Shown piece after piece: positions 1 to 64,000 of a stretch of DNA of 64,000 nucleotides. The notes beneath the pieces were generated by a model, which was given only the letters and a program-made list of their open reading frames with translations, did no database searches and was not told the DNA's origin. The stretch is from NCBI RefSeq assembly GCF_009687865.1, contig NZ_BLAE01000035.1, positions 215,727 to 279,726 of the forward strand, given 5' to 3'. The position numbers and the translations under genes are program-made. Source of the stretch: Acrocarpospora macrocephala (GTDB taxonomy: Bacteria; Actinomycetota; Actinomycetes; Streptosporangiales; Streptosporangiaceae). Numbering within the stretch: the first letter of the stretch is position 1; each line of letters starts with the position of its first letter.

Positions 1-589
1 GGCCGCCCGCGTGGCCGGCGGCGAGCCCATCAGCCATGAGGAAGCCATGCGCGTGATGATCAACCTCATCATCGCCGGACATGTGACCGTCACCCGCAGC
101 ATCGGCAATGGTCTCACCACATTGCTGGCGCACTCGGATCAGCTTCAGGCCGTGCTGAACGACCCGGACCTGGTTCCGGCCATGGTGGAGGAGGTCCTGC
201 GCTTCGAGTCACCCGCGCAGGGACTTTTCCGTACCGTCCGCAAGGGCACCGTGCTCAATGGCGTGGAAATCCCGGCCGGCGCGCACCTGATGGTCCACTG
301 GGCGTCGGCCAATCGGGACGAGCAGGTTTTCGGCGAGTCCGACGTCTTCGATGTCACCCGCGACTCCATGGCCACCCACGTCGCCTTCGGAAAGGGAGTC
401 CATGCCTGCTTGGGCGCCCCGCTCGCCCGCCTTCAGTTGAAGATCGCGTTACCTCGGCTGTTCGAGCGGTTGCCGAATCTCCGCATGGCCGCGGGTGCGG
501 ACACCGCCGTGCGCGACACCATCTTCTTCGCGCGCGGATTCAAGCGGCTCGAGATCGAATGGGACGTGCACGAGCCCTCGGCCGGATGA
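1..589 (+). CDS. Cytochrome P450, C-terminal part (5' end outside window)
   Basis: The reading frame is open from the first base, so the start lies upstream. The visible 195 or so codons carry the back half of a bacterial class I P450: the I-helix (AGHVTV), the K-helix ExxR (EVLR in EEVLRFESP) and the haem-binding loop FGKGVHACLG with the axial Cys. P450s hydroxylate or otherwise oxidise small molecules with electrons from a ferredoxin; no ferredoxin or reductase gene is visible. The I-helix is odd: the usual acid before the catalytic Thr (AGHET) is Val. The gene ends 292 bp before an ABC importer operon on the same strand, so a link to uptake of its substrate is possible but unproven. Family certain, substrate unknown. 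Confidence 0.93.
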   Translation, partial: AARVAGGEPISHEEAMRVMINLIIAGHVTVTRSIGNGLTTLLAHSDQLQAVLNDPDLVPAMVEEVLRFESPAQGLFRTVRKGTVLNGVEIPAGAHLMVHWASANRDEQVFGESDVFDVTRDSMATHVAFGKGVHACLGAPLARLQLKIALPRLFERLPNLRMAAGADTAVRDTIFFARGFKRLEIEWDVHEPSAG

Positions 590-881
590 AACAGGCTCCG
601 CTCGAGCAGCCCAGGTCCCTGGCGGCAGAGCTCATCGATCACAGCGATGACATCCATCGATGACAACCGTTTCCGGTGCTTCCCGTCGTCGCGTAGGTTC
701 ACCGCAAGACACATCTTTCAGCTCGCCAGGTGAACGCTTCCGGCTGAGCGACCGGTACGGGTCATTTCGCGGTACGCACAGAGCGCCGCACGCACGCGCC
801 AGCCGTCGATGGCCGGGCTTTGTCCGGCGGTCGGCAGGAGAACGCCAGGACTCTTCTAGGAATACCTGACAAGGAGGAACA

Positions 882-1892
882 GTGAAGGCCACCTGGTTCA
901 CCCGCATCGCCGGGGCCGCCGGAGTCGTGCTCATGGTCGCCGCGTGCGGCGGCGGAGGCGGCAACGAAGGTCAAGCCGCCGGCGCCCTCGAGCCCGTCCG
1001 CTATCTGACCTCGTTCAACACCTTCGGCCGCGACGCCTACGCCTATGTGGCGCTGGAGAAGGGCTACTTCAAGGAAGCCGGGCTCAACGTCGACATCAAG
1101 CCGGGCACCGGCACCGTCGACTCGATGAAGCTGCTGGCCGGCGGCCGGGCCGACTTCGGCATCGGCGACTTCACCGGCACGCTGATCACGACGGCCAAGG
1201 AGAAGCTGCCCGTCATCGCTGTCGGCATGGTGCACCAGAACTCATTAGCCGCGATCATCGCGCTGGAGGAAGGCGGGATCACCACGCCGAAGGACCTGGA
1301 GGGCAAGACCATCGGCGACCAGCCGGGTTCCACCGTCCAGGTGACCTTCCCCGTGTACGCCAAGGCCGCCGGCATCGACGCGTCGAAGGTCAAGTTTGTC
1401 CCGGGCGCCCCGCCCGCGTTACCGCAGCTGCTGGCGAGTGGCTCGGTGGACGCGATCGGCCAGTTCGTCGTCGGCCGGGGGCTCATCGAGAAGGCCGCAC
1501 AGGGGAAGAAGGCCGTCGTCCTCCCCTACGGCGAGGTCTTGCCCGACCTGTACGGCAACGCGTTGCTGACCTCGAACACCATGGCCAAGGAAAAGCCCGA
1601 GGTGGTCAAGAAATTCATGGCCGCCCTGTTCAAGGGCCTGGAGTACTCCATCGCCAACCCCGAGGAATCCGGCGAGATCCTCAAGAAGTACCAGCCCACC
1701 CAGAACCCGGAGGTCGCGGCCGCGGAGGTCCGGGCGATGGCTCCCTACGTCACGGCGCAGGGCCAGCCGATCGGCGCGGTCAGCAAGGCCAAGGTCGAGG
1801 CGAACATCAAGCTTCTCACCGAGTCGGGTGCGATCCCGGCCGGAATGACTCCCGAGCAGGTCATCGACCTGTCCTTGACGCCGCAGGGCTAG
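882..1892 (+). CDS. ABC transporter substrate-binding lipoprotein, NMT1/SsuA/THI5-like
   Basis: 336 residues starting at GTG, chosen because AAGGAGGA lies 3-10 bases upstream and a lipoprotein signal follows directly: a basic N-terminus, a hydrophobic stretch and the lipobox VAAC with Cys at about residue 22, then a Gly-rich linker. The mature protein reads as a type-II periplasmic-binding fold of the NMT1/SsuA/TauA class (GYFKEAGLNVDI, LLAGGRADFGIGDF, KDLEGKTIGDQPGS), which binds sulfonates, nitrate, pyrimidines, riboflavin precursors or aromatic acids. It is the first gene of a three-gene importer operon (11 bp to the ATPase). The ligand cannot be read from sequence. Confidence 0.92.
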   Translation: MKATWFTRIAGAAGVVLMVAACGGGGGNEGQAAGALEPVRYLTSFNTFGRDAYAYVALEKGYFKEAGLNVDIKPGTGTVDSMKLLAGGRADFGIGDFTGTLITTAKEKLPVIAVGMVHQNSLAAIIALEEGGITTPKDLEGKTIGDQPGSTVQVTFPVYAKAAGIDASKVKFVPGAPPALPQLLASGSVDAIGQFVVGRGLIEKAAQGKKAVVLPYGEVLPDLYGNALLTSNTMAKEKPEVVKKFMAALFKGLEYSIANPEESGEILKKYQPTQNPEVAAAEVRAMAPYVTAQGQPIGAVSKAKVEANIKLLTESGAIPAGMTPEQVIDLSLTPQG

Positions 1893-1902
1893 GCGCGGCG
1901 GC

Positions 1903-2679
1903 ATGATCAAGCTCACGCACGTCTCGCACGTCTTCGCCGGACGTCAGGGTGAGGTCCATGCGCTGGACGACATCACCCTTGAGGTGCGCCGCAACGAGCT
2001 GGTGACGCTCGTGGGCCGCTCGGGCTGCGGCAAGTCGACCATGCTGCGGATGGTCGCTGGGCTGCTGCGGCCCTCGTCGGGAACGGTCACGGTCGCCGGT
2101 GAGCCGGTGGGCAAACCCCGGCAGGATGTCAGCTTCATGTTCCAGCGTGCGGCCCTGCTGCCGTGGCGTACGGTGCTGGACAATGTCCTGCTCCCGGTGG
2201 AGATTCTCCGCCTGGACCGGGCGGCCAAGCGCCGGCGGGCCCATGAGCTGCTCGAACTCGTCGGCCTCGCCGGTTTCGAGAAACGGCTGCCGCACGAGTT
2301 GTCGGGCGGCATGCAGCAGCGCGCGTCCCTGTGCCGTTCGCTGATCCAGGATCCCCTCGTCCTGCTCATGGACGAGCCCTTCTCCGCGCTCGACGCGCTG
2401 ACTCGGGAGGAGCTGTCGATAGAGCTGCAACGCATCCGCATGGAGCAGGAGATGACCATCATCTTCGTCACCCACTCCATCGAGGAGGCGGTGCTGCTCG
2501 CTGACCGGGTGGCGGTGCTCAGCCCCCGGCCCGGCCGGCTTCGCAAGATCGTCGACGTGGACATCCCGCGCCCGCGCACACTCGGGCGCAACGCGTACGC
2601 GGACCGGGTCGCCGAGGTCAGCGCCGAACTGCACGAGCTGCTGATGCCGGCGCCGATCGCATCGGAGGGTGCCGTATGA
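1903..2679 (+). CDS. ABC transporter ATP-binding protein, SsuB/TauB type
   Basis: 258 residues. Walker A is GRSGCGKST (about residue 38), the Q-loop region follows (FMFQRAALLPWRT), the ABC signature is LSGGMQQRASLCRSL and Walker B is LVLLMDEPFSALD, with the switch His in FVTHSIEEAV. Length and the WRTVLDNV stretch match the nitrate/sulfonate/taurine importer ATPases. It energises uptake of the ligand captured by the upstream lipoprotein through the downstream permease. Its stop overlaps the permease start (ATGA), so the two are translationally coupled. Ligand unknown. Confidence 0.95.
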   Translation: MIKLTHVSHVFAGRQGEVHALDDITLEVRRNELVTLVGRSGCGKSTMLRMVAGLLRPSSGTVTVAGEPVGKPRQDVSFMFQRAALLPWRTVLDNVLLPVEILRLDRAAKRRRAHELLELVGLAGFEKRLPHELSGGMQQRASLCRSLIQDPLVLLMDEPFSALDALTREELSIELQRIRMEQEMTIIFVTHSIEEAVLLADRVAVLSPRPGRLRKIVDVDIPRPRTLGRNAYADRVAEVSAELHELLMPAPIASEGAV

Positions 2680-3464
2680 CCGCCGCGCGGCGGAGCGGCT
2701 CCAGGGTGGCCCGGCGCCTGGTGGACTGGGGTCTCCCGGTCCTCGGGCTGGCCGCCCTGGTCGCCCTGTGGTGGCTGGCCACGATCGTCTTCTCGATCGA
2801 GAAGTTCCTGGTGCCCGCGCCGGACGACGTGGTCGAGGCCTTCATCGGCCAGGCCGGCTTCCTCATGGAGCAGACCTGGGTGACCCTGCTGGAGACGGTC
2901 CAGGGGTTCGCGGTCGCGGTCGTCGTCGGAATCCCCACGGCGATGGCGATCGCCAGTTCGCGGTTGCTGGAGAAGATGATTTACCCGCTGCTGCTCGCGG
3001 TGAATGCCGTACCGAAGATTGCGATCGCGCCGATCCTGGTGGTCTGGATGGGCTTCGGGCCGGTTCCGAAGATCGTCATGGTGTTCCTGCTCTGTTTCTT
3101 CCCGATCGTGATCTCGACGGCCACCGGCCTGAAATCCACTCCCGCCGAGCTGACCGAGCTGGTCCGCTCCTACGACGCCAGCCGTCTGCAGGTATTTTTC
3201 AAAGTTCGTTTTCCGTACGCGCTGCCGCAGGTGATGGTGGGTCTCAAGACAGCGATCTCGCTGGCGGTCATCGGGGCGGTCATCGCGGAATTCGTCGGTG
3301 CTGACGCCGGGCTCGGCTTCGTCATCGTGCAGTCAGGCGCGAGCGCGGACACTCCGCTCGCCTTCGCCGCCATGGCCCTGCTCGGCGTCATCAGCATCGT
3401 GCTCTTCTACGGACTGAACGCGCTGGAGAAAGTCATTCTCCCGTGGGCGGAGGAGAACCGTTGA
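2676..3464 (+). CDS. ABC transporter permease, SsuC/TauC type
   Basis: 262 residues with about six membrane spans; the cytoplasmic ATPase-contact loop (EAA-like) lies around 'ELTELVRSYDASRLQVFFKVRFPYALP'-type sequence at 3151-3230. The PKIAIAPILVVWMGFGP stretch is the hallmark of the SsuC/TauC/NrtB family. It forms the channel of the importer with the two preceding genes, and overlaps the ATPase gene by 4 bp. It ends 22 bp before the convergent LysR gene, leaving little room for a terminator. Substrate unassigned. Confidence 0.94.
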   Translation: MTAARRSGSRVARRLVDWGLPVLGLAALVALWWLATIVFSIEKFLVPAPDDVVEAFIGQAGFLMEQTWVTLLETVQGFAVAVVVGIPTAMAIASSRLLEKMIYPLLLAVNAVPKIAIAPILVVWMGFGPVPKIVMVFLLCFFPIVISTATGLKSTPAELTELVRSYDASRLQVFFKVRFPYALPQVMVGLKTAISLAVIGAVIAEFVGADAGLGFVIVQSGASADTPLAFAAMALLGVISIVLFYGLNALEKVILPWAEENR

Positions 3465-3486
3465 ACCACCTCCACGTCCGAGATGC

Positions 3487-4392
3487 TCAGATGGTGCGAG
3501 CCGTGTCGATGATCCGGCGGCGGAGCCACTGATGCGCGAGGTCGGCGTTGTCGCGAGAATTCCAGTACATGGCTTCGTGGATGGCGCTCAGCGACAACGG
3601 ATATTCCACGATCCGCAGCTGTGCCACGCTGACCAGTTTGAGCGCCAGCCGTTCGGGCGCGATGGTGGCCAGCCGGGTTCCGGCGAGCAGGAGCAGCGGC
3701 ACCACGAAGCTCTCCGTCGTCAGCTCGACCGGAACGTGCACATTCAGCGCCTCCAGATCCACGTTGGTGATCGGTGAGACGGTTCCCCCGCTGAAGGCGA
3801 CGTACCGGAGTGAGGTGGCCTGTTCGGGTGTCACCGAATCGTTCACTTCAGGGTGGTTCCGATCGACCACCAGCACATAGCGATCGCTGAACAGCGGCTC
3901 GTGGGGGAAGGGAATCTTCCGGTCGGCGAGCTTGGTCGGGATGATGACCATGTCGACCGCTCCCGAGCGGAGCTGGTCGGCGAAATCGGCCTCGACCGGA
4001 CGCATGCAGATTCGAAGGTGCGGCGCCTCTTCGGCGATCGATTCCAGCAGTGGGCTCAGGAGCACGATCGTGACGTAATCCGCCGCCATAATCGTGAATG
4101 CGGCCTTGTCCCTTGCCGGGTCGAAGCTCGGCGAGCGCAGCAAAACCGCCTCGGCGGCACTCAGCGTCTCCCGCACCGGCCCGACCAGCGCATCAGCAAG
4201 CGGCGTTCGCTGCAGGCTCCGCCCTTCCCGCACCAGCAGCGGATCATCGAAATGCTTCCGCAGTTTCGCCAACGAGGCACTCATCGCAGGCTGCCCGACC
4301 GACATCCGCTCGGCCGCCCGCGTGACGTTACGCTCAGTCAACAGCGCGTCCAGCGCGACAAGAAGGTTGAGGTCGACACTCGTCAGCCTCAT
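3487..4392 (-). CDS. LysR-family transcriptional regulator
   Basis: 301 residues, typical LysR length. The N-terminal winged HTH (residues 4-62: DLNLLVALDALLTERNVTRAA, then QPAMSASLAKLRKHFDDPLLVR) is of the NodD/PcpR/LinR-like subgroup, often tied to aromatic or xenobiotic genes; the rest is the periplasmic-binding-like effector domain. It lies tail-to-tail with the ABC importer operon, so it is a plausible but unproven regulator of it. Inducer unknown. The 400 bp upstream of its start contain a transposase remnant rather than a divergent partner gene. Confidence 0.92.
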   Translation of the reverse strand: MRLTSVDLNLLVALDALLTERNVTRAAERMSVGQPAMSASLAKLRKHFDDPLLVREGRSLQRTPLADALVGPVRETLSAAEAVLLRSPSFDPARDKAAFTIMAADYVTIVLLSPLLESIAEEAPHLRICMRPVEADFADQLRSGAVDMVIIPTKLADRKIPFPHEPLFSDRYVLVVDRNHPEVNDSVTPEQATSLRYVAFSGGTVSPITNVDLEALNVHVPVELTTESFVVPLLLLAGTRLATIAPERLALKLVSVAQLRIVEYPLSLSAIHEAMYWNSRDNADLAHQWLRRRIIDTARTI

Positions 4393-4794
4393 GAGGGCTC
4401 CGGCCGCTTATCAGACAGATCGACAACTCTCCACCGACGCTACCACTCCCTGAAGCGCAGCGCGTCTATCCCCACCTTCCACCGAGTGGGGCTGCTCCGG
4501 CACATGCTTCGCCTTCGGCCACGCCAGTAGCGTGGAGGCCGCTTCCTGACGTGAGGCGCACGCGGACGGCCTCGTCTTTGAACTCCCGCGAATACGCGAC
4601 CCTACGCCGTGCCAACTCCTACATCCTTCCGGTCGCCCCAACCCTAGTCGGGGAGCTGTCCGGAATCTCTAGGGCACCTCAACGGTCACGGGCCGATCCT
4701 TCCTTGTCGTCTGACGTCTGACAAGTGGCTCGTAAGTGTTCTGCAAGTGGTGATCGCCATGCTGGAGCCACCTAAGAGAAGGAAGGAAATCGAG
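4393..4794. other. 402-bp gap between LysR and small secreted protein gene
   Basis: Apart from the transposase scrap (4466-4615) I see no gene here. A short inverted repeat, CTTGTC-N11-GACAAG, lies at 4703-4725, about 70 bp upstream of the small secreted protein gene, and could be an operator. No clear promoter hexamers were found. Confidence 0.4.
4466..4615 (-). pseudogene. Remnant of an IS transposase OrfA N-terminus
   Basis: From a TTG at 4615 the frame reads LARRRVAYSREFKDEAVRVR and then degenerates before a TAG at 4466. RRR-YS-EFKDEAVR is the start of IS3-type OrfA (HTH_Tnp_1) proteins. Only about 20 residues look native; the continuation is not transposase-like. A GTAGGAG ribosome-site-like sequence precedes the TTG. 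I read it as a scrap left by an insertion element; the match is short. Confidence 0.45.
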
Positions 4795-5028
4795 ATGCGA
4801 AAGATCGTGGCTGTGCTCGCCCTGGTGGCCGGAGTGGCGGGAAGCGTCGCTGCAACGTCCAGCGCAGCGCAGGCGAGGCCGAGCGTTTGCGCGGCAATCT
4901 GGCAGGCTATGTCGGACTCGCTGGACATGGCGTCGGATGCTTACGAACACGGAGACTCCGCTGGCGGCGACGAGTGGGTGGACACGTACTGGATGGCTTC
5001 CCGCAACTACAAAAGGTTCCGCTGCTAG
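4795..5028 (+). CDS. Small secreted protein, unknown function
   Basis: 77 residues from ATG 4795. This start, not the upstream in-frame GTG/ATG codons, is preferred because it follows the purine-rich AGAAGGAAGGAAAT and begins a clean Sec signal peptide: MRK, a hydrophobic Ala/Val run, and an Ala-x-Ala cleavage region (SSAAQA, about residue 25). The mature part is about 52 residues, acidic, with two Cys (one near its N-terminus, one as the last residue) that could pair outside the cell. No family recognised. It stands alone between mobile-element scraps. Confidence 0.65.
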   Translation: MRKIVAVLALVAGVAGSVAATSSAAQARPSVCAAIWQAMSDSLDMASDAYEHGDSAGGDEWVDTYWMASRNYKRFRC

Positions 5029-5137
5029 TAATGCCTGTAACAAAGGCAGGTTAGCCAGTCGTTGATGATAGCGACCAATTGTCGTTTGCTCCAGTTCGAC
5101 GGTCGGCCCGGCAGTGCGGGGATCTTTCTGCCGGGTC

Positions 5138-5233
5138 TTAACCTTTGTCGGCCACGGCCTTAGCGATCTCGGCGATGGCTGCCGGGCGGACTCTGCAACA
5201 TCCGCCCACGATCCGTGCGCCGTCGGACACCCA
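5138..5233 (-). pseudogene. C-terminal scrap of homocysteine S-methyltransferase (MmuM-like)
   Basis: Reading right to left, the last 31 codons before the stop at 5138 give WVSDGARIVGGCCRVRP followed by a short helix. GARxxGGCCR is the zinc-binding C-terminal signature of homocysteine S-methyltransferases. Nothing of the roughly 270 residues that should precede it is present: upstream the frame is replaced by a recombinase N-terminus in a different frame. This is a truncated, non-functional end fragment. Confidence 0.7.
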
Positions 5234-5534
5234 GGAAGGCCAGCAGGTCCTCCTGCCCCGCCTCCCGCAACGTCCGGCCGCCCCGGTGCTGATCGAGGAA
5301 CCGGCCGAACACCGCCAGATCATGCGCGTAGGCATTGATCGAGTTCGGCGCGTGGACGCCCCAGCCCGGTAGCTCTCGCAGGAACCGATTCAGCTCCACG
5401 TCGTAGGAGCCATCGGCCGACAGAACGAACGGCGTCCCGTCCTTGCCATCGACCCGGGACAGCACCGCAGCCTCCCCGCCAAGCACACACGGGGTACCAA
5501 CTGCCCGCTTCAGAGACGTCTTGTAGACGAACAA
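5225..5534 (-). pseudogene. N-terminal fragment of a tyrosine-type integrase/recombinase
   Basis: From ATG 5534 about 100 residues look native: an acidic 'GSYDVELNRFLREL' stretch, then NSINAYAHDLAVFGRFLDQH and LREAGQEDLLAFL, the SAM-like core-binding N-terminal domain of actinomycete tyrosine recombinases. The catalytic domain (R..HxxR..Y) is absent; the sequence breaks at about 5230 into the homocysteine methyltransferase scrap. The gene cannot make a working recombinase. It implies a deletion or rearrangement that joined two unrelated genes. Confidence 0.65.
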
Positions 5535-5617
5535 GCCCAGCCCTCCAACGCCCTACCCAGAGAAACAAGTGAGGCTAATGCGACACCAGAGAACTGTGAA
5601 CATAACTTACGATCTCC

Positions 5618-5700
5618 ACGGGGTTTCCCATGAAGGTGGTCCAGGAACGGCTTGGCACGTCCTCAAAGGCATGCACGCGACCGGTGCTCAGGCGCTGACG
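5618..5700 (+). pseudogene. C-terminal scrap of a second tyrosine recombinase
   Basis: On the plus strand, MKVVQERLGTSS at 5630-5665 matches the highly conserved C-terminal segment of phage-type integrases (usually P-x-KVVQERLGHSS). In another frame, HVLKGMH at about 5657-5680 resembles the segment around the catalytic Tyr (usually YSHVLPGM) that comes some 10 residues later. So an internal deletion has fused and shifted the two. It has the opposite orientation to the integrase N-terminal fragment at 5225-5534. Confidence 0.5.
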
Positions 5701-7040
5701 GCTAGCATCTCGCGGAACTCCTCGACCACCGGACGTTCCCGTTGCGGAAGGGGTACGGCGCTGAAGACTCGCCGCGCTGTCTCCATGATCATGACGTTGC
5801 GGTAGGCGTCCGGCAAAGAGTCGATCACTGTCGCGGCCTGTCGGATTCCCTCATCGACGCCGCCGTTGACCACGGTGCACCAGGCGGTGTGCAGGCGCAG
5901 GTTGATCGGGGTGTGGTAGCCGTGAGGGTTGCTCGCGAGCGTGTGTTCCTGCGCCTGGCTGGCCTCGGCTTCGTTGCCCGCAGCCGAGAAGACCTGACTT
6001 GCCGTGAAATGGACGGGGTTAAACGAGGAGTCCCAGAATCCGAGGACGACAGGTAGCTGACTTGTCTCGACCAGATCGATAAGGGCTTGTAGGGTGCGGC
6101 GGGCTTCGTCGTGGCGGCCCAGCAGGGCCAATATTTTGGCCTGTGCGCGGAGCAGGGTTGCCTGGCCGACCGAGGGACGGGCGGTCATGCCGGTGATCTG
6201 CTGGGCGCTGTGGATCAGGCGCAGGGCGGTGGCCGGATCGTGCAAGCCAAACTCGCTATGTCCCGCTTCGTGGGCGCGGATTCTCACGCGCAGGTCGAGA
6301 TCGTTGGTTGCGTCAGCGGCGGTGCGGGCGGTGCGGTACCAGCGCAGCGCGGAGCCTGGTTCCCCGAGGCGGACCAGGACGCTGGCGTGGAAGGCGGCGA
6401 GCACGGCGGTGACGCGGTTCAGCTCGATACGGTCGTTGTCACCGGCGGTGTGCAGCTGTCGCTGTATCTCCGACAGGTCGGCAAGGAGATCGTTGTGAAC
6501 CTGGTCGGCGGGCCGGGTGTTGATCGCGTGCAGGTGGTCGGCACAGGCGAGTTCCCAGTCTTCGACGCTGCGATGCTGATCGCCGAAAGACAAGTCGAGT
6601 AGCTGGCGTACCGGCTCGCCTGCCGCGCCGAGCACTCCGATCCCAGCGCCTGCGGCGGCAAGCTGCAAAAGGCGTCGGCGTTCCATGTCCTCATCCTTGC
6701 TGTGAGCGGGGGAGGCTGTATTGAGGGTATTGCGCCGTAGTCGATCCAGCTCTTCTGCAGCGGTGTGCAGCGCCACCAGGTAACCATCCGCGCCGAGCCT
6801 GGCATCCAGGGCCTTGACCGCGTCGGCATGTGGTTGTTGTTCCCCGCGTTCCCATTTGGCCAGAAGGGAGTAGCTCCAGTGGATTTCCTCGGCGAGGGGA
6901 CGCAGATGGATGTTGCGTACCTGCTCACGCCAGTGGCGGAGGGCGAAGCCGAACAGATGCCAGGGCGATTGATTCGGGTCGATCGGGTTGGACTTCGGGC
7001 TGGATGTGGTCATCCCTGTCATCCCTTGTGATCGTGTCAC
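5688..7040 (-). CDS. XRE-family regulator with C-terminal TPR-like region
   Basis: 450 residues. An N-terminal helix-turn-helix (residues 29-88) has the XRE pattern LRPLAEEIHWSYSLLAKWERG. A basic/hydrophobic segment near residue 120-145 (ERRRLLQLAAAGAGIGVLG) looks like a Tat or membrane segment but is common inside this actinomycete family. The C-terminal 300 residues are all-helical with TPR-like ALRWYRTAR and ILALLGRHDEARRTL motifs. It is divergent from the small gene at 7270; a palindrome directly upstream (7043-7064) suggests autoregulation. Such proteins are usually DNA-binding sensors; the ligand is unknown. An internal ATG at codon 7 or 10 is an alternative start. Confidence 0.88.
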   Translation of the reverse strand: MTRSQGMTGMTTSSPKSNPIDPNQSPWHLFGFALRHWREQVRNIHLRPLAEEIHWSYSLLAKWERGEQQPHADAVKALDARLGADGYLVALHTAAEELDRLRRNTLNTASPAHSKDEDMERRRLLQLAAAGAGIGVLGAAGEPVRQLLDLSFGDQHRSVEDWELACADHLHAINTRPADQVHNDLLADLSEIQRQLHTAGDNDRIELNRVTAVLAAFHASVLVRLGEPGSALRWYRTARTAADATNDLDLRVRIRAHEAGHSEFGLHDPATALRLIHSAQQITGMTARPSVGQATLLRAQAKILALLGRHDEARRTLQALIDLVETSQLPVVLGFWDSSFNPVHFTASQVFSAAGNEAEASQAQEHTLASNPHGYHTPINLRLHTAWCTVVNGGVDEGIRQAATVIDSLPDAYRNVMIMETARRVFSAVPLPQRERPVVEEFREMLAVSA

Positions 7041-7042
7041 GG

Positions 7043-7064
7043 CGTGTCATTGGCCCATGACACG
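7043..7064. promoter_or_regulatory. Palindrome CGTGTCAT-N6-ATGACACG, likely operator of the XRE gene
   Basis: Perfect 8-bp arms separated by TGGCCC, starting 3 bp upstream of the XRE gene start at 7040. An extra direct copy of CGTGTCA lies at 7033-7039. Spacing and symmetry suit a dimeric HTH repressor controlling its own gene and the divergent one. No binding data; inference from position. Confidence 0.55.
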
Positions 7065-7091
7065 CTATTTGTCTTTCCCGTTCTTTGTGGC

Positions 7092-7107
7092 GTGCCAATT
7101 ATGGCAC
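7092..7107. promoter_or_regulatory. Palindrome GTGCCA-ATTA-TGGCAC
   Basis: A perfect 6-bp inverted repeat around an AT core, in the shared promoter region between the XRE gene and the small gene at 7270. It could be the site for one of the GntR-type proteins encoded downstream. Function inferred only from symmetry and position. Confidence 0.4.
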
Positions 7108-7138
7108 TGCAATAGGCGAATTCCCGGAGAACGTAAGC

Positions 7139-7171
7139 GGCTCGGCTGTCGCTGGCACGATCAGCCGAGCC
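7139..7171. promoter_or_regulatory. Stem-loop in the leader of the 7270-9830 gene chain
   Basis: GGCTCGGCTG and CAGCCGAGCC form a perfect 10-bp stem with a 13-nt loop about 100 bp upstream of the GTG at 7270. It has no T-run. It could be an attenuator or a terminator for upstream transcription. Confidence 0.45.
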
Positions 7172-7269
7172 CTGATCGCAAGCGAGGTGCGATCGTGAGG
7201 AAGTTTAGGGCTGCGGTCGATCGCAGACGCAAAGACCGTCGAGCGGTCCGTCAGGAGGAGCGGTGCCCG

Positions 7270-7575
7270 GTGACGGATGTGGTGCGGCTGCGGGAGGAAC
7301 TACGGCGCGAGCGGTTCGCCCATCTGGCGTTCGCGCTTAATGGACAGGGCGTGTCCTGCACGCTGCGGCTGCCGGGACAGCGCCGGGAGTACGCGGTCCT
7401 GGAGATGCCGGGCGGTGCCAGCGGGCTCGTACGGGCGGAAATGCGCAAGGAGACCGCTGGCTGGCGATACACCATGAGCGCCTACACCCTGGGTGGGCGC
7501 ACCGTGGATGCCCGCACCGTATGGGCAGCGGATGCCGACCCGGTGGGGCGCATTCTGCGGGCGGTGTCGCGGTGA
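7270..7575 (+). CDS. Small hypothetical protein upstream of an ATPase/GntR gene chain
   Basis: 101 residues from GTG 7270, chosen because AGGAGG lies at 7253-7258 (11 bases ahead) and the coding pattern starts there; an in-frame GTG at 7195 is a weaker alternative. Sequence: a charged helix (DVVRLREELRRERF) followed by beta-rich segments. I do not recognise the family. Its TGA overlaps the GTG of the ATPase gene (GTGA), so it belongs to the same operon, and its small size fits a regulatory partner. Confidence 0.6.
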   Translation: MTDVVRLREELRRERFAHLAFALNGQGVSCTLRLPGQRREYAVLEMPGGASGLVRAEMRKETAGWRYTMSAYTLGGRTVDARTVWAADADPVGRILRAVSR

Positions 7576-8009
7576 CGGTCATGCGGGTGATGGGGTCATT
7601 TGTTCTGCCGGGTGAGGCGTTTTCGGTCACGTTCGGGCGTGCGCTCGTGCGGGCGCTGCTGAAGCGGGAGGGCGTCGGCGAGTCGGCGGATGCGCTGCTG
7701 CTGGTATCGGAGCTGCTGGGAAACGCGCTCAAGCACTCCAGGTCCGGCATGCCGGGCGGCCGGGTGGAGGTCGCGGTGATCGACTGCGGTGACGGGGTCG
7801 TGCGGCTGGAGGTGACCGACGAGGGGTCGGAGGCGAGCACGCCGCAGGTCCGGGACGTGCCCCGTGTCCACGGAATAGGTGACGGGCTCGATGGCCGAGT
7901 GCTGGCCGCCGATGGGCATGGTCTGCGGCTGGTGGAGCAGATCGCTCGCCGGTGGGGCTGGGAGAACGACGGGCGCGGCCGGATGGTGTGGTGTGAGGTG
8001 GCCCGGTGA
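7572..8009 (+). CDS. Anti-sigma-factor-like ATP-binding protein (HATPase_c, RsbW/SpoIIAB type)
   Basis: 145 residues. It carries a GHKL ATPase fold without a sensor domain: N-box ELLGNALKHS (about residues 47-56), G1-like EVTDEGS, and G2 DGHGLRLVEQIA near residue 115. Actinomycetes have many such stand-alone kinases that bind sigma or anti-anti-sigma factors or act in conservons. GTG start overlaps the preceding stop, and its own TGA overlaps the next GTG, placing it in the middle of a coupled operon. No STAS partner is visible here, so the partner is unknown. Confidence 0.85.
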   Translation: MTVMRVMGSFVLPGEAFSVTFGRALVRALLKREGVGESADALLLVSELLGNALKHSRSGMPGGRVEVAVIDCGDGVVRLEVTDEGSEASTPQVRDVPRVHGIGDGLDGRVLAADGHGLRLVEQIARRWGWENDGRGRMVWCEVAR

Positions 8010-8503
8010 CCGCGTGGGCGTGGATTTTGGTCCAGCGGGTCACCGATGAGCTGGCCGGGCGGATCACCAGTGGTGAGCTTGGGCCGGGTGCGCCGGTGCC
8101 CACGGAGGCCGAACTACAGGACACGCACAGCATTCAGCCCGCGCAGGCGTACTGGATCTGGCGTCAGCTCCAGAAGCGGCGGCTGGCCCACATGACCCGC
8201 GGCCGGGTCCTGGTCGTCGGGCCGCCGGCTGAGCAGTGGCCGTCGATGTGGACACCGCCCATTGAGCGGCGGATCGCGGAGGTCGTCGGCGTGCTGGCCA
8301 GGCGGATCCAGGCCGGTGAGATCGCCGTGCATGAGCGGGTGGCCACCCAGGAACAGCTGCGGAGCGAGTTCGGGATCTCCCGCGAGGTGGCCACCGAGGT
8401 CAGGTACCGCCTGGAGGATCTGGGCTGGGCCTACAGCATTCCCCACTACGGCATCTTCGCGGCTCCGACCGATGAGTGGCCCGCCCAGGGCGGCGGCGAA
8501 TGA
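8006..8503 (+). CDS. GntR-type double winged-HTH protein
   Basis: 165 residues. Two GntR-like DNA-binding segments in tandem: residues 8-70 (VTDELAGRITSGELGPGAPV then PTEAELQDTHSI) and 85-155 (VVGVLARRIQAGEIAVHERV then ATQEQLRSEFGISREVATEV). There is no effector-binding domain of the FadR or UTRA type. The first HTH has degenerate spacing. GTG start overlaps the ATPase stop by 4 bp and its TGA overlaps the next GntR gene's ATG. Likely a transcription factor of the operon; target unknown. Confidence 0.78.
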   Translation: MTAWAWILVQRVTDELAGRITSGELGPGAPVPTEAELQDTHSIQPAQAYWIWRQLQKRRLAHMTRGRVLVVGPPAEQWPSMWTPPIERRIAEVVGVLARRIQAGEIAVHERVATQEQLRSEFGISREVATEVRYRLEDLGWAYSIPHYGIFAAPTDEWPAQGGGE

Positions 8504-9222
8504 CGGAGGTCCACAGCGCGGGGACGCCACAGCTGGACAGAGCCGGTCCGGTTCCGCTGTATGTGCAGATCGCCGACCTGGTGGCGGACCAGATCGAGCG
8601 CGGGGAGCTGAGGTTGGGGGAGTCGGTTCCCACGGAGACCGAGCTGCTGCGGGCCTATCGGATTTGCCGGGGGACCGCGCGGCATGTGCATCGGGAGTTG
8701 CGCGAGCGCGGTCTGGTGTACACGGTGCCGGGGACGGGAACCTTCGTCGGGCAACTAGGCGTCCCACCCTCACCGTATTCGATGCCCGCGTACGTGCTGA
8801 TCGCCCGCGACCTGGCCACGCAGATCCAAAACAGCGTGTACCCGCCCAATCGGGCGATCCCCACTCATGGCCAGCTGAGCAAGCACCATCAGGTCTGTAT
8901 GGGTACGGCCCGGCGCGCGGTGAAGATGCTACGGGAAGCGGGCTGGGCGTTCTCCTGTGGGCCGCGCGGGACCTTCGTGGCACCGCCTGACCAGTGGCCC
9001 GATCCCGGATTGTGGCACAAGATGATCACGGCCGCTTGCGGTGCGAACCGGGCTGAGCACGCGCCCGGGGAAGACCCGCCGGATCTGCGCCGATGGGATG
9101 ACACGTCCGCGCCGGTCGACGGTGAGCCGGTCGCGGGGATCCGGGCCGGTGTGAAAGCCGCCGAGGATCATCTGTCGAAGGTAGGCTGGCTGCGCTCCGC
9201 CGCCATCGACCGGCCGCCGTAG
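8500..9222 (+). CDS. GntR-family regulator with two HTH segments
   Basis: 240 residues from ATG 8500 (ATGA overlap with the previous gene; upstream in-frame starts would lie inside it). First GntR HTH at residues 14-80 (PLYVQIADLVADQIERGELR then SVPTETELLRAY), second at 100-165 (YVLIARDLATQIQNSVYPPN then IPTHGQLSKHH). Paralogous in layout to the preceding gene, so the pair probably arose by duplication. The C-terminal 70 residues are polar and unassigned. No ligand domain is present. Confidence 0.8.
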   Translation: MTEVHSAGTPQLDRAGPVPLYVQIADLVADQIERGELRLGESVPTETELLRAYRICRGTARHVHRELRERGLVYTVPGTGTFVGQLGVPPSPYSMPAYVLIARDLATQIQNSVYPPNRAIPTHGQLSKHHQVCMGTARRAVKMLREAGWAFSCGPRGTFVAPPDQWPDPGLWHKMITAACGANRAEHAPGEDPPDLRRWDDTSAPVDGEPVAGIRAGVKAAEDHLSKVGWLRSAAIDRPP

Positions 9223-9257
9223 AGCCTTCTTCGACATCTCGCGCAGAGGAATCCGCA

Positions 9258-9830
9258 TTGCTGATGATCTGCCTGTACGGGCTCGCCGGCTCGGGCAAGT
9301 CGACCGCCGCCGTCGCGTTGAGAACCCTGCTGACCGAACGCGGCTATGCCGTGGAGATCATCAAACTGGCCGCGCCCCTGTACGCGTTGCAGGGTCAGGT
9401 CTACCGCGCGGCGGGGCGGCAGATCGGTGCGTGGGAGCACGACAACGAGCTGCTGCGTAGCCTGGCCGCCCACCTTCGGCGGATCAACCCGACTTCGCTG
9501 GTCGACAACTTCCTGAGCCGGGTGGACCGGGCACAGCATGAAGGTGCCGACATCGTCATCAACGACGACATGCGCAACGTCGATCCCGATTACCACGCCA
9601 TGCGGGCTGCGGGTTTCTCCTTCGTACGAGTGGCCTGTTCCGATGAGGTTCGTGCACGGCGTCTGACCGTGCGTGCTGACCGCAACATCGTCGCCGACAG
9701 CGACGCCACCTGGGGCTACGACCAGATCGAACCCGACTGGACCATCGACACGAGCCCTGAGGACACCGATCTCGACCACCAGGTCGAGATCGTCGCCGAC
9801 AAATGGCTGGCACGCGAAACCACGATGTGA
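9258..9830 (+). CDS. P-loop nucleoside/nucleotide kinase-like protein
   Basis: 190 residues. Walker A GLAGSGKST lies at the very N-terminus, followed by a fold resembling deoxynucleoside monophosphate kinase or shikimate/adenylate kinase-type proteins (IVINDDMRNVDPDY, then FVRVACSDEVRARRLTVR, a lid-like arginine-rich loop). TTG at 9258 is taken as start because AGAGGA sits 7 bases upstream; ATG 9264 is the alternative. It ends the plus-strand chain, 35 bp after the GntR gene, and is followed by a strong hairpin. Substrate unknown. Confidence 0.75.
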   Translation: MLMICLYGLAGSGKSTAAVALRTLLTERGYAVEIIKLAAPLYALQGQVYRAAGRQIGAWEHDNELLRSLAAHLRRINPTSLVDNFLSRVDRAQHEGADIVINDDMRNVDPDYHAMRAAGFSFVRVACSDEVRARRLTVRADRNIVADSDATWGYDQIEPDWTIDTSPEDTDLDHQVEIVADKWLARETTM

Positions 9831-9838
9831 CGCACGGA

Positions 9839-9877
9839 ACGGCGCAGCCATCCGGTGGGGTGCGATGGCTGCGCCGT
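9839..9877. terminator. 14-bp perfect hairpin between convergent genes
   Basis: ACGGCGCAGCCATC and GATGGCTGCGCCGT pair perfectly around an 11-nt loop, between the end of the kinase gene (9830) and the end of the sugar ABC operon (9934). There is no long T-run. A bidirectional terminator is the natural reading. Confidence 0.75.
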
Positions 9878-9933
9878 GTGCGAGCTCCGGCATCAGAGGG
9901 TGGCGGGCCTCGGCCGGCAGCGAGGGCGGAGCA

Positions 9934-10764
9934 TCATCCCTTCAAGCCCGTGTGCGCCAGCCCCTCGATGAACTGGCGCTGGGCCAGGACGAACACGACC
10001 AGGATCGGCAGTGCCGTCAGTGAGGCCGCGGCGAGCTGGATGTTCCACATGGGGCCGCCGTAGGCGTCGACGAACTGGGTGAGGGCCTGGGGCAGGGTGA
10101 ACTTCTCCGGCGTGGAGAGGAACACGATTGGTTCCAGGTAGAGGTTCCACGAGTGCAGGAAGGTGAAGATGGCGACCGCGCCAAGAGCAGGGCGGGCCAG
10201 AGGGAGCGCCACCTTGCTGAAGGTGCCGAAGCGGCCCAGCCCGTCGACGCGGGCGGCCTCCTCCAACTCTCTCGGCAGGCTGATGAAGAACTGGCGCATG
10301 ATGAAGGTCGCCATCACGCTCGGCGCCCCGAGGATCGGCACCAGGATCAGCGGCCAATGAGTGTCGGTGAGGCCGAGTCCGTGGAACATCTGGAACAGCG
10401 GCACGATCGTCACCTCGCTGGGGATCAGCAGCCCGATCAGCACGACGACGAAGAGCACGTTCTGGCCGGGGAAACGGATGCGCGCGAAGGCGTATCCGGC
10501 CATCGCCGAGACCGCCATGGTCCCGGCGGTGACCAGCAAGGCGATGTAGAGGCTGTTGAAGTACTGGGTGGTGAAGGGCTGCAGCTCGAAGACCTGCCGG
10601 TAGGCCGACGTGTCCCACGAGGAGGGCAGCAGGGCGGGCGGGAAGGCGAAGATCTCACTGTCCGGCTTGAACGACGAGGTGACCATCCACCAGGTCGGGA
10701 AGACGAAGGGCACACACAGCACGCAGAGCAGGCCGTACAGAGTGATCTTAAGTTTAGGACTCAT
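9934..10764 (-). CDS. Carbohydrate ABC transporter permease, MalG type
   Basis: 276 residues from ATG 10764 (a longer in-frame start would run into the preceding permease gene and lacks a membrane start). Six membrane spans; the EAA loop ELEEAARVDGLGRFGTFSKVALPLARP is the diagnostic sugar-permease motif. It is the last gene of the LacI-headed operon and overlaps the MalF-type permease gene by 11 bp. With that partner it forms the channel. No ATPase gene is in the operon, as is usual for actinomycete CUT1 importers, which share an MsiK-type ATPase encoded elsewhere. Confidence 0.95.
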   Translation of the reverse strand: MSPKLKITLYGLLCVLCVPFVFPTWWMVTSSFKPDSEIFAFPPALLPSSWDTSAYRQVFELQPFTTQYFNSLYIALLVTAGTMAVSAMAGYAFARIRFPGQNVLFVVVLIGLLIPSEVTIVPLFQMFHGLGLTDTHWPLILVPILGAPSVMATFIMRQFFISLPRELEEAARVDGLGRFGTFSKVALPLARPALGAVAIFTFLHSWNLYLEPIVFLSTPEKFTLPQALTQFVDAYGGPMWNIQLAAASLTALPILVVFVLAQRQFIEGLAHTGLKG

Positions 10765-11692
10765 GGAAGACCCACTTCCTGCGCATGCGCCACTGCGCGA
10801 AGGTGAGCGCCGCCACGATCGCGAACAGCAGGGCCGACAGGGTCGCACCGTAACCGAAGTGGTGGAACTGGAAGGCCTGCTGGTACAGGTAGTAGATGAG
10901 CACGGTCGTGGACAAGCCCGGCCCGCCCTGGGTGAGGACGGCGATCTGGGCGAACACCTGGAGCGAGCCGACGACCGTGATGATCGAGGTGAGCAGGATG
11001 GTGGGGCTGATCAGCGGCACGGTGATGCGGACGAACCGGGTCCACACCCCCGCGCCGTCGACGCGGGCGGCCTCGTGAAGCTGGCTCGGCACGCCCTGCA
11101 GGGCCGCCAGGAACAGCACCATGTTGAGGCCGACGTTCTTGAGCACCTGGACCACAACCACCGACACCATCGCCGTGGTTTCGCCACGCAGCCAGTTGGG
11201 TCCGTCTACCCCGACGGCACCGAGCAGGCCGTTGACGCCGCCGTCCGCCTGGAGCAGGAACCGCCACACGATCGTCCACGCCACCAGCGAGACCACGACC
11301 GGGGAGAAGAACAGGGTCCTGAAGAACGTGGTGCCGCGCAGGCGCTGGTTGAGCAGGATGGCCAGCACCAGGGCAAGGCTCAGGTTGAGGACGACCAGGC
11401 CGACGGAGAACATCGCGGTGCCGCCGAGCACCTCGCCCAGCTTCGGGTCGTTCAGCAGCTTGGTGTAGTTGTCGCCGCCGGTGAACTGGAAGGTCCCGGC
11501 CAGCACGTTCCACTCGTGCAGGCTGTACCAGAGCACCAGCCCCAGCGGAAGCAGCACGAAAAGCACACTGCCGACGAGCTGCGGCGCGATGAACAGGTAG
11601 CCGACGAGGTTGTCCCGGCGGCGGAACGTCCAGTACGGGGAGACGACGGCACGGTGCGTCGCCGTCGTCTCCCTGGTCCGGGTGAGGGTCAC
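10754..11692 (-). CDS. Carbohydrate ABC transporter permease, MalF type
   Basis: 312 residues with a cytoplasmic N-terminal arm and six spans; the EAA loop is QLHEAARVDGAGVWTRFVRITVP-type sequence (positions about 11020-11090). It pairs with the downstream MalG-type permease and receives sugar from the upstream lipoprotein, from which it is separated by 1 bp. CUT1 family (oligosaccharides, glycosides). Regulation is expected from the LacI protein at the head of the operon. Confidence 0.95.
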   Translation of the reverse strand: MTLTRTRETTATHRAVVSPYWTFRRRDNLVGYLFIAPQLVGSVLFVLLPLGLVLWYSLHEWNVLAGTFQFTGGDNYTKLLNDPKLGEVLGGTAMFSVGLVVLNLSLALVLAILLNQRLRGTTFFRTLFFSPVVVSLVAWTIVWRFLLQADGGVNGLLGAVGVDGPNWLRGETTAMVSVVVVQVLKNVGLNMVLFLAALQGVPSQLHEAARVDGAGVWTRFVRITVPLISPTILLTSIITVVGSLQVFAQIAVLTQGGPGLSTTVLIYYLYQQAFQFHHFGYGATLSALLFAIVAALTFAQWRMRRKWVFHES

Positions 11693-11693
11693 G

Positions 11694-12968
11694 TCACGCG
11701 CCGATCATCGGCTGGATCTTCGCGCAGACTCCGTCCAGCACCGCCTTGACGTCCGCGTCGGCCTTCCACAGCGGGTCGAGCTCCGCCCGTACGGTCTGCG
11801 ACAGTTCGGCCTGCCCGATGTGGCTCGGCTTGACGACGGCCTTCGCGATGCCGTCGATCACGACCTCCTTGAGCTGTTCCGGCTTGAGCAGCGGGTTGGA
11901 CTTGGCCAGCGTCTCGGTGGTGAGCTGGGAGGCCCGGGGCGGCGGGAAGTAGGCGGCGAGCTTGGCGGAGTTGGCGGGGTTGGTGAAGAAGGCCAGGAAG
12001 TCGATGGCCTGGGCGGCGTTGGGGGACTTCTTCAGTGCGCCCAGACCGGCCTGGCCGATGACCGCGTAGTCGCCCTTCGGCCCGGCCGGCAGCGGCACCA
12101 GGTCCCACCCGAACTTCGCCCCGTCCAGCAAGGAGGCGCGGGAGATCTGGGTGATGGTCATCGCCGCGTCACCGGCGAAGAAGTCGACGGTGGTGCCGGG
12201 GCCCGGCAGCGCCTTGTCCACGAAGATCGCCTTGTGCAGGAACGTCATGGCCTCGAGCATCTCGGGGCTGTTGAAGCCGCACGTCTTGCCGTCCTCGCTC
12301 CACGCCCTGGCGCCCCAGCCTCCCCAGATGGAGGCGAGGTTGTCCCAGCTCTTGTAGTCGAAGTCACGGACGATCAGGCCCGCCTTGCCCTCCTTCGCCA
12401 CGGCCGCGTTCATGGCGACGGCGTTGTCCCAGGTCCACTCGCCGGCCTCGATGAGCTCGCGCGGTGTCTTCTGCCCGGCCTTCTTGACCAGGTCGTCGTT
12501 GACGAAGATGCCGAATGGCGAAGTGGAGAACGGGTAGGCGTACAGCTCGCCGTCCTGCTCCCACAACTTCGTCGCGGCCGGAGTCAGGTCGGCCAGCTCG
12601 TACCCCTGCGCTTTGCCGAGCTCTCCCTTCAACGGCGCCAGCGCGCCGGAGGAGACGAAGTCCGGGGCGGAATTCTCCAGTACCCAGGCCAGGTCGGGGG
12701 CGTTGCCGCCGGCGATCTGCGTGGTGAGGGTGGTGGTGTAGCTCTCGAAGGGGATCGAGTCGAAGGTGATGGCGCCGACGTCCGGATGCGTCTTCTTGTA
12801 CTCGGCCGCGATCTCGTTGAAGAGCTTCAGGTGGGCCTCGTTGGACGTCCAGATCGTCATGCGCAGCGGCTGCGGGCCTTGCTCGGCAGGTGTCTGGCCG
12901 CCGCCGCACGCGGTGACGGTGAGCAGGGCGGCCATGGCGAGAGCGGCCAGTGTCCTGGTTGGCTTCAT
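11694..12968 (-). CDS. Sugar-binding lipoprotein of a CUT1 ABC importer
   Basis: 424 residues, usual for extracellular solute-binding family 1. Signal peptide with lipobox VTAC (Cys about residue 21) followed by GGGQ. Motifs: TIWTSNEAHLKLFNEIAAEYKK, NAPDLAWVLE, and MTITQISRASLLDG toward the end. It lies 41 bp after the FAD oxidoreductase gene and 1 bp before the permease. Likely ligand is the oligosaccharide or sugar acid released or modified by the divergent propeller enzyme and the FAD enzyme; this is inferred from context. Confidence 0.95.
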   Translation of the reverse strand: MKPTRTLAALAMAALLTVTACGGGQTPAEQGPQPLRMTIWTSNEAHLKLFNEIAAEYKKTHPDVGAITFDSIPFESYTTTLTTQIAGGNAPDLAWVLENSAPDFVSSGALAPLKGELGKAQGYELADLTPAATKLWEQDGELYAYPFSTSPFGIFVNDDLVKKAGQKTPRELIEAGEWTWDNAVAMNAAVAKEGKAGLIVRDFDYKSWDNLASIWGGWGARAWSEDGKTCGFNSPEMLEAMTFLHKAIFVDKALPGPGTTVDFFAGDAAMTITQISRASLLDGAKFGWDLVPLPAGPKGDYAVIGQAGLGALKKSPNAAQAIDFLAFFTNPANSAKLAAYFPPPRASQLTTETLAKSNPLLKPEQLKEVVIDGIAKAVVKPSHIGQAELSQTVRAELDPLWKADADVKAVLDGVCAKIQPMIGA

Positions 12969-13009
12969 GGGGTGATCTCCTTATGTGGCTTCCCCCGAAC
13001 GGTCATGTG

Positions 13010-14614
13010 TCAGTAGCCGGTGACGTCGGGCCAGCGAAGCTCGACGCCGTCGCGGGTCAGGCGCTGCTGGAAGTCCGCGAGGAGGGTTTCCTTCTCCCGT
13101 ACGGCGTGTGGGGTGGTGGCCTGGTCCAGGCAGAACGCGGCCAGCGCGCCCGCGGCCTCGCCGGCGTTCCACTCCACCGGGTGCAGCCGGTAGGCGCCGT
13201 TGGTGATGTGGGTGGTGCCGATGTTCTTGCCCGCGGCCAGCAGATTGGTCATGCGGCGCGGGATGAGCGCGCCCAGCGGGATCTCGAACGGCGAGCAGGC
13301 CACGTCGATGTAGTTGTCGCCGCCGGTCGAGGGGTGCAGGTCGATGCGGTACATGCCGACGCCGACCGAGTCGGTGTAGGAGACCGCGCCCTTGTCACCG
13401 CGTATGGCCAGCGACAGGTCCTGCTCGGTGACGGTGCACAACGCGCGGATGCGGCGGGACTCGCGGATGTAGGCCGCCTGCGCCAGGCCGTCGGCGCCGC
13501 CCGTCACGTCGCCGCGCAGCCGCAGGCCGGGAAAGCCGGTACCGCCGTCGGCACGCGGCGCCTCGGTCTGCAGCCAGTAGAAGACCGAGCGCGACAGCTC
13601 GCGAGCCGCCTCCAGGTGCCGGGCGGCGTCCGGCACGTCGATGACCGGTCCCTCCAGATAGTCGATCATCGGCCAGTTGACGAGCGTGATGTCGCTGGCG
13701 TACGCGCCCTCGGTGAAGTTGCGGCGGGCGGCGATCCTGCGGAAGGTCCACAGGTTGGCGTCGCCCGCGCTGATCCGCTGGTCGGCCTCGACGAGCTGGG
13801 GGTGGTCGTCGGGGTTGGGAGTGAAGGAACGCTCCATGATCGCGAGCGTGCGCGGGTTCGGGCACCGCCACGACAGCAGCTTGTCGCCCCAGAACGGCGG
13901 CTCGTAGGCGCGCCAGAAGTCGTAGGAGGCGGGCCGGTCGATCGTGTGGTCGCCGTCGACGTGATCGATCGCGAAGCAGACGGACACGGCCTGCATGTTC
14001 AGCGGCTGCGCCTCGGCCGGAGCGCTCGGCTCGCCCGTCTCGGACTGTGCCTCGAACCCGGTCACGTACTCGGTCCCCGTCAGCGGCAACAGCTCGCCGG
14101 TCTCGGTGGCGTCCAGCACGTACGGCGCGCGGAGCACGACCTGCTCGGCGGTGTCGCGATGGGCCAGCCGTACGGACGTGACACGGTCGCCGTCCACCTC
14201 CGCGCCCACCGGCCGGTACGGCTGAAGCACCCGCAACCGGCCCGAGCCCCGATAGGGGGCGAGCATGGCCTCGATCACCGCGACCGCGACCCTGGGCTCG
14301 TGGCACAGGCGGCTCACGTGTCCGGCGCCGGGGTTGAACTCCCGCTGCGCCCGCGCCCGCTCGGTGAGCGGGTAGTGGTCGCGGTAGTAGCGCCGGATGC
14401 CCTCACGCAGGGCCCGATAGCTCGCCGTCACACCGAACCGCTCCACCCAGGAGTGCTCGTCGGGCGGGACGGCCTGGCTGGTGAGCTGGCCGCCGAGCCA
14501 GTCATGCTCCTCCGTGAGGACCACCGTGCGGCCGGCCCGCAGCAGGGCCAGCGCGGCGGCGACGCCCCCCAGCCCGCCGCCGACGACGGCCGCGTCTGCC
14601 GATATCTCAACCAC
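13010..14614 (-). CDS. FAD-dependent oxidoreductase (FAD_oxidored family)
   Basis: 534 residues. Rossmann FAD-binding motif VVGGGLGGVAAALALLRAG at residues 10-30, then EEHDWLGGQLTSQ, the pattern of PF12831 proteins, some of which are annotated 'xanthan lyase' without evidence; a second motif NLLAAGKNIGTTHITNGAYRLHP near residue 440-465 is typical of this family. It sits second in a sugar-import operon, so it may oxidise a sugar or sugar alcohol after uptake. There is no signal peptide; cytoplasmic. It overlaps the LacI gene by 8 bp. Exact reaction unknown. Confidence 0.85.
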   Translation of the reverse strand: MVEISADAAVVGGGLGGVAAALALLRAGRTVVLTEEHDWLGGQLTSQAVPPDEHSWVERFGVTASYRALREGIRRYYRDHYPLTERARAQREFNPGAGHVSRLCHEPRVAVAVIEAMLAPYRGSGRLRVLQPYRPVGAEVDGDRVTSVRLAHRDTAEQVVLRAPYVLDATETGELLPLTGTEYVTGFEAQSETGEPSAPAEAQPLNMQAVSVCFAIDHVDGDHTIDRPASYDFWRAYEPPFWGDKLLSWRCPNPRTLAIMERSFTPNPDDHPQLVEADQRISAGDANLWTFRRIAARRNFTEGAYASDITLVNWPMIDYLEGPVIDVPDAARHLEAARELSRSVFYWLQTEAPRADGGTGFPGLRLRGDVTGGADGLAQAAYIRESRRIRALCTVTEQDLSLAIRGDKGAVSYTDSVGVGMYRIDLHPSTGGDNYIDVACSPFEIPLGALIPRRMTNLLAAGKNIGTTHITNGAYRLHPVEWNAGEAAGALAAFCLDQATTPHAVREKETLLADFQQRLTRDGVELRWPDVTGY

Positions 14615-15647
14615 GGGGGAGGTCTCCTGTCAGATTGGGGGCCGGGGCCAGCGTGGTGCCGTCGACCAGCTCGCAGGGCAGTAGTTCCTGCGGGGTTCCG
14701 CCGGTCTCCAGAATTTCGGCCAGCAGCTGGACGGCTCTGCGGCCCATCTCGCGCCTGGGGATGCGAAATCCGGTGAAATCTGTGTCGACCTGGACGGGCC
14801 GGGTTAATGCGCCCAGGGTGAGGATGGAAAGGTCGTGGGGCACGTGGACGCCGCGCTCCGCGGCAGCTGTGGCGATCGCGACGCAGTCGGCGTACTCCTC
14901 GACGAAGACCGCCGTCACCCCGGACGCGACCACGTCCCCCAGCGGCACGTCCGGGGTGAAGTGACGGCCGTCGGCGCCCGTGGCGGCCACACCCTCATGG
15001 AATCCGCGCAGGCGGTCGGCCATGGACTCGCCGCCCGTCCCCGCCCCGACGTAGCCCAGCCGCCGGTGGCCGAGGGCCACCGCCCGCTCGACCAGAGCCA
15101 GGACGGCCGGAGGGTAGTCGGCCCCCACGTACGGCACGGGCCCGCCCGCGTCGTCGCGGCGGCCGACGGAGACGAACGGGATGCCTTCTGCCAGCAGCCG
15201 GGCCAGGTCCTCACGGTCGACCGTTCGGCCGAGTAACACGCAGCCATCGGCCAGCCGTACCCGGCTCTCCTCGTTGAAGATCCGCCGCCGCGCGCCCGAG
15301 GCCGCCTTGGCGCTGGTGAACAGCAGCAGGTCGCAGCCGATCTCCTGGGCGCACTCCTCGATGCCGACGAGGAAGGGGTGATAGAAGTCGGCGCTCTCGG
15401 CGGGGAAGACCGCCTCGTAGGTGAACACGCCGAGGATGCGGTTGCGCCCGTAGGCCAGCCGCCGCGCGGCGGGATCGGCCACGTAGCCGGTCTCCCTGAT
15501 CGCCTGCAGCACCCGTTCGCGGGTTTCGGGCGCGATCCGCACGTCGGCGTCGCCGCGCTTGTTGAGCACTAGCGAGACCGTCGTTTGGCTCACGCCGGCC
15601 ATCCTGGCGATGTCCTGCTGCGTGAGACGCCGACCTTGAGTAGTCAC
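14607..15647 (-). CDS. LacI-family transcriptional regulator
   Basis: 346 residues from GTG 15647 with AAGGA 8 bases upstream. N-terminal LacI HTH and hinge helix (residues 8-62: LTQQDIARMAGVSQTTVSLV, then GYVADPAARRLAYG) followed by the sugar-binding-protein-like effector domain. It heads the operon LacI - FAD oxidoreductase - sugar ABC importer, which is unusual because the repressor would be co-expressed with its targets. The two palindromes at 15671-15682 and 15749-15760 are very likely its operators. The inducer is presumably the imported sugar. Confidence 0.93.
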   Translation of the reverse strand: MTTQGRRLTQQDIARMAGVSQTTVSLVLNKRGDADVRIAPETRERVLQAIRETGYVADPAARRLAYGRNRILGVFTYEAVFPAESADFYHPFLVGIEECAQEIGCDLLLFTSAKAASGARRRIFNEESRVRLADGCVLLGRTVDREDLARLLAEGIPFVSVGRRDDAGGPVPYVGADYPPAVLALVERAVALGHRRLGYVGAGTGGESMADRLRGFHEGVAATGADGRHFTPDVPLGDVVASGVTAVFVEEYADCVAIATAAAERGVHVPHDLSILTLGALTRPVQVDTDFTGFRIPRREMGRRAVQLLAEILETGGTPQELLPCELVDGTTLAPAPNLTGDLPRG

Positions 15648-15670
15648 CGTCCGTATCCTTCGTGATCAGG

Positions 15671-15682
15671 TAATGCGCATTA
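15671..15682. promoter_or_regulatory. LacI operator O1, TAATGCGCATTA
   Basis: Perfect 12-bp palindrome with the central CG typical of LacI-family sites. It lies between the probable minus-strand start site and the LacI start codon (15647), so bound repressor would block the operon. A minus-strand -35 TTGACA is at 15729-15724 with a weaker CAGGAT at 15705-15700 (18-bp gap). Confidence 0.75.
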
Positions 15683-15748
15683 GCCGCTGGTGGAGCATCA
15701 TCCTGGACAAGGCCCCCCATTCCTGTCAAGAGTCGATATTTCCTGAAG

Positions 15749-15760
15749 TAATTCGCATTA
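15749..15760. promoter_or_regulatory. LacI operator O2, TAATTCGCATTA
   Basis: One-base variant of O1, 78 bp away centre to centre. It sits immediately upstream of a plus-strand -35-like TTGACG (15766-15771) for the divergent propeller enzyme gene. Two sites about seven helical turns apart would allow one tetramer to loop the DNA and silence both directions. Confidence 0.72.
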
Positions 15761-15832
15761 GCACCTTGACGCGGTATTCCTCGCGGGATGAACGTGTGAA
15801 TCCGCACCACGACGTAGCGTGAAGGAGCAGAC

Positions 15833-16810
15833 GTGGAAACTCCCCAGCAACTGATCGGACGGCGGACCGTGTTGCTCGGCGCGGCGGCGGGCGTGGCCAC
15901 GGGCCTGGGACTCGGATCGCCCGCGAGCGCGGCGGCGGGCCCCGCCGGAATGCCGACCTACCGCTACCTGCGCGACGCGCTGTCCTTACCGCTCAGCCAC
16001 AACCCCACCGGGGAGTTCATCTTCCCCTGCATCAGAGGGATGTACGACAAGCTCAGCAATCCCCGGGCGCGCTACTACCTGTACTACGCCCCCCACGAGA
16101 ACCCCGGCGGCATCTGCGTGGCCTTCGCCGACTCCCTGGCCGGACCGTTCGACGACTACTCGGGCAACCCGCTCATCGACAACCGCCTGCCGACCACCAC
16201 GGTCTCCCACGTGTCCTCACCACACGTGACCTGGGACGCCGCCACCAGGCAGTTCTTCTGCTACTTCCACGGCGAGAACTTCACCACGCGCGTGGCCCGC
16301 TCCACCGACGGCATCAACTTCACCAACGAGACCCCGATCCTGAGCACCCGCCTGGTGTCCGGCACCTCCGAGACCTCCTACGCGAGGGTCTTCGAGCACT
16401 CGCTGCCCGGCCGGAACAACAAGTACGTGATGATCTTCATGGGCGTACGTAACGGCCGCCGCCTCTTCTACGGCTGGTCGCCCAACGGCTGGGACAACTG
16501 GCAGTTCAGCGCCACCGCGCTGGTGAATCCCGAACCCGACGGTCTGACCGACATCTCCGGCCCGCACCTCGTCAAGCGCAACGGAACCACCTACGTGGCC
16601 TATCACGGCAACGACGGCAGAATGCGGATCACCGAGGTCGGCAACGCGTTCGACCGGGAGACACACCTCGGCGTCTTCCACTCCCCGATCCCCTCCGACA
16701 ACGGCAGGGTGGCGGCACCGTCATTCGGCACCCAGGACGGCGTCTCCTACATGTTCTACGAGGCCGGACCGCGACTGGACGCGCGCATCTGCATCGCCCG
16801 AGAAGTCTGA
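15833..16810 (+). CDS. Tat-exported five-bladed beta-propeller glycosidase-like protein (GH43/62/32-type fold)
   Basis: 325 residues from GTG 15833 (GAAGGAG 5 bases ahead). Twin-arginine signal GRRTVLLGAAAG and an AxA cleavage site (ASAAAG, about residue 36). The rest is beta-rich with repeated blades: RYYLYYAPHENPGGICVAFAD, SSPHVTWDAATRQFFCYFHG, DISGPHLVKRNGTTYVAYHG, typical of the five-bladed propeller clan of glycosidases. It is divergent from the LacI/sugar-import operon and shares its operators, so it probably releases the sugar that the operon imports. Linkage specificity cannot be called; catalytic acids were not assigned. Confidence 0.78.
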   Translation: METPQQLIGRRTVLLGAAAGVATGLGLGSPASAAAGPAGMPTYRYLRDALSLPLSHNPTGEFIFPCIRGMYDKLSNPRARYYLYYAPHENPGGICVAFADSLAGPFDDYSGNPLIDNRLPTTTVSHVSSPHVTWDAATRQFFCYFHGENFTTRVARSTDGINFTNETPILSTRLVSGTSETSYARVFEHSLPGRNNKYVMIFMGVRNGRRLFYGWSPNGWDNWQFSATALVNPEPDGLTDISGPHLVKRNGTTYVAYHGNDGRMRITEVGNAFDRETHLGVFHSPIPSDNGRVAAPSFGTQDGVSYMFYEAGPRLDARICIAREV

Positions 16811-17713
16811 GACATGCGGTCGGGCTGGTGAGATGTCGCGGACCACGTTGAGCAGTGGGCGCAGCAGCGGGGAGTCCGCGTCGGCGGTACGCCACAGGAC
16901 GACCTCGAGCGTTTCGTGGTGCAGGCCGGCGACCGGTCGCCAGACGGCCGAGCCGAGGGCCAGGCTGGCGGTGTGCTTCTCCGGCAGGAACGTCAGGCCG
17001 TCGCCGGCTGCCACCAGCGTGATGATGGCCTCCAGGTCGGTGATGTGGGTACGGATGTCCGGGTGCACGCCGCGCGCCCGGACCATGGCGAACAGGTCGT
17101 CGTGCAGCCTGGGATAGAGGATCCAAGGTTGTAGCAGCACGACCTGTCCGTGGAAGTCCTCGACCCGGAGCGCGTCGCGAGCGGCGAGCGGATGGTCGTG
17201 CGCGAGGACCGCGCCGAGCCGGTCCCTGGCGATGACGGCCGAGGTCAGCGTCGGATCGTCGGCCGGGTGGAAGCCGTACCCGAGCGCGATCTCTCCGGCG
17301 CGCAGCGCCTCCCACTGCTCGGCGCCGGTCATCGGGGTGAGCTGGATCGTGATGCGCGGCTCGCGGCGGCGCGCGGTGCCCACGATGCCGGCCAGGTGCC
17401 CCCAGTAAGCGGTGCCGGTCTCGAAGCCGATCGTGACCGTGCCGATCTGGCCGGCCGCCACCTGCCGCGCGCCGTCGACCGCGGCCTCGGCGGAAGCGAC
17501 GATCGAGCGTGCCCGGTCCGCGAAGTAGCGGCCGGCGGGAGTGAGCCGCACCCCGCGGCCGTCCGGTTCCAGCAGTTCGACGCCCATCTCGTTCTGCAGG
17601 TCGCGCATCTGCCGGCTGAGCGGGGACTGCGACATGAACAGTCGCTGCGCCGCGCGGTGGAAGTTTTCCTCCTCGGCGATCGCGATGAAGTAGCGCAGGT
17701 GTCGCAGTTCCAC
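16721..17713 (-). CDS. LysR-family transcriptional regulator
   Basis: 330 residues from GTG 17713 (VELRHLRYFIAIAEEENF, the canonical LysR start; a longer frame to 17749 adds an unlikely tail). HTH at residues 1-60 (AAQRLFMSQSPLSRQMRDL), then the effector domain. The last 30 residues overlap the 3' end of the propeller enzyme gene by 90 bp on the other strand, so this protein is slightly longer than the usual 300. It is divergent from the PPOX gene (92 bp gap), its likely target. Confidence 0.9.
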   Translation of the reverse strand: MELRHLRYFIAIAEEENFHRAAQRLFMSQSPLSRQMRDLQNEMGVELLEPDGRGVRLTPAGRYFADRARSIVASAEAAVDGARQVAAGQIGTVTIGFETGTAYWGHLAGIVGTARRREPRITIQLTPMTGAEQWEALRAGEIALGYGFHPADDPTLTSAVIARDRLGAVLAHDHPLAARDALRVEDFHGQVVLLQPWILYPRLHDDLFAMVRARGVHPDIRTHITDLEAIITLVAAGDGLTFLPEKHTASLALGSAVWRPVAGLHHETLEVVLWRTADADSPLLRPLLNVVRDISPARPHVSDFSGDADARVQSRSGLVEHVGDAVLGAE

Positions 17714-17805
17714 GGCATGCCCCTCGCTTTGATGCCTTCGAGGTCTCAATATGGTGCAAATAATATCTTGGACGACAGAATGGAGTGCGCTGAAGAATCG
17801 GCGCC

Positions 17806-18846
17806 ATGAACCGAATCACGACCGCCGGCGACCTCGAGGCGATCATCGGGCGTCCCGCGGACCTCATCCTCGCGAAGGAACTGCCCGCGCTGGACGACGC
17901 TGCCCGGCATGTGCTCGCCACCGCGCCGATCGCGGGCTTCGGCTACCTCGACGCGGCCGGGCGGCCGTGCACCACCCTGGTCGGCGGCCGACCGGGCTTC
18001 GCGGAGTCCGCGTCGCCGACCAGGATCGTGATCCCGGCCGACGTCGACGCGGACGGCCCGGTCTCGTTCGTCTTCCTGATGCCCGGCGTCGGCGAGACAC
18101 TGCGGCTCAACGGCACGGTCGCCGCGCGCACGCCGGGCCGGCTCGCTATCACGGTCGAACAGGTGTACATCCACTGTGCGCGCGCGATCCTTCGCTCCCG
18201 GCTGTGGGAGACGGCTTCGCCCGCCGCCCCGGCGATGCCCAGCACAGACGGCCCGCTCGCCGGCCCGCGCGTGGCCGGATTCCTCGCTGCCGCACCGTTC
18301 CTCGTCGTGTCCACCTGGGACGGTGCCGGCGGCGACACCAGCCCGCGTGGCGACCTGCCCGGCTTTGTCCGGGTACTCGACGGGCGCACGCTCGCCATCC
18401 CGGACCGGCGCGGCAACAAGCGCGCCGACACCGCGCACAACCTGCTCGTCGACGCGCGGATCTCCGCCGCGATGCTGGTGCCCGGCCGCACCGAGGTGCT
18501 GCACATCAGCGGTACCGCTTACCTCACCGACGATCCGGCGCTGCTCGCGGACATGGCGCTGGGCAGCGCCGTACCGCAGACCGCGCTCATCGTCACGGTC
18601 GCGCTCGCGGAGGTGCGGCGCAGTGACGCGATCGCCGCCGGGCGAATCTGGGACCGGGCCGGGCACGCGGACGCGGACACCGCGCGGACGCTGATGGCGC
18701 TGTCCGCGCGGCAGATCGGCGAGATGAAGCCCGCGTTGCGCTGGCTGGGGAAGCCGCTCAGCGCGCTGGCCCGGCCGATGCAGTGGCTGCTCGACAGGTC
18801 CTACCGCCGTGCGCTGAAGAACGAGGGGTACGGCGACCGCGCGTGA
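17806..18846 (+). CDS. Pyridoxamine-phosphate-oxidase-like flavoprotein, tandem domains
   Basis: 346 residues holding two split-barrel PNPOx-type domains: about residues 40-130 (GFGYLDAAGRPCTTLVGGRP, PTRIVIPADV) and 160-260 (FLVVSTWDGAGGDTSPRGDL, DGRTLAIPDRRGNKRADT, NLLVDARISAAMLVPGRT). The second matches MSMEG_1061-type FMN-binding proteins. These bind FMN or F420 and reduce small molecules. It is divergent from a LysR gene, which suggests inducible expression. Substrate unknown. Confidence 0.82.
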   Translation: MNRITTAGDLEAIIGRPADLILAKELPALDDAARHVLATAPIAGFGYLDAAGRPCTTLVGGRPGFAESASPTRIVIPADVDADGPVSFVFLMPGVGETLRLNGTVAARTPGRLAITVEQVYIHCARAILRSRLWETASPAAPAMPSTDGPLAGPRVAGFLAAAPFLVVSTWDGAGGDTSPRGDLPGFVRVLDGRTLAIPDRRGNKRADTAHNLLVDARISAAMLVPGRTEVLHISGTAYLTDDPALLADMALGSAVPQTALIVTVALAEVRRSDAIAAGRIWDRAGHADADTARTLMALSARQIGEMKPALRWLGKPLSALARPMQWLLDRSYRRALKNEGYGDRA

Positions 18847-19060
18847 CCGGCTGGCAGGTGCCGGTGGTCGGTGACCACGACTTCACTAGCGTACGGGTCG
18901 CCGACTAGCGCCCCGGTAGAACCTCGTGGCCGGTGCGCAGCCGCTTCCAGTCGCCGGCGGGGGATGAGGCGGACGGCTTTCTGGACGCTCATGTCGCCCG
19001 GCTCCGTGCCATTACCGGTTCGAGTTGAGTGAAGTCGGTGGGTGCTGTTAGCTTCGCACG

Positions 19061-20074
19061 GTGGACGACAGGCGTGCACGGACGGAGACAATCGAGGACT
19101 TCGCGGCGACCCTGCGGGAACTGCGCAACTCGGTCGGTAACCCGCCTTTCCGGGAGATGTCCGGCCGGTCGGGGGCGATTTCTCACACGACGTTGCACGA
19201 AGCCACGAAGGGTAACCGGCTCCCGAGCTGGGAGACCACCGTCGAGTTCGTTAAGGCGTGTGGCGCGGACCCGGCCGCGTACCGCGAACAGTGGGAGAGA
19301 GCGAACCTGGCGGTCAGATCGGATCCTTCCATCCGCGCGGACACCTCGGTGGACCGTCCGGCTGGTGGACTCGTAGCCGCTGCCACAGGCGCCGCGGAAC
19401 CTCGTACCGCGCCCTGGTCGGCTGGCGAGACCTTGGCATCCGTGCCTACGCCGCCGCCCGACGAGACCGCGGGCGACGTCCAGCCTCTGCTTCCTGCGCC
19501 GGGGAACAGAGGGCGATTCCGGCTGACCCGCCCGGTCGCGTTCGCGACAGCGGCCGTCACTGTGGGGACAGTGGTCCTCATCGTGGCCGTCGTCAATCGC
19601 GGCTCCGGGCCCGACGGACACAGCCTGAACCCGTCCGGCAGCCCATCGATTGCCGCGCTGTCGCCAGCCGATTGCCCGGTGCGTTCGACCAACCCGCCTG
19701 CGGCCCCGCCGGTGCACAAGGGCGATGTGGCCGTGTTCATCGACGACATAACGCTCCCCGATTGCACGCGCGTCGGCGCTGGGAAGACCATGACCAAGGT
19801 ATGGCGGCTCAAGAACGCCGGGACCGTGCCGTGGAAGGGATATTCGCTGCGTCGCCTCGACGTCACGCAGCAAGCTGATCAATGCCAGACCATTCCCGAC
19901 GTGCCGATCGAGGACACGCAACCAGGCGAGATGGTCGACATCCGGACCGTCATCACCACGCCGAGGAAGCCGGGCCTGTGCTACGTGCGATTCAAGATGG
20001 TGGACGCTTCGGGAACGGTCGTGTTCCCCGGAAGCCGGCCGGTCAACTTCCAGATCATCGTCGACGGACTCTAG
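19061..20074 (+). CDS. HTH - transmembrane - NBR1-like Ig domain protein
   Basis: 337 residues from GTG 19061. Order: an N-terminal XRE-like segment (residues 10-80: FAATLRELRNSVGN, ISHTTLHEATKGNRLPSW), a Pro/Ala-rich linker, one membrane span near residue 160-180 (FATAAVTVGTVVLIVAVV), and an extracellular domain from about 220 with the four-Trp/NBR1-type Ig features (KTMTKVWRLKNAGTVPWKGY, GEMVDIRTVITTPRKPGLCY). NBR1-like domains occur in bacterial surface proteins; in eukaryotes in the autophagy receptor NBR1. It could link a cytoplasmic DNA- or protein-binding head to an outside ligand. No partner genes nearby. Confidence 0.82.
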   Translation: MDDRRARTETIEDFAATLRELRNSVGNPPFREMSGRSGAISHTTLHEATKGNRLPSWETTVEFVKACGADPAAYREQWERANLAVRSDPSIRADTSVDRPAGGLVAAATGAAEPRTAPWSAGETLASVPTPPPDETAGDVQPLLPAPGNRGRFRLTRPVAFATAAVTVGTVVLIVAVVNRGSGPDGHSLNPSGSPSIAALSPADCPVRSTNPPAAPPVHKGDVAVFIDDITLPDCTRVGAGKTMTKVWRLKNAGTVPWKGYSLRRLDVTQQADQCQTIPDVPIEDTQPGEMVDIRTVITTPRKPGLCYVRFKMVDASGTVVFPGSRPVNFQIIVDGL

Positions 20075-20109
20075 TTCCCGCCATGCATGACGTGGCGGGG
20101 AACTAGAGT
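20068..20109. terminator. Bidirectional terminator hairpin
   Basis: ACTCTAGTTCCCGCCA pairs with TGGCGGGGAACTAGAGT (one extra G), 16 paired bases around a 9-nt loop. It spans the stop codon of the NBR1-like gene and precedes the end of the convergent SpoIID gene (20119). Symmetric AGTT/AACT ends give short T-tracts in both directions. Confidence 0.8.
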
Positions 20110-20118
20110 CGTACGGTC

Positions 20119-21057
20119 TCAGGAGCTGACAACGATCCCCGTGTAGTAGTGCTGGAGGATCCTGGAGTAGCTCCAGCCCGCTCTGGCCTTATCGCGAGAG
20201 CCGTTCTGCGACATCCAGTCCCCGTTGACCCAATTGCCGCACGCCGTCGTCGTAGCGCAGTATTGGGCCCGGAAGATCTTCCCGTTGCGAGTCAGCCGGG
20301 TGCCCCACGTCGCGTCCACCGCGGCGCTCGTCACCGCCTTCGCGGAGCCGGGCTTGTACACCTGGCTCGACGTGTGGTCGTAGACGTCGAAGCACTGGCC
20401 GCTCGCCGTCTTGCGGTTCGAGTGCAGCGCCCAGTACCAGCCGAAGTTCTTGACGGCCATCGCCCCGGCCCTGAGAGACTCGCTCGGCCAGCTCGACACC
20501 CACTCGTTGGGCAGGACGTTCTTGACGTAGGTCTTGAACGCCACCCGCTCCACGCGATTGAGGGACTTCCGGTACACCAGGATCGTCGTGGGCAGCCTGG
20601 TGTCCGTACCGTCGGTCTTGCACCCGGTCGGCGGCGCGGAGCTCAGGAGCTTGTGCGAGGCGTTCTGGTTCTTGAGGGTGGAGTTCAGGTTGCCTTTGGC
20701 GCCTGGGGCGAAGTCCTGGTACGTGCCGGTGTGGCCGGTGTTGTAGTAGACGCGGACGGTCTTGCTGCTGCGGTTCCAGACGGAGGCGGCGGCGTTCTTG
20801 ATGCATTTGCCCTTGCCGTTGCCGGGTCCCTTGAAGTCGTAGCAGGAGGGCTGTTTGGTGGCGTAGTCGGCGATCGATCCGGTGAAGTCGGAGACTGATC
20901 CTTGGTTGTTGCTGTTGAAGTAGTAGCAGAATTCGCCGGTCTGGCAGATGCCGTCGCGGTTCGCGGCCGAGGCGGGGGATGCGGTGGCGAGTACCGTCCC
21001 GCCGAGCGTCATCGCGGCGGTGAGCCACGAGATCAGCCGTACAGTTCGTGGAGGCAC
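20119..21057 (-). CDS. Secreted I36-like module fused to a SpoIID/amidase-enhancer domain
   Basis: 312 residues from GTG 21057 (GAGGAAG upstream; the frame extends further but without a signal peptide). Sec signal, cleaved near ASA-A (residue 31). Residues 34-135 resemble peptidase-inhibitor I36/beta-gamma-crystallin-like modules (GEFCYYFNSNNQGSVSDF). Residues 155-300 are a SpoIID/LytB domain (YRKSLNRVERVAFKTYVKNV, LPNEWVSSWPSESLRAGAMA), a lytic transglycosylase or amidase enhancer acting on glycan strands. The I36-like part is almost identical to that of the next gene. Role: peptidoglycan processing or attack on competitors. Confidence 0.82.
   Translation of the reverse strand: MPPRTVRLISWLTAAMTLGGTVLATASPASAANRDGICQTGEFCYYFNSNNQGSVSDFTGSIADYATKQPSCYDFKGPGNGKGKCIKNAAASVWNRSSKTVRVYYNTGHTGTYQDFAPGAKGNLNSTLKNQNASHKLLSSAPPTGCKTDGTDTRLPTTILVYRKSLNRVERVAFKTYVKNVLPNEWVSSWPSESLRAGAMAVKNFGWYWALHSNRKTASGQCFDVYDHTSSQVYKPGSAKAVTSAAVDATWGTRLTRNGKIFRAQYCATTTACGNWVNGDWMSQNGSRDKARAGWSYSRILQHYYTGIVVSS
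20651..21020 (-). repeat. Copy A of duplicated I36-module coding DNA
   Basis: About 370 bp, offset by 932 bp from copy B (21583-21952). I count eight base differences by eye, so near 98% identity, while the rest of the two genes is unrelated. The high identity at DNA level indicates recent duplication or gene conversion. Confidence 0.88.
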
Positions 21058-21092
21058 AGTTGTCTTCCTCGTTTGGTAGAGGCCGCGGTGCG

Positions 21093-21986
21093 TTATCGGA
21101 CGCTGTAGCCCTGGGAGTTCCAGAACGAGGTCGGGTTCGGGTTCTCCAGGTGCGGGTCGCCGACGCTCTTGGCCGCACGCGTCTTCCGTCCGGGGCGCAT
21201 CTCGATGTGGGTGTGTGCGGATGACCTGCTCGACACCCCATGCCACGACTCGTCGGCGATGATCTGGCCGCGGCTGACCTGCTGGCCCACGCGCAAGGAC
21301 GACAGCGGAGCGGAGTGCAGGTAGATCACCGTCTTGTTCAACGCGGCGTTGTAGATGGCGATCGTGGAAAGTCCCGCCCTGCCGGTGGTCCCGCGCACCA
21401 GGTTGATGACCTGGCCTCCCACCAGGGCGTGCACATCCGCGCCCACACCGCGGGCGATGTCGATGCCTTCATGCCGGCCGGAGGTGGAGGTGTAACCGTC
21501 GAAGCCGCAGGTGATCGTGCCGCTGGCCGTGTACAGCGAGAACGACATGTTGCTGCGCGATGGTGATGACGACGGGCTGAACTTGTGCGAGGCGTTCTGG
21601 TTCTTGAGGGTGGAGTTCAGGTTGCCTTTGGCGCCTGGGGCGAAGTCCTGGTACGTGCCGGTGTGGCCGGTGTTGTAGTAGACGCGGACGGTCTTGCTGC
21701 TGCGGTTCCAGACGGAGGCGGCGGCGTTCTTGATGCATTTGCCCTTGCCGTTGCCGGGTCCCTTGAAGTCGTAGCAGGAGGGCTGTTTGGTGGCGTAGTC
21801 GGCGACTGATCCGGTGAAGTCGGAGACCGATCCTTGGTTGTTGCTGTTGAAGTAGTAGCAGAACTCGCCGGCCTGGCAGATGCCGTCGCGGTTCGCGGCC
21901 GAGGCGGGTGATGCGGTGGCGAGTACCGTCCCGCCGAGCGCCATCGCTGCGGTCGCCGCGGTGAGGATCCTGGTGAGCGTTCTCAT
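21093..21986 (-). CDS. Secreted I36-like module fused to M23 (LytM) endopeptidase
   Basis: 297 residues. Signal peptide (cleavage near residue 31), I36-like module at 34-135, then an M23 zinc peptidase: H172 and D176 in GRHEGIDIA, a YLHS strand, and the HxH pair H258/H260 in SSAHTHIEMR. All metal and catalytic residues of the family are visible, so it is probably active on peptide cross-links of peptidoglycan. It precedes the SpoIID fusion gene by 35 bp on the same strand. The shared N-terminal module may target both enzymes to the wall or keep them inhibited until processed. Confidence 0.87.
   Translation of the reverse strand: MRTLTRILTAATAAMALGGTVLATASPASAANRDGICQAGEFCYYFNSNNQGSVSDFTGSVADYATKQPSCYDFKGPGNGKGKCIKNAAASVWNRSSKTVRVYYNTGHTGTYQDFAPGAKGNLNSTLKNQNASHKFSPSSSPSRSNMSFSLYTASGTITCGFDGYTSTSGRHEGIDIARGVGADVHALVGGQVINLVRGTTGRAGLSTIAIYNAALNKTVIYLHSAPLSSLRVGQQVSRGQIIADESWHGVSSRSSAHTHIEMRPGRKTRAAKSVGDPHLENPNPTSFWNSQGYSVR
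21583..21952 (-). repeat. Copy B of duplicated I36-module coding DNA
   Basis: Partner of copy A. Two of the differences alter Ile/Val and Thr/Ala; most others are silent. The repeat ends sharply where the C-terminal enzyme domains begin (Ser-rich linker), marking a domain-shuffling boundary. Confidence 0.88.
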
Positions 21987-22052
21987 GCTGTTCTCCTTCT
22001 GGCTGCGGAGCCTGGGTTTCGGATGGTCAGTGGAGACTGGGTTTCGGAAGAG

Positions 22053-22898
22053 TCAGCGGCGCTGGTACTCCTCCCAGGTGCGGATAGTCACCTTCGGGCC
22101 GTCGTCCGGGCCACGGCCGGTGAGCCCGTTCAGGCCGAGGTAGTAGTCACCGATCTGGTGCTGGGCCTGGCTGGAGAGGCTGGTGTCGCTGATGGCGGCG
22201 GCGTGGATGTGCCACGGCCAGTCGCCTTGCCTGGGGCTACGCACCCATGCCGCGAAGCCGACACGGCGCAACGCGCGGACGGCCGCGGTGCGGGTGGCGG
22301 AATTCAGCCCCGTTACCGAGATGTCGACGACGCCGCCGCCGTCGTGGGTGCCCGCGGACGTGGGGTCGCCGCCGGGGTTGTACGAACCCTGATCCAGCTT
22401 GAGGTCGCGGCCGAGCAGCCGCTTCGCCTCGGCCAGCATGCTTCGCGTGCGGGTGTTGATGACGAAACCGCCGGTGGACACCCGGGTGCCCGGGTCGATG
22501 ACGTTGGTGACCGTGAAGCGGCCGGCTCCGAGCCTGGTGAGCGACGTCCTGCCCGGCAGGCCGTTGGCGTCGAGGCCAGTGAGGCCGAGCGACTTCTGGT
22601 ACTTCGCGTAGGCGGCGACCGTTGTGGTGCCGAAGTAGCCGTCCACCCACTTCGCGTCGAGGAGGCGCCGGTCGCGCAGCGCCCGCTCAACGAGGAGCAC
22701 GCTGGCCTTGGCACCCGGGGTCAGCGTGTCGTCAGGCCGCCGCGGGTCGATCTGGGCCGCCTTGACCGTGGCTTCCATGTTCACGCTCGGAAGGGCCCTA
22801 ACGTCGGCCGCCTGAGCCGCCGCCGTCCCGGACGCTCCGGTCAGCGAAGCGTGCAGGACGGCCGCCGTGAGGGCAGCGGCGTATGAGGGCAGCTTCAT
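22053..22898 (-). CDS. Secreted protein with peptidoglycan-binding domain and M15-like peptidase domain
   Basis: 281 residues. Signal peptide (cleavage about residue 31), a PG-binding-1 domain at about 62-124 (VDGYFGTTTVAAYAKYQKSL), then a domain with H185-x6-D192 (SAGTHDGGGVVDISV) and H230-x-H232 (WPWHIHAA), the zinc-ligand pattern of the M15/VanY-Hedgehog fold. It probably trims peptidoglycan peptides outside the cell. Third wall-active gene in a row (66 bp from the M23 gene), all on the minus strand. The M15 assignment rests on motif spacing only. Confidence 0.7.
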   Translation of the reverse strand: MKLPSYAAALTAAVLHASLTGASGTAAAQAADVRALPSVNMEATVKAAQIDPRRPDDTLTPGAKASVLLVERALRDRRLLDAKWVDGYFGTTTVAAYAKYQKSLGLTGLDANGLPGRTSLTRLGAGRFTVTNVIDPGTRVSTGGFVINTRTRSMLAEAKRLLGRDLKLDQGSYNPGGDPTSAGTHDGGGVVDISVTGLNSATRTAAVRALRRVGFAAWVRSPRQGDWPWHIHAAAISDTSLSSQAQHQIGDYYLGLNGLTGRGPDDGPKVTIRTWEEYQRR

Positions 22899-22992
22899 CG
22901 TTACTCCTGGATTCGGGCGCTGGGGGCGATTCCTGTGCGGCCGAATCCAACGTTTCGGATTGCTTGCGTGTCCTCAAGAAGATCGTGTTGTC

Positions 22993-23009
22993 AGCCTGTT
23001 CGACAGGCT
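22993..23009. terminator. Short hairpin after the NRPS operon
   Basis: AGCCTGT and ACAGGCT, 7-bp arms with a TCG loop, followed by TTTC on the plus strand. It lies 100 bp past the stop of the NRPS/MFS gene, between that operon and the start of the cell-wall enzyme genes. Small, so moderate support. Confidence 0.45.
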
Positions 23010-23111
23010 TTCCCGTACAGGCGTACGCGCCATCTGACAGGTGATCCGATGGCGAGTGCCCTCAACCGCGACCCCACAACGCATCGAGTAGGACGCGTAT
23101 ACGCGCGGAAC

Positions 23112-26100
23112 TCACCTGCTCGGCGTGGGCAGCAGCGCGTCCGCGGCCTGTTGCAGCTCATCCCGGTCCCAGGTGGCAACGGCTCCGGGGATCGCGTCCG
23201 GGAGAACGTCCTCCATGTAGCGCAGCGTGTGCCAGCGAAGCCCGACGAGCGCCAGCGCGACCTGGAGGCAGCCGAGGATAGCGATCATGACGGCCATGCC
23301 TCGGCCAGGGCCGGAGCCGAATGCGCCACCCACCGCCTCGCTCAGCCAACCGCCCTCGGCCATGGCGGGTTCGAAAACGGCGTCGGCCAGCCAGCCGGCG
23401 GCGAAGTAGCCGAGAGGCTCGGTCAGATTGGCGGTCATGCGGTTGGTGGCCAGGATCCGGCCCTGCAGTTCCAGGCCGACCTTAAGCTGGATCATGGTCT
23501 GCCAGTGGCCGTTGATCAGCGCGATGGAACACATGATCATGGCGAGGCCGACGACCGGAAAGGCGGCCATCGGCTGCGCTCCGGCGACGATCATTCCGAG
23601 ACCGGTGAGCAGGACGAAGCCGATCATGCCGGTGGCGCGCCGCTCGAATCCGCCCCACAGCGCCATCGCCACCCCTCCGGCGATCCCGCCCAGCGCGCCG
23701 ACCATCGTGGCCAGGCTCAGCGCCGTCGTGTCGGCAAACGAGAGCATCATCGGGGGTATCAGCGCGAACGTGAAGCCCAGCAGCAGGTTGTAGCCGAGGA
23801 AGAAGACCACCATGGCGACCAGGCTGCGACGCCGAGCCAGGTACCGCAGACCTCCGGCGATCTCTCTGAAGATCGACTCTTCGCGCCTGCGGAAGAGCAG
23901 TTCCGGGAAGCGTACGGCGAGCAGGGTCGCCATCGCGACGAGCGCCGTCGCCAGGTCGGTCAGCATGGCGCCGCCGAGGCCGGTGAGCACGATCAGCACG
24001 CCGCCCATCAGCGGGCCGACCGCCTGGCTCAGGGCCAGCACGACCTGCAGGATTCCGTTGGTCCGCGCCAGGTACTGCTTGGGGATCAGCTGCGCGACGG
24101 CGGCCAGGTACGCCGGCTGCTGGAAGGAGGTGGCGATGGAACCGATGGCGGCGGCGAGGTAAACGTGCCATAGCTGCAGTAATCCGGTCGCAAGCATCAG
24201 CAGGCAGAACGCGGTGCCGGCGGCGTTGGCCACCTCGACGGAGATCAGCAGCGATCGCCGGTTCCACTTGTCGGCCGCCGCGCCGGCCAGGGGCAGGACG
24301 AGCAGCCCGGGCAGCAGGGCGGTGGCGAGGATGGCCGAGAACTGGGTGGCGCTGCCCGTGTCCTGGTAGACCCAGATGCCCAGGGCGAACGCCAGCGCCC
24401 TGCTGCCGATCATGGAGACGAGCTGGCCGATCGTGACGAGGGCGAATCCCCACAGATTCGTGGTGGCACGTGGCCTGGAGCGCGGCCGGTCAGGCGGCGG
24501 GTTAGGGGTCGCGTGGAGTCGCCGGTTCACCCAGTCGGCGATGGTGGCGGCAAGCGGACCGGCCTGATGCTGGAGGAAGAAGTGCCCGGCGTCGGGCAGA
24601 ACGGCCAGTTCGGTGTCCGCGCACAGCAGGTTCCACTCGCGATGCCGCTCCTGGTGGAATTCGGTGATGCGGTCGCGTTCCCCGACCACGCTGAGCGCCC
24701 GTAACGTTCGGTCCCCTGGGGCATGGCACAGCCGCGAGTAAAGTTCCTCGGCTTCGCGTGCGTCGTGCCGCACTGCCTGGAGCGTCGCCGCCTGCTCGTA
24801 CGGATCCAGGGCGCCTTGGAGCCCGCCTATCCCACGCAGCACGTCACGATAGAGCCGGTCGGAGCGCCAGCGGTCGCTTGGCAGCAGCTTCGCCCACAGG
24901 TCGAACAACCGTCCGGGCAGGCGGGGCGCCGGGAAGGCCCCGCCGAGGACGACGCCGACGACCTGGCTGCCTTCGGCCTCCAGCCGCCTTGCTATCTCGT
25001 ACGCCAGCGCCGCGCCGACGCAGTGGCCGTAGACGACGATCGGACCGTCAATGGTCGCGCGGATCTCCCGGACGGCGCCTGCCGCGGTCGTCTCGAACGA
25101 TTCCAGCGGCTGGTCTGGCCGGGTGGGATCGTGGCCGGGCAGTTCGATGGCGTACAGGGGGAATTCCGGCGGCAGCGCCTTGGCCAGCTCGGCGTAGGCC
25201 GCGGCGGTTCCCCCGCCGAACGGCACCGCGACCACCGTCGCCGTGGCCTGGGCCGTCCGCTCTCCGCCGGGCAGCAGCCACAGATACTTCCCGGTGTCCG
25301 CCTGGCCGAGGAAGTCGGCCAACCGCCGGACGGTCGGATGCTGGAAGATCGAGATGACCCGTACGTCTGGGCCGATGCGGCGGGCCAGTCGCATGGCGGT
25401 GAAGGAGTCCCCGCCGGATTCGAAGAAGTCGTCGTCTATCCCGATCTGGTCGAGTCCGAGCACGTCACGCCAGATCTCGGCGATCCGCGCATCCCGGGTG
25501 TCGCGCGGGGGTGTCCGCTGCCCGTGCCGCAACGTCGGCGGGCCGGGTTCCGGCAGTGCGTTCCAGTCGAGTTTGCCGTTGGGCGTCAGCGGCAGCCGGT
25601 CGAGTTCGACGTAGGCGGTGGGGACCATATAGGGAGGCATCGCCGCTTGGGCGAACTCCACCAGTTCCGATAAATCGATGTCTTTATCGGAGACGTAATA
25701 GGCCGCCAGGGATGCCCGGCCGTTGTTGTCCTGCCGGGTGGCGACCGCGACCTCGGAGATGGCCGGATGGCGGCGGAGGACCGCTTCCACATGAGCGGGC
25801 TCGACCCGGTACCCGCGGATCTTCGTCTGGCGGTCCAGCCGACCGAGGAACTCGATCGAGCCGTCCGGATGCCGGCGGACCCGGTCACCGGAACGGTAGG
25901 CGCGCTCTCCGGAGAATGGATCGGTCACGAAACGGGTGGCGCCGGGTTCGTCCGGGTCGAGGTACCCGCGCGCCACGCTGCTCCCAGTGATCAGTAGCTC
26001 GCCCGCCGTGCCCTGGGGGACAGGGCGCAGCTGCTGGTCCACGACATCCGCCCGGACGTGCGGCAAGGGCGACCCCAGGGGAACGGAAACCCCTTGCCGT

Positions 26101-28454
26101 GAACCCGATTCGGCCGGGACCTGATAGGCCATCACGGAGACGGTCGTCTCGGTCGGCCCGTAATGATTCCAGATCGACACGTCCGGACGAGCGGACCGGA
26201 TGGCGTCGACCAGGTCCCACGGACAGGCTTCCCCCGCCAGCACCAGGAACCGCGCGGGCACCACGTCCGCCAGCAGGCCGGCTTCAGAGATGGCTTGCAG
26301 ATGGCTGGGCACCAGCTTCATGAAGTCGATGCGGTGCCGGCGGAAGTAGGCCGCGAATCGGTCCGGGTCGGCCGCCCATTCGTACGGCAACACATGGAGC
26401 GTGCCGCCGGTCGCCAGGGCGCCGAAGAGGTTGGTCAGCCCGAGGTCGGCGGCGAAGGTCGAGACGATCGCGAAATTCAGACCCTCGGGAATCCGCATCC
26501 GGTCCAGCAGGGCGGCCAGATAGCTGGCGAAATGCCGATGTTCGACGACCACGCCCTTCGGCTTGCCCGTCGATCCCGAGGTGAACAGGATGTACATCAC
26601 CTGGTCGGCGTCCACCTCCGGCGCTGGCTCGCCGCCGGGGCATCCGGTGAGATCCTCCAGCATCACCGTGGTCACCACGCCCTCAAGCGGCAGGGCCCGA
26701 TCCACCTGCGCATGGGTGAGCAGCAGCCCCGCGCCCGAAGCCCGCAGCACCGCCGCCAGGTGGTCGGCCGGCATCGACGAGTCGAGGGGGACGTAGCTCA
26801 GACTCGATTTCAGCGCGGCAAGTATCGCGACGACGTAGTCGATGGAACGCTCGAACGCCAAGGCGACCGGGCCTGCCTGGTCGCGCAGGTATCCGGCCAG
26901 CCGGTTCGCCCTATCGTTGATGTCCCCGTAGGTGATGACCTCGTCGCGGCACCGTACGGCGATCCGATCGGGATGCGCCTCCGCCTGGGCCTGGAAACGC
27001 GTGATCACGGGTATCTCGTCGTGGGCGGCGGGAACCGGCCCCGGCATCGGGTCGCTGGGCGGAACCGCGGGCAGGGTGGCCGCCGGGGCGTCGAGATCCG
27101 TGAGCAGGGCGTCCAGGACCGCGACGAAATGCTCGCCGAGTCTGGCCGCCAGGTCCTGACCGTACAGGTCCGTGGCGTAGTTGAGTGTTACCCGCATCGA
27201 GTGGCGCGCGTCGATGAATGTGCAGGTCAGATCGAACTTGGCGCGTGCCCTGAGGACGTCGAAAGGCTGGATGTCCAGCCCGGGCACCGGCTCGGTCAAC
27301 TCGGTGGCCGGGTAGTAGTTGACCATGACCTGGGCCAGCTTGCCGACGCTGAGATCACGTTCGGGGGCGAGTTCGGCCACCAGATGCTCGAACGGGAGTT
27401 CCTGGTGGTCGAGGTCTTCCAGGGTGCGCTGCCACACCTGCCGCACCAGGTCGCGCCTGCTCCCCGGACCGCCGAAGCCGAGCCGTAGCACGAGCGTGTT
27501 GACGAAGCAGCCGATCAGCTTCTCGGTCTCGAGGCGATCGCGCCCCGACACCGGTGTGGCGACCACGACGTCATCGGCGGCGCAGTGCCGGTGCAACACC
27601 TGGCCAAAGGCGGTGAGCAGCAGGGCGAACGGGGTCACCGAGGCGTCCCTGGCGACTGCGTGCAACCGGGAGCGTTTGCCCTCGTCGAGCTCGATGTGGA
27701 GTTCCGCGCCGCGGTCGGAGCGTACGGGGGGTCGCGGGCGCGCCAGCGGTAGTTCCAGAATCGGCGGCATACCGGACAGCCGTTGGCGCCAGTACGCCAG
27801 CTGGGCCGCTGCCTTCCCGGTGTCCAGGTGCGCCCGCTGCCAGGCGGCGTAGTCGGCGTACTGGATCGGCAGCGGGGGCAGATCGGAGCCGGTGTAGCCG
27901 CGGAAGACCTCCTCCAGCAGGAGGCGGCACGACCACGCGTCCGAGGCGATGTGGTGGACGACGAACAGCAGCGCGTGATCGTCGGGGCCCAGCCGCGCCA
28001 GCGTCACCCGCAGCGGCGTCTCGCGCTCCAGGTCGAAGGGCTGTTCCGCGAGGCGGGCGAACAGTTCGCCGGCCGCATCGGCAGACAGATCGACGTATTC
28101 GATGACCGGTGGCTCTTCGTCGACAACGAGCAGCGGCTCTTCACCGGCAAGGGAAGAGCACCTCGTCCGGAGCACCTCGTGCCGCGCGACCGTCGCGGCC
28201 ACGGCCGAGCGCAGGGCCTCGGTGTCCAGGTGGCCGCGCAGGCGTACGGCTTCGATGTTGTTGTACGTCGGGCTGTCCGGCCGGAGTTCCTGAAGGAAAT
28301 GGATCCGGTTCTGCGCGAACGACATCGGGAGCAGCCCGGATGAACGGTCGATCACGGGTATGGCGGCGGGTTTGGTCCGCATCATGCGGCCGAGCTGGGC
28401 TCGCTGCTCCGGCGACAGGCGCGCCAGACGTTCGGCCAGGGAGGACTCGGTCAT
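23112..28454 (-). CDS. NRPS (C-A-T-TE) fused to MFS exporter
   Basis: 1780 residues from ATG 28454 (ATGA overlap with the A-T gene). Domains: condensation 40-470 with HHIASDA (H167, H168, D172); adenylation about 490-960 (LFTSGSTGKPKG, NHYGPTETT, YRSGDRVRRH, PNGKLD); carrier with FESGGDSF (S1017); alpha/beta thioesterase about 1065-1280 with nucleophile elbow GHCVG, so Cys1145 replaces the usual Ser; then an MFS_3/EntS-type transporter of about 12 spans to residue 1750. It condenses the residue loaded by the A-T protein with its own, releases it and probably exports it. The A4 region (STFAADLGLTNLFGAL) lacks the standard FDxS Asp, so substrate prediction is unreliable. No MbtH gene is nearby. 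NRPS-MFS fusions are known in actinomycetes. Confidence 0.93.
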   Translation of the reverse strand: MTESSLAERLARLSPEQRAQLGRMMRTKPAAIPVIDRSSGLLPMSFAQNRIHFLQELRPDSPTYNNIEAVRLRGHLDTEALRSAVAATVARHEVLRTRCSSLAGEEPLLVVDEEPPVIEYVDLSADAAGELFARLAEQPFDLERETPLRVTLARLGPDDHALLFVVHHIASDAWSCRLLLEEVFRGYTGSDLPPLPIQYADYAAWQRAHLDTGKAAAQLAYWRQRLSGMPPILELPLARPRPPVRSDRGAELHIELDEGKRSRLHAVARDASVTPFALLLTAFGQVLHRHCAADDVVVATPVSGRDRLETEKLIGCFVNTLVLRLGFGGPGSRRDLVRQVWQRTLEDLDHQELPFEHLVAELAPERDLSVGKLAQVMVNYYPATELTEPVPGLDIQPFDVLRARAKFDLTCTFIDARHSMRVTLNYATDLYGQDLAARLGEHFVAVLDALLTDLDAPAATLPAVPPSDPMPGPVPAAHDEIPVITRFQAQAEAHPDRIAVRCRDEVITYGDINDRANRLAGYLRDQAGPVALAFERSIDYVVAILAALKSSLSYVPLDSSMPADHLAAVLRASGAGLLLTHAQVDRALPLEGVVTTVMLEDLTGCPGGEPAPEVDADQVMYILFTSGSTGKPKGVVVEHRHFASYLAALLDRMRIPEGLNFAIVSTFAADLGLTNLFGALATGGTLHVLPYEWAADPDRFAAYFRRHRIDFMKLVPSHLQAISEAGLLADVVPARFLVLAGEACPWDLVDAIRSARPDVSIWNHYGPTETTVSVMAYQVPAESGSRQGVSVPLGSPLPHVRADVVDQQLRPVPQGTAGELLITGSSVARGYLDPDEPGATRFVTDPFSGERAYRSGDRVRRHPDGSIEFLGRLDRQTKIRGYRVEPAHVEAVLRRHPAISEVAVATRQDNNGRASLAAYYVSDKDIDLSELVEFAQAAMPPYMVPTAYVELDRLPLTPNGKLDWNALPEPGPPTLRHGQRTPPRDTRDARIAEIWRDVLGLDQIGIDDDFFESGGDSFTAMRLARRIGPDVRVISIFQHPTVRRLADFLGQADTGKYLWLLPGGERTAQATATVVAVPFGGGTAAAYAELAKALPPEFPLYAIELPGHDPTRPDQPLESFETTAAGAVREIRATIDGPIVVYGHCVGAALAYEIARRLEAEGSQVVGVVLGGAFPAPRLPGRLFDLWAKLLPSDRWRSDRLYRDVLRGIGGLQGALDPYEQAATLQAVRHDAREAEELYSRLCHAPGDRTLRALSVVGERDRITEFHQERHREWNLLCADTELAVLPDAGHFFLQHQAGPLAATIADWVNRRLHATPNPPPDRPRSRPRATTNLWGFALVTIGQLVSMIGSRALAFALGIWVYQDTGSATQFSAILATALLPGLLVLPLAGAAADKWNRRSLLISVEVANAAGTAFCLLMLATGLLQLWHVYLAAAIGSIATSFQQPAYLAAVAQLIPKQYLARTNGILQVVLALSQAVGPLMGGVLIVLTGLGGAMLTDLATALVAMATLLAVRFPELLFRRREESIFREIAGGLRYLARRRSLVAMVVFFLGYNLLLGFTFALIPPMMLSFADTTALSLATMVGALGGIAGGVAMALWGGFERRATGMIGFVLLTGLGMIVAGAQPMAAFPVVGLAMIMCSIALINGHWQTMIQLKVGLELQGRILATNRMTANLTEPLGYFAAGWLADAVFEPAMAEGGWLSEAVGGAFGSGPGRGMAVMIAILGCLQVALALVGLRWHTLRYMEDVLPDAIPGAVATWDRDELQQAADALLPTPSR

Positions 28455-30244
28455 GACGTCTCTTCGCGCTGGAGGTCGCCGTCGCTTACCTCGCCCAGAG
28501 CGTCGAGTAACGCGTCCAGGTCGGTGGGACCGTCCGCGAGGAGCCGGCGTTCCATGATCGTTATCCCGATGCCGGCGACGGTGGCGGCGGCGAACAGGTC
28601 GCGCTGCGACAGCCGTACATCGAACTCCTGCCAGATCCTGGACGTCAGCTGGGTAGCCATGATCGAGTCGCCGCCCAGAACGAAGAGGTCGTCGGCCGCG
28701 GATACCCTCTCGACACCGAGCAACTCGGCGAACCGGTCGGCCACCCAGCATTCGATGTCGCCATGCGGTGCGATGTATTCGGGTTCGTCCCGGGCGGCGA
28801 GTTCGGTCAGCGCGGCTCGGTCGATCTTTCCGGTTCGGGTACGGGGCAGTTCCGCGACCTCGACGAAACGGGCGGGGATCATCGCAGCGGGAAGCGCGCT
28901 CGTCAGGTCGCGCCGCAGATCCGCGACGGTGAAGCCGGCCGTGGGCACGACATAGGCGGTGAGGCGGGCTTCCTCCCGTGCTCCGCCCGCCCGGGTCGCG
29001 GTCACGAACGCGTCGCGGACCGACGGGTGGGCGCGGACGGCGCGGACGACCTCGGCGGGGTGGACCCGTACGCCGTTGATCTTGACCTCGTCGTCGGCGC
29101 GGCCCAGGACGACCAGGTCGCCGTGCTCGTCCACGTGGCCCAGGTCACCGGTCCGGTAGGCGATGACCCCATCGCCGAGGGCGGCGAAACGTGCCGCGTT
29201 CTCTTCGGGCATGTTCAGGTAGCCGTGGCTGCACGAGCGGCTGACCAGCACGATCTCGCCGGAGGGCACCGGCTGGGTCAGGCGTGCGCGCACCAGGTCG
29301 GCGTCCAGCACGGCGTCGGGTTCGATGAAGCAGTAGCTGGTCCCGGGCACCGGCCGGCCCGCCGGGAAGGTGGCGGGCTCAGCCGGGATGCGCTTGTAGA
29401 CGGTGGCCTGCCCGCTCTCGGTGGAGCCGTAGGAGTTCACCCGGAGCGTCGTGTTCGGGAAAAGCGTGGGCCATCCGCTCAGCACGTCGGCGGCCGGAGG
29501 CTCGCCCACGAAGAACACCGCGTGTACGGCGGGGCATGTCACCCTGCCGTGATGCAGCCAAGCCCGGGCTACCGACGGCACGGCCGTGATCACGCTGATC
29601 CGCCGCCGGGCGAGCCACGACACCGTGGCTTCCGGTTCCTCCGTCGCGCCGGGCTCGGGTATCACCACGGTCGCGCCCGCGACCAGCGGGGGGAACATGT
29701 CCCGCAGGCTGGCCTCGAAACTCAGTCCGGTGAGGAAGGCGAAGCGGTCGCGGGGCCCGATACCGAACTCCGGGCCGAACCACTCGGCGAAGGACAACAC
29801 CGACGCCGCCGAGCCGAGCACCGGTTTGGGGGTGCCGGTGGAACCAGAGGTGAAGTAAACGAAGGCCCCATCACCGGGAACCTGCCGGCGCGGGTGGTTG
29901 TCGAGGCGGACCATGCCGGTGTCGGTCAGGAGAAACTCCGGGCGTACCATATCGAGGAAGATCGCCCGTCGATCTGTGGGGGTGTCGGGGTCGATCGGGA
30001 GCACCGTGCCGCCCGTGGCGAGAACCGCCAGAAAATCAAGCAAGAATTCTGCGGATTTCGCACGTTCCATCGCGACGAATGTGTCGCGTACGCCACGGGC
30101 TTCCAGCTCGGCGGCCCGATCGTCTATGTATTTGCCCAGCTCCCGATAAGTGATGGAGCCGCCGGCGTGCTCGATGGCGATGTCCGGTTCCAGCTCGTCC
30201 GCGTGGGAGCGAATCACCTGAACGAGACGCTGCTTGGTATTCAT
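28451..30244 (-). CDS. NRPS loading module (A-T)
   Basis: 597 residues. Adenylation core: YFTSGSTGTPKP (130-141), A4 region LSFEASLRDMFPPL (174-187), SYGSTESGQ (271-279), YRTGDLGHVD, KINGVRVHP, and the catalytic Lys of RTGKID (473). Carrier domain with LGGDS (S527). No condensation domain, so it loads the first monomer and passes it to the C domain of the next protein. The A4 motif has Glu where amino-acid-activating domains have Asp235, and RDMF-PL-GA resembles Lys2-like adenylating domains. GAGG ribosome site 5 bases ahead; 16 bp after the Lon-WD40 gene, so the same transcript is likely. Confidence 0.92.
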   Translation of the reverse strand: MNTKQRLVQVIRSHADELEPDIAIEHAGGSITYRELGKYIDDRAAELEARGVRDTFVAMERAKSAEFLLDFLAVLATGGTVLPIDPDTPTDRRAIFLDMVRPEFLLTDTGMVRLDNHPRRQVPGDGAFVYFTSGSTGTPKPVLGSAASVLSFAEWFGPEFGIGPRDRFAFLTGLSFEASLRDMFPPLVAGATVVIPEPGATEEPEATVSWLARRRISVITAVPSVARAWLHHGRVTCPAVHAVFFVGEPPAADVLSGWPTLFPNTTLRVNSYGSTESGQATVYKRIPAEPATFPAGRPVPGTSYCFIEPDAVLDADLVRARLTQPVPSGEIVLVSRSCSHGYLNMPEENAARFAALGDGVIAYRTGDLGHVDEHGDLVVLGRADDEVKINGVRVHPAEVVRAVRAHPSVRDAFVTATRAGGAREEARLTAYVVPTAGFTVADLRRDLTSALPAAMIPARFVEVAELPRTRTGKIDRAALTELAARDEPEYIAPHGDIECWVADRFAELLGVERVSAADDLFVLGGDSIMATQLTSRIWQEFDVRLSQRDLFAAATVAGIGITIMERRLLADGPTDLDALLDALGEVSDGDLQREETS

Positions 30245-30260
30245 TAGGTGACCTCACAAA

Positions 30261-33200
30261 TTAGGGGCAGATCTTCCGGAACGGTTCTGTCGGTATGTAG
30301 CGCTGCCATTCTTCGAGAGTCAGAGACCGTCCCGCGATTTCACAGATCAGCGAGGAGGGGTCGGCGGGCAGGGTCATCGCCCACAGGCGGGCGGAATCCC
30401 GGCCCGCGCTGGCGACGGTCTTGCCGTCAGGACTGAAGGCGACCGCCTTGACACCGCCGGGATGCGGTCGCGGGTCACCGAGCCGGCGGCGCGTGGCCAT
30501 ATCCCACAGCTGGAGGGTGCCGTTGCTGCTCGCCGTGACCAGGTAGCCACCGTCCGGGCCGAACGCCACATCCCAGACGGCGTCGCCGTTGTCGAGAGGG
30601 TCGCCGATGGCGCGGCAGCCGCGCACGTCCCACAGCCGAACGGTGTCCTCCAAGCCACCGGCCGTGGCCAGAATGCGGCCATCCGGGCTGAACGCCAGGT
30701 CCGCGACGCTGCTGGTGTGGCCGCGCAGCGGAGGGCAGACCTCCTGGCGGGTGGTCACGTCCCACAGGCGGACCGTCTTGTCGGAGTTGGCGGTGGCGAG
30801 GATCTTCCCGGCCGGGCTGAACGCCGCACCCAGGACGCCGCCGTCCTGCAGCGCTGGCCCGATCGGCTCGCCACCGGGCACCGTCCAGAGGCGTACGGGA
30901 CCGAGTCCCGCGGTGGCCACCATCGCCGCGTCCGGGCTGAAGGACACCGTGCCGATGACGCCGATCAGGCCTTCCCTGGCGGGGCCGATAGGGTTGCCGG
31001 TGGCGACATCCCACAGGCGGGCGCTGACGTTCCGGTCGCTCGCGACCGCGAGGATCTTGCCGTCCGGGCTGAAGGCCACGCCGCCGACCTCGCCGGTGTG
31101 GGCGAGCGGAGCGCGCGTGGCCGCTCCCCACAGGCGGGCGGTGGTGCCTCCCCCGGTGGCTATCGTCCTGCCGTCCGGGCTGAACGCCGCGTCGCTGATC
31201 CGCTCGTGGCGCAGTTCGCCGGTTGGGCGGTGGGCCGCGACGGTCCACAGGCGGGCGGTCGTGTCGCCGGCGGTGGCCACCGTCGTGCCGTCCGGGCTGA
31301 AGGCCACCGCGTCGATGAGGTCGGTGTGGCCCGTCAGCGGAGTGCCGATGGATTGCCGGGTCTCGACGTCCCAGAACCGGGCGGTTCCGTCGAAGCTTCC
31401 GGTGAGCAGGGTCGTGCCGTCCGGGCTGAAGGCTACGGAGGACACGCTGCCCGGATGGGTGAGGGGTTCGCCGATGGGGCGCTGAGCCGGCACGTCCCAG
31501 AGCCGGGCGGTGCTGTCGAAGGCCGTGGTGGCCAGGGTCTTGCCGTCGGGGCTGAACGCCACGGCCCTGACCTCATTGGTGTGACCTTCGAGGGGTGGGC
31601 CCGCCGGTCGGCGGGTGTCCACGTGCCAGAGGCGGGCGGTGTTGTCGAAGCCGCCCGTGGCCAGGGTCTCCCCGTCCGGGCTGAAGGCCAGTGCGAAGAC
31701 CGCGCCGACGTGGCGGCCGGGCAGGGGCTCGGCATGCGGGTCACCCGTCAGGTTCCACAATCTGGTGATGCCGTCGCCGTTGCCTGTGGCCAGGGTCGTG
31801 CCGTCCGGGCTGAAGGCCACCGCGTAGACGTCGTCCTTGTGGACGAAGGGCTGGCCGATGGGGCGCTGCGTGGCCACGTCCCAGAGGCGGGCGGCGTTGT
31901 CCCGACCGGCCGTGGCCAGGGTCTTGCCATCCGGGCTGAAGGCGACCGCGTACACGTCGTTGTCGTGGGCGAGTGGTCGGCCGAGGGGGCGTCGGGTGGC
32001 CGTGTCCCATAGTCGTACGGTGCCGTCGTCGGAGGCCGTGGCGAGGATCGCGCCGTCCGAGCTGTACGCCACCGCCCGCACGCGGTCTTCGTGTCCGGAC
32101 AGTACGGCCCGGACCGAAGTGGCGACAACGGCTTTCATGCCGTAACCCGCTTCGGGAGTCGCGTGGAATTTCCAGGCGGCGAGGGAAAGCAGGCCGGAAA
32201 GAACGGGGTCGGCGGTGCGGACTTCGTCACTGCGCAGGGTCGTCAGCCGGGACAGGGCTTCTTTGCGCCGGGCCTCTATCGTCTGCTGCTTCTCCCGCGA
32301 GTCCTTGATCCAGAGCGTGCCGACGGCGATCAGCGCCACGGCGAGGGGAACGGCGATCCAGCCGGCGAACGGCCAGATGTTGGGGCGGCGTGCCTGTCTG
32401 GCGGCGATGTGCCAGTTCGGTGCCGGAACGATGACGACGTCCTGTCCGGCTGCCTCGGCTTCCTGCTGGTCCGGGGTGGGCACGATGACGCGGGCGTTCT
32501 TGCCGGCGGCCTGGAGTTTGCGTTCGTAGCCGCCGACCGACCGCATGTTACCCAAGTCGTCGATCTTGCCGACCACGGCGTTGGCGCTCACCAGCCGCCA
32601 GATGGGCGGGGGCAGGTAGAACGGCCGTCGCAGGCTCCGCAGTTCGTCGAGCAGTACGGCGAACGCGGCGCCCAGGGATTCGCCTTCGACTTCGCCGAGC
32701 GGCCCTTCCGTGCGTTCGAGCGACCACAGGACCGTACCGGTGATCTTCTCACCTGCCTGGGACCACGCGCGGCCGAGGGCGATTTGGAACCTCTCGTCGG
32801 CGATGAACAAGGACATGCGCCGGGGGTCGGGTACCAGCCCTCGGGGCGAGTCGCGGACCAGAGTGGCCTTCAGCTGGGCGTGCCATCCCTGGTCGGCAAG
32901 GTCGAGCAGCACGCGTGGGCCGGTCAGGCGGCGGCCCTCGGGTGGACGGCCGGCCAGGGTGCGCAGGGTGACGGCGATGGCCGGGGCGGCGCCGGCCAGG
33001 CGGCGATCGTCACCGGCCAGCGCCGTGAGGATCTCCAGCTGCCGGGTGTCGTCGTGCCCCGTCCATTGATCTGACAATGGTGAACCGTGCGCCGCCGCGT
33101 GCCAGAGGAGGGCCTTTCGCAGGTATTCCTCGGCGCGTTCTTCCTCGACCAGGCTGAGCGCGAGTCCCGCCAGGCTGCGCAGCGCGTGCACCGTCGGCTT

Positions 33201-33476
33201 GTCCGATGCCTGGAATGGCGGGCCCAGTTCTTCGACTATCCGCCTGTCCACCAAACCGTGGTATCCGAGTGGCTCGTTGAGCGCGGCGTGCAGGCGGGTT
33301 TCCCCATGGTGGAGGCGCTGAAGGGAAGCGGTGTCGCGGTCCGCCACCAGGCGGGCGAGCAGACCGGGCAGCGGCTGCTCCGGGCCGAGGAACTCGTCGC
33401 AGAGCAGGCGTTCGTCGCGGTCGGGCCGGCCGTCGCCGAGGATGTCGTCGAGGGAGTCAGCCTGATTCAGGCTCAC
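30261..33476 (-). CDS. Lon-type protease domain - transmembrane - 14 WD40 repeats
   Basis: 1071 residues. Residues 1-220: helical, unassigned. Residues 245-345 match the Lon (S16) proteolytic domain: Ser267 in VEGESLG aligns with the catalytic Ser of EGDSAS/DGPSAG, and Lys320 in VGGYERKLQAAGKNARVIVP with the catalytic Lys of GGLKEKLLAA...VLIP. No AAA+ ATPase is attached. One membrane span at 370-390 separates it from 14 WD40 repeats (410-1035, repeated FSPDGKTLATAG...ARLWD), enough for two seven-bladed propellers. The tail (SLTLEEWQRYIP...ICP) is the one found on actinomycete STAND-WD40 proteins. GTG start overlaps the upstream stop. Likely a regulated membrane protease or conflict-system effector; targets unknown. 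Confidence 0.85.
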   Translation of the reverse strand: MSLNQADSLDDILGDGRPDRDERLLCDEFLGPEQPLPGLLARLVADRDTASLQRLHHGETRLHAALNEPLGYHGLVDRRIVEELGPPFQASDKPTVHALRSLAGLALSLVEEERAEEYLRKALLWHAAAHGSPLSDQWTGHDDTRQLEILTALAGDDRRLAGAAPAIAVTLRTLAGRPPEGRRLTGPRVLLDLADQGWHAQLKATLVRDSPRGLVPDPRRMSLFIADERFQIALGRAWSQAGEKITGTVLWSLERTEGPLGEVEGESLGAAFAVLLDELRSLRRPFYLPPPIWRLVSANAVVGKIDDLGNMRSVGGYERKLQAAGKNARVIVPTPDQQEAEAAGQDVVIVPAPNWHIAARQARRPNIWPFAGWIAVPLAVALIAVGTLWIKDSREKQQTIEARRKEALSRLTTLRSDEVRTADPVLSGLLSLAAWKFHATPEAGYGMKAVVATSVRAVLSGHEDRVRAVAYSSDGAILATASDDGTVRLWDTATRRPLGRPLAHDNDVYAVAFSPDGKTLATAGRDNAARLWDVATQRPIGQPFVHKDDVYAVAFSPDGTTLATGNGDGITRLWNLTGDPHAEPLPGRHVGAVFALAFSPDGETLATGGFDNTARLWHVDTRRPAGPPLEGHTNEVRAVAFSPDGKTLATTAFDSTARLWDVPAQRPIGEPLTHPGSVSSVAFSPDGTTLLTGSFDGTARFWDVETRQSIGTPLTGHTDLIDAVAFSPDGTTVATAGDTTARLWTVAAHRPTGELRHERISDAAFSPDGRTIATGGGTTARLWGAATRAPLAHTGEVGGVAFSPDGKILAVASDRNVSARLWDVATGNPIGPAREGLIGVIGTVSFSPDAAMVATAGLGPVRLWTVPGGEPIGPALQDGGVLGAAFSPAGKILATANSDKTVRLWDVTTRQEVCPPLRGHTSSVADLAFSPDGRILATAGGLEDTVRLWDVRGCRAIGDPLDNGDAVWDVAFGPDGGYLVTASSNGTLQLWDMATRRRLGDPRPHPGGVKAVAFSPDGKTVASAGRDSARLWAMTLPADPSSLICEIAGRSLTLEEWQRYIPTEPFRKICP

Positions 33477-34765
33477 CGTGTCTCCCCGGTCAGCGCGGCC
33501 AGCAGCCCGTGCAGCGGATGATCGGCGGGGAGGCGCGCGGCGAGTTCCCGCCAGGGACGGAGCGCTCTGTTCGTCCTGACCGTACGCACCGAGCTCCGGA
33601 GATCGTCTGCGTGCAAGAACTTCACCTCGGCCAGGCCGATCGGCGGATCGTCGAACGTGACCTCGAACTCTCCGGAAGGCATGGGGAGGCTCGCGAATCC
33701 CACCAGGCCATCAGACGTGACCTGTAGAGGGATGAAGTACGAAAAATCACCATCGGTTCCCCGTACGTCGACGGGCAGCACCATCACGTGATAGGTGCGG
33801 GACACGGTGGCGGCCAGGTCCGGTGTCAGCGTCGCCGCCACGTCGATCTCAAGGCGCCCGGTGTCCGTGACATGGAGATCGATCGTGAAGGGGTCGCGAT
33901 GCAGTTGTTCGGAATGGCGCCTTATGCGCCGGTCCGTCGCGGCCGCCGGGCGGAGCGTCGAGGTCAGGCGCACCAGGTGCCCGTTTCGGGCGCCTGCGTG
34001 GTCATCGCCCGTCAGGTGCTGGGATGCGAGCCGGGCGCTGTATGCGAGGAATGGGTCACCCGAAGCGAGCACATCCATGAGCCGGGAGAGGCCGAGCCGC
34101 GCTACCCGCGGCACGCGCGAAATCTCCAGGCGTGGCAACCGGGCGCACAGCGCGGTGGCGCCCAGCCGAGCCACCGTGGCGTCGGCGGCGCGCTGACCGG
34201 CGGCGAGTTGTTCCAGCGCCGCGGTGAAACGTGATCCCGCCGGGGTGAACCAGTGCCGCAACCAGATGGGCGTTCCCGGGGTGGTGCCCTGGAGAGCGGC
34301 GATCACCTCCTCGGCCAGCCGGGAGACCAGGTCCCACGGGAGCACGTGGAACAGTTCCGCCGGCGGGTCGCCCTCTTCGGCGAGACGCCGTACCAGCAAG
34401 TGACGTAGGGGGATGCGCTCGTTGCCGAGCGCCTCCAGTTCGGCGGCGTCAAGGACTGCTTCGGGCCACTGGGCCTCGATCCTGTCGATGATCGCCAGCC
34501 CTGCCTCGGAGACCTCGATCGGCTGGGCCATCTCGTCGAGTTCGACCACGATCCGGCCACTCTCCTGATGGACCAGCCCGAGGACGCCGGGACTGATGTC
34601 GAGGGTCACGCGCCGTCGCAGCCAGCCGGCTCCGAATTCCGGCAGTAGCCGGGCGTCGGCCCGGTCGTCGCCGTCGTTCACATCGGCCGAGGGATCCCAC
34701 CGGGCGGTCCCGGTTTCCGGCCGGTGGACGGCGATGGTCCAATTACTCAGAGGTTTATGCGGCAT
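33473..34765 (-). CDS. Unknown protein of the NTase / Lon-WD40 operon
   Basis: 430 residues from ATG 34765 (longer starts would run through the NTase gene). I do not recognise a family. The N-terminal 100 residues are beta-rich (GWLRRRVTLDISPGVLGLV, GRIVVELDEMAQPIEV), the middle (100-290) helical, and the C-terminal 120 residues again beta-rich (TYHVMVLPVDVRG, YFIPLQVTSDGLVGFASLP), ending in a short helix (DHPLHGLLAAL). No signal peptide or membrane span. It overlaps the NTase gene by 11 bp and the Lon-WD40 gene by 3 bp, so the three are made together; it may bridge them, for instance as an adaptor or substrate. Confidence 0.75.
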   Translation of the reverse strand: MPHKPLSNWTIAVHRPETGTARWDPSADVNDGDDRADARLLPEFGAGWLRRRVTLDISPGVLGLVHQESGRIVVELDEMAQPIEVSEAGLAIIDRIEAQWPEAVLDAAELEALGNERIPLRHLLVRRLAEEGDPPAELFHVLPWDLVSRLAEEVIAALQGTTPGTPIWLRHWFTPAGSRFTAALEQLAAGQRAADATVARLGATALCARLPRLEISRVPRVARLGLSRLMDVLASGDPFLAYSARLASQHLTGDDHAGARNGHLVRLTSTLRPAAATDRRIRRHSEQLHRDPFTIDLHVTDTGRLEIDVAATLTPDLAATVSRTYHVMVLPVDVRGTDGDFSYFIPLQVTSDGLVGFASLPMPSGEFEVTFDDPPIGLAEVKFLHADDLRSSVRTVRTNRALRPWRELAARLPADHPLHGLLAALTGETR

Positions 34766-35861
34766 TGTGTGGTCCGTCCGACAGTTTCCGGAGGAGAGCC
34801 GCTGCGACCGGGCCCAGGTCCGCGGCCAGTTCGATTGCCCGGCGGCGGTGTTTCTTGGCCACACCGTTGTGCCAGACGGCGGTCAGCAGCTTCCATTTGC
34901 CGGTCGGGATCCGTTCGTTGAGGTCCGCCGGGAGCGAGCCGGCCCAGTTCGCCAGCGCGGAGGCGTCGGCGTCGGGCCAGCGGATCAGGAACTTCAGGCC
35001 GCGCAGCACGATGCTCGCCTGCTCCACTGGGTTGTCGCCCTGGTAAGCGATGACCAGCCTGCTGGGAGCGTGCCGCAGGTGCTCGATGCCGTGCCCCGAC
35101 GGGTCGATGATCAGCTGCCGCCGGAGGTCGTAGTAGAGGGAGTTGACGGTGAAATCGCGACCAGCGGTGTCCTCGGTCAGGTCCCCGCCGGAGGAGAGGA
35201 ACCGGAATCCGCCGAGCGTCAGCGCCTTGTATTCCACAATACGTTTTCCCGCCGCGAGCGGCTTTATGTAGACGACGCCCCGCATTGAGACACCCCGCTC
35301 ATAGTCGCCGGACCCGGCGCGCGCCAGCGATTCATGGGCGAGGTCGTAGAATTCGCCGGTCGGTATCGTCCCGCAGAAGTCCAGATCCTTTATCGGGTGC
35401 TCGGGCTCGGTGAGCAGATCGCGTACCGCACCGCCGACGAGCCAGATCGTGTGGTGCCGATCGTCGATTTCGCTGAGCATTAACGGAAGCAGCGCTTCGA
35501 CTTCTGAACGGGAGATGGCCCGGTCGACCGCGCTGGGCAGATAGGGTGCGATATCGTCGGCCGAGCTCAGATATTCTTGTTTCAGACCGGCTACCGGATG
35601 TAATCCGCATCGGTCGATCCGAATGCCGTTCGCCACGTCCCGAGGGGAAGGTATCGGCCGCGCCGGGGGTTCGTCGCGATTCTCATCCCCTTCGAGCAGG
35701 AGTCGATCGCCGTCGGCGCCGGGTGTGCTCGGTTCGTACGCGAAACCGAGGACCAATTCGCCGTCCACGAGGTCGCCTCTGACCAGAGGGCCATTCGCAG
35801 GACGCTCGTACGACGTACGGAGATCATCGGGCCTGGATAGCCCCACAGGCGACACCACCAT
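34755..35861 (-). CDS. Class II nucleotidyltransferase, poly(A) polymerase/CCA-adding head-domain family
   Basis: 368 residues. Residues 137-245 carry the class II NTase core: LVGGAVRDLL (141-150), the metal-binding DxD in KDLDF (D159, D161), and RDFTVNSLYYD (235-245) with the third acid region. The C-terminal 120 residues are helical but lack an HD domain and the full tRNA-binding body, and about 120 residues of unassigned sequence precede the core. It is therefore not a normal CCA-adding enzyme (about 480 residues). First gene of the five-gene run ending in the NRPS; its acceptor could be RNA, a protein or a small molecule. Start at ATG 35861 has no strong ribosome site. Confidence 0.82.
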   Translation of the reverse strand: MVVSPVGLSRPDDLRTSYERPANGPLVRGDLVDGELVLGFAYEPSTPGADGDRLLLEGDENRDEPPARPIPSPRDVANGIRIDRCGLHPVAGLKQEYLSSADDIAPYLPSAVDRAISRSEVEALLPLMLSEIDDRHHTIWLVGGAVRDLLTEPEHPIKDLDFCGTIPTGEFYDLAHESLARAGSGDYERGVSMRGVVYIKPLAAGKRIVEYKALTLGGFRFLSSGGDLTEDTAGRDFTVNSLYYDLRRQLIIDPSGHGIEHLRHAPSRLVIAYQGDNPVEQASIVLRGLKFLIRWPDADASALANWAGSLPADLNERIPTGKWKLLTAVWHNGVAKKHRRRAIELAADLGPVAAALLRKLSDGPHNAA

Positions 35862-36056
35862 CGAAAATCCACCAATCGACCATCAGATCCAATGGATGAC
35901 ATACACGCATATTTCGACGCAGCGGTGCTTCTTTGAGCGCCTGTCCCCTATCGTCGGATAAGCGGCAAACGGCTGGTCCGAGCACTCGGCCCACTCCGGA
36001 TGTCTAGCTAAGCAGCCCTATGTCGCTGTTGTGGCGCAAGTTACCAAGGGTGCGAG

Positions 36057-36956
36057 ATGTCCAACGATGCAAAAGCGGCCGGGCTGCTCCTTCGCCGCAT
36101 GCTCACCGAGCGTGCGGAGTACCGGGCGAAGTGGCAGTACCAGCAGAAACGGAGATCATCATCGGATATGAACCGGACTGCCGTCGCGGAAGTGATCACA
36201 CAGTATCTGTGGGCTGAGGGCGAGCGTCATGAGTCCAAGACGGCTCGCCACATGAAGGACCGCGTGGGCCGTGCGCTCGCGGGCCAGGTGATGAGCCCGG
36301 AGACGCTGGAGTGGTTCATCACGGCATTCGAAATGCCTACCGAAGATCAGCGAATGTTGGAGGAGGCATATCTGCACGGAATGCTCCCGACCGACCTGCC
36401 GCCCGCCGATACCCTGCAGAAACGGCAATCGCTCCCTCGCCCCCAACGGCACCGCACGATGATGGCCTTCGAGCGCCGGACCATCGACGTCACCGGACGG
36501 GCCGCATCCCACCACTCCCTCCGCACCATCATCGCCTGCGAGGACGGAGTGGATCGCTATCCCTGTTTTCTCTCCCCCCGCATGGCCGGCATTCGCGTCA
36601 TCCATGGCGGTCGTGTCGTCACCCCTTACCGCCCACCCGTCATCGAGATCGCACTCGCCCGGTCGCTGCGGGAAGGCGAGACGACGTCATTGGAGTACCG
36701 GCGCGATTTCGAGCAGATCGGTGGCGTCGACACCGAGTACCGCCGCGTCGCCAACGGACGCGCGCAGAACCTGGGAATCGTCGTCCAGTTCCACCCGCAC
36801 CGCTTGCCGAGCAAGGTCTGGTGGGCCACCTGGGATGCCCACCGTGGCGGCAACGTGGTGGAGGAGCAGCCGGTATCCCTCGACGCTGACCATCGGGCCC
36901 ATCGATTCCTGCCCTACATGAAGAACGCCGCCGCCGGTTTCCATTGGGTCTGGTGA
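36057..36956 (+). CDS. Hypothetical protein with HTH-like N-terminus, divergent from the NTase operon
   Basis: 299 residues. The first 120 residues are helical and basic and read like a degenerate XRE-type domain (TAVAEVITQYLWAEGERHES, SPETLEWFITAFEMP). Residues 150-299 are beta-rich (AFERRTIDVTGRAASHH, FLSPRMAGIRVIHGGRV, LGIVVQFHPHRLPSKVWWAT) with a Trp-rich end. I cannot name the family, though proteins of this shape are frequent in actinomycetes next to stress or antibiotic genes. It is divergent from the NTase/Lon-WD40/NRPS operon with 195 bp between, so it could regulate it. Confidence 0.65.
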   Translation: MSNDAKAAGLLLRRMLTERAEYRAKWQYQQKRRSSSDMNRTAVAEVITQYLWAEGERHESKTARHMKDRVGRALAGQVMSPETLEWFITAFEMPTEDQRMLEEAYLHGMLPTDLPPADTLQKRQSLPRPQRHRTMMAFERRTIDVTGRAASHHSLRTIIACEDGVDRYPCFLSPRMAGIRVIHGGRVVTPYRPPVIEIALARSLREGETTSLEYRRDFEQIGGVDTEYRRVANGRAQNLGIVVQFHPHRLPSKVWWATWDAHRGGNVVEEQPVSLDADHRAHRFLPYMKNAAAGFHWVW

Positions 36957-37003
36957 CCACCGATCAGCGCGGGTGTGCCGGGGCTCCCTCCGACAGAAAG
37001 TAC

Positions 37004-37035
37004 TTGACGATGTGGAAAGTGAAAAATACTTTCCA
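37004..37035 (+). promoter_or_regulatory. Promoter with overlapping operator
   Basis: TTGACG (37004-37009), 17 bp, TACTTT (37027-37032): a near-consensus promoter. An inverted repeat TGGAAAGT-N7-ACTTTCCA (37013-37035) covers the spacer and the -10 element, so bound protein would block polymerase. The winged-helix protein encoded second in the operon is the obvious candidate repressor. Confidence 0.7.
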
Positions 37036-37061
37036 AGTAGGAAAGCCAAGAGGAGGTCATC

Positions 37062-37544
37062 ATGCACATCACCCCCGAAGAGGCGGCGCAGTCGCTGGCC
37101 CAGATCCGCGAGACGCAGCACAGGGCGCTTCGATCCGCACCCCCGATGTTCCCGTCCTGGTACGTCGTGGCGGTCTGGGTCTTCATCACGGGCGTACAGT
37201 TCTTCACCGAGGTCACCCCCCTGTGGGCGCTCTGGATCGCCATCCCTGTTCTCTCAATCGGGCTCATAGCCGCCGTGCTCAAGTTCGTCATGGAGGTTCG
37301 GAACCAGTCCGTGCGCCCCCATCCCTCCGTGGTGGATCCATGGGCATGGGGTGGCTTAGCGATCTGGATCGTCCTCACGGCACTCGGAAGCACGGGATTG
37401 GCGCTGGGGTTGCAGGCGCTCGGCGTCGCGTACCCGCGAACCGTGATGGGCGTCACAATGACCGTGATCGTGGTGATCACCACGCCTATCCTGACCCGAT
37501 GGATGTCCATGCGGACCGTTCGCCGGGCGGAAATGAAGAACTGA
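37062..37544 (+). CDS. Small integral membrane protein, unknown
   Basis: 160 residues from ATG 37062 (AGAGGAGG 6 bases upstream). Four hydrophobic spans: WYVVAVWVFITGVQFF, LWALWIAIPVLSIGLIAAVL, GGLAIWIVLTALGSTGLALG and VMGVTMTVIVVITTPIL. No recognised domain. Its stop overlaps the ATG of the winged-helix gene (TGATG), the classic pairing of a PadR/MarR-like repressor with the membrane protein it controls; such pairs often serve drug or stress export or sensing. Confidence 0.75.
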   Translation: MHITPEEAAQSLAQIRETQHRALRSAPPMFPSWYVVAVWVFITGVQFFTEVTPLWALWIAIPVLSIGLIAAVLKFVMEVRNQSVRPHPSVVDPWAWGGLAIWIVLTALGSTGLALGLQALGVAYPRTVMGVTMTVIVVITTPILTRWMSMRTVRRAEMKN

Positions 37545-38116
37545 TGACCCCGCAACTCGATCCGGTCATCCACGCCCCGACCCGGCTGCAGATCGTCTCC
37601 CTGCTCGCCGCCGCCGAGGAGGCCGAGTTCGCCTTCGTGCGCGACAGCCTGGACATCAGCGACTCGGTGCTGTCCAAGCACGCCAGCGCCCTAGAGGCGG
37701 CCAGGTACGTGAAGATCCGCAAGGGACATGTGGGCAAGCGCCCGAGAACGTGGTTCAGCCTGACGCCCGTTGGCCGCAAGGCGTACCAGAACCACGTGGC
37801 CGCCCTCCAAGGCATCGTCGCTCAGTCCGGCCTCTCGGTCGTTGACGTGCAAGCCGGACAAAGCTGGAGTGCCGATCTCCTGGGAGCGGCAATGGAGCAA
37901 GCCGTGATCGACCCTCATGACGTACGAGCCAGCGACCAGGACCGGGACAAGGTGGCCGAAATGCTGCGTATCGCAGCCAGCGACGGCCGCATCACCATGG
38001 ACGAACTGACCGAGCGCATCGAGCGCACCTACACTGCGCGAACAATCGGCGAGCTGGCTGTGATCGTGGCCGATCTGGGGCCGACCAACGTGCTGTCATC
38101 GACCCCGATGTGGTAG
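37544..38116 (+). CDS. Winged-helix repressor fused to a DUF1707 domain
   Basis: 190 residues. Residues 5-90 form a MarR/ArsR-like winged helix (RLQIVSLLAAAEEAEFAFVR, LDISDSVLSKHASALEAARY) of the HTH_27 type. Residues 128-178 are a DUF1707 domain (VRASDQDRDKVAEMLRIAAS, then DGRITMDELTERIERTYTAR), normally found at the N-terminus of short membrane-associated proteins and rarely behind a DNA-binding domain. It is translationally coupled to the membrane protein gene and probably autoregulates through the 37013-37035 palindrome. Confidence 0.85.
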   Translation: MTPQLDPVIHAPTRLQIVSLLAAAEEAEFAFVRDSLDISDSVLSKHASALEAARYVKIRKGHVGKRPRTWFSLTPVGRKAYQNHVAALQGIVAQSGLSVVDVQAGQSWSADLLGAAMEQAVIDPHDVRASDQDRDKVAEMLRIAASDGRITMDELTERIERTYTARTIGELAVIVADLGPTNVLSSTPMW

Positions 38117-38147
38117 GCCAGCTGTTTCGGCCGGCAAGAGAACGAGA

Positions 38148-38453
38148 ATGAGCGTTTATCCGGCTGGCGACCAGTGGGCGCGGCTCATTTCACACGGTTT
38201 CGAGGCCAGGTTCGGTGCCATGTGGGTGGAAGGCGATGATCCCGAGGGCACCGCGCACGAGTTACGGGCCGATCCGGCCACTCGGCTGGACTGCGATCTC
38301 CAGACCGCCATGCGCTGGTACCAGGCGGATTCCCGACGGGGCCTGGGAAGACTGAGGGCCGGGGGTTCGCTGGCTACTGGAACGGCAATCCACGCCTTGG
38401 CGTACGTGCGAGTCGCCGGAGTTTCTGCCGCGATCCACGGGCTGGTCAGGTGA
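38148..38453 (+). CDS. Possible small hypothetical protein
   Basis: 101 residues from ATG 38148, 31 bp after the winged-helix gene, with a weak AGAACGAGA ribosome site. Two Trp-containing segments (GDQWARLISHGFEARFGAMW, TAMRWYQADSRRGLG) give it a protein-like look, but the C-terminus is low in character and overlaps the convergent phosphoesterase gene by 8 bp. No family recognised; it may be a decayed gene. Confidence 0.35.
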   Translation: MSVYPAGDQWARLISHGFEARFGAMWVEGDDPEGTAHELRADPATRLDCDLQTAMRWYQADSRRGLGRLRAGGSLATGTAIHALAYVRVAGVSAAIHGLVR

Positions 38454-38937
38454 CGGGTACGATCTTCGCCTCTGTGAGCGTGCCGTTCTCGATCTGCAGC
38501 AATCCCAGTGTGCCGTGCGGCTGGCGTCTGCGGTCGGTGGGTGAGCCCGGGTTGAGGATGCGCAATCGGTCGGCGGTCTGGTCGATGGGGATGTGGGAGT
38601 GGCCGAAGACCACCAGTTCGGCTTCGGGGAATCTGGCCCGCATTCTGGCCAGCCGCCCTTTGGCCTGGCCGCTGTCGTGGATCATGGCCACGCGCAGGCC
38701 GCCGAGCGTCAGCTCCAGTGTCTGCGGGGCGTGGACGTCTGGGCCGTCGTTGTTGCCCTTGACGGCGTGGACGGGCGCGTAGGCGGCCAACTCGTCCAGG
38801 ACCCAGCCCACGCAGACGTCCCCGGCGTGCAGGATCGCGTCGGCACCGCGCAGGTGCTCGGCCACTCTGGGAGGGCACGTCTTCCAAAAGCGCGGCGCGT
38901 GTGTGTCTGACAGTACGACGACCTTCATCACTTCCAT
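38446..38937 (-). CDS. YfcE/MJ0936-type metallophosphoesterase
   Basis: 163 residues with the calcineurin-like metal ligands in order: SDTHA (D11, H13), HAGD (about 37-40), GNND (about 61-64), MIHDSGQ and GHSHIP. Short YfcE-family enzymes hydrolyse phosphodiesters such as bis-pNPP in vitro; natural substrates are mostly unknown. ATG 38928 (MKVVVLSDTH) is an equally good start. It stands alone, convergent with the doubtful gene at 38148. Confidence 0.9.
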   Translation of the reverse strand: MEVMKVVVLSDTHAPRFWKTCPPRVAEHLRGADAILHAGDVCVGWVLDELAAYAPVHAVKGNNDGPDVHAPQTLELTLGGLRVAMIHDSGQAKGRLARMRARFPEAELVVFGHSHIPIDQTADRLRILNPGSPTDRRRQPHGTLGLLQIENGTLTEAKIVPVT

Positions 38938-39135
38938 GATGCGGCAGAAGGTCTGCGGTCAGGACGGTGAGGTGGCGGACCTCGGTCATGGCGGTGTGGG
39001 CGGAGGCAGGCGCTGCAGGACCCTGATCAGGGACAGGTACTTCTGGTCTACACCGCGACCCCGGGAACCGAGAGCTACGAGAACTCAAGCTCCTGTCCGC
39101 GGTTCGGAGATCGTCAACCCGGTGGAATCACAGGC

Positions 39136-39819
39136 ATGATGGCACCGTCCCGTGTTCTTCAAGCGCTTGACCGGTTCAATGCCGCCCACCCTTGGGACCA
39201 CAATGCTCACTATCACCACTGGATCCTGCGACAGCTTCCCAGAAGTTTCGGGAGCGCCCTCGATGTCGGCTCCGGCAGTGGTGATCTGGCCCGGCTCTTG
39301 GCTACCCGCGCCGAATCGGTGTACGGAATCGACGCCGACGCCGCGATTGTTGCCCGAGCGCGGGACTCGACATCCTCGGCTTCGGTGCGATTCGCGGTCG
39401 GAGACGCGCTGACCGATACGCCGCCCGGTCCGTACGACGTGATCACGTGCGTCGCCGTGGTTCATCATTTACCGTTCACGGACGCGATCACCCTGTTTCG
39501 CCGGCAGCTGGCGCCCGGCGGAACCTTGGTGATCGTTGGCGTGTCCCGTGCGCACAGTCTGAGTGATCATCTACTCGGGCTCGCAGCCGTTCCGCTGAAC
39601 CTGCTGATGGGCTGGCTCAAGAACAAGGGCCGCCGGGCCGCCAGGCCGATCTCGATGAACGCCCCGACTCGACCAGCGGCCATGACATTCCCAGATATCG
39701 TCCGCGAAGCCAGTGGAGTACTGCCCGGGGTGCGGTTGCGTCGTCGGCTGTTCTGGCGTTACACGCTGGTTTGGCATCACAGGCCGTCTGGAACGGTGAG
39801 TTCGTGTACGAGTCCGTAG
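39136..39819 (+). CDS. Class I SAM-dependent methyltransferase
   Basis: 227 residues. Motif I ALDVGSGSGDLARLLA (residues 40-57), post-I YGIDADAAIVARAR, motif II-like YDVITCVAVVHHLPF, motif III LAPGGTLVIVGV. A hydrophobic stretch (LLGLAAVPLNLLMGWL) in the C-terminal cap is seen in UbiE-like and small-molecule methyltransferases. Substrate unknown. Its end overlaps the next gene's earliest possible start by about 50 bp, so that gene may begin further in. Confidence 0.88.
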   Translation: MMAPSRVLQALDRFNAAHPWDHNAHYHHWILRQLPRSFGSALDVGSGSGDLARLLATRAESVYGIDADAAIVARARDSTSSASVRFAVGDALTDTPPGPYDVITCVAVVHHLPFTDAITLFRRQLAPGGTLVIVGVSRAHSLSDHLLGLAAVPLNLLMGWLKNKGRRAARPISMNAPTRPAAMTFPDIVREASGVLPGVRLRRRLFWRYTLVWHHRPSGTVSSCTSP

Positions 39820-40481
39820 ATGATCAGCCCCAGCCGCTGTCGACCTGCTGGAATTACTGGATCGCGGTTTCTACCGGCGATCAGGCGGGCGTCATGGAGA
39901 TCTTGGGTCTGACCGAGCCCGAGCCCGTGTCGTTCGCGGCCGCCGCGGAGATCATCGACACTGACGGCCACAATGGGTATCTGGGTCGCGTCTTCGTGAC
40001 ACCTGAAGTCGGTGGCTGGACGCTCGTCATGGGTGCTTGGTGTGATCCTTACGGCATTGAGCGGCGCGAAGACGTGCTCCGGCTGTGTACGGAACTCAGC
40101 GAACGCTATAGCCGGGCGCACGCCTATTACTACAGCGAGCAGGCCGACGGTTCGGCGTGGCTCGTCACCGAGAACGGCATGGTGGTACGGCGGTACGCCG
40201 CCGCCGGGGAGCCGGGGGACGAACTGCTGGCACTCGGTGAACCACTGCCCGTGGAACAGGCGAAGCGGACCGAGTTGGGGCTGCCGACCCAGTGGGATCC
40301 GGCCGCGGAGGACGACGAGGAGTGGTTGGGCGCCGCGTTCGAGTTGGCCCCGGAGGTCGCCTCGGCGCAGGGTGTGAGTCCGTTCGTCCTCACGGCCGAC
40401 ACACCGTGGAGTGGGGTGGGCGTCTTGGCGGTTACGCCGTACGGGGGCGCTATTCGCCGATCTTCTTTGCCCAGAGGGTGA
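39771..40481 (+). CDS. Hypothetical protein, common actinomycete family
   Basis: Up to 236 residues; GTG 39804 would give 225 and avoids overlap with most of the methyltransferase end. Conserved-looking core: NYWIAVSTGDQAGVMEILGL, GRVFVTPEVGGWTLVMGAWC, RREDVLRLCTELSERYSRAH, YYYSEQADGSAWLVTENGMV. Mixed alpha/beta, no signal peptide. I recognise the pattern as a recurrent actinomycete hypothetical family, possibly immunity-like, but have no function for it. The last 32 bp overlap the PASTA gene on the other strand. Confidence 0.7.
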   Translation: MASQAVWNGEFVYESVDDQPQPLSTCWNYWIAVSTGDQAGVMEILGLTEPEPVSFAAAAEIIDTDGHNGYLGRVFVTPEVGGWTLVMGAWCDPYGIERREDVLRLCTELSERYSRAHAYYYSEQADGSAWLVTENGMVVRRYAAAGEPGDELLALGEPLPVEQAKRTELGLPTQWDPAAEDDEEWLGAAFELAPEVASAQGVSPFVLTADTPWSGVGVLAVTPYGGAIRRSSLPRG

Positions 40482-40644
40482 CGACTGTGGAGATGGGGAG
40501 CGTCTGGTCCGCTGGGGGTTCTTGGCGGGTGACTATCCAGTTTCGGTCGTTGACCTGGAAGCGGTTCTGGCCGGTGGCGTCGCGGTCGCGGAGGAGGTAG
40601 AAGCCGGCGGCCTGCATTGTGTCTTGGGCCTGCTGGAGGTTCAT
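40450..40644 (-). CDS. Small single-PASTA-domain protein
   Basis: 64 residues: NLQQAQDTMQAAGFYLLRDR, then NRNWIVTRQEPPADQTLP and STVVTLWAKK, the complete PASTA pattern (helix, strand, Q-P-G-like turn, strand). PASTA domains bind muropeptides in Ser/Thr kinases and penicillin-binding proteins, but here the domain stands alone with no signal peptide or membrane span. GGTGAAGGA precedes the ATG. It may be the end of a once longer lipoprotein, or a cytoplasmic adaptor. Confidence 0.75.
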   Translation of the reverse strand: MNLQQAQDTMQAAGFYLLRDRDATGQNRFQVNDRNWIVTRQEPPADQTLPISTVVTLWAKKIGE

Positions 40645-40661
40645 GCGGATCCTTCACCTTT

Positions 40662-40733
40662 TCAGCGGTCGGCCAGGCCGAGGTAGAGCTGCTCGACGAG
40701 TTCGGCGGCGTCCACACTCTTGGGTGCGGCCAT
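40662..40733 (-). CDS. Possible 23-codon small ORF upstream of the PASTA gene
   Basis: ATG 40733 to TGA 40662 encodes MAAPKSVDAAELVEQLYLGL plus three residues. A strong AAGGAGAG lies 6 bases upstream, and the PASTA gene starts 17 bp downstream on the same strand. It could be a translated leader, a microprotein, or the surviving N-terminus of a broken gene. Only the ribosome site supports it. Confidence 0.35.
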   Translation of the reverse strand: MAAPKSVDAAELVEQLYLGLADR

Positions 40734-40878
40734 CGCTTGGTCTCTCCTTCGTTGCTTGGTCGTTTGGAAGGATCAAGCGATGGCCGCCCGTATTTCCGCC
40801 ATCGCTACAAGTTGGCGATTCGTACACCACTTCCGCGAACGTGACCGCGGACAACACACCCGTCCGACAAGATGGCGG

Positions 40879-42066
40879 TCAGACGACTCTTTCGGCTCGC
40901 AGTTCGGCGATCTCCGACTCGGTCAGGTGGAGTGTCCGAAGTTCGGCGTCGGTGTCGGCGCCAAGGCGGGGAATCCGGAGTTCTGCTGGCCGGCGTGGGC
41001 CTAGGCCCAGCACATTGCCGATCGCGTGGAAGTCACCGAGTTCGGGGTGCGAGGTGGTGTACAGGATGTCGCGAGCCTGAATCTGCGGGTCTGCCATGGC
41101 GCCGCTCATGGTGTTCACCGGCGCTGCGGCGATCTGTTCGCGCAGGAGGTCGGCGATCCATTCGTCGCGGTTGCGCGTGCGGAACGCCTCCCGGATCGCC
41201 TGGTCCTGATCGGCCGGCGGGAGATCCGCGTCGGCAAGATCCGGACGTCCCAGGACGGCGCACAGGGAGCGCCAGAACTTGTCCTCGGAGGCGGCCACTG
41301 CGATCCATCCGCCGTCGGCGCTCTGGTAGAAGGAATATCCCGGGGCCGGGCCGAGGAACCGGGATAGGCCTCGCGGCTGGAGGTCGGTGCTGCGGGCCGG
41401 CTCGATGCCCCCACCCCAGTAGTCGGCAAAGGCCTGGATCATCCACGAGACGGCACCGTCGAGCATGGAGATCTCGATCGCGCGCCCCTTCCCGCTGGCG
41501 CTGCGCGCGATGATCGCGGCGAGGATCGCGACGACCGCTCGCTGGCCGGACTCGAGGTCTGCGATGGGTAGCGGGATGAGGCGGGGCTGGTCGCCCATCA
41601 GGGATGCGGCTCCGGTTACGGCGAGGTAGTTGTGGTCGTGACCCGGGAGGTTCGCGTAGGGGCCGGTGGAGCCGTACCCGTTGATCGCGCAGTAGATGAG
41701 GTGCGGGTGGCGCGCAAGCAGGCGGTCGGCTCCGAGGCCGAGCCGAGCCATGACGCCGGGGCGGAAGCTCTCGAGTAGCACGTCCGCGCCCGCGCACAGT
41801 TGATCCAGCAGGTCGACGCCGCGTGCCGTCTTGAGGTTGAGTGTCATCGAGCGCTTGCCGTGGTTGAGGAGTGCGAACAGATAGCCGACATCCGTGTTGT
41901 TGATCCGTGGACCCGACTCGCGGAGGTAGTCACCGCGAGTGGGCTCTTCGATCTTGAGGGCATCGGCGCCAAGATCGACGAGTAGCCGAGAGGCGTAGGG
42001 GCCCGGCATGAGCCGAGACAGGTCCAGCACCTTGATCCCGGCCAGCGGCGCGTCGTCAGTGGTCAT
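40879..42066 (-). CDS. Class III CoA-transferase (CaiB/BaiF)
   Basis: 395 residues from ATG 42066 (the frame extends upstream without protein character). Family III signature: IKVLDLSRLMPGPYASRLLV, GADALKIEEP, LNLKTARGVDLLDQLCAGAD, ESFRPGVMARLGLG and NGYGSTGPYANLPGHDHNYL with the catalytic Asp in the latter (GHD). These enzymes move CoA between carboxylic acids. It is divergent from the PotABCD-like importer (218 bp) and is one of three paralogues in this island, so it probably activates the imported acid or an intermediate. Confidence 0.93.
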   Translation of the reverse strand: MTTDDAPLAGIKVLDLSRLMPGPYASRLLVDLGADALKIEEPTRGDYLRESGPRINNTDVGYLFALLNHGKRSMTLNLKTARGVDLLDQLCAGADVLLESFRPGVMARLGLGADRLLARHPHLIYCAINGYGSTGPYANLPGHDHNYLAVTGAASLMGDQPRLIPLPIADLESGQRAVVAILAAIIARSASGKGRAIEISMLDGAVSWMIQAFADYWGGGIEPARSTDLQPRGLSRFLGPAPGYSFYQSADGGWIAVAASEDKFWRSLCAVLGRPDLADADLPPADQDQAIREAFRTRNRDEWIADLLREQIAAAPVNTMSGAMADPQIQARDILYTTSHPELGDFHAIGNVLGLGPRRPAELRIPRLGADTDAELRTLHLTESEIAELRAERVV

Positions 42067-42135
42067 GTCACTACCTTCTCGTGTCGGTGATCGTCGGCCA
42101 CGTACCGGGTCAACCCAGGTCGGGCAACCCCTACC

Positions 42136-42204
42136 GTAACCCTGCAACCTTCTGTAACATACGGCTACACGATTACTGGAACATAGTTGCAGTAACTCTG
42201 TAAC
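42136..42204. promoter_or_regulatory. Repeated GTAAC/CTGCAAC motifs in the divergent promoter
   Basis: GTAAC occurs four times (42136, 42154, 42192, 42200); CTGTAACA twice (42152-42159, 42198-42205); CTGCAAC at 42142-42148 is the reverse complement of GTTGCAG at 42186-42192. The set is centred between the CoA-transferase and importer genes. It is the likely binding region for the island's regulator (52030). Inference from repeats. Confidence 0.5.
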
Positions 42205-42284
42205 AACCCGTAAACATTCAGGCGGGATGGTCTCGGTAACGAAGTCGGCGGCCCGAGGGCCCAGGTGGAGAGGCATCAGAGGCA

Positions 42285-43169
42285 ATGGAAGGAACAGGCG
42301 CGGAGGCGGTCGAGCCGCTTAGGAGCCCGCCGCTCCCGGAGCGCGGCGGCCGTGCGCCTATCAGTGGGTGGTCGCTCATGGCGATTCCCGGTCTGGTGGT
42401 TCTCGCACTCACAGCGCTCGCTCCGTTGGGCTGGATCCTCGTGCGCAGCGTCGCGGACGGCGGATGGGACGACTACGGGCGGCTGTTTGCTCATTCGTAC
42501 CTGGCGAGCTTCCGGCAGACGATCTACATCGCGTTCGTTGTCGCCATCGTCACGACGGCGCTCGCCTACCCGTTCGCATACGCGCTCAAGACCGGCCCCA
42601 AGTGGCTTCGTGCCGTCCTGGTCGCCACCCTGGTCATCTCCTTCGCCTCGGCGGACGTATCACGTACGTTCGGCTGGCAGACGTTGCTCCAGAACACGGG
42701 CGTGATCAACGTGCTGCTGAAGTCGGTTGGCGTGATCGAACAGCCGCTTCCGCTCATGTACAACGACTTCGGCACGGTTCTGGGGACAAGCAGCGTCCTG
42801 CTTCCCTTCGGGGCCATGACGATCTACGCGAATCTCCGCAACGTCAATACCGATGTCGTCTTGGCTGCGCAAACGCTCGGCGCACGTCGGCTCACCGCCG
42901 TCATGCGCATTCTTGTCCCGATGACCGTTCCGGGCATCGCCGCGTGCGCCGGGCTGATTTTCGTCCTGACCCTGGGCTTTTACGTGACCCCGGCCAGGCT
43001 CGGTGATCCGAAGCAACCGATGATCAGCGGGCTCATCGTCGACTCTGCGAGCTTCGGTGACTTCGGCCGCGCCGCCGCGATGAGTGTCGTGCTGCTCGTA
43101 CTCGCGGTCATCATCGGTGGCCTGGTGTCCGGCGGGGCATCGCTGTTGGGGAAGCGGTCGTCGAAATGA
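42285..43169 (+). CDS. ABC transporter permease, PotB type
   Basis: 294 residues, six spans after a 30-residue cytoplasmic arm. The EAA-type loop is around LGARRLTAVMRILVPMTVPG. Family: spermidine/putrescine/Fe3+/2-aminoethylphosphonate-type permeases. First of a four-gene importer (permease, permease, ATPase, lipoprotein); the TGA overlaps the next ATG. GAGG is only 3 bases before the ATG, so the ribosome site is poor. Substrate inferred to be cationic or carboxylated organic molecule; unproven. Confidence 0.93.
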   Translation: MEGTGAEAVEPLRSPPLPERGGRAPISGWSLMAIPGLVVLALTALAPLGWILVRSVADGGWDDYGRLFAHSYLASFRQTIYIAFVVAIVTTALAYPFAYALKTGPKWLRAVLVATLVISFASADVSRTFGWQTLLQNTGVINVLLKSVGVIEQPLPLMYNDFGTVLGTSSVLLPFGAMTIYANLRNVNTDVVLAAQTLGARRLTAVMRILVPMTVPGIAACAGLIFVLTLGFYVTPARLGDPKQPMISGLIVDSASFGDFGRAAAMSVVLLVLAVIIGGLVSGGASLLGKRSSK

Positions 43170-44008
43170 GCGGAAACTATCGGATGCGGGCCGCGGGAAT
43201 GCTCCCCGCCCTCCTGGGATGCGTCCTTGCGCTCGCTCCCCTCGTGATCCTGGCGATCATGTCGTTCAGCGGGCAGAACAATCTGCTGTTCCCGCCGGAC
43301 CACTACTCGACGAAGTGGTACGGCGAGCTGGTGTCCGACAGCGCTTGGTCAGATGCGATCAAGACCAGCACCGGAATAGCCGGTCTGAGCACCGTGCTTG
43401 CGGTGGTGATCGGGATCCCGACCGGACTTGGGCTCTCGCGTGGTCTGCTCGGCCGGATCACCGCCGTCCAGGCGCTCGTGGCGACGCCGCTCGTGCTTCC
43501 GGTTGTCAGCATGGCGTTCGGCTTCTATTTCGTGTCGGCCTATCTCTCGATCCTCAATACGCCGTTCCCCCTTGTCCTGTTCCAGCTCGGTCGCTCGCTT
43601 CCACTCGTGATCCTCACAGTGATCGCCGCGGACAAGGGCCTGGATACGGTCTACGAGCGAGCAGCGCGCACGCTCGGGGCCTCCTTCAGCAAGACGATTC
43701 GGACGATCGTTCTGCCGCTCATCGCGCCCGGGATCGTCGCCGGGACCGTGTTCGCGTTCATCCACTCCTGGGGCGATGTGACCGGTCCGATCTTCCTCGG
43801 ATCGCCAAGGGCCAACCCACTTCCCCTGCAGATCTGGAACAGCATCAGCTTCACACTCACGCCGATCCTCGCGGCCGCGACCACCTTCTTGTCGCTCGGC
43901 GGGCTCGCCGTCGCGGGGGTTGTCTCAGTTCTGTACGTCCTACGCCGACGCAGGCTCTCCGATTCGGTCGTTGAAAGCGCCATCCTTCGTCAGGAGTCCA
44001 GCAAGTGA
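43166..44008 (+). CDS. ABC transporter permease, PotC type
   Basis: 280 residues, six spans; loop YERAARTLGASFSKTIRTIV is the ATPase contact. Partner of the preceding permease, overlapping it by 4 bp, and its own TGA overlaps the GTG of the ATPase gene. This chain of 4-bp overlaps indicates strict co-translation of the importer subunits. Confidence 0.93.
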   Translation: MSGNYRMRAAGMLPALLGCVLALAPLVILAIMSFSGQNNLLFPPDHYSTKWYGELVSDSAWSDAIKTSTGIAGLSTVLAVVIGIPTGLGLSRGLLGRITAVQALVATPLVLPVVSMAFGFYFVSAYLSILNTPFPLVLFQLGRSLPLVILTVIAADKGLDTVYERAARTLGASFSKTIRTIVLPLIAPGIVAGTVFAFIHSWGDVTGPIFLGSPRANPLPLQIWNSISFTLTPILAAATTFLSLGGLAVAGVVSVLYVLRRRRLSDSVVESAILRQESSK

Positions 44009-45165
44009 GTTCTCGACCTGATCGTCCTGGGGCCCCCGTCCAGCTTTCGGGCGTCTCCAAGTGGTACGGCGCCAAGCAGGTGCTTCGGGGCATCTCGCTT
44101 TCCGTGGCGAGCGGAAGCTTCACGAGCCTGCTCGGCCCTTCCGGATCGGGGAAGACGACGACGCTCGGCACCGTTGCGGGGCTCGTCAAGGCCGACCAGG
44201 GCAGCGTGCTGATCGATGACCGCGACGTCACGCGCGTGAAGATGGAGCATCGCGACATCGGGTTCGTGTTCCAGAACTACGCGCTCTTCCCCCACATGAC
44301 GATTGCGAAGAACGTCGCCTTCCCGTTGCGCATGAGGCGCCTCGACCGACGCCAGATTTCAACGCTTGTGCACGAGGCGCTCGAACGCGTCCGACTCGAC
44401 GGCCTTGGTCACCGCTATCCGTCGGAGCTATCGGGAGGTCAGTCGCAGCGGGCCGCACTCGCCCGTGCCATCGTCTTCCGCCCGCGGGCCCTGCTCCTCG
44501 ATGAGCCGCTCGGGGCACTCGATGCCGCGCTACGCACGTATCTGCAGAGGGAGATCGTCGAGATCGCCCGAGAGATCAACGCCACCGTCCTCTACGTAAC
44601 GCATGACCAACAGGAGGCGCTCTCCATGAGCGACCAGGTCGTGCTCTTCCGAGACGGTGCCATCGAACAGTTCGGCACGCCTCACTCGCTCTACCACGCC
44701 CCACAGACGCGATTCTCGGCCCAGTTCATCGGGGCCGGCTGTCTACTCGACGGTGTTGCGGCGCAGACGGGGGGCGGCTGGTGCCTCGTTCGTCCGACCG
44801 GCGAGAAGCTTGCGTTGGGCAACGCAGACCTCACGGAGGGTGCGGCCGTGGGAGTGCAGATTCGCCCCGAAATGGTCCGCGCGAACGAGATTTCGGAGCC
44901 CGTCCCCGCGGGATGGAATCTGCTCGGCATCGGCAGGGTCACGGACATGATCTTCAAGGGCGAGTACGTACAGAACCTCGCCGAACTCACCACCGGGGAG
45001 TGCGTCGAGTGGCGCACGACGGACATGACCCCGAACTGGAGGCCAGGAACGCACGTGAACCTGCTGCTCTCCGAGCAAACCGCATTGAACCCGATCGTCG
45101 AGCCGGTCGCCGGCCCGCAGATCAATGAGCCTGTGAGCGCCAATCCCAGAGCCGCGGTGCGTTGA
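44005..45165 (+). CDS. ABC transporter ATP-binding protein, PotA type with TOBE domain
   Basis: 386 residues from GTG 44005. Walker A GPSGSGKTT (about residue 47), Q-loop FVFQNYALFPHM, signature LSGGQSQRAALARAI, Walker B RALLLDEPLGALDA, switch His YVTHDQQEAL. The C-terminal 130 residues form the TOBE-type regulatory domain of PotA/UgpC-like ATPases (VQIRPEMVRANE, VTDMIFKGEYVQNLAEL). It powers the island's importer. Fifty base pairs separate it from the lipoprotein gene. Confidence 0.94.
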   Translation: MSSRPDRPGAPVQLSGVSKWYGAKQVLRGISLSVASGSFTSLLGPSGSGKTTTLGTVAGLVKADQGSVLIDDRDVTRVKMEHRDIGFVFQNYALFPHMTIAKNVAFPLRMRRLDRRQISTLVHEALERVRLDGLGHRYPSELSGGQSQRAALARAIVFRPRALLLDEPLGALDAALRTYLQREIVEIAREINATVLYVTHDQQEALSMSDQVVLFRDGAIEQFGTPHSLYHAPQTRFSAQFIGAGCLLDGVAAQTGGGWCLVRPTGEKLALGNADLTEGAAVGVQIRPEMVRANEISEPVPAGWNLLGIGRVTDMIFKGEYVQNLAELTTGECVEWRTTDMTPNWRPGTHVNLLLSEQTALNPIVEPVAGPQINEPVSANPRAAVR

Positions 45166-45215
45166 CGGACGCTGAACCGCGGCAGAAAACCTGAAACCCA
45201 CCAGAAAGGACTGCA

Positions 45216-46304
45216 ATGAGAACAGTACACGGACTGCGCCTGCGACGCAGCCGCGCATACTCCATGGCCGCAGCATTCGTCGCCGTCGTGACGGCGACGG
45301 CGGTCGCCGGCTGCGGTGCGAGCTCGGACGAGACTTCGGGCAGCGGCGAGCAAACCACCCTGGTCTTCGCGGGCTTCGGCGGAGCGATCGCCGACGCGGA
45401 AGCAGAGGCCTTCTTCAAACCCTTCGAAAAAGAGACCGGCATCAAGGTCAACTACACCAACGCACCGGACTGGGGGCAGTACACGGCCGCGATCCAGGCC
45501 GGCGACACCAAATGGGACGTCCTGGCGATCGACGCACAAGCGGACGACCTCGAGAAGTACTTCGAGAAGCTTGACTGCACGATAATCTCGTGCAATCAGA
45601 TCCTCGACTACAGCAACGTGACCGATTACTCGACGATCGTCTACACCTACGCTGCGGCACTTTGCTACAACCGTGCGGGTCTCAACGGCAAGGAACCGAC
45701 GAGCTGGGCGGACTTCTTCGATCTGAAGAAGTTCCCCGGCAAACGCGTCATTCAGAATACGAGCGGCAACCGGATCAACCTGCTCGTCGGCGCCATGATG
45801 GCGACCGGCGCGACGCCCGAGACGGTGACACCGTTCGATCTCAACCGTGCGTTCGCCGAACTCGACAAAGTCAAGGGTTCGATGATGGTCACGGACGGCC
45901 AGCCCGCGACGACCCAGGCCGTGCTGGGCGGCGAGGGCGTCATGGGCACCTGCCAGGACTCGCAGGTCGCGGCCGTCGACCCTGACCTCAAGACCATGGG
46001 AATGATGTGGAACGGCCACGTCGCGGGCGGTGCGGCCATCCAGATCGCCAAGGGGTCGAAGAACGTGGCGGCCGCACAGAAGCTCATCGCCTACATGACA
46101 AGCGCGGAGCACAACGCAGAGCTTTCATACCACCTTGTGGCCGCACCTTCGAACAAGACGGTGCTCGACAAGGCGAACCCTAAGTGGTCGAACTGGTACG
46201 CGACGGGGATGACCGACGTTCAGTCGATTCAGTATCCGTGGCCGTACGTCCGCCAAAACGGCACCAAGATCCAGGACGCCTTCACGGCCTGGATCGCCGG
46301 CTAG
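45216..46304 (+). CDS. Substrate-binding lipoprotein, PotD/PotF type
   Basis: 362 residues with AAAGGA 7 bases ahead of the ATG. Signal peptide and lipobox VAGC (Cys near residue 33), then a type-II binding fold: TTLVFAGFGGAIADAEAEAF, FEKETGIKVNYTNAPDWGQY, WDVLAIDAQADDLEKYF, GTCQDSQVAAVDPDLKTMGM. Matches the spermidine/putrescine-binding protein family, which also takes up thiamine, phosphonates and opines. Likely ligand is the substrate of the downstream amidohydrolase and CoA-transferase route. Confidence 0.92.
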   Translation: MRTVHGLRLRRSRAYSMAAAFVAVVTATAVAGCGASSDETSGSGEQTTLVFAGFGGAIADAEAEAFFKPFEKETGIKVNYTNAPDWGQYTAAIQAGDTKWDVLAIDAQADDLEKYFEKLDCTIISCNQILDYSNVTDYSTIVYTYAAALCYNRAGLNGKEPTSWADFFDLKKFPGKRVIQNTSGNRINLLVGAMMATGATPETVTPFDLNRAFAELDKVKGSMMVTDGQPATTQAVLGGEGVMGTCQDSQVAAVDPDLKTMGMMWNGHVAGGAAIQIAKGSKNVAAAQKLIAYMTSAEHNAELSYHLVAAPSNKTVLDKANPKWSNWYATGMTDVQSIQYPWPYVRQNGTKIQDAFTAWIAG

Positions 46305-46382
46305 GCCTGCCATTCGGTGCGCCTCGGACCACTGTCCCGGACATTGAACGGTGGCCTGGGAGAAGGAGAGGTTCTGAATCCC

Positions 46383-47162
46383 GTGAATAATGCAAAAACG
46401 CTGAAGTCGGCATTCGACATCGAGGTGCGCGAAGGCGTCCTGACGGTGTGGATCAACCGTCCGGCGAGCCTCAACGCCCTCCGCAGCGGGGACAAACTCG
46501 AGCTCGCGACGATCATTGAAGGGGTTGCGCCGGACGTACGCGTCATCCTCATCCGGGGTGTCGGCACCCGTGCCTTCTGCGCGGGAGCCGACATCAAGGA
46601 GCTGGCGAAACACTCCGTGGGCAGTGGTGTGGCGTCGCTTTCCGCGGAGGCACGACTGTTCGACGCCTTCCTCAGGTGCCCACTTCCGATCGTGGCCATG
46701 GTCAACGGCTACGCGCTCGGGCTCGGGCTGATCATCGCGTGTGTGTGCGACGTCATCCTCGCAACGGAGGACGCGGTCTTCGGCATGCCGGAGGTGCGCA
46801 ATTCGGTTCCTGCGGGAATGCAGACGCAGTTGCTCGTGGACATCATCGGTCTCAACCGGGCGCGCTACCTGCTCTACACCGGCGCCCAGCTGTCCGCCGC
46901 CACAGCGAGAGAGGCCGGATTGGTCTCCGAGATCCTTCCGGATCTCGACGCGATCGAAGCGCGAGCCGGCGAGCTCGCGGCGACGCTGAAGTCGCTGCCG
47001 AAAGAGGGGCTCGCACTTCAGAAACGTGTTGTCGACAGCTGGATCCGCAATCCCTTCAACGCCAACATCGAAGGGAATCTGTATCTTGCGGCCTCCGCGT
47101 TCGGCGACGCCACTCCAGCCAACGAAATCGGCCGATTCCTCGCCAAGAAATCGGGGTCATAG
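46383..47162 (+). CDS. Enoyl-CoA hydratase/isomerase (crotonase) family protein
   Basis: 259 residues from GTG 46383, chosen over the longer frame because AGAAGGAGAGG lies 11 bases ahead and 259 is the family's usual length. Oxyanion-hole segments: RAFCAGADIKEL (residues about 62-73) and NGYALGLGLIIACVCDVILA (about 104-123). The second Glu of classical hydratases falls near FGMPEVRNSVPAG, where E is followed by V-R. Acts on a CoA thioester, presumably made by one of the CoA-transferases. Third functional layer of the island after uptake and activation. Confidence 0.93.
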   Translation: MNNAKTLKSAFDIEVREGVLTVWINRPASLNALRSGDKLELATIIEGVAPDVRVILIRGVGTRAFCAGADIKELAKHSVGSGVASLSAEARLFDAFLRCPLPIVAMVNGYALGLGLIIACVCDVILATEDAVFGMPEVRNSVPAGMQTQLLVDIIGLNRARYLLYTGAQLSAATAREAGLVSEILPDLDAIEARAGELAATLKSLPKEGLALQKRVVDSWIRNPFNANIEGNLYLAASAFGDATPANEIGRFLAKKSGS

Positions 47163-47223
47163 GTATGCCCCGACCGGACTCGGTCCCGAGAAGCCAGGGA
47201 CGAGCGGCAGTGGGACGATTCGC

Positions 47224-48492
47224 ATGACCGCCGAATCCGCCGCCCGGCCCCAACCGCTCACCGGCATCAAGGTCGTTGCCTTCACCCAGTTCCTCGCCGG
47301 ACCGGCGTGTGCTCAGTACCTCGCCGACATGGGGGCGTCGGTGGTGAAGATCGAGCACCCCGACGGTGCGTTCGAACGACGCTGGTCCGGCGCCGAGGTC
47401 TTTCCATCCGGCACCGGTGGCCTGTTCCTGCTGGGGAACAGGGGATGTCGAAGCGTTGCGATCGACCTCAAGCATCCGGAAGGCCTGCGAATCGCGCGCC
47501 GGTTCCTGACCGCCGCTGATGTACTCATAGAGAACTTCCGTCCGGGCGTGATGGAGCGGCTCGGTCTCGGCTATGACGCCGTCCACGATCTGAACCCCGC
47601 GCTTGTCTACGCATCGATCTCCGGTTTCGGACCCACACAGGTCGGCGTTCCCGGTCAGGACCTTCTGATCCAGGCCAGAAGCGGCATGATGGCGATCACG
47701 GGACGCCAAGGTGATCCACCGGTCCCGGCCGGCGCGCCGGTCGTTGACGTGCACACCGCGTCGCTCACCGCGGTGGGGATCCTCGGCGCCCTGTTCCAGC
47801 GCCAGCGCACGGGACGAGGGCAACACGTCGGAGTCTCGATGGTTGAGGCGGGGATGGACCTCCAGATGGAGCCGCTGTTCTACCACATGAACGGCGGAGC
47901 GTTGGAGCGGCCGCGGAGCCCGGTCGGATCGAGTTTCCACGATGCCCCGTACGGCGTCTACCAGACGAGAGACGGCTATATCGCGCTATCGATCGTTCCG
48001 CTGGACGCGTTGGAGCGCGTACTGCAACTGCCTCCGGGAACACTCTCCCCGGCCGGGGAGCGTCCCTCGTTCGCACAACGCGACGACATCGCCCTGCGGC
48101 TGGTCGGGGAACTCGTGCGCTACGACACGCAGGACCTCCTCGACAGGTTTTCGCGCCAGGACATCTGGGCGGCGGCGGTCAACGACTACGAGGCGGCACT
48201 CGCCGACCAGGCCATCGGCGACGCCATCCAGCTCATCGAACTGACCCCGCTTGCGTCCGGTGGACAGCCGACCAGAGCGATCGGTCACCCCATCCGCTAC
48301 GACGGAGCGCACCCCGACGTGGCGGTGACTCCACCGCGGCTCGGGGAGCACACGGCGCAGCTGCTGGGCGAGCTGGGGCTGTCACGGCAAGAGATCGACA
48401 AACTCCGAGACGACGGTGTTATTCGGATGGCGAGCGAAACGGACGGCGACTCGCGCGGTCGCCGGAAAGGCGCATCGTGGGAACGGAGATAG
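47224..48492 (+). CDS. Class III CoA-transferase (CaiB/BaiF)
   Basis: 422 residues from ATG 47224. IKVVAFTQFLAGPACAQYLA, GASVVKIEHPDGAFER, VAIDLKHPEGLRIARRFL, ENFRPGVMERLGLGYD, and GFGPTQVGVPGQDLLIQARS with the catalytic Asp of GQD. Second of three paralogues in the island; closest in layout to the one at 53867. Overlaps the next gene by 16 bp. Substrate acids unknown. Confidence 0.93.
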   Translation: MTAESAARPQPLTGIKVVAFTQFLAGPACAQYLADMGASVVKIEHPDGAFERRWSGAEVFPSGTGGLFLLGNRGCRSVAIDLKHPEGLRIARRFLTAADVLIENFRPGVMERLGLGYDAVHDLNPALVYASISGFGPTQVGVPGQDLLIQARSGMMAITGRQGDPPVPAGAPVVDVHTASLTAVGILGALFQRQRTGRGQHVGVSMVEAGMDLQMEPLFYHMNGGALERPRSPVGSSFHDAPYGVYQTRDGYIALSIVPLDALERVLQLPPGTLSPAGERPSFAQRDDIALRLVGELVRYDTQDLLDRFSRQDIWAAAVNDYEAALADQAIGDAIQLIELTPLASGGQPTRAIGHPIRYDGAHPDVAVTPPRLGEHTAQLLGELGLSRQEIDKLRDDGVIRMASETDGDSRGRRKGASWERR

Positions 48493-49037
48493 AGCAGAGA
48501 CTCGCGCGGCTCGAGGCGATCGAGGCCATCTCACGACTGCAGTACGACTACGGCATCGCGTGCGACGACGGCTACCACCCCGAACGTCTGAGCGCCATGT
48601 TCACCGAGGACGCCGTCTGGTCCAGGACGCTCGGCGATGGTGACGCGACGCGGGAGTTCGTCGGACGGTCTCGGATCGCAGCGCACTTCTCGGAGTCGCC
48701 CAAACGGTTCCTCTGGGGAATGCACAACTGCCTCCCCATCCGGATCGACGTGGAGCCGGGAAGTCGGCGCGCTTTCGGCGTCTGGCGGCTGCTGATGCCA
48801 TGCGTCGTGCTCCTCGACGGCGAACCCACCGACTTCTGGGTCGCCGGTCGCTATGAGAACGACTACGTCGAGCACGACGGCGTCTGGCGATTCCAGACCG
48901 TACGCATGATCTACGAGGTTGCGGCACCGATCCGGTCCGGATGGCCGCCGAGGCTGCTGGATCCTCGGCTGTTCGCCGCGTCACACGTTCAACTGAAGAA
49001 CTACGAGCAGCAGGGAGACGCGAAGTGTCAGGCCTGA
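48477..49037 (+). CDS. SnoaL/NTF2-like protein
   Basis: 186 residues, GTG start. Begins with the SnoaL_4 pattern (RLARLEAIEAISRLQYDYGI, HPERLSAMFTEDAVWS) and continues with the curved sheet of an NTF2 fold (DFWVAGRYENDYVEHDGVWR). Such proteins are dehydratases, isomerases, small-molecule binders, or subunits of ring-hydroxylating enzymes; SnoaL_4 members often sit in aromatic or steroid pathways. Overlaps both neighbours, so it is part of the catabolic operon. Confidence 0.85.
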   Translation: MGTEIEQRLARLEAIEAISRLQYDYGIACDDGYHPERLSAMFTEDAVWSRTLGDGDATREFVGRSRIAAHFSESPKRFLWGMHNCLPIRIDVEPGSRRAFGVWRLLMPCVVLLDGEPTDFWVAGRYENDYVEHDGVWRFQTVRMIYEVAAPIRSGWPPRLLDPRLFAASHVQLKNYEQQGDAKCQA

Positions 49038-50602
49038 GTGAAGCGCAGCGCAGTGCGGTCGAGGCCGTCGATGAGATCAGCGCCGAGCTGTCGGAGTTCC
49101 ACATGCAGATCTGGTCGTTGGCGGAGCCGGCGTGGCGTGAGTATCGCTCCGCCAGGCTCTATGTCGACCGGCTGCGGGAGGAGGGCTTCGAGGTGGAGGA
49201 GGGATCGGGCGGTATGCCGACGGCATTCGCCGCCCGATGGGGGGACTCCGGCCCGGCCATCGGCATGTATGCCGAGTACGACGCGAGCCCGGGCTACTCG
49301 CAGGAGCCGGTGCCCTACCGCAGTCCCCGCGCCGGGTTCCATCCGCTCGCTCCTGGATTCACCGATGCGCACTGTGCGCTCGGTGTTGGCGCGCTTGCCG
49401 GAGCGATCGCGACGAAGCGTGCGCTCGAGCGCTCCGGGATACCGGGTCAGGTCCGGTTCTTCGGCGAACCCGCGGAGAAGGTCTCCGGGTCGAAGGTGGT
49501 CCATGCGACCAAGGGGTACTACGACGATCTCGATGCCGCCATCAGCTACCACCCCTTCTTCCACACGTGCGTTCGGTGGGACTACCAGAACGCGATGTAC
49601 TCAGCGGTCATATTCACCTTCGAGACACTTCCCGATGACGAATGGGTCCAGGCTCCCCCGTCGATCACGTCCTACGGTCCGCAGTCGGCGGCGAAGCCGC
49701 CGGGGGCTCTCGACGCGCTGGGCCTCATGTTGACGGCGACCAAGTACGTCAAGGAATCACTGTTCCCGCACATGGGGTTGTGGCGGCTCAATGAGTCGAT
49801 GCCCAACACGAGTCAGGCCACTGCGGACAATCTGCCGATCCGCTTCACTCAGATCCAGTACAGCTGGTCCTCGCCGCTGGCAGAGCTGCAGGACAGCATC
49901 CTCGACGCACTCAAGCGCAACGCACGGCACGCGGCGGGGATCGCGCACTGCAAGGTCTCGATGCGTTGGGTGAGCCGGACCCGTCCGGCCCTGGTCAACC
50001 ATGCAATGGCGGCCACGGTGAACAAATACCTGCACGAGCTCGGCCCGGCCACCTTCAGCGAGGAGGTGTACGAACACGCCCGTGCGCTCGAGGCCGAGCT
50101 GGGTTTCGAGCCCAGCGCCGACCCGTTCCTGCGCTCGGTACACGTCATCACCGAGCCGCAGGAGTGGGACGCGATCCAGAGATCCAAGCTCCCGCCATGG
50201 CAGGAGTGCACGGGGTCGGACGACTACACTGAGTACTCGTGGCATGCGCCCGTCGCCAGGGTGTTCACGGCCAAGCCGACGCTGCACGCGGTGGGCGACA
50301 TCTTCCACTGGGCGAACAACACCATGAACGGCATCCCAGCGGCGATCGATCCCACGTGGATCTACGGCGGGAAGACGCTCGCCCTCAGCGCGCTGGAATA
50401 CTTCGAAAACCCCGAGCTTCGCAAGGAAGCGAGGGAGGAGTTCCTGCGCCGGCGTGACAACGCCGACGAGCGGTTCCACTCGCCGCTGCTGCCAGCCGAT
50501 TTCAAGCCGCCGATCGATCTTCCCTGGCCCGAGTATGTCGAAACCGCGAGGGGTTTGAGTTGGCAGCTGCCAACCACTCAAAACTTCGGTGAGGAACTCT
50601 GA
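49025..50602 (+). CDS. M20 family metallo-amidohydrolase (AbgB-like)
   Basis: 525 residues from GTG 49025 (GGGAG 9 bases ahead; 13-bp overlap with the preceding gene). M20 features: AIGMYAEYDASPGY, DAHCALGVGALAGAIATKRA, RFFGEPAEKVSGSKVVHATK and the dimerisation domain in the middle; toward the end TGSDDYTEYSWHAPVARVF and PAAIDPTWIYGGKTLAL. The AbgB/p-aminobenzoyl-glutamate hydrolase subgroup has this length. It hydrolyses an N-acyl or amide bond, probably the first intracellular step on the imported compound. Confidence 0.88.
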   Translation: MSGLSEAQRSAVEAVDEISAELSEFHMQIWSLAEPAWREYRSARLYVDRLREEGFEVEEGSGGMPTAFAARWGDSGPAIGMYAEYDASPGYSQEPVPYRSPRAGFHPLAPGFTDAHCALGVGALAGAIATKRALERSGIPGQVRFFGEPAEKVSGSKVVHATKGYYDDLDAAISYHPFFHTCVRWDYQNAMYSAVIFTFETLPDDEWVQAPPSITSYGPQSAAKPPGALDALGLMLTATKYVKESLFPHMGLWRLNESMPNTSQATADNLPIRFTQIQYSWSSPLAELQDSILDALKRNARHAAGIAHCKVSMRWVSRTRPALVNHAMAATVNKYLHELGPATFSEEVYEHARALEAELGFEPSADPFLRSVHVITEPQEWDAIQRSKLPPWQECTGSDDYTEYSWHAPVARVFTAKPTLHAVGDIFHWANNTMNGIPAAIDPTWIYGGKTLALSALEYFENPELRKEAREEFLRRRDNADERFHSPLLPADFKPPIDLPWPEYVETARGLSWQLPTTQNFGEEL

Positions 50603-50666
50603 GCATCCACAGCACGTGCCGGGCGGCGGCCTCGCCGCGCCCGGCACCCGCTCGAGAGGAGAACGG

Positions 50667-51575
50667 ATGAACCAGGATTCGGGCCGCGACTTCGTCGGTT
50701 ACGGTCCACGCCCGCCGGCTGGTCCATGGCCGAACGGCGCCCGAGTCGCGGTGTCGATCGTCGTCAACTACGAGGAGGGCGGAGAGATGACGCACCTCCA
50801 GACCTCCGCCCCCGCGGAGACCTCATGTGAGTGGCCCGACTACCCGTTCCCGGCGGGAACGCGCAACCTCGCCGTTGAGTCCATGTTCGAGTACGGCTCT
50901 CGCGTCGGGGTGTGGCGAGTCCTGCGAACGATCGACGACTTCGAGGTTCCGTCGACCGTCTTCGCCGCGGCCGTGGCCCTGGAAGCCAATCCGGAGGTCG
51001 CCGCATATCTTCGCGCGAGCGACGTGCACGAGGTCTGCAGCCACGGCTACCGGTGGGAGGAGGTGTTCCGGCTGACAGAGGAGGAGGAGCGGGCACACCT
51101 CCTCGCCGCCGTCGACAGCATCGAACGAACCACCGGACGCCGACCGGTCGGTTGGTACAGCCGCTACGGAGCAAGCGAACGGACACGAAAGCTCGTCGTC
51201 GAGGAGGGCGGTTTCGAGTACGACTCCGACAGCTACGCCGACGACACCCCCTACACCGTAACCGTCGACGATCGGCCCTGGGTGGTTGTGCCGTATTCGC
51301 CGGATGTCAACGACCTCAGATTCTGGCAGTCGAACGGTCCGTACCTGGCCCGCGACTTCTTCCGGTACGCCGCAGACTCGCTGGACGTCCTGTACGAGGA
51401 GTCCTCCAGTTCCTGCCGGCTCATGTCCGTCGGATTGCATCCCCGTATCATTGGCCGCCCTGGGCGAATCTCGGCACTTCGTGACTTCATCGACTACGCC
51501 GCCCAGAAGGACGGCGTATGGTTCGCGACGCGTGCGGAGATAGCGGCTGCGTGGAAGGCACGTGGGGAGGCATGA
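50667..51575 (+). CDS. Polysaccharide-deacetylase-fold protein, PuuE allantoinase-like
   Basis: 302 residues from ATG 50667 (GAGAGGAGAA 5 bases ahead). Starts FVGYGPRPPAGPWPNGARVA, VSIVVNYEEGGE, the N-terminal signature of PuuE-type allantoinase and related deacetylases; then STVFAAAVALEANPE, VCSHGYRWEEVFRLT and LHPRIIGRPGRISALRDFID. In the family the metal site uses D-H-H; here NYEEG replaces the usual first Asp region. Probably hydrolyses a C-N bond in a ring or amide. Stop overlaps the cupin ATG. Confidence 0.85.
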   Translation: MNQDSGRDFVGYGPRPPAGPWPNGARVAVSIVVNYEEGGEMTHLQTSAPAETSCEWPDYPFPAGTRNLAVESMFEYGSRVGVWRVLRTIDDFEVPSTVFAAAVALEANPEVAAYLRASDVHEVCSHGYRWEEVFRLTEEEERAHLLAAVDSIERTTGRRPVGWYSRYGASERTRKLVVEEGGFEYDSDSYADDTPYTVTVDDRPWVVVPYSPDVNDLRFWQSNGPYLARDFFRYAADSLDVLYEESSSSCRLMSVGLHPRIIGRPGRISALRDFIDYAAQKDGVWFATRAEIAAAWKARGEA

Positions 51576-51973
51576 GCGACCCGGCTGTTCCGGTACGGCG
51601 CCTCCGGCTCGAAGAGGACGAGCGACTGCGCCCCAGCGTTGTGGTACAGCGAGTCCTGTCCATTATGCCCGACGTCGAAGCCGCGGACTCGGCGGCGATT
51701 CACATCGGTGTGACGGTCATGTCCGCCGGGGCCGCGACGGAGCACTTGTGCCACTCCATCAGCGAGTTCATCTATGTCGTCGACGGGGAGCTGGTCATGA
51801 CGCTCGACAGACGCGACCTGCTGCTGTCGGCTGGTGACTATCTGACGATCCCGGCGGGTCGGTGGCATGCGTTTCGGAACGAGACCGCACAAATCGCCCT
51901 CATGCTCTTCGCGTTCGAGCGCAACCCTACGATGCTGACGTCGAGGAGAGCCCCCGCTTCGCAGAGCTCATAG
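51572..51973 (+). CDS. Small cupin-domain protein
   Basis: 133 residues; ATGA overlap with the deacetylase gene. Cupin motif 1 region HLCHSISEFIYVVDGELVMT and motif 2 GDYLTIPAGRWHAFRNET give a single beta-barrel with possible metal ligands His/Glu/His. May be a dioxygenase, isomerase or ligand-binding accessory protein in the pathway; its barrel is similar in kind to the sensor domain of the regulator encoded next. Confidence 0.85.
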   Translation: MSDPAVPVRRLRLEEDERLRPSVVVQRVLSIMPDVEAADSAAIHIGVTVMSAGAATEHLCHSISEFIYVVDGELVMTLDRRDLLLSAGDYLTIPAGRWHAFRNETAQIALMLFAFERNPTMLTSRRAPASQSS

Positions 51974-52029
51974 GTGCTTGCAACGGGCGGCGATCGATCT
52001 AAGTCGCACGGGTGATCGTTGGAGAGGCC

Positions 52030-52896
52030 ATGACAGACGGACGTATCTTCGCAATTGCTGAGGTTGCGAAGACTATCGGCGTAAGCACTGGGACCATCCG
52101 GGCGTGGGAGGAGCAGGGCCTCCTCTCACCGCTGCGCGACGAGCAGAACCGGCGCATGTACACGGCCGATGACCTCGTCAGGCTCCGCACGATCCGATGG
52201 TGGCGTCGTGTTCGACAGGTGAACGCGGCGGCAATACGTGCCATCCTCGACGAGGAGGATGGGGCCCGTGCCGAATCCGAGAGCACGTGGTCCGCTCCCG
52301 CTACCGGCGAAGAGGAGACGGACGGCGCGTACTACCGGGGGCTTCGCAAGGCCGCCGGGCTCACACTACGCGAGGTGAGCGCACGGTCAGGGCTGAGCGT
52401 TTCCTTCATCAGCTCGATCGAGCGTGGGGTCGGCGCGATGTCGCCGACATCGAAGGCTCGGCTGACCAGCGCGCTCATGGGGAACCCACCGGTGGACGTG
52501 CAGCCGCATTCGGGAACGCACTCGGCCGGGACCGGCCGGGTGCTCCAGGTCGCGCCGGGCATCCAGTACGAGTGGCTGTCCGAGCTCAACGGTCTGCTCG
52601 AGCCCCAGTTAGTCACCCTCGCCCCTGGCGCAGCGAGTGAGGGAACCTACCAGCACGACGGCGAAGAGTTTCTCTTCGTGCTCGAGGGGCGCATGCGCCT
52701 TTGGCTGGGGAGTGATGTCCTCGTCCTCTCGCAGCAGGACAGCACCCATTTCAGCAGCCATGTCGCTCACCGCTGGGCAAACGACGCCGCCACGACGACG
52801 CGTGCGCTATGGATCACCACCGAACGCGGTGTCTGGAACATGTCGTCGACTTCGCAGCATCCAGTGACAGATGCGCACGACAACCACAAGAAATAG
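52030..52896 (+). CDS. MerR - XRE - cupin triple-domain regulator
   Basis: 288 residues from ATG 52030. Residues 5-75: MerR-type winged HTH (FAIAEVAKTIGVSTGTIRAW, LLSPLRDEQNRRMYTADDLV). Residues 100-155: XRE HTH (GLRKAAGLTLREVSARSGLS, VSFISSIERGV). Residues 185-275: cupin sensor (GEEFLFVLEGRMRLWLG). Two complete, different DNA-binding domains in one chain with a small-molecule sensor is uncommon. It sits inside the catabolic island and probably controls it through the GTAAC-rich region at 42136-42204. Lies 6 bp ahead of the aldolase gene. Confidence 0.88.
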   Translation: MTDGRIFAIAEVAKTIGVSTGTIRAWEEQGLLSPLRDEQNRRMYTADDLVRLRTIRWWRRVRQVNAAAIRAILDEEDGARAESESTWSAPATGEEETDGAYYRGLRKAAGLTLREVSARSGLSVSFISSIERGVGAMSPTSKARLTSALMGNPPVDVQPHSGTHSAGTGRVLQVAPGIQYEWLSELNGLLEPQLVTLAPGAASEGTYQHDGEEFLFVLEGRMRLWLGSDVLVLSQQDSTHFSSHVAHRWANDAATTTRALWITTERGVWNMSSTSQHPVTDAHDNHKK

Positions 52897-52901
52897 GGAT
52901 C

Positions 52902-53870
52902 ATGGAGAAGAACACCGAGTCGCCTGAACTTACCCTTCCCGCTGGCGTGTGGCCGGCCGCACTGACCCCGTTCTCCCACACGCTGGAGATCGATCGGGAG
53001 GCATTCGTACGCCATGTCACGGCGCTTACTCAGGCGCCCCACGTTACTGCCATTGTCGTCAACGGTCACGCAGGTGAGGCGTCGAGTCTCAGCCAGGCCG
53101 AACGTCTGGAACTCATCGCATTGGCGAAGGCTGCTGTCGGGACACAGGTAGCCGTGATCTCCGGCGTCATCGCGGATGCGACGGACGAGGCCGAATCGCT
53201 CGCCGGCGAGTTCGAGCGGGCGGGCGCGGACGGGATCCTGCTGTTCCCGCCGTCCGGGTTCCGGCTCGGGGTGCAGGATCGGCCGGACATGGCGGTGGAG
53301 TTCGTCCGCTCCGTCTCGTCCGCGACGTCGCTCCCAATCTGTCTATTTCAGTACCCGCTCAGTTCCGGCATGGGCTACCCGACCTCGCTGCTTCGGACGA
53401 TCTGTGAGCAGGTCGGCGCCGTGGTAGCCGTGAAGGAGAGCAGCGACTACCCGGCCGACTACGAGCGCAACTGCGCGGCGCTCGCGGATCTCGGGCGACC
53501 GGTCCGGATCCTCTCCTCCAACAACGCCTGGCTGTTCGCCTCGCTGGCCATCGGCGGAGACGGCATCATCTCCGGCATCGGCAGTGTCGCCGCTCCCATT
53601 CTCAGCGATATCTACGACCGCGTCCTCGCCGACGACCTTGTCGAGGCACGCGCGGCGCAGCGCAGACTCTTCGCGCTTACCGAAGTGCTTCTTGCTCCAC
53701 CTTTGTGCGACTCGCACACCCGGATGAAGGTCATGTTGTGCGAACTCGGGATCTTTCCCACGGCGACCGTGCGCGGCCCGCTGCTCCCGATAACCGATCC
53801 CGGCGAGGTGCAGGCACTATCGCGGGCACTCGACGCAGCCGGTCTGCGCGCGACAACGGCTTCACGATGA
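52902..53870 (+). CDS. Dihydrodipicolinate synthase (DapA)/N-acetylneuraminate lyase family aldolase
   Basis: 322 residues from ATG 52902. TIM-barrel class I aldolase with Schiff-base Lys178 in AVVAVKESSDY and the Tyr of LFQYPLSSG (Y151). The GTTGE phosphate/carboxylate loop is replaced by NGHAGEASSL, so pyruvate or a related keto acid may not bind in the DapA way. Role here is probably cleavage or hydration of a keto acid intermediate. Its stop overlaps the next CoA-transferase start. Confidence 0.9.
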   Translation: MEKNTESPELTLPAGVWPAALTPFSHTLEIDREAFVRHVTALTQAPHVTAIVVNGHAGEASSLSQAERLELIALAKAAVGTQVAVISGVIADATDEAESLAGEFERAGADGILLFPPSGFRLGVQDRPDMAVEFVRSVSSATSLPICLFQYPLSSGMGYPTSLLRTICEQVGAVVAVKESSDYPADYERNCAALADLGRPVRILSSNNAWLFASLAIGGDGIISGIGSVAAPILSDIYDRVLADDLVEARAAQRRLFALTEVLLAPPLCDSHTRMKVMLCELGIFPTATVRGPLLPITDPGEVQALSRALDAAGLRATTASR

Positions 53871-55084
53871 AGGCGGGGCAGCAGATGAATGAAGGTCTGC
53901 TCTCGGGCGTGCGAGTCGTGTCGTTCACGCACTTCTTCGTAGGAGCCGGAGCGGCACAGTATCTGGCCGATCTCGGGGCCGAGGTAATCAAGGTCGAACC
54001 GGTCGGTCGCGGTGCATGGGAGCGGTCGTGGTCACCGGGAGGCACGATGTTCGGCGACACGAGTCTGCTCCTCATGATGGGCAGCCGGAACACTAAGAGC
54101 ATCGCTGTCGACCTCAAGTCCGACGAAGGACGGGCGGTAGCGCTCGACCTGGTCAAATCTGCCGACATCGTCATCCAGAACTATCGGCCGGGGATTCTGG
54201 CGAAGTTCGGCCTCGACTATGCGTCGGTGTCGCACCTGAACCCGGCTCTCGTCTACGGATCAGCGTCGGGCTACGGGCTCAACAGCCCGTTCGCCGACCT
54301 GCCCGGTCAGGACTACCTCCTCCAGGCTGAAGCAGGGATGCTGTGGATGTCGCAACGCGCCGGCAGCATTGCCCACTACGGCGCTCCGATCGTCGACATG
54401 CACACGGCCACCCTGCTCGCGTTCGGCGTCACCGCGGCGCTCGTGCGGAGCCGGCAGACCGGTATCGGAGAGCACGTCGAAGTCGAGATGCTGCGTGCGG
54501 CACTCGAACTCCAGGCTGAGCCGCTATCGGTATACCTCAATGGGGGGAGATACGAACATCGCTCAGTTCCGCTGACCGCCAGCTACACGGTTGCGCCGGG
54601 AGGTGTATACCCAACCTCTGACGGGCACATCGCGCTCTCCCAGTCGCCGCTGGCGGATGTGCTCGCCGCGATGGAAATTGAGATCGATCTGAGCGACCTC
54701 GGCGACCTGGCCGACGAGTTCGGCGATGCGTTCGACGCCCGTGAACAGATCTACTCGCGAATCGCGCCGCACTTCCTCGGCCGGACGTCGGAGGAATGGA
54801 TCGGAATGCTCCGAGCGAAGCGCATCTGGTGCGCGCAGGTCACGAGCTACGAGCACATAGCCGAACATCCGCCGGTCAGCGCCCTTGATCCTTTCATTAC
54901 TGTCGATGTCGAGGGGGGGTCAGGAGTGCGGCTCGTCGGGCACCCGATCAGCTACGGCGGTCGCACTCCAGCGCCTGAGTCGGTCGCGCCGGCCCTTGGG
55001 GAGCACACGTCGCAGATCCTCGCAGGCATCGGCTACTCGGCGGACCGGATCGAGCAGTTGTACAAGAGCGGCGCGGTGGCGTGA
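53867..55084 (+). CDS. Class III CoA-transferase (CaiB/BaiF)
   Basis: 405 residues from ATG 53867 (ATGA overlap); ATG 53885 is an alternative. VRVVSFTHFFVGAGAAQYLA, GAEVIKVEPV, IAVDLKSDEGRAVALDLVKS, QNYRPGILAKFGLDY and GYGLNSPFADLPGQDYLLQA with catalytic Asp in GQD. Third paralogue in the island. The presence of three suggests sequential or alternative CoA acceptors. Confidence 0.93.
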   Translation: MKAGQQMNEGLLSGVRVVSFTHFFVGAGAAQYLADLGAEVIKVEPVGRGAWERSWSPGGTMFGDTSLLLMMGSRNTKSIAVDLKSDEGRAVALDLVKSADIVIQNYRPGILAKFGLDYASVSHLNPALVYGSASGYGLNSPFADLPGQDYLLQAEAGMLWMSQRAGSIAHYGAPIVDMHTATLLAFGVTAALVRSRQTGIGEHVEVEMLRAALELQAEPLSVYLNGGRYEHRSVPLTASYTVAPGGVYPTSDGHIALSQSPLADVLAAMEIEIDLSDLGDLADEFGDAFDAREQIYSRIAPHFLGRTSEEWIGMLRAKRIWCAQVTSYEHIAEHPPVSALDPFITVDVEGGSGVRLVGHPISYGGRTPAPESVAPALGEHTSQILAGIGYSADRIEQLYKSGAVA

Positions 55085-55114
55085 TGGTGGCGCGCACCGA
55101 TTCGACCCGGCTGG

Positions 55115-55139
55115 CGTCCGCTCCTCGTCGTAGCGGACG
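55115..55139. terminator. Hairpin after the third CoA-transferase gene
   Basis: CGTCCGCT and AGCGGACG, perfect 8-bp stem, 9-nt loop, 30 bp past the stop at 55084. It may end or attenuate the transcript before the OCD-like gene. No T-run. Confidence 0.5.
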
Positions 55140-55270
55140 GGGCGGATCATCCGCCGGTCCTGACCGCTTGCAGCCCGCACGACACGAATTCCCCGGCCGC
55201 GGCCGCCCTGCCGAGGCTCCCTAAGCGGAGGTGCCCAGTTTCTGCTATCCCATTCCTCGACGCGGACGAG

Positions 55271-56167
55271 ATGGTCGCCCGGTTGCCCTGGCCCAAGGTG
55301 ATCGACGCGCTCGAACAGGCCGTTCCCGCCGCGTTCGGAGCCGGACAGTTCTTCGATCGTTTCGCCATCCCCACCATCGGCGGTGAGCTGCTCGTGATGC
55401 CGGCCGCCGGCGAGAACGCGGTCGGGGTCAAGCTCGTCGGCGTGGGTGCGGAGAACGGGCGGCACGGGCTTCCCCGCGTGCAGGCTCTCTACGTCCTGTT
55501 CGACGCCCGCAACCTCTCGCCACTCGCCATCCTCGACGGCACCAGCCTCACCACCCTGCGGACCGCCGGCCAGTCAGCGATGATCGTCCGAAGACTGGCC
55601 CCGCAGAACGCACGTCACCTGATCGTCTTCGGTTCGGGACCGCAAGCCCGCGCGCATGTCGAAGCCATCTGCTCGGTCAGGCCCATCGAATCCGTCCGTA
55701 TCGTCGGCCGACGCCCCGAACCGGTGGCCGTACTCTGCGCCCAGCTGAGCTCCGACCGGCTCGACGTCCGAGCGGGTACTCCTGACGACGTGCCGACGGC
55801 GGACGTCGTCGTCTGCGCGACCACCTCGCCGACACCTGTCTTCGACGGAAAGAGCCTGGGAGAGCACGTGTGTGTAGTCGCGGTCGGCTCGCACACTCCC
55901 GATGCCAGCGAACTGGACCACACCGTGTTCTCCCGGGCTTCTCTTGTGCTCGTCGAACATCGCCAGACCGCGCTGCGTGAAGCCGGCGACATCATCAAGG
56001 CCCTCGCCGCTGACGTGCTACAAGCCGGCGAGATCAGGGACTTCGGTGACCTCGCGGCCGGACAGGTTCATCCGGTTGCCGGGATCTCGATCTACAAGAG
56101 CGTCGGCATGAGTTATCAGGACCTGGCAGTCGTCGAGGAAGCACTGCAGACGGCGGTTTCACGGTGA
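55271..56167 (+). CDS. Ornithine cyclodeaminase/mu-crystallin family protein
   Basis: 298 residues from the first usable start, ATG 55271. NAD-binding Rossmann segment HLIVFGSGPQARAHVEAI, plus MPAAGENAVGVKLVGVGAEN and DGTSLTTLRTAGQSAMIVRR of the family. Enzymes include ornithine cyclodeaminase, alanine dehydrogenase, ketimine reductase and lysine-derived cyclisation. Upstream in the same frame (55247-55270) the DNA reads IPFLDADE, the usual family N-terminus, and GGAGG lies at 55227-55231, but there is no ATG, GTG or TTG. The natural start may be a rare codon, or a base is missing. It closes the catabolic island. Confidence 0.85.
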   Translation: MVARLPWPKVIDALEQAVPAAFGAGQFFDRFAIPTIGGELLVMPAAGENAVGVKLVGVGAENGRHGLPRVQALYVLFDARNLSPLAILDGTSLTTLRTAGQSAMIVRRLAPQNARHLIVFGSGPQARAHVEAICSVRPIESVRIVGRRPEPVAVLCAQLSSDRLDVRAGTPDDVPTADVVVCATTSPTPVFDGKSLGEHVCVVAVGSHTPDASELDHTVFSRASLVLVEHRQTALREAGDIIKALAADVLQAGEIRDFGDLAAGQVHPVAGISIYKSVGMSYQDLAVVEEALQTAVSR

Positions 56168-56822
56168 CCGGCCCGCTGACCAGCGTGCTTTCGGCGAGGT
56201 AGGCCAGCGGGGAGATCCAGCGTGAGCCGGAGGACGGCGAGAGCGGCCGAAGAGGGTGTGGGTGAAGCGTTCCGGCGGCCGTCCCGCTCGAAGGCGAGGT
56301 TGTTGGCCGTCACTGTCAGGCGCCGCCGCAGCGCCGTCTCGCCCTCCAGCTGGCGAACGACTGCGGTAAGCCATTCTGCTGTAACACGGACTCTCGGGCG
56401 GTGCGCGTTCCCGATGCGCCGGAACAGGATGGACGCAGCGACCCGGAATTCCCCGTGCCAAGGCGCTCCGCGACGTTCACGACCCGAGATGCGAAGCATT
56501 GCTCGACGGCACCTTGTTCTGTGGGACGGAGGTGAGCGTCATCCTCGACCCCGCCCGCTGACACCAGCGGTAACCATCACTTGCTCTTGGTCTCAGGATG
56601 GGAGAGCTTTCGTCTGTCCGTGGATCTATCTCGAAAGGTCCCAAGTTGCTTTTGGGTGAGGATTGATCTCCCGTATCGTATTCCAGTATTCATTCTTTTC
56701 TTGCGTGAATTTTAGTGCGTTCATTGTCGAGAGTGATGCGCGTGTTTATCGATCGTGGCCACGGGGATGTCTGTTGCCGAACTCGCTCATTCTGGGCGAA
56801 TCAACAGATTCGGGAGGCTGAA
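56168..56822. other. 655-bp gap before the small peptide gene
   Basis: The first 400 bp are GC-rich but none of the open frames has a convincing protein pattern. From about 56560 the DNA is clearly AT-richer than its surroundings; TTGATC (56663-56668) and TATTCA (56687-56692) could be promoter elements 18 bp apart for the 56823 gene. Nothing else recognised. Confidence 0.4.
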
Positions 56823-56918
56823 ATGAACGGCTACCTGCCGTACAGCTCTACCGGTCCGGCTCCCCGCGTTGGGGGTGTACGCAACTGGCAGGCGGACATT
56901 CTTCGCGGTCAGTCGTAA
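56823..56918 (+). CDS. 31-residue peptide gene, candidate ribosomal-peptide precursor
   Basis: ATG 56823 with a textbook GGGAGG 5 bases ahead. It encodes MNGYLPYSSTGPAPRVGGVR followed by NWQADILRGQS. Three prolines (6, 12, 14) all lie in the N-terminal half; no Cys, no Lys, hydrophobic spread too low for a signal peptide. The stop is directly followed by a 13-bp hairpin and then by a prolyl oligopeptidase gene, so the peptide is a natural candidate substrate of that enzyme. A regulatory leader peptide is the main alternative. Not a known RiPP family that I can name. Confidence 0.6.
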   Translation: MNGYLPYSSTGPAPRVGGVRNWQADILRGQS

Positions 56919-56927
56919 GTGAAAGAA

Positions 56928-56965
56928 CCGAGGTACTGCGTGCGTAACAGGCCGCAGTACCTCGG
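56928..56965 (+). terminator. Perfect 13-bp hairpin between peptide gene and peptidase gene
   Basis: CCGAGGTACTGCG and CGCAGTACCTCGG pair perfectly around a 12-nt loop. It begins 10 bases past the peptide stop. Such partial terminators between a precursor gene and its enzyme raise the peptide-to-enzyme ratio; it could equally be an attenuator or stabilise the short upstream RNA. No T-tract follows. Confidence 0.75.
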
Positions 56966-57002
56966 GCCTGTGGCAGGCGGGGCGATGCATCTGGGGGCGT
57001 TT

Positions 57003-59123
57003 ATGGCACGATTGTTTTACCCTGCCGCGTGGCGCAGCGATGTGGTGGAGGATCTGTTCGGATTTCCGGTCCCCGATCCCTATCGGTGGTTGGAAGACGG
57101 CGATGACGCACGTGTGCGGGACTGGGCCGCGGCCCAGGATCGTCTCTTCGACGCGTATCGCGCCGGATGGCGTGAGCAGCAGTCGTGGGCGTCTTTGGTG
57201 GATCAGGTGTCCTCCTTCGGCGTGTCGGAACCGCCGATGGTGCGTGGTTCGGTCATGTTCCTTGCCGAACAGCTCCGGGAGGATGAGCAACGGCGCCTGC
57301 TCGCCATCGACGCTGAGCGGAACAGGCGGGTGCTGGTCGATCCGGTGGAGATCGATCCGTCCGGGCATACCGGGCTGTATGCCTGGTGGCCATCACGCGA
57401 GGGCGAACGCGTCGCTGTGCAGATGGAGGTCGCCGAGCAGCCTGGCAGCGAAATCATGGTGGTGGACGTTCGTACCGGGGAGACAGTGGACGGGCCGTTG
57501 CCGCGCGCCCGCAACACCTCGCTTGCCTGGCTGCCGGGAGGGAACGCGTTCTACTACGTCAGTCGTGTTCCCGATGAGGAACTGGCCCCCGGCGACATGC
57601 GGTTGCATCGGCGGGTGAGGTTGCATCGGGTCGGTTCGCCCTGGCAGACCGACGCGGTGGTGTTCGGCGGCGACGATGCCCCAGACCACTATTACGGGCT
57701 CACGGTCAGCGCTGACGGCCGTTGTCTGGCGATCACCGCGACGGTCGGGCCAGCCTCACACAACGATGTGTACGTGGCCGAGCTCGTCGATCCGGAAGCC
57801 CCGCATTTCATCAAGATCGTGGACGGATCTACCCTACGAGCCCGCGTTCTCCCGCGCTTCCTCGCGGACAACAATCTGCTGCTGGTCACCGACTACCAGG
57901 CCCCGTGTGGCCGCATCTGCATGGCGTACCGGCACGACACCGACCCGGCCGCATGGCGCGCGCTGGTAGCCGAAGATCGCCAAGCCCCCTTGGACGAGTG
58001 TCTCGTCCTGGACGATCCCGCGCTTCCGCAGCCCCTCCTGCTGGTGGCACGCTCCCGCCACGGCACCTCCACCCTGACACTGCACGACCTCGCCACTGGC
58101 CAGCCGCTCACCAGCCTGCCCCTCGCCGGCGCGGGCGTCGTGTCATCCCTGCGGACCACCATTCCCCACGGACATCGCGCATGGTTCAGCTACTGCGACG
58201 TGACCACTCCCCCCACGATTTATCGCTACGACGCCATCAGCGGGAGGACGGAGCAGGAAACCGGCGCCACAACAGCCGGACGTACCGGAGAAATGCGAAG
58301 CAGCAGCGTTCGTTATCGCGCCGGTGACGGCACCGAGATCACGCTGTTTCTGTTCACCCCGGCCGAAGAACATGAGGGCCCTCGTCCCACCCTCCTGTAC
58401 GGCTACGGCAGCTTCGGCATGCCGATGCGTCCATGGTTCTTCCCCCTGGCAGCCGCATGGGTCAGCGCCGGCGGCACCTACGCGGTCGCCTGTGTGCGCG
58501 GAGGCGGAGAAGAAGGCCAGCACTGGCACGACGCCGGCCGTGGATCATACAAACAGCGTGCGATCAGCGACTTCAACGACGCCGCGACCTGGCTCATCGA
58601 CACCGGTCTGACCACCCCCGACCAACTGGCGATCTTTGGCCAGTCCGCAGGCGGGCTACTGGTCACCGCCGCTGCCACACAGCGACCAGACCTGTACGCC
58701 GCGGTTGTCGCCGAAGGCCCACTGTGCGACATGGTGCGCTACGAACACTTCGGCCTGGGATGCACGTGGACGGATGAATTCGGCACCGCCGCCCAACCCG
58801 AAGAACTCCAATGGCTTCTCGGATACTCGCCGTACCACAACGTCACGCCCGGAGTCCTTTATCCCGCATTCCTCTTCGTCGGCGCGGTAACCGATTTGCA
58901 GACCGGAGAGGCCCACGTCACCAAGATGTGCGCGGCCCTTCAACACGCCACCGGCAGCGACCGGCCGATCCTCATGCGTCGAGAACCCGACACCGCCCAT
59001 GCCGCCTCTCCCGCGAGCAAAGAACGTGCTCTGACTACGGATATCCTGGCCTTCGCCGGGAATTACACCGGCCTCGAAAAAACAATCACGCGTGTTCACG
59101 AGACTGCCGTAGAACCACACTGA
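57003..59123 (+). CDS. Prolyl oligopeptidase (S9A) family serine peptidase
   Basis: 706 residues from ATG 57003 (GGGGG 5 bases ahead, and the family N-terminus YPAAWRSDVVEDLFGFPVPD follows); GTG 56919 or ATG 56985 would extend into the hairpin. N-terminal fold then a seven-bladed propeller (57200-58300) that gates entry to peptides under about 30 residues, then the alpha/beta hydrolase: Ser548 in FGQSAGGLL, Asp in VGAVTDLQTGEAH, His near DTAHAAS. S9A enzymes cut after Pro (some Ala), and fungal and plant members also macrocyclise peptides. No signal peptide, so cytoplasmic. It follows the 31-residue peptide gene. Confidence 0.92.
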   Translation: MARLFYPAAWRSDVVEDLFGFPVPDPYRWLEDGDDARVRDWAAAQDRLFDAYRAGWREQQSWASLVDQVSSFGVSEPPMVRGSVMFLAEQLREDEQRRLLAIDAERNRRVLVDPVEIDPSGHTGLYAWWPSREGERVAVQMEVAEQPGSEIMVVDVRTGETVDGPLPRARNTSLAWLPGGNAFYYVSRVPDEELAPGDMRLHRRVRLHRVGSPWQTDAVVFGGDDAPDHYYGLTVSADGRCLAITATVGPASHNDVYVAELVDPEAPHFIKIVDGSTLRARVLPRFLADNNLLLVTDYQAPCGRICMAYRHDTDPAAWRALVAEDRQAPLDECLVLDDPALPQPLLLVARSRHGTSTLTLHDLATGQPLTSLPLAGAGVVSSLRTTIPHGHRAWFSYCDVTTPPTIYRYDAISGRTEQETGATTAGRTGEMRSSSVRYRAGDGTEITLFLFTPAEEHEGPRPTLLYGYGSFGMPMRPWFFPLAAAWVSAGGTYAVACVRGGGEEGQHWHDAGRGSYKQRAISDFNDAATWLIDTGLTTPDQLAIFGQSAGGLLVTAAATQRPDLYAAVVAEGPLCDMVRYEHFGLGCTWTDEFGTAAQPEELQWLLGYSPYHNVTPGVLYPAFLFVGAVTDLQTGEAHVTKMCAALQHATGSDRPILMRREPDTAHAASPASKERALTTDILAFAGNYTGLEKTITRVHETAVEPH

Positions 59124-59175
59124 GAATGAGTGGTTTATGTGCGCGAGGGAAGGCTCACGGCAAGGTGTGCCGAAG

Positions 59176-59787
59176 TCACGCCAGGTACCTGCCGAATTGG
59201 TATTCCATGAGGTCCCAGAACGACCGGTAGCGGACCTCGCCCGGATGCCAGCTCGCGAAGTCCCATGCCTCCCACTCGCCGTCCGGCCCGACTACGTGTG
59301 GGTTGAGCAGCCACACCTGCCCCTCGATCTCCTCGGAGACGCAGAGGCTGGCAGACATGGACTCTTGGTGGAGATACCACTCGTCCTGCGGGTCGGCACC
59401 ATCCAGGCCATCCCAGATCTGGGCGATCATCGGCTCGACATCACGAGTCCACCCAACCTCAGCCAGAGTCAGTAGGCGGAGACTCGAATGGCTGTACTCA
59501 TCCCAGCCATTGGTGACCTGGAGAAACTCCCGGTAGCTTGGCGGTAGGCGCATGCCGAGCCGCTCCTCGTGCCGCACGATCTCGGCTTCACTGGCGCCGG
59601 TTGCGCCGAGCCAGGACGCGCGACCGAATCCGTCGTCCGACTGCGCTGGGCGTTGCGCCAGACGAGCCCTGTACTGCGCGAAGTACTCCTGAGCCGCATT
59701 GTTCACGGTGTGGAGAAGATCGTTCCATGGATAGTGGGGGGCGTTGAAGATGGCCATGGCGGGGACCTTAACGGCCGTGCCCGACAT
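59176..59787 (-). CDS. SMI1/KNR4 (SUKH) family protein
   Basis: 203 residues; ATG 59754 (MAIFNAPHYPW) is an alternative start. SUKH core: GASEAEIVRHEERLGMRLPP, SYREFLQVTNGWDEYS, then WDGLDGADPQDEWYLHQES and WEAWDFASWHPGEVRYRSFW. SUKH proteins are immunity proteins for polymorphic toxins or intracellular adaptors. No toxin gene is next to it, so it may be an orphan immunity gene. Convergent with the peptidase gene. Confidence 0.85.
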   Translation of the reverse strand: MSGTAVKVPAMAIFNAPHYPWNDLLHTVNNAAQEYFAQYRARLAQRPAQSDDGFGRASWLGATGASEAEIVRHEERLGMRLPPSYREFLQVTNGWDEYSHSSLRLLTLAEVGWTRDVEPMIAQIWDGLDGADPQDEWYLHQESMSASLCVSEEIEGQVWLLNPHVVGPDGEWEAWDFASWHPGEVRYRSFWDLMEYQFGRYLA

Positions 59788-59946
59788 TTCATCCGATGTA
59801 CGGCAGAGCTGTACCGCCTAACCGACTTTGATCCAGGCCCTAGCCATCCACGGCCTGGATCGCCTTGATCCACGGGCGGCTTTGCCATACACCGCCAGGG
59901 CGGCGAGTTCCTTGAAGGCGCTCGTGTACAGGGCGACCTCGTGAGG

Positions 59947-60150
59947 CTATGTGAGGGTCAGGTGACCGGAGACGAGTTCGACCGTGACCTCGGCGTCGTC
60001 GCGCAGTTCACGGAGGTCAGGGATGTGGTTGTACAGGGTCCCCGGCGAGACACCGAGCAGCTTGGCGATCGAGGTGATCGAGTGCTTGGGATTGGGCGGT
60101 AGGTCGCGGGCCGCGCGTAGAAGTTCGGGGGTGATGACGTAACACTCGCG
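59947..60150 (-). pseudogene. C-terminal fragment of a serine recombinase (resolvase)
   Basis: From about 60138 to the stop at 59947 the frame reads VITPELLRAARDLPPNPKHS, ITSIAKLLGVSPGTLYNHIP, DLRELR, the C-terminal HTH of resolvase/invertase-type recombinases. Upstream a stop follows within four codons, and the continuation is found in another frame, so the gene is frameshifted and its catalytic domain is not recognisable. A mobile-element remnant. Confidence 0.7.
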
Positions 60151-60371
60151 TCAGCGCACGCTCGGGCATCCCTGCCCCACCTTCCGCGGCCCGCACGCAC
60201 ACGGGTGGGTCACCTACGGCGAAGAGGCCCCAGGCAAAGGCAAGCGGCTGCTCCTCACCGCAGCCGACCGGACAGCACTGGACACGCCAGCCATCTGAGC
60301 AGTCCCGGGGGTCCGAAGGTCGCGGGGGCCCGGTGGGAGTCGGAGGCAACGGATGGTCGGGCGAGTCGGAT

Positions 60372-60635
60372 TCACCCTTCCACCCCGCCGAGCTCCTCGA
60401 TCTGCTCCTTGGTCAGCCCGGAGACCAGCGCCATCCGGGCGGTGTGTGTCCCGTCCAGTTGTGCCATCGCCTCCTGCATCGCCGCGTGCAGTTCAGCTTG
60501 GCGGACCTGGAGATACACCCGTACGGCTTGCGCCACGAACTCCTTCTTCGTCACGTGCAGGAAATGCGCCCCATGCGAGATGAGGCGATCGGTTTCGGAG
60601 TCCACCTTCAGCGGTGCCACGTTTGAACCAGCCAC
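60372..60635 (-). CDS. Small ribbon-helix-helix-like (antitoxin-type) protein
   Basis: 87 residues from GTG 60635, chosen for the GGAGG 5 bases ahead; longer frames have no protein character. VAGSNVAPLKVDSETDRLIS starts a short strand plus helix, then THKKEFVAQAVRVYLQ-type and AELHAAMQEAMAQLDG helices, ending LTKEQIEELGGVEG. Looks like a CopG/RHH-type DNA-binding antitoxin or plasmid regulator. No toxin gene follows. The imperfect inverted repeat CCAGTACC-CAAA-GGTACCTGG at 60643-60663, on its promoter, may be its operator. Confidence 0.6.
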   Translation of the reverse strand: MAGSNVAPLKVDSETDRLISHGAHFLHVTKKEFVAQAVRVYLQVRQAELHAAMQEAMAQLDGTHTARMALVSGLTKEQIEELGGVEG

Positions 60636-61296
60636 AACAACCTCCAGTACCCAAAGGTACCTGGGATACCCCTGGAATGAAAGTCGCGCGACGTTCAGCG
60701 ATGGGCCAGAAGAGCACGCTTTGACTACGTCATAGGCGTTCATGTGCTTCGTCAGACAAGAGAGTCCTTCGAAGGAGAGGCCCTCGAATGAAGTCACGCG
60801 AGACAGCGCGATCAGGATCATTCGACCTGGCTGGGGGCGCTTGCCGCAACAGGGGTAGTCCTTGATCTAGAAGGGCGGCCCGGCTCCGGCCACCCCGTAG
60901 AAGCCTGTCACATGGCGAAGGTCCAGCTCACAGCCAGCTGTACAAACAATGATGGAGGCTCAGGTCTCCCTGGCCTCCACATGTGCGGCTTGTGTCCGAG
61001 GGGGGACTTGAACCGTTCGCCTATCTCCTGAGCAGCACCGACGCTCCATGGCTGGACATCTCATGCCCGGACTAGGTGCGCAGGAAGGTGGTGCCCACAC
61101 CCACCTCAACGAGATCAGATCTGATTGTGCGGCACATGACTATGCCGCGGAACTCCAGCAACTGCCAGCTCAGAATCTTCAACAGCCGATTTCCGCCGCG
61201 CTCAGGAAAGTGGCGGTACGGGAGCAGCGACTCGGTGACTGCAACACCGAACCCCTTCCTGCATCCCAGCAACCTGATCAACCCAGGAGCCAGACC
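60636..61296. other. 661-bp gap, decayed element DNA
   Basis: No supported gene. It holds the putative RHH operator (60643-60663), an imperfect hairpin at 60954-60978 (GGAGGCTCAGG-TCTC-CCTGGCCTCC) and the tRNA-end-like sequence at 60993-61014. Confidence 0.5.
60993..61014 (-). other. tRNA 3'-end-like sequence, possible attachment-site remnant
   Basis: On the minus strand the 22 bases read GGTTCAAGTCCCCCC then TCGGACA: a T-loop, the 3' half of a T-stem and a 7-base acceptor strand. The 5' half of the T-stem does not pair (AACGG precedes) and no anticodon arm is found, so this is not a tRNA gene. Integrative elements leave such copies of tRNA 3' ends at their att sites. Confidence 0.45.
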
Positions 61297-62042
61297 GTGC
61301 GTCACCCCTCCACACGAACAATTGCCGGGGAAGCGGTGCCGATCGAAGGAGTCTGGATCGAGCGCACCCAGCGCGATCGGCATGGAGACCGGATCATTCT
61401 CGGCTTCGCGGTGGCTGTCCTGCTGGCGGTCGCCGGCGCGGCTGCCTACGTCTCCTACCACCACTTCTACGGTCTTGCGATCGCTCTCGGTGAGCGGCAC
61501 GACATGGCCATCCTGTATCGGCGATGTCTGACGGTGTCATCGTCATGGCCTCGCTAGTGATGGTCTACTGCTCGCGTCGCCAGCTTCGTGTGCCAGTGCT
61601 GGCGTGGGTGGCGCTCGCCTTGGGCGGCGCGGTGACGCTGGCGGCAAATGTGGCGCACGGCTGGTCCGGCGGACTCGGATCGCGCTTGGTCAGTGCCCTG
61701 GCACCCCTGGCTTTCGCGGGGGCGTACGAGCTATTGATGTGGATCGTGCGCAACACTCGGCGACCATCGGACGAAGTCAAGGCGAATGAGCACATGTGCC
61801 AGCCCGTTGAGACAGTGATCGAGGTGGAACGGGTGGTGCCAGTGCTGGCCGCCGACCGGTATGAGGCGGCACGGCTCAGCTACATCGACAGCCTGGGTGA
61901 GGGCAAGCAGCGCCTTGGTCGCCGTCCACTAATGCGTCGGTGGGGATTGGAGCAGCGCGAGGCGGAGGAGATCATCGCTGAGGTGGAGAAAGACAGGGCA
62001 CAGACCACCGATGCGGAAGGCAGCCAGACGTTCCACACATAG
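61297..62042 (+). pseudogene. DUF2637 membrane protein, frameshifted
   Basis: GTG 61297 has AGGAG 7 bases ahead. The first frame gives RDRHGDRIILGFAVAVLLAV, AYVSYHHFYGLAIALGERHD; at about 61518-61525 the family continuation (MSDGVIVMASLVMVYCSRRQ, then VLAWVALALGGAVTLAANVA) moves to the next frame and runs to 62042. DUF2637 proteins (about 200-250 residues, four spans plus a cytoplasmic tail) are typical of actinomycete integrative elements. A one-base indel has probably inactivated it; a sequencing error or recoding is possible. Confidence 0.72.
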
Positions 62043-62234
62043 GCCGTGATGCCGCCCAGCGACATGCGTGGGATGGACGCGGTGTCTGAGTTCCGGCCCC
62101 GCTAGGGACTTTCGCATTGACGTCTAAGTGTTGGTTCTATAGACCGCAAGCGTAGATTCCCCAACCTGCCGATCGCGCAATCAAAAACTTAGACACCAGA
62201 TCAAGATTAGGGGTCATAAGCTACGCATGTGGAA

Positions 62235-62280
62235 GGGCCTCCTGCCGACAGGGAACGCAACTCTTGCGGGCAGGAGGCCC
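62235..62280. terminator. Hairpin with perfect 12-bp stem
   Basis: GGGCCTCCTGCC and GGCAGGAGGCCC, 22-nt loop with its own small GCAA/TTGC stem. It lies 190 bp after the DUF2637 remnant. Likely a terminator, or a structured RNA element. Confidence 0.6.
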
Positions 62281-62632
62281 GACCACCTACGAGGTCTCGT
62301 GAGAGCGGACAATCCAGACAATCCATGCGATTGTTCGGACCGTCCTCAAGCCCGTTTGCAGAGTTCCGACCCACGTCTCACGACGATTTTCCCCGCGACG
62401 ATGCTTCCCCATCATGATCCTCTCCGTTCTCCACTGGTCTGCCCAACGGATTTGCTCACTTGGGCGCATGCTCGTGTGAAGAAGCGGTTCCGAAGTGGCA
62501 GGTCTGCCTCGTCAAACGGAAAGGTACATGGTCTGCGGCAAGATTTTTCCCGTATCTCCCGCTAGAGATCATTGAGGATGAGAATTTTCAACCGAATAGG
62601 TGGCTTCCTCATCCAGTGGTGCACACGAATAC

Positions 62633-62686
62633 TTCCTCAACTTCCCTAACTGCCCTAACATCCCTAAGTAGGTTAGGTAGGTTTCC
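62633..62686. repeat. Array of 9-bp repeats (iteron/operator-like)
   Basis: Six consecutive 9-mers: TTCCTCAAC, TTCCCTAAC, TGCCCTAAC, ATCCCTAAG, TAGGTTAGG, TAGGTTTCC. The first four are direct copies of a CCCTAAC theme; TAGGTTAGG carries the reverse complement CCTAACC. A 9-bp period is close to one helical turn. It lies 246 bp upstream of the gene at 62932 and may be a cooperative binding site. Confidence 0.65.
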
Positions 62687-62931
62687 CTGCATCGCAACTT
62701 CTGAACTCCTGGCGTCTAGAGTCCAGGGCCGTCTGACCTGGCTGCGGCTCTGATCGCTTCTTACCGTTCAAAGGAAGCCCAGCGATTCGGTACAGTTCGG
62801 CAACACTGGTCTCAGCACCTGTGGGCAGTTCCGTGACCAGGCTGGCGTGCGCTACCGGGCAGATTCACCAAAGCACCGAGGGTGATTGCTTGAAAGTGTG
62901 GCATTTGCCGGATTTGAAAGGTGAACAGTTT

Positions 62932-63768
62932 ATGGACGTCGGTGATGTCTGGGCGTTCAGGGATCAGCCGAAGGCCGTCGGGGAGCGGGTGTACCAGGTA
63001 GAGGTGGTCCGGGTCGACGGGCCGCGGAAACACGGCGATCTGCATGTACGTTTTCTCGACGGCGAGGAGGCCGGGCTGCAGGAGTGGGTAGCACGTGGTC
63101 AACTGGTCGCTCCGTGGGCTGACGTCGGGGCGTTCCTTGATGACGATCGCCGGTGGGCGGCGGCGATTGAACGCTCACGTGAGGTTCGAGGTAGCGCGGA
63201 ATTCGAGGTGGCCAAGCTGCTCTTCGGTCATGTTCGGCCGAAGAACAGGATTCGTCTCCGGCATGCTGTCGCGGATGCCGGAGTGATGGAGATCGCCGAT
63301 CTCGACGGGGTGGCGTCGTGGCTTGGTCTCGACCCTCAGGAACTGCGTAAGGAGCCGCTGGCCTTTGTGGACAGGGTCGGAACCTATGTCGCCTCGTGGC
63401 CGACGACGCGCCAGGTGGCCATGCGAGTGGCTCAGGTCCTGGGCGGAGACATCCTCAAGGCCATGGCGAAGCAGGAAGCGGCCCTGAAGACACAACGCCG
63501 GAACGAGTCCTGGTACGGCCATGAGAAGACCGACCGTGAACTGGAACGACTGGAGACCGTCGTCAGCACGCTCTATGAGTGGTGCGGTAAGGAAGCCATC
63601 GACCGTTACGACGAGCTCAAGGCATTACGGGCCGAAGTCGAACGTCTGGGTGAGCTGGTCCAGCGCGCAGTGTCGGAGTTGAGGGCCCGCAAGTGTCACG
63701 CTATCGCCGCCACCATTGAGGCCGACCTCGGCGTCCATGTGACCAGCTTTCGCGGTAGGCATCGCTGA
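62932..63768 (+). CDS. Hypothetical protein, coiled-coil C-terminus
   Basis: 278 residues from ATG 62932 (AAAGGTGA 7 bases ahead). N-terminal part has a small beta-barrel look (DVGDVWAFRDQPKAVGERVY, VEVVRVDGPRKHGDLHVRFL, EEAGLQEWVARGQLVAPW), resembling a Tudor/PWWP-like reader though that is only an impression. Residues 80-200 helical; 205-265 strongly charged with heptad-like spacing (RELERLETVVSTLYEWCGKE, ELKALRAEVERLGELVQRAV), likely coiled coil. No known family. Its end overlaps the minus-strand gene by 68 bp. Confidence 0.7.
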   Translation: MDVGDVWAFRDQPKAVGERVYQVEVVRVDGPRKHGDLHVRFLDGEEAGLQEWVARGQLVAPWADVGAFLDDDRRWAAAIERSREVRGSAEFEVAKLLFGHVRPKNRIRLRHAVADAGVMEIADLDGVASWLGLDPQELRKEPLAFVDRVGTYVASWPTTRQVAMRVAQVLGGDILKAMAKQEAALKTQRRNESWYGHEKTDRELERLETVVSTLYEWCGKEAIDRYDELKALRAEVERLGELVQRAVSELRARKCHAIAATIEADLGVHVTSFRGRHR

Positions 63769-64000
63769 CCTGTGCTCGCTGTTCGGTTTGAGGCCGGTAA
63801 TACTCCTTTTGGGGGCCGTGGGGACTCCAATCCCCGAGGTAAGGGCGCAGGTCGTCTGGAGCTGGATCTTTGTCGAAACCCGCATGGGCGAGACGAGATG
63901 GACCGCGGAGCGGGTCCAGGCGGTCGGCGATCGCGTGTCCCCACTCGATCCAAGGTTGCAGGCGTTCGGCTTCCCCCGGCTCCTGGCAGTCGGCCGCAGT
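63701..64000 (-). CDS. Partial hypothetical protein (5' end outside window)
   Basis: The frame is open from the window edge for 99 codons to a TAG at 63701. It reads like real protein: EAERLQPWIEWGHAIADRLD, HAGFDKDPAPDDLRPYLGDW, SPHGPQKEYYRP. The last 20 or so codons overlap the plus-strand gene and are less convincing. Family not recognised. Confidence 0.5.
   Translation of the reverse strand, partial: TAADCQEPGEAERLQPWIEWGHAIADRLDPLRGPSRLAHAGFDKDPAPDDLRPYLGDWSPHGPQKEYYRPQTEQRAQVSDAYRESWSHGRRGRPQWWRR

Follow-up and report, generated by a model that had tools for sequence, protein, structure and literature searches.

The window analysed here, i.e., the whole stretch of 64,000 nucleotides, comes from a genome of 12.1 Mb that, judged by its relatives, belongs to an actinomycete. 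Five abutting open reading frames, all with high-GC coding signatures, were confirmed on the minus strand where the first-pass annotation had placed them (Table 1). Read 5′ to 3′, these encode a nucleotidyltransferase (NT), a protein designated U, a protein with Lon-like, TM and WD40 regions (W), and two NRPS proteins with the domain arrangements A-T and C-A-T-TE-MFS, for which Pfam and NCBIfam searches recovered the domains described earlier. A further gene, X, lies beside this run and is divergent from NT; it falls just outside the coordinates covered by the first-pass annotation and was missed there.

Table 1. Coordinates of the genes and protein regions discussed in the text (window positions).
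Feature	Coordinates	Strand	Description
C-A-T-TE-MFS NRPS protein	23112..28454	-	neighbour, outside the conserved module; start at 28454
A-T NRPS protein	28451..30244	-	neighbour, outside the conserved module
W	30261..33476	-	1071 aa; Lon-like protease / TM / WD40
WD40 repeat region of W	30372..32108	-	residues about 457-1035
Predicted TM helix of W	32313..32369	-	residues 370-388; hydropathy scan
Lon-like protease domain of W	32388..32936	-	residues about 181-363; putative dyad Ser267 + Lys320
U	33473..34765	-	430 aa; family without match
NT	34755..35861	-	368 aa; class II CCA/poly(A)-polymerase-type nucleotidyltransferase
X/NT intergenic region	35862..36056	.	presumed divergent promoter, from the gene layout
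X	36057..36956	+	299 aa; divergent from NT

The joints between the five genes include an 11-bp overlap of NT and U (34755-34765), a 16-bp gap between W and A-T (30245-30260) and a 4-bp overlap of A-T and C-A-T (28451-28454), all as described before; the overlap of U and W, previously given as 3 bp, measures 4 bp (33473-33476). The 16-bp gap contains an SD-like GAGGT ahead of the A-T ATG, and a crude scan found no terminator-like site in it; a crude consensus scan of positions 22800-36300 found no sigma-70-like site (mean of 1.2 in shuffled sequences), both scans being weakly informative for high-GC actinomycetes. Because the gap carries GAGGT and no terminator-like site, read-through from W into A-T is physically possible, and the NRPS pair may thus be co-transcribed with the upstream genes in this one strain.

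NT showed a single Pfam match, PF01743 (PolyA_pol head, E = 4.6e-11), and was therefore not assigned to the CD-NTase (SMODS) cyclases of CBASS; PADLOC returned no match in NT. The class II NTase catalytic motifs GG..RD, DxD and RD..xN are present: among the 13 NT copies found by profile, all keep DLD and RD..xN and 12 keep GGxxRDL, with RGL instead in L067. The sequence EDxxR is the base-selecting motif D of CCA/poly(A) polymerases; it occurs in none of the 13 copies. Among solved chains, NT comes closest to E. coli poly(A) polymerase and to CCA-adding enzymes (PDB 3aqm, 1miv, and others; best E = 6e-10), and it shares the head domain and the catalytic DxD with bacterial poly(A) polymerase and the class II CCA-adding enzymes; however, NT is without their motif D and has its own conserved N-terminal extension. 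Past the neck, NT has only about 70 residues left, and Pfam finds the head alone; this leaves no room for the RNA-binding body and tail, which thus appear to be missing. From its sequence, NT would be read as a nucleotidyltransferase that no longer works on tRNA but keeps an intact catalytic centre. Production of a signal nucleotide by NT is a conjecture with some structural grounds, and we judge it less likely than not.

U presented no match in Pfam, NCBIfam or PADLOC. Its AlphaFold model (pLDDT 86, pTM 0.84) predicts an N-terminal beta part followed by a helical bundle, beta strands and C-terminal helices; Foldseek returned no fold at E 0.001 among PDB structures or viral models, the best PDB match having an E of 1.8e-3 and a TM below 0.2. 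Membership of U in a known family was rejected, since PDB sequence, PDB fold, viral fold, Pfam, NCBIfam and PADLOC comparisons gave nothing reliable; a viral origin was likewise rejected, as the 12 stretches that fitted a pattern in a scan of viral contigs included no relative. The fold predicted for U is possibly new.

The reading of the third gene as a Lon-like domain, a TM helix and WD40 repeats was borne out by the fold model, the dyad, hydropathy and Pfam WD40 matches. For residues 1-363 of W, the AlphaFold model (pLDDT 85) gave 136 Foldseek matches at E 0.001; the best 50 of these were all Lon proteases, with TM scores of 0.63-0.73 against isolated Lon proteolytic domains and a best match, to Lon, at E = 2.7e-8, so that the predicted fold is Lon-like. 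In a comparison of the W sequence profile with solved chains, Lon ranked first (E = 3e-4), with unrelated chains among the weaker matches. Pfam found no family in residues 1-363, hence no Lon call, and in the NCBIfam Lon profiles W reached spore_lonB at E = 0.07 only. The lysine of the Lon motif aligns with W Lys320 in the sequence profile, and we take Lys320 to be the catalytic lysine and Ser267 with Lys320 to correspond to the Ser-Lys catalytic dyad of Lon; equivalents of both residues are found in all 12 W copies identified by profile. The AAA+ domain of housekeeping LonA/LonB was absent from the best 25 of 66 Pfam families for W, with none in residues 1-363, and no CARF or SAVED domain was among the best 25 of 66. 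A proteolytic activity of W is predicted.

C-terminal of the Lon-like domain, a TM helix is predicted at the same place in 11 of the 12 W copies, the distance from the beginning of the Lys motif to that of the hydrophobic helix being 56-66 residues; the copy in L012 fell under the threshold of the hydropathy scan. Extra weak hydrophobic segments were seen in the W copies of L014, L067 and L100. A domain search identified 13 WD40 stretches in W, and PADLOC matched one model only, within the repeat region. Two nSTAND1-WD40 proteins (PF20703) encoded in this genome match W over the TM helix and everything C-terminal of it (profile positions about 363-1080; E = 1.7e-133 and 4.6e-165); where these have the STAND ATPase, W carries a helical and Lon-like domain. 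Given this resemblance, W has the look of a common TM-WD40 chassis to which a Lon-like domain has been joined.

With U as the tracer of the module, relatives were collected by searches of the order, the family, genome contigs and plasmids. Of 297 genomes of the order, 9 encode U, and a profile search of the family recovered it in 6 of 297, both counts including the window's own genome; the scan of genome contigs yielded six loci, three of them already known, and the plasmid search yielded one record. All relatives of U found in these searches are actinomycetes. We retained 13 distinct relatives (L010, L011, L012, L013, L014, L015, L016 with L101, L017, L056, L064, L065, L067 and L100) and left duplicates (L062 from Acrocarpospora pleiomorpha, L063 and L066) out of the count. 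A profile search of six-frame ORFs placed NT next to U in 12 of the 13, the exception being L017, where U itself is partly matched. W was detected by profile (six-frame ORFs) in 11; in the two others, L015 and L016/L101, reading by eye revealed a divergent protein with a GG[PG]SAGGAM Lon-type motif and WD40 repeats, followed by a second, degenerate-looking Lon-like/WD40 protein. The plasmid copy (L100) has the order W, a propeller-like gene, NT, U and SLATT, and the module is also present in A. pleiomorpha (G311), of the same genus as the window. For the 11 loci with NT, U and W all found by profile (the window and 10 relatives), the distance matrices of the three proteins agree (r of 0.95, 0.87 and 0.91; Mantel p 1e-4), as expected of genes inherited together, although species descent alone could also give such agreement.

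A search with the whole of W matched 33 of 246 genomes, with nearly all matches starting at profile position 310 or later; because these came chiefly through the TM-WD40 stretch, the module was counted with a profile of the N-terminal part of W instead. This profile matched 2 of 346 genomes of the phylum at E 1e-5, i.e., the window's own and G635, the latter a short and weak match at E = 2.8e-6 over positions 306-363 only. The first-pass annotation had likened the first three genes, as distinct from standard NRPS tailoring genes, to a signalling/proteolysis module of actinomycete conflict systems; that they are a coherent module of this type, apart from the NRPS, is supported.

X has an N-terminal HTH-like region, read by eye, and a conserved C-terminal domain; Pfam gave no match in the window copy. 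A homologue lies beside NT on the opposite strand in 7 of the 13 relatives, at a distance of about 1.6 kb in L065, and X is a likely regulator of the module. X as a gene confined to the module was rejected, since full-length homologues without NT, U and W occur at seven loci (L047-L053); cysteine-synthase-like genes are next to X in four of the five of these loci that were read by eye.

The NRPS pair showed a different distribution. In tblastn searches with both NRPS proteins, the pair was absent from the fetched loci of all 13 relatives (19.9-25.3 kb each, with flanks of several kb on either side, and a further 7.2 kb from L101); the single match was a 26% one to the A-domain region in L067, about 4 kb past W and on the other strand. 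In the other four genomes of the genus, A. pleiomorpha included, the best A-T match was 39% identical (five genomes with that of the window). Close A-T homologues at E 1e-95 were found in two other genomes of 249 in the order: in G064, A-T is 70% identical and is followed by a C-A-T-TE at 63% with an MFS part at 74%, and in G188, A-T is 48-51% identical and is followed by a C-A-T-TE at 58% with an MFS part at 67%. None of NT, U, W and X was found near these pairs (L097 and L099 by profile, L098 by blastp against the window proteins). The tie of the module to NRPS peptide synthesis drawn in the first-pass annotation is not supported, as the pair is present in 0 of the 13 relatives retained and occurs in two other genomes without the module in the stretches scanned; the refuting condition named in that annotation, upstream-gene homologues that always travel without NRPS genes, thereby largely applies. 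On this linkage in both directions, the NRPS-coupled operon was rejected as the functional unit. An independent cassette placed behind the module in this strain best explains the pair, and the tight NRPS junction, which is not conserved, is a caution against reading function from gene joints. That NT, U and W form a real module with the NRPS pair as a neighbour is well supported, and we hold it with high confidence.

The slot behind W is variable and holds effector-like genes in some relatives. A predicted pore-forming protein (SLATT or S_4TM) lies within the module run in 4 of the 13 relatives: S_4TM in L015 and on contig L101, which belongs to the genome of L016 (Pfam, E = 2e-76 and 5e-77), and SLATT_4 in L067, where one gene separates it from W, and L100 (NCBIfam, E = 9e-27 and 9e-28). 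The window and its relatives come from 14 genomes or records. Two of these contain S_4TM, with one copy each; one copy is at the module, and the other, on a short contig that also carries the remaining Lon-WD40 genes, would adjoin the module as well. SLATT_4 occurs in six of the 14; G775 and the plasmid record W01 (the plasmid record alone being searched) each yielded a single copy, that of the module, while copies away from the module were found in the window's genome, G311, G239 and G029 (below cut-off). Other flanking genes include a secreted cutinase after W in L010. The plasmid copy lies just downstream, within 1 kb, of genes for a PrnB-family protein, a ketosynthase and a carrier protein, i.e., genes of secondary metabolism, and the module may on this evidence have a metabolic role.

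We consider it slightly better than an even chance that the inherited unit of NT, U and W, which frequently includes X, serves as a defence or conflict system. The linkage of its genes, the Lon fold and conserved catalytic residues, the separable NRPS pair, the pore neighbours and the analogies with Lon effectors and SLATT-bearing systems support this reading without proving it; counted against it are the lack of PADLOC matches in NT or U, the absence of a pore gene from the run in the window and in 9 of the 13 relatives, the SLATT_4 copies away from the module and the secondary-metabolism genes beside the plasmid copy. In the mechanism that we propose, X would control the divergent promoter, and a single helix would anchor W in the membrane, the Lon-type Ser-Lys protease lying on one side and the WD40 propeller, as a putative sensor or scaffold, on the other. 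NT would act with U, either making a nucleotide product or nucleotidylating a partner, and this product or modification may, by analogy, switch the W protease and, where present, the neighbouring SLATT or S_4TM pore; by the same kind of analogy, the infected cell would be stopped as the outcome. A broader and more speculative version, which we would not expect to hold as a whole, is a new class of nucleotide-signalling immunity in actinomycetes. Here the NTase, of CCA/poly(A)-polymerase type, would have been refashioned as the parts that read tRNA were lost and, aided by U, would make a nucleotide product not seen before; this product would gate the Lon-WD40 protease in the membrane and, in certain strains, a SLATT/S_4TM pore as well. 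In this strain, the effector slot behind the module promoter would have captured an NRPS cassette.

Among the other explanations, developmental or envelope signalling, in which the WD40-TM protease would sense an envelope or differentiation cue and cleave a regulator, unrelated to invaders, is unlikely; it would suit the TM and WD40 architecture of W, the restriction of the module's relatives to actinomycetes within these searches and the cutinase of L010, but the rare and patchy spread of U in the order and of the W N-terminal profile in the phylum is unusual for a core developmental gene, and the plasmid copy and the pore-effector neighbours of four relatives also argue against it. A role in tRNA or RNA repair and quality control, with NT re-adding 3′ nucleotides to damaged tRNAs (e.g., after nuclease attack) and W removing damaged proteins, appears more doubtful still: the nearest solved chains of NT and its preserved catalytic motifs would fit such a role, whereas the loss of motif D, the short stretch past the neck with its missing body and tail, and the lack of an AAA+ unfoldase in W (among the best 25 of 66 Pfam families and in residues 1-363) do not. 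A single operon of five genes, with the production of a small NRPS peptide under the control of the NTase and the WD40 membrane protease, suggested by the SD-like joint without a terminator-like site, the variable and sometimes effector-bearing slot behind W, and the secondary-metabolism genes near L100, is very improbable given the pair-free flanks of every relative, the module with a best A-T match of 39% in A. pleiomorpha and the module-free pairs of G064 and G188 in the stretches scanned.

The defence or conflict reading can be set against several known systems. In Hailong, DNA made by a nucleotidyltransferase reportedly gates a membrane protein; to our knowledge, this system has neither a Lon-WD40 protein nor U, and this description sets it apart from the module. 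SLATT-bearing systems that make nucleic acids, among them DRT9 and DRT10, resemble the four pore-bearing relatives in placing a nucleotide-polymerising enzyme beside a SLATT/S_4TM predicted pore, according to excerpts of PMC12483538, PMC12632851 and PMC7159879; the module enzyme, however, is a class II NTase and not a reverse transcriptase, and the constant parts of the module are U and the Lon-WD40 protein, with the pore absent from most relatives and from the window. Excerpts of PMC9704534 describe Lon domains as signal-gated effectors in type III CRISPR, and CRISPR-Lon (Lon-SAVED, CARF-Lon) couples, as the module would, a Lon effector with a maker of a nucleotide signal; in contrast, W combines a TM helix and a WD40 propeller, with no CARF or SAVED domain among its best-ranked Pfam families, and the NTase of the module is of the CCA/PAP type, not Cas10. 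Hailong is also mentioned in PMC12657218. Literature searches, which covered open-licence PMC papers in excerpts, returned no description of a system of an NTase, U and a Lon-WD40 protein.

On the best reading, NT-U-W would be an undescribed, patchily spread conflict module that joins nucleotide transfer to membrane-tethered proteolysis. If this is true, the CCA/PAP type would join the CD-NTases and Cas10 as a template-independent nucleotide-making enzyme in immune signalling, a nucleotide-making enzyme would be tied to a membrane Lon-like protease, and immune signalling would gain U, a protein of possibly new fold.

Seven loci (L047–L053), from other families, contained full-length homologues of X, the divergent HTH-like gene (299 aa) beside the nucleotidyltransferase gene (NT), without NT, U (430-aa protein of unknown family), or W (Lon-like/TM/WD40 protein). 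The window's genome carries a sole copy of SLATT_4, a predicted pore-forming family, on a different contig from the NT-U-W module.

By eye, one of the two tandem Lon-like/WD40 genes in L015 and in L101 (a contig of the L016 genome) presented the Ser motif and the other appeared degenerate. A propeller-like, lipoprotein-like protein was found near W in two loci from different host genera, L067 and L100 (plasmid). In Acrocarpospora pleiomorpha (L056), a small gene of the CU044_2847 family and a gene encoding a 1194-aa protein, with weak matches to both NACHT/EruA-type proteins and serine proteases, lie downstream of the module and represent a further conflict-type pair close to it.

Coordinates of features in the window and in other loci
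Source	Position	Strand	Feature
Window	21093-21986		Peptidase-inhibitor I36 and M23 peptidase domains in one protein
Window	23112-30244	-	NRPS pair
Window	40879-55084		ABC transporter set and, in the same stretch, three CoA-transferase family III genes
G000 (window's genome), C103	26885-27319		SLATT_4
L015	2384-8757		Tandem Lon-like/WD40 genes, then S_4TM (predicted pore-forming)
L101	1368-7159		As L015
L067	14664-16622		Propeller-like protein, between W and SLATT
L100	9199-10821		Propeller-like protein, between W and NT
L056	1268-5133		CU044_2847-family gene and 1194-aa protein
L010	13522-15111		Cutinase-CARDB protein, start 31 bp past W

Both A domains of the NRPS pair (A-T and C-A-T-TE-MFS proteins) seem, by eye and with GrsA numbering, to be missing the usual amino-group-holding Asp, suggesting that these domains use unusual substrates.
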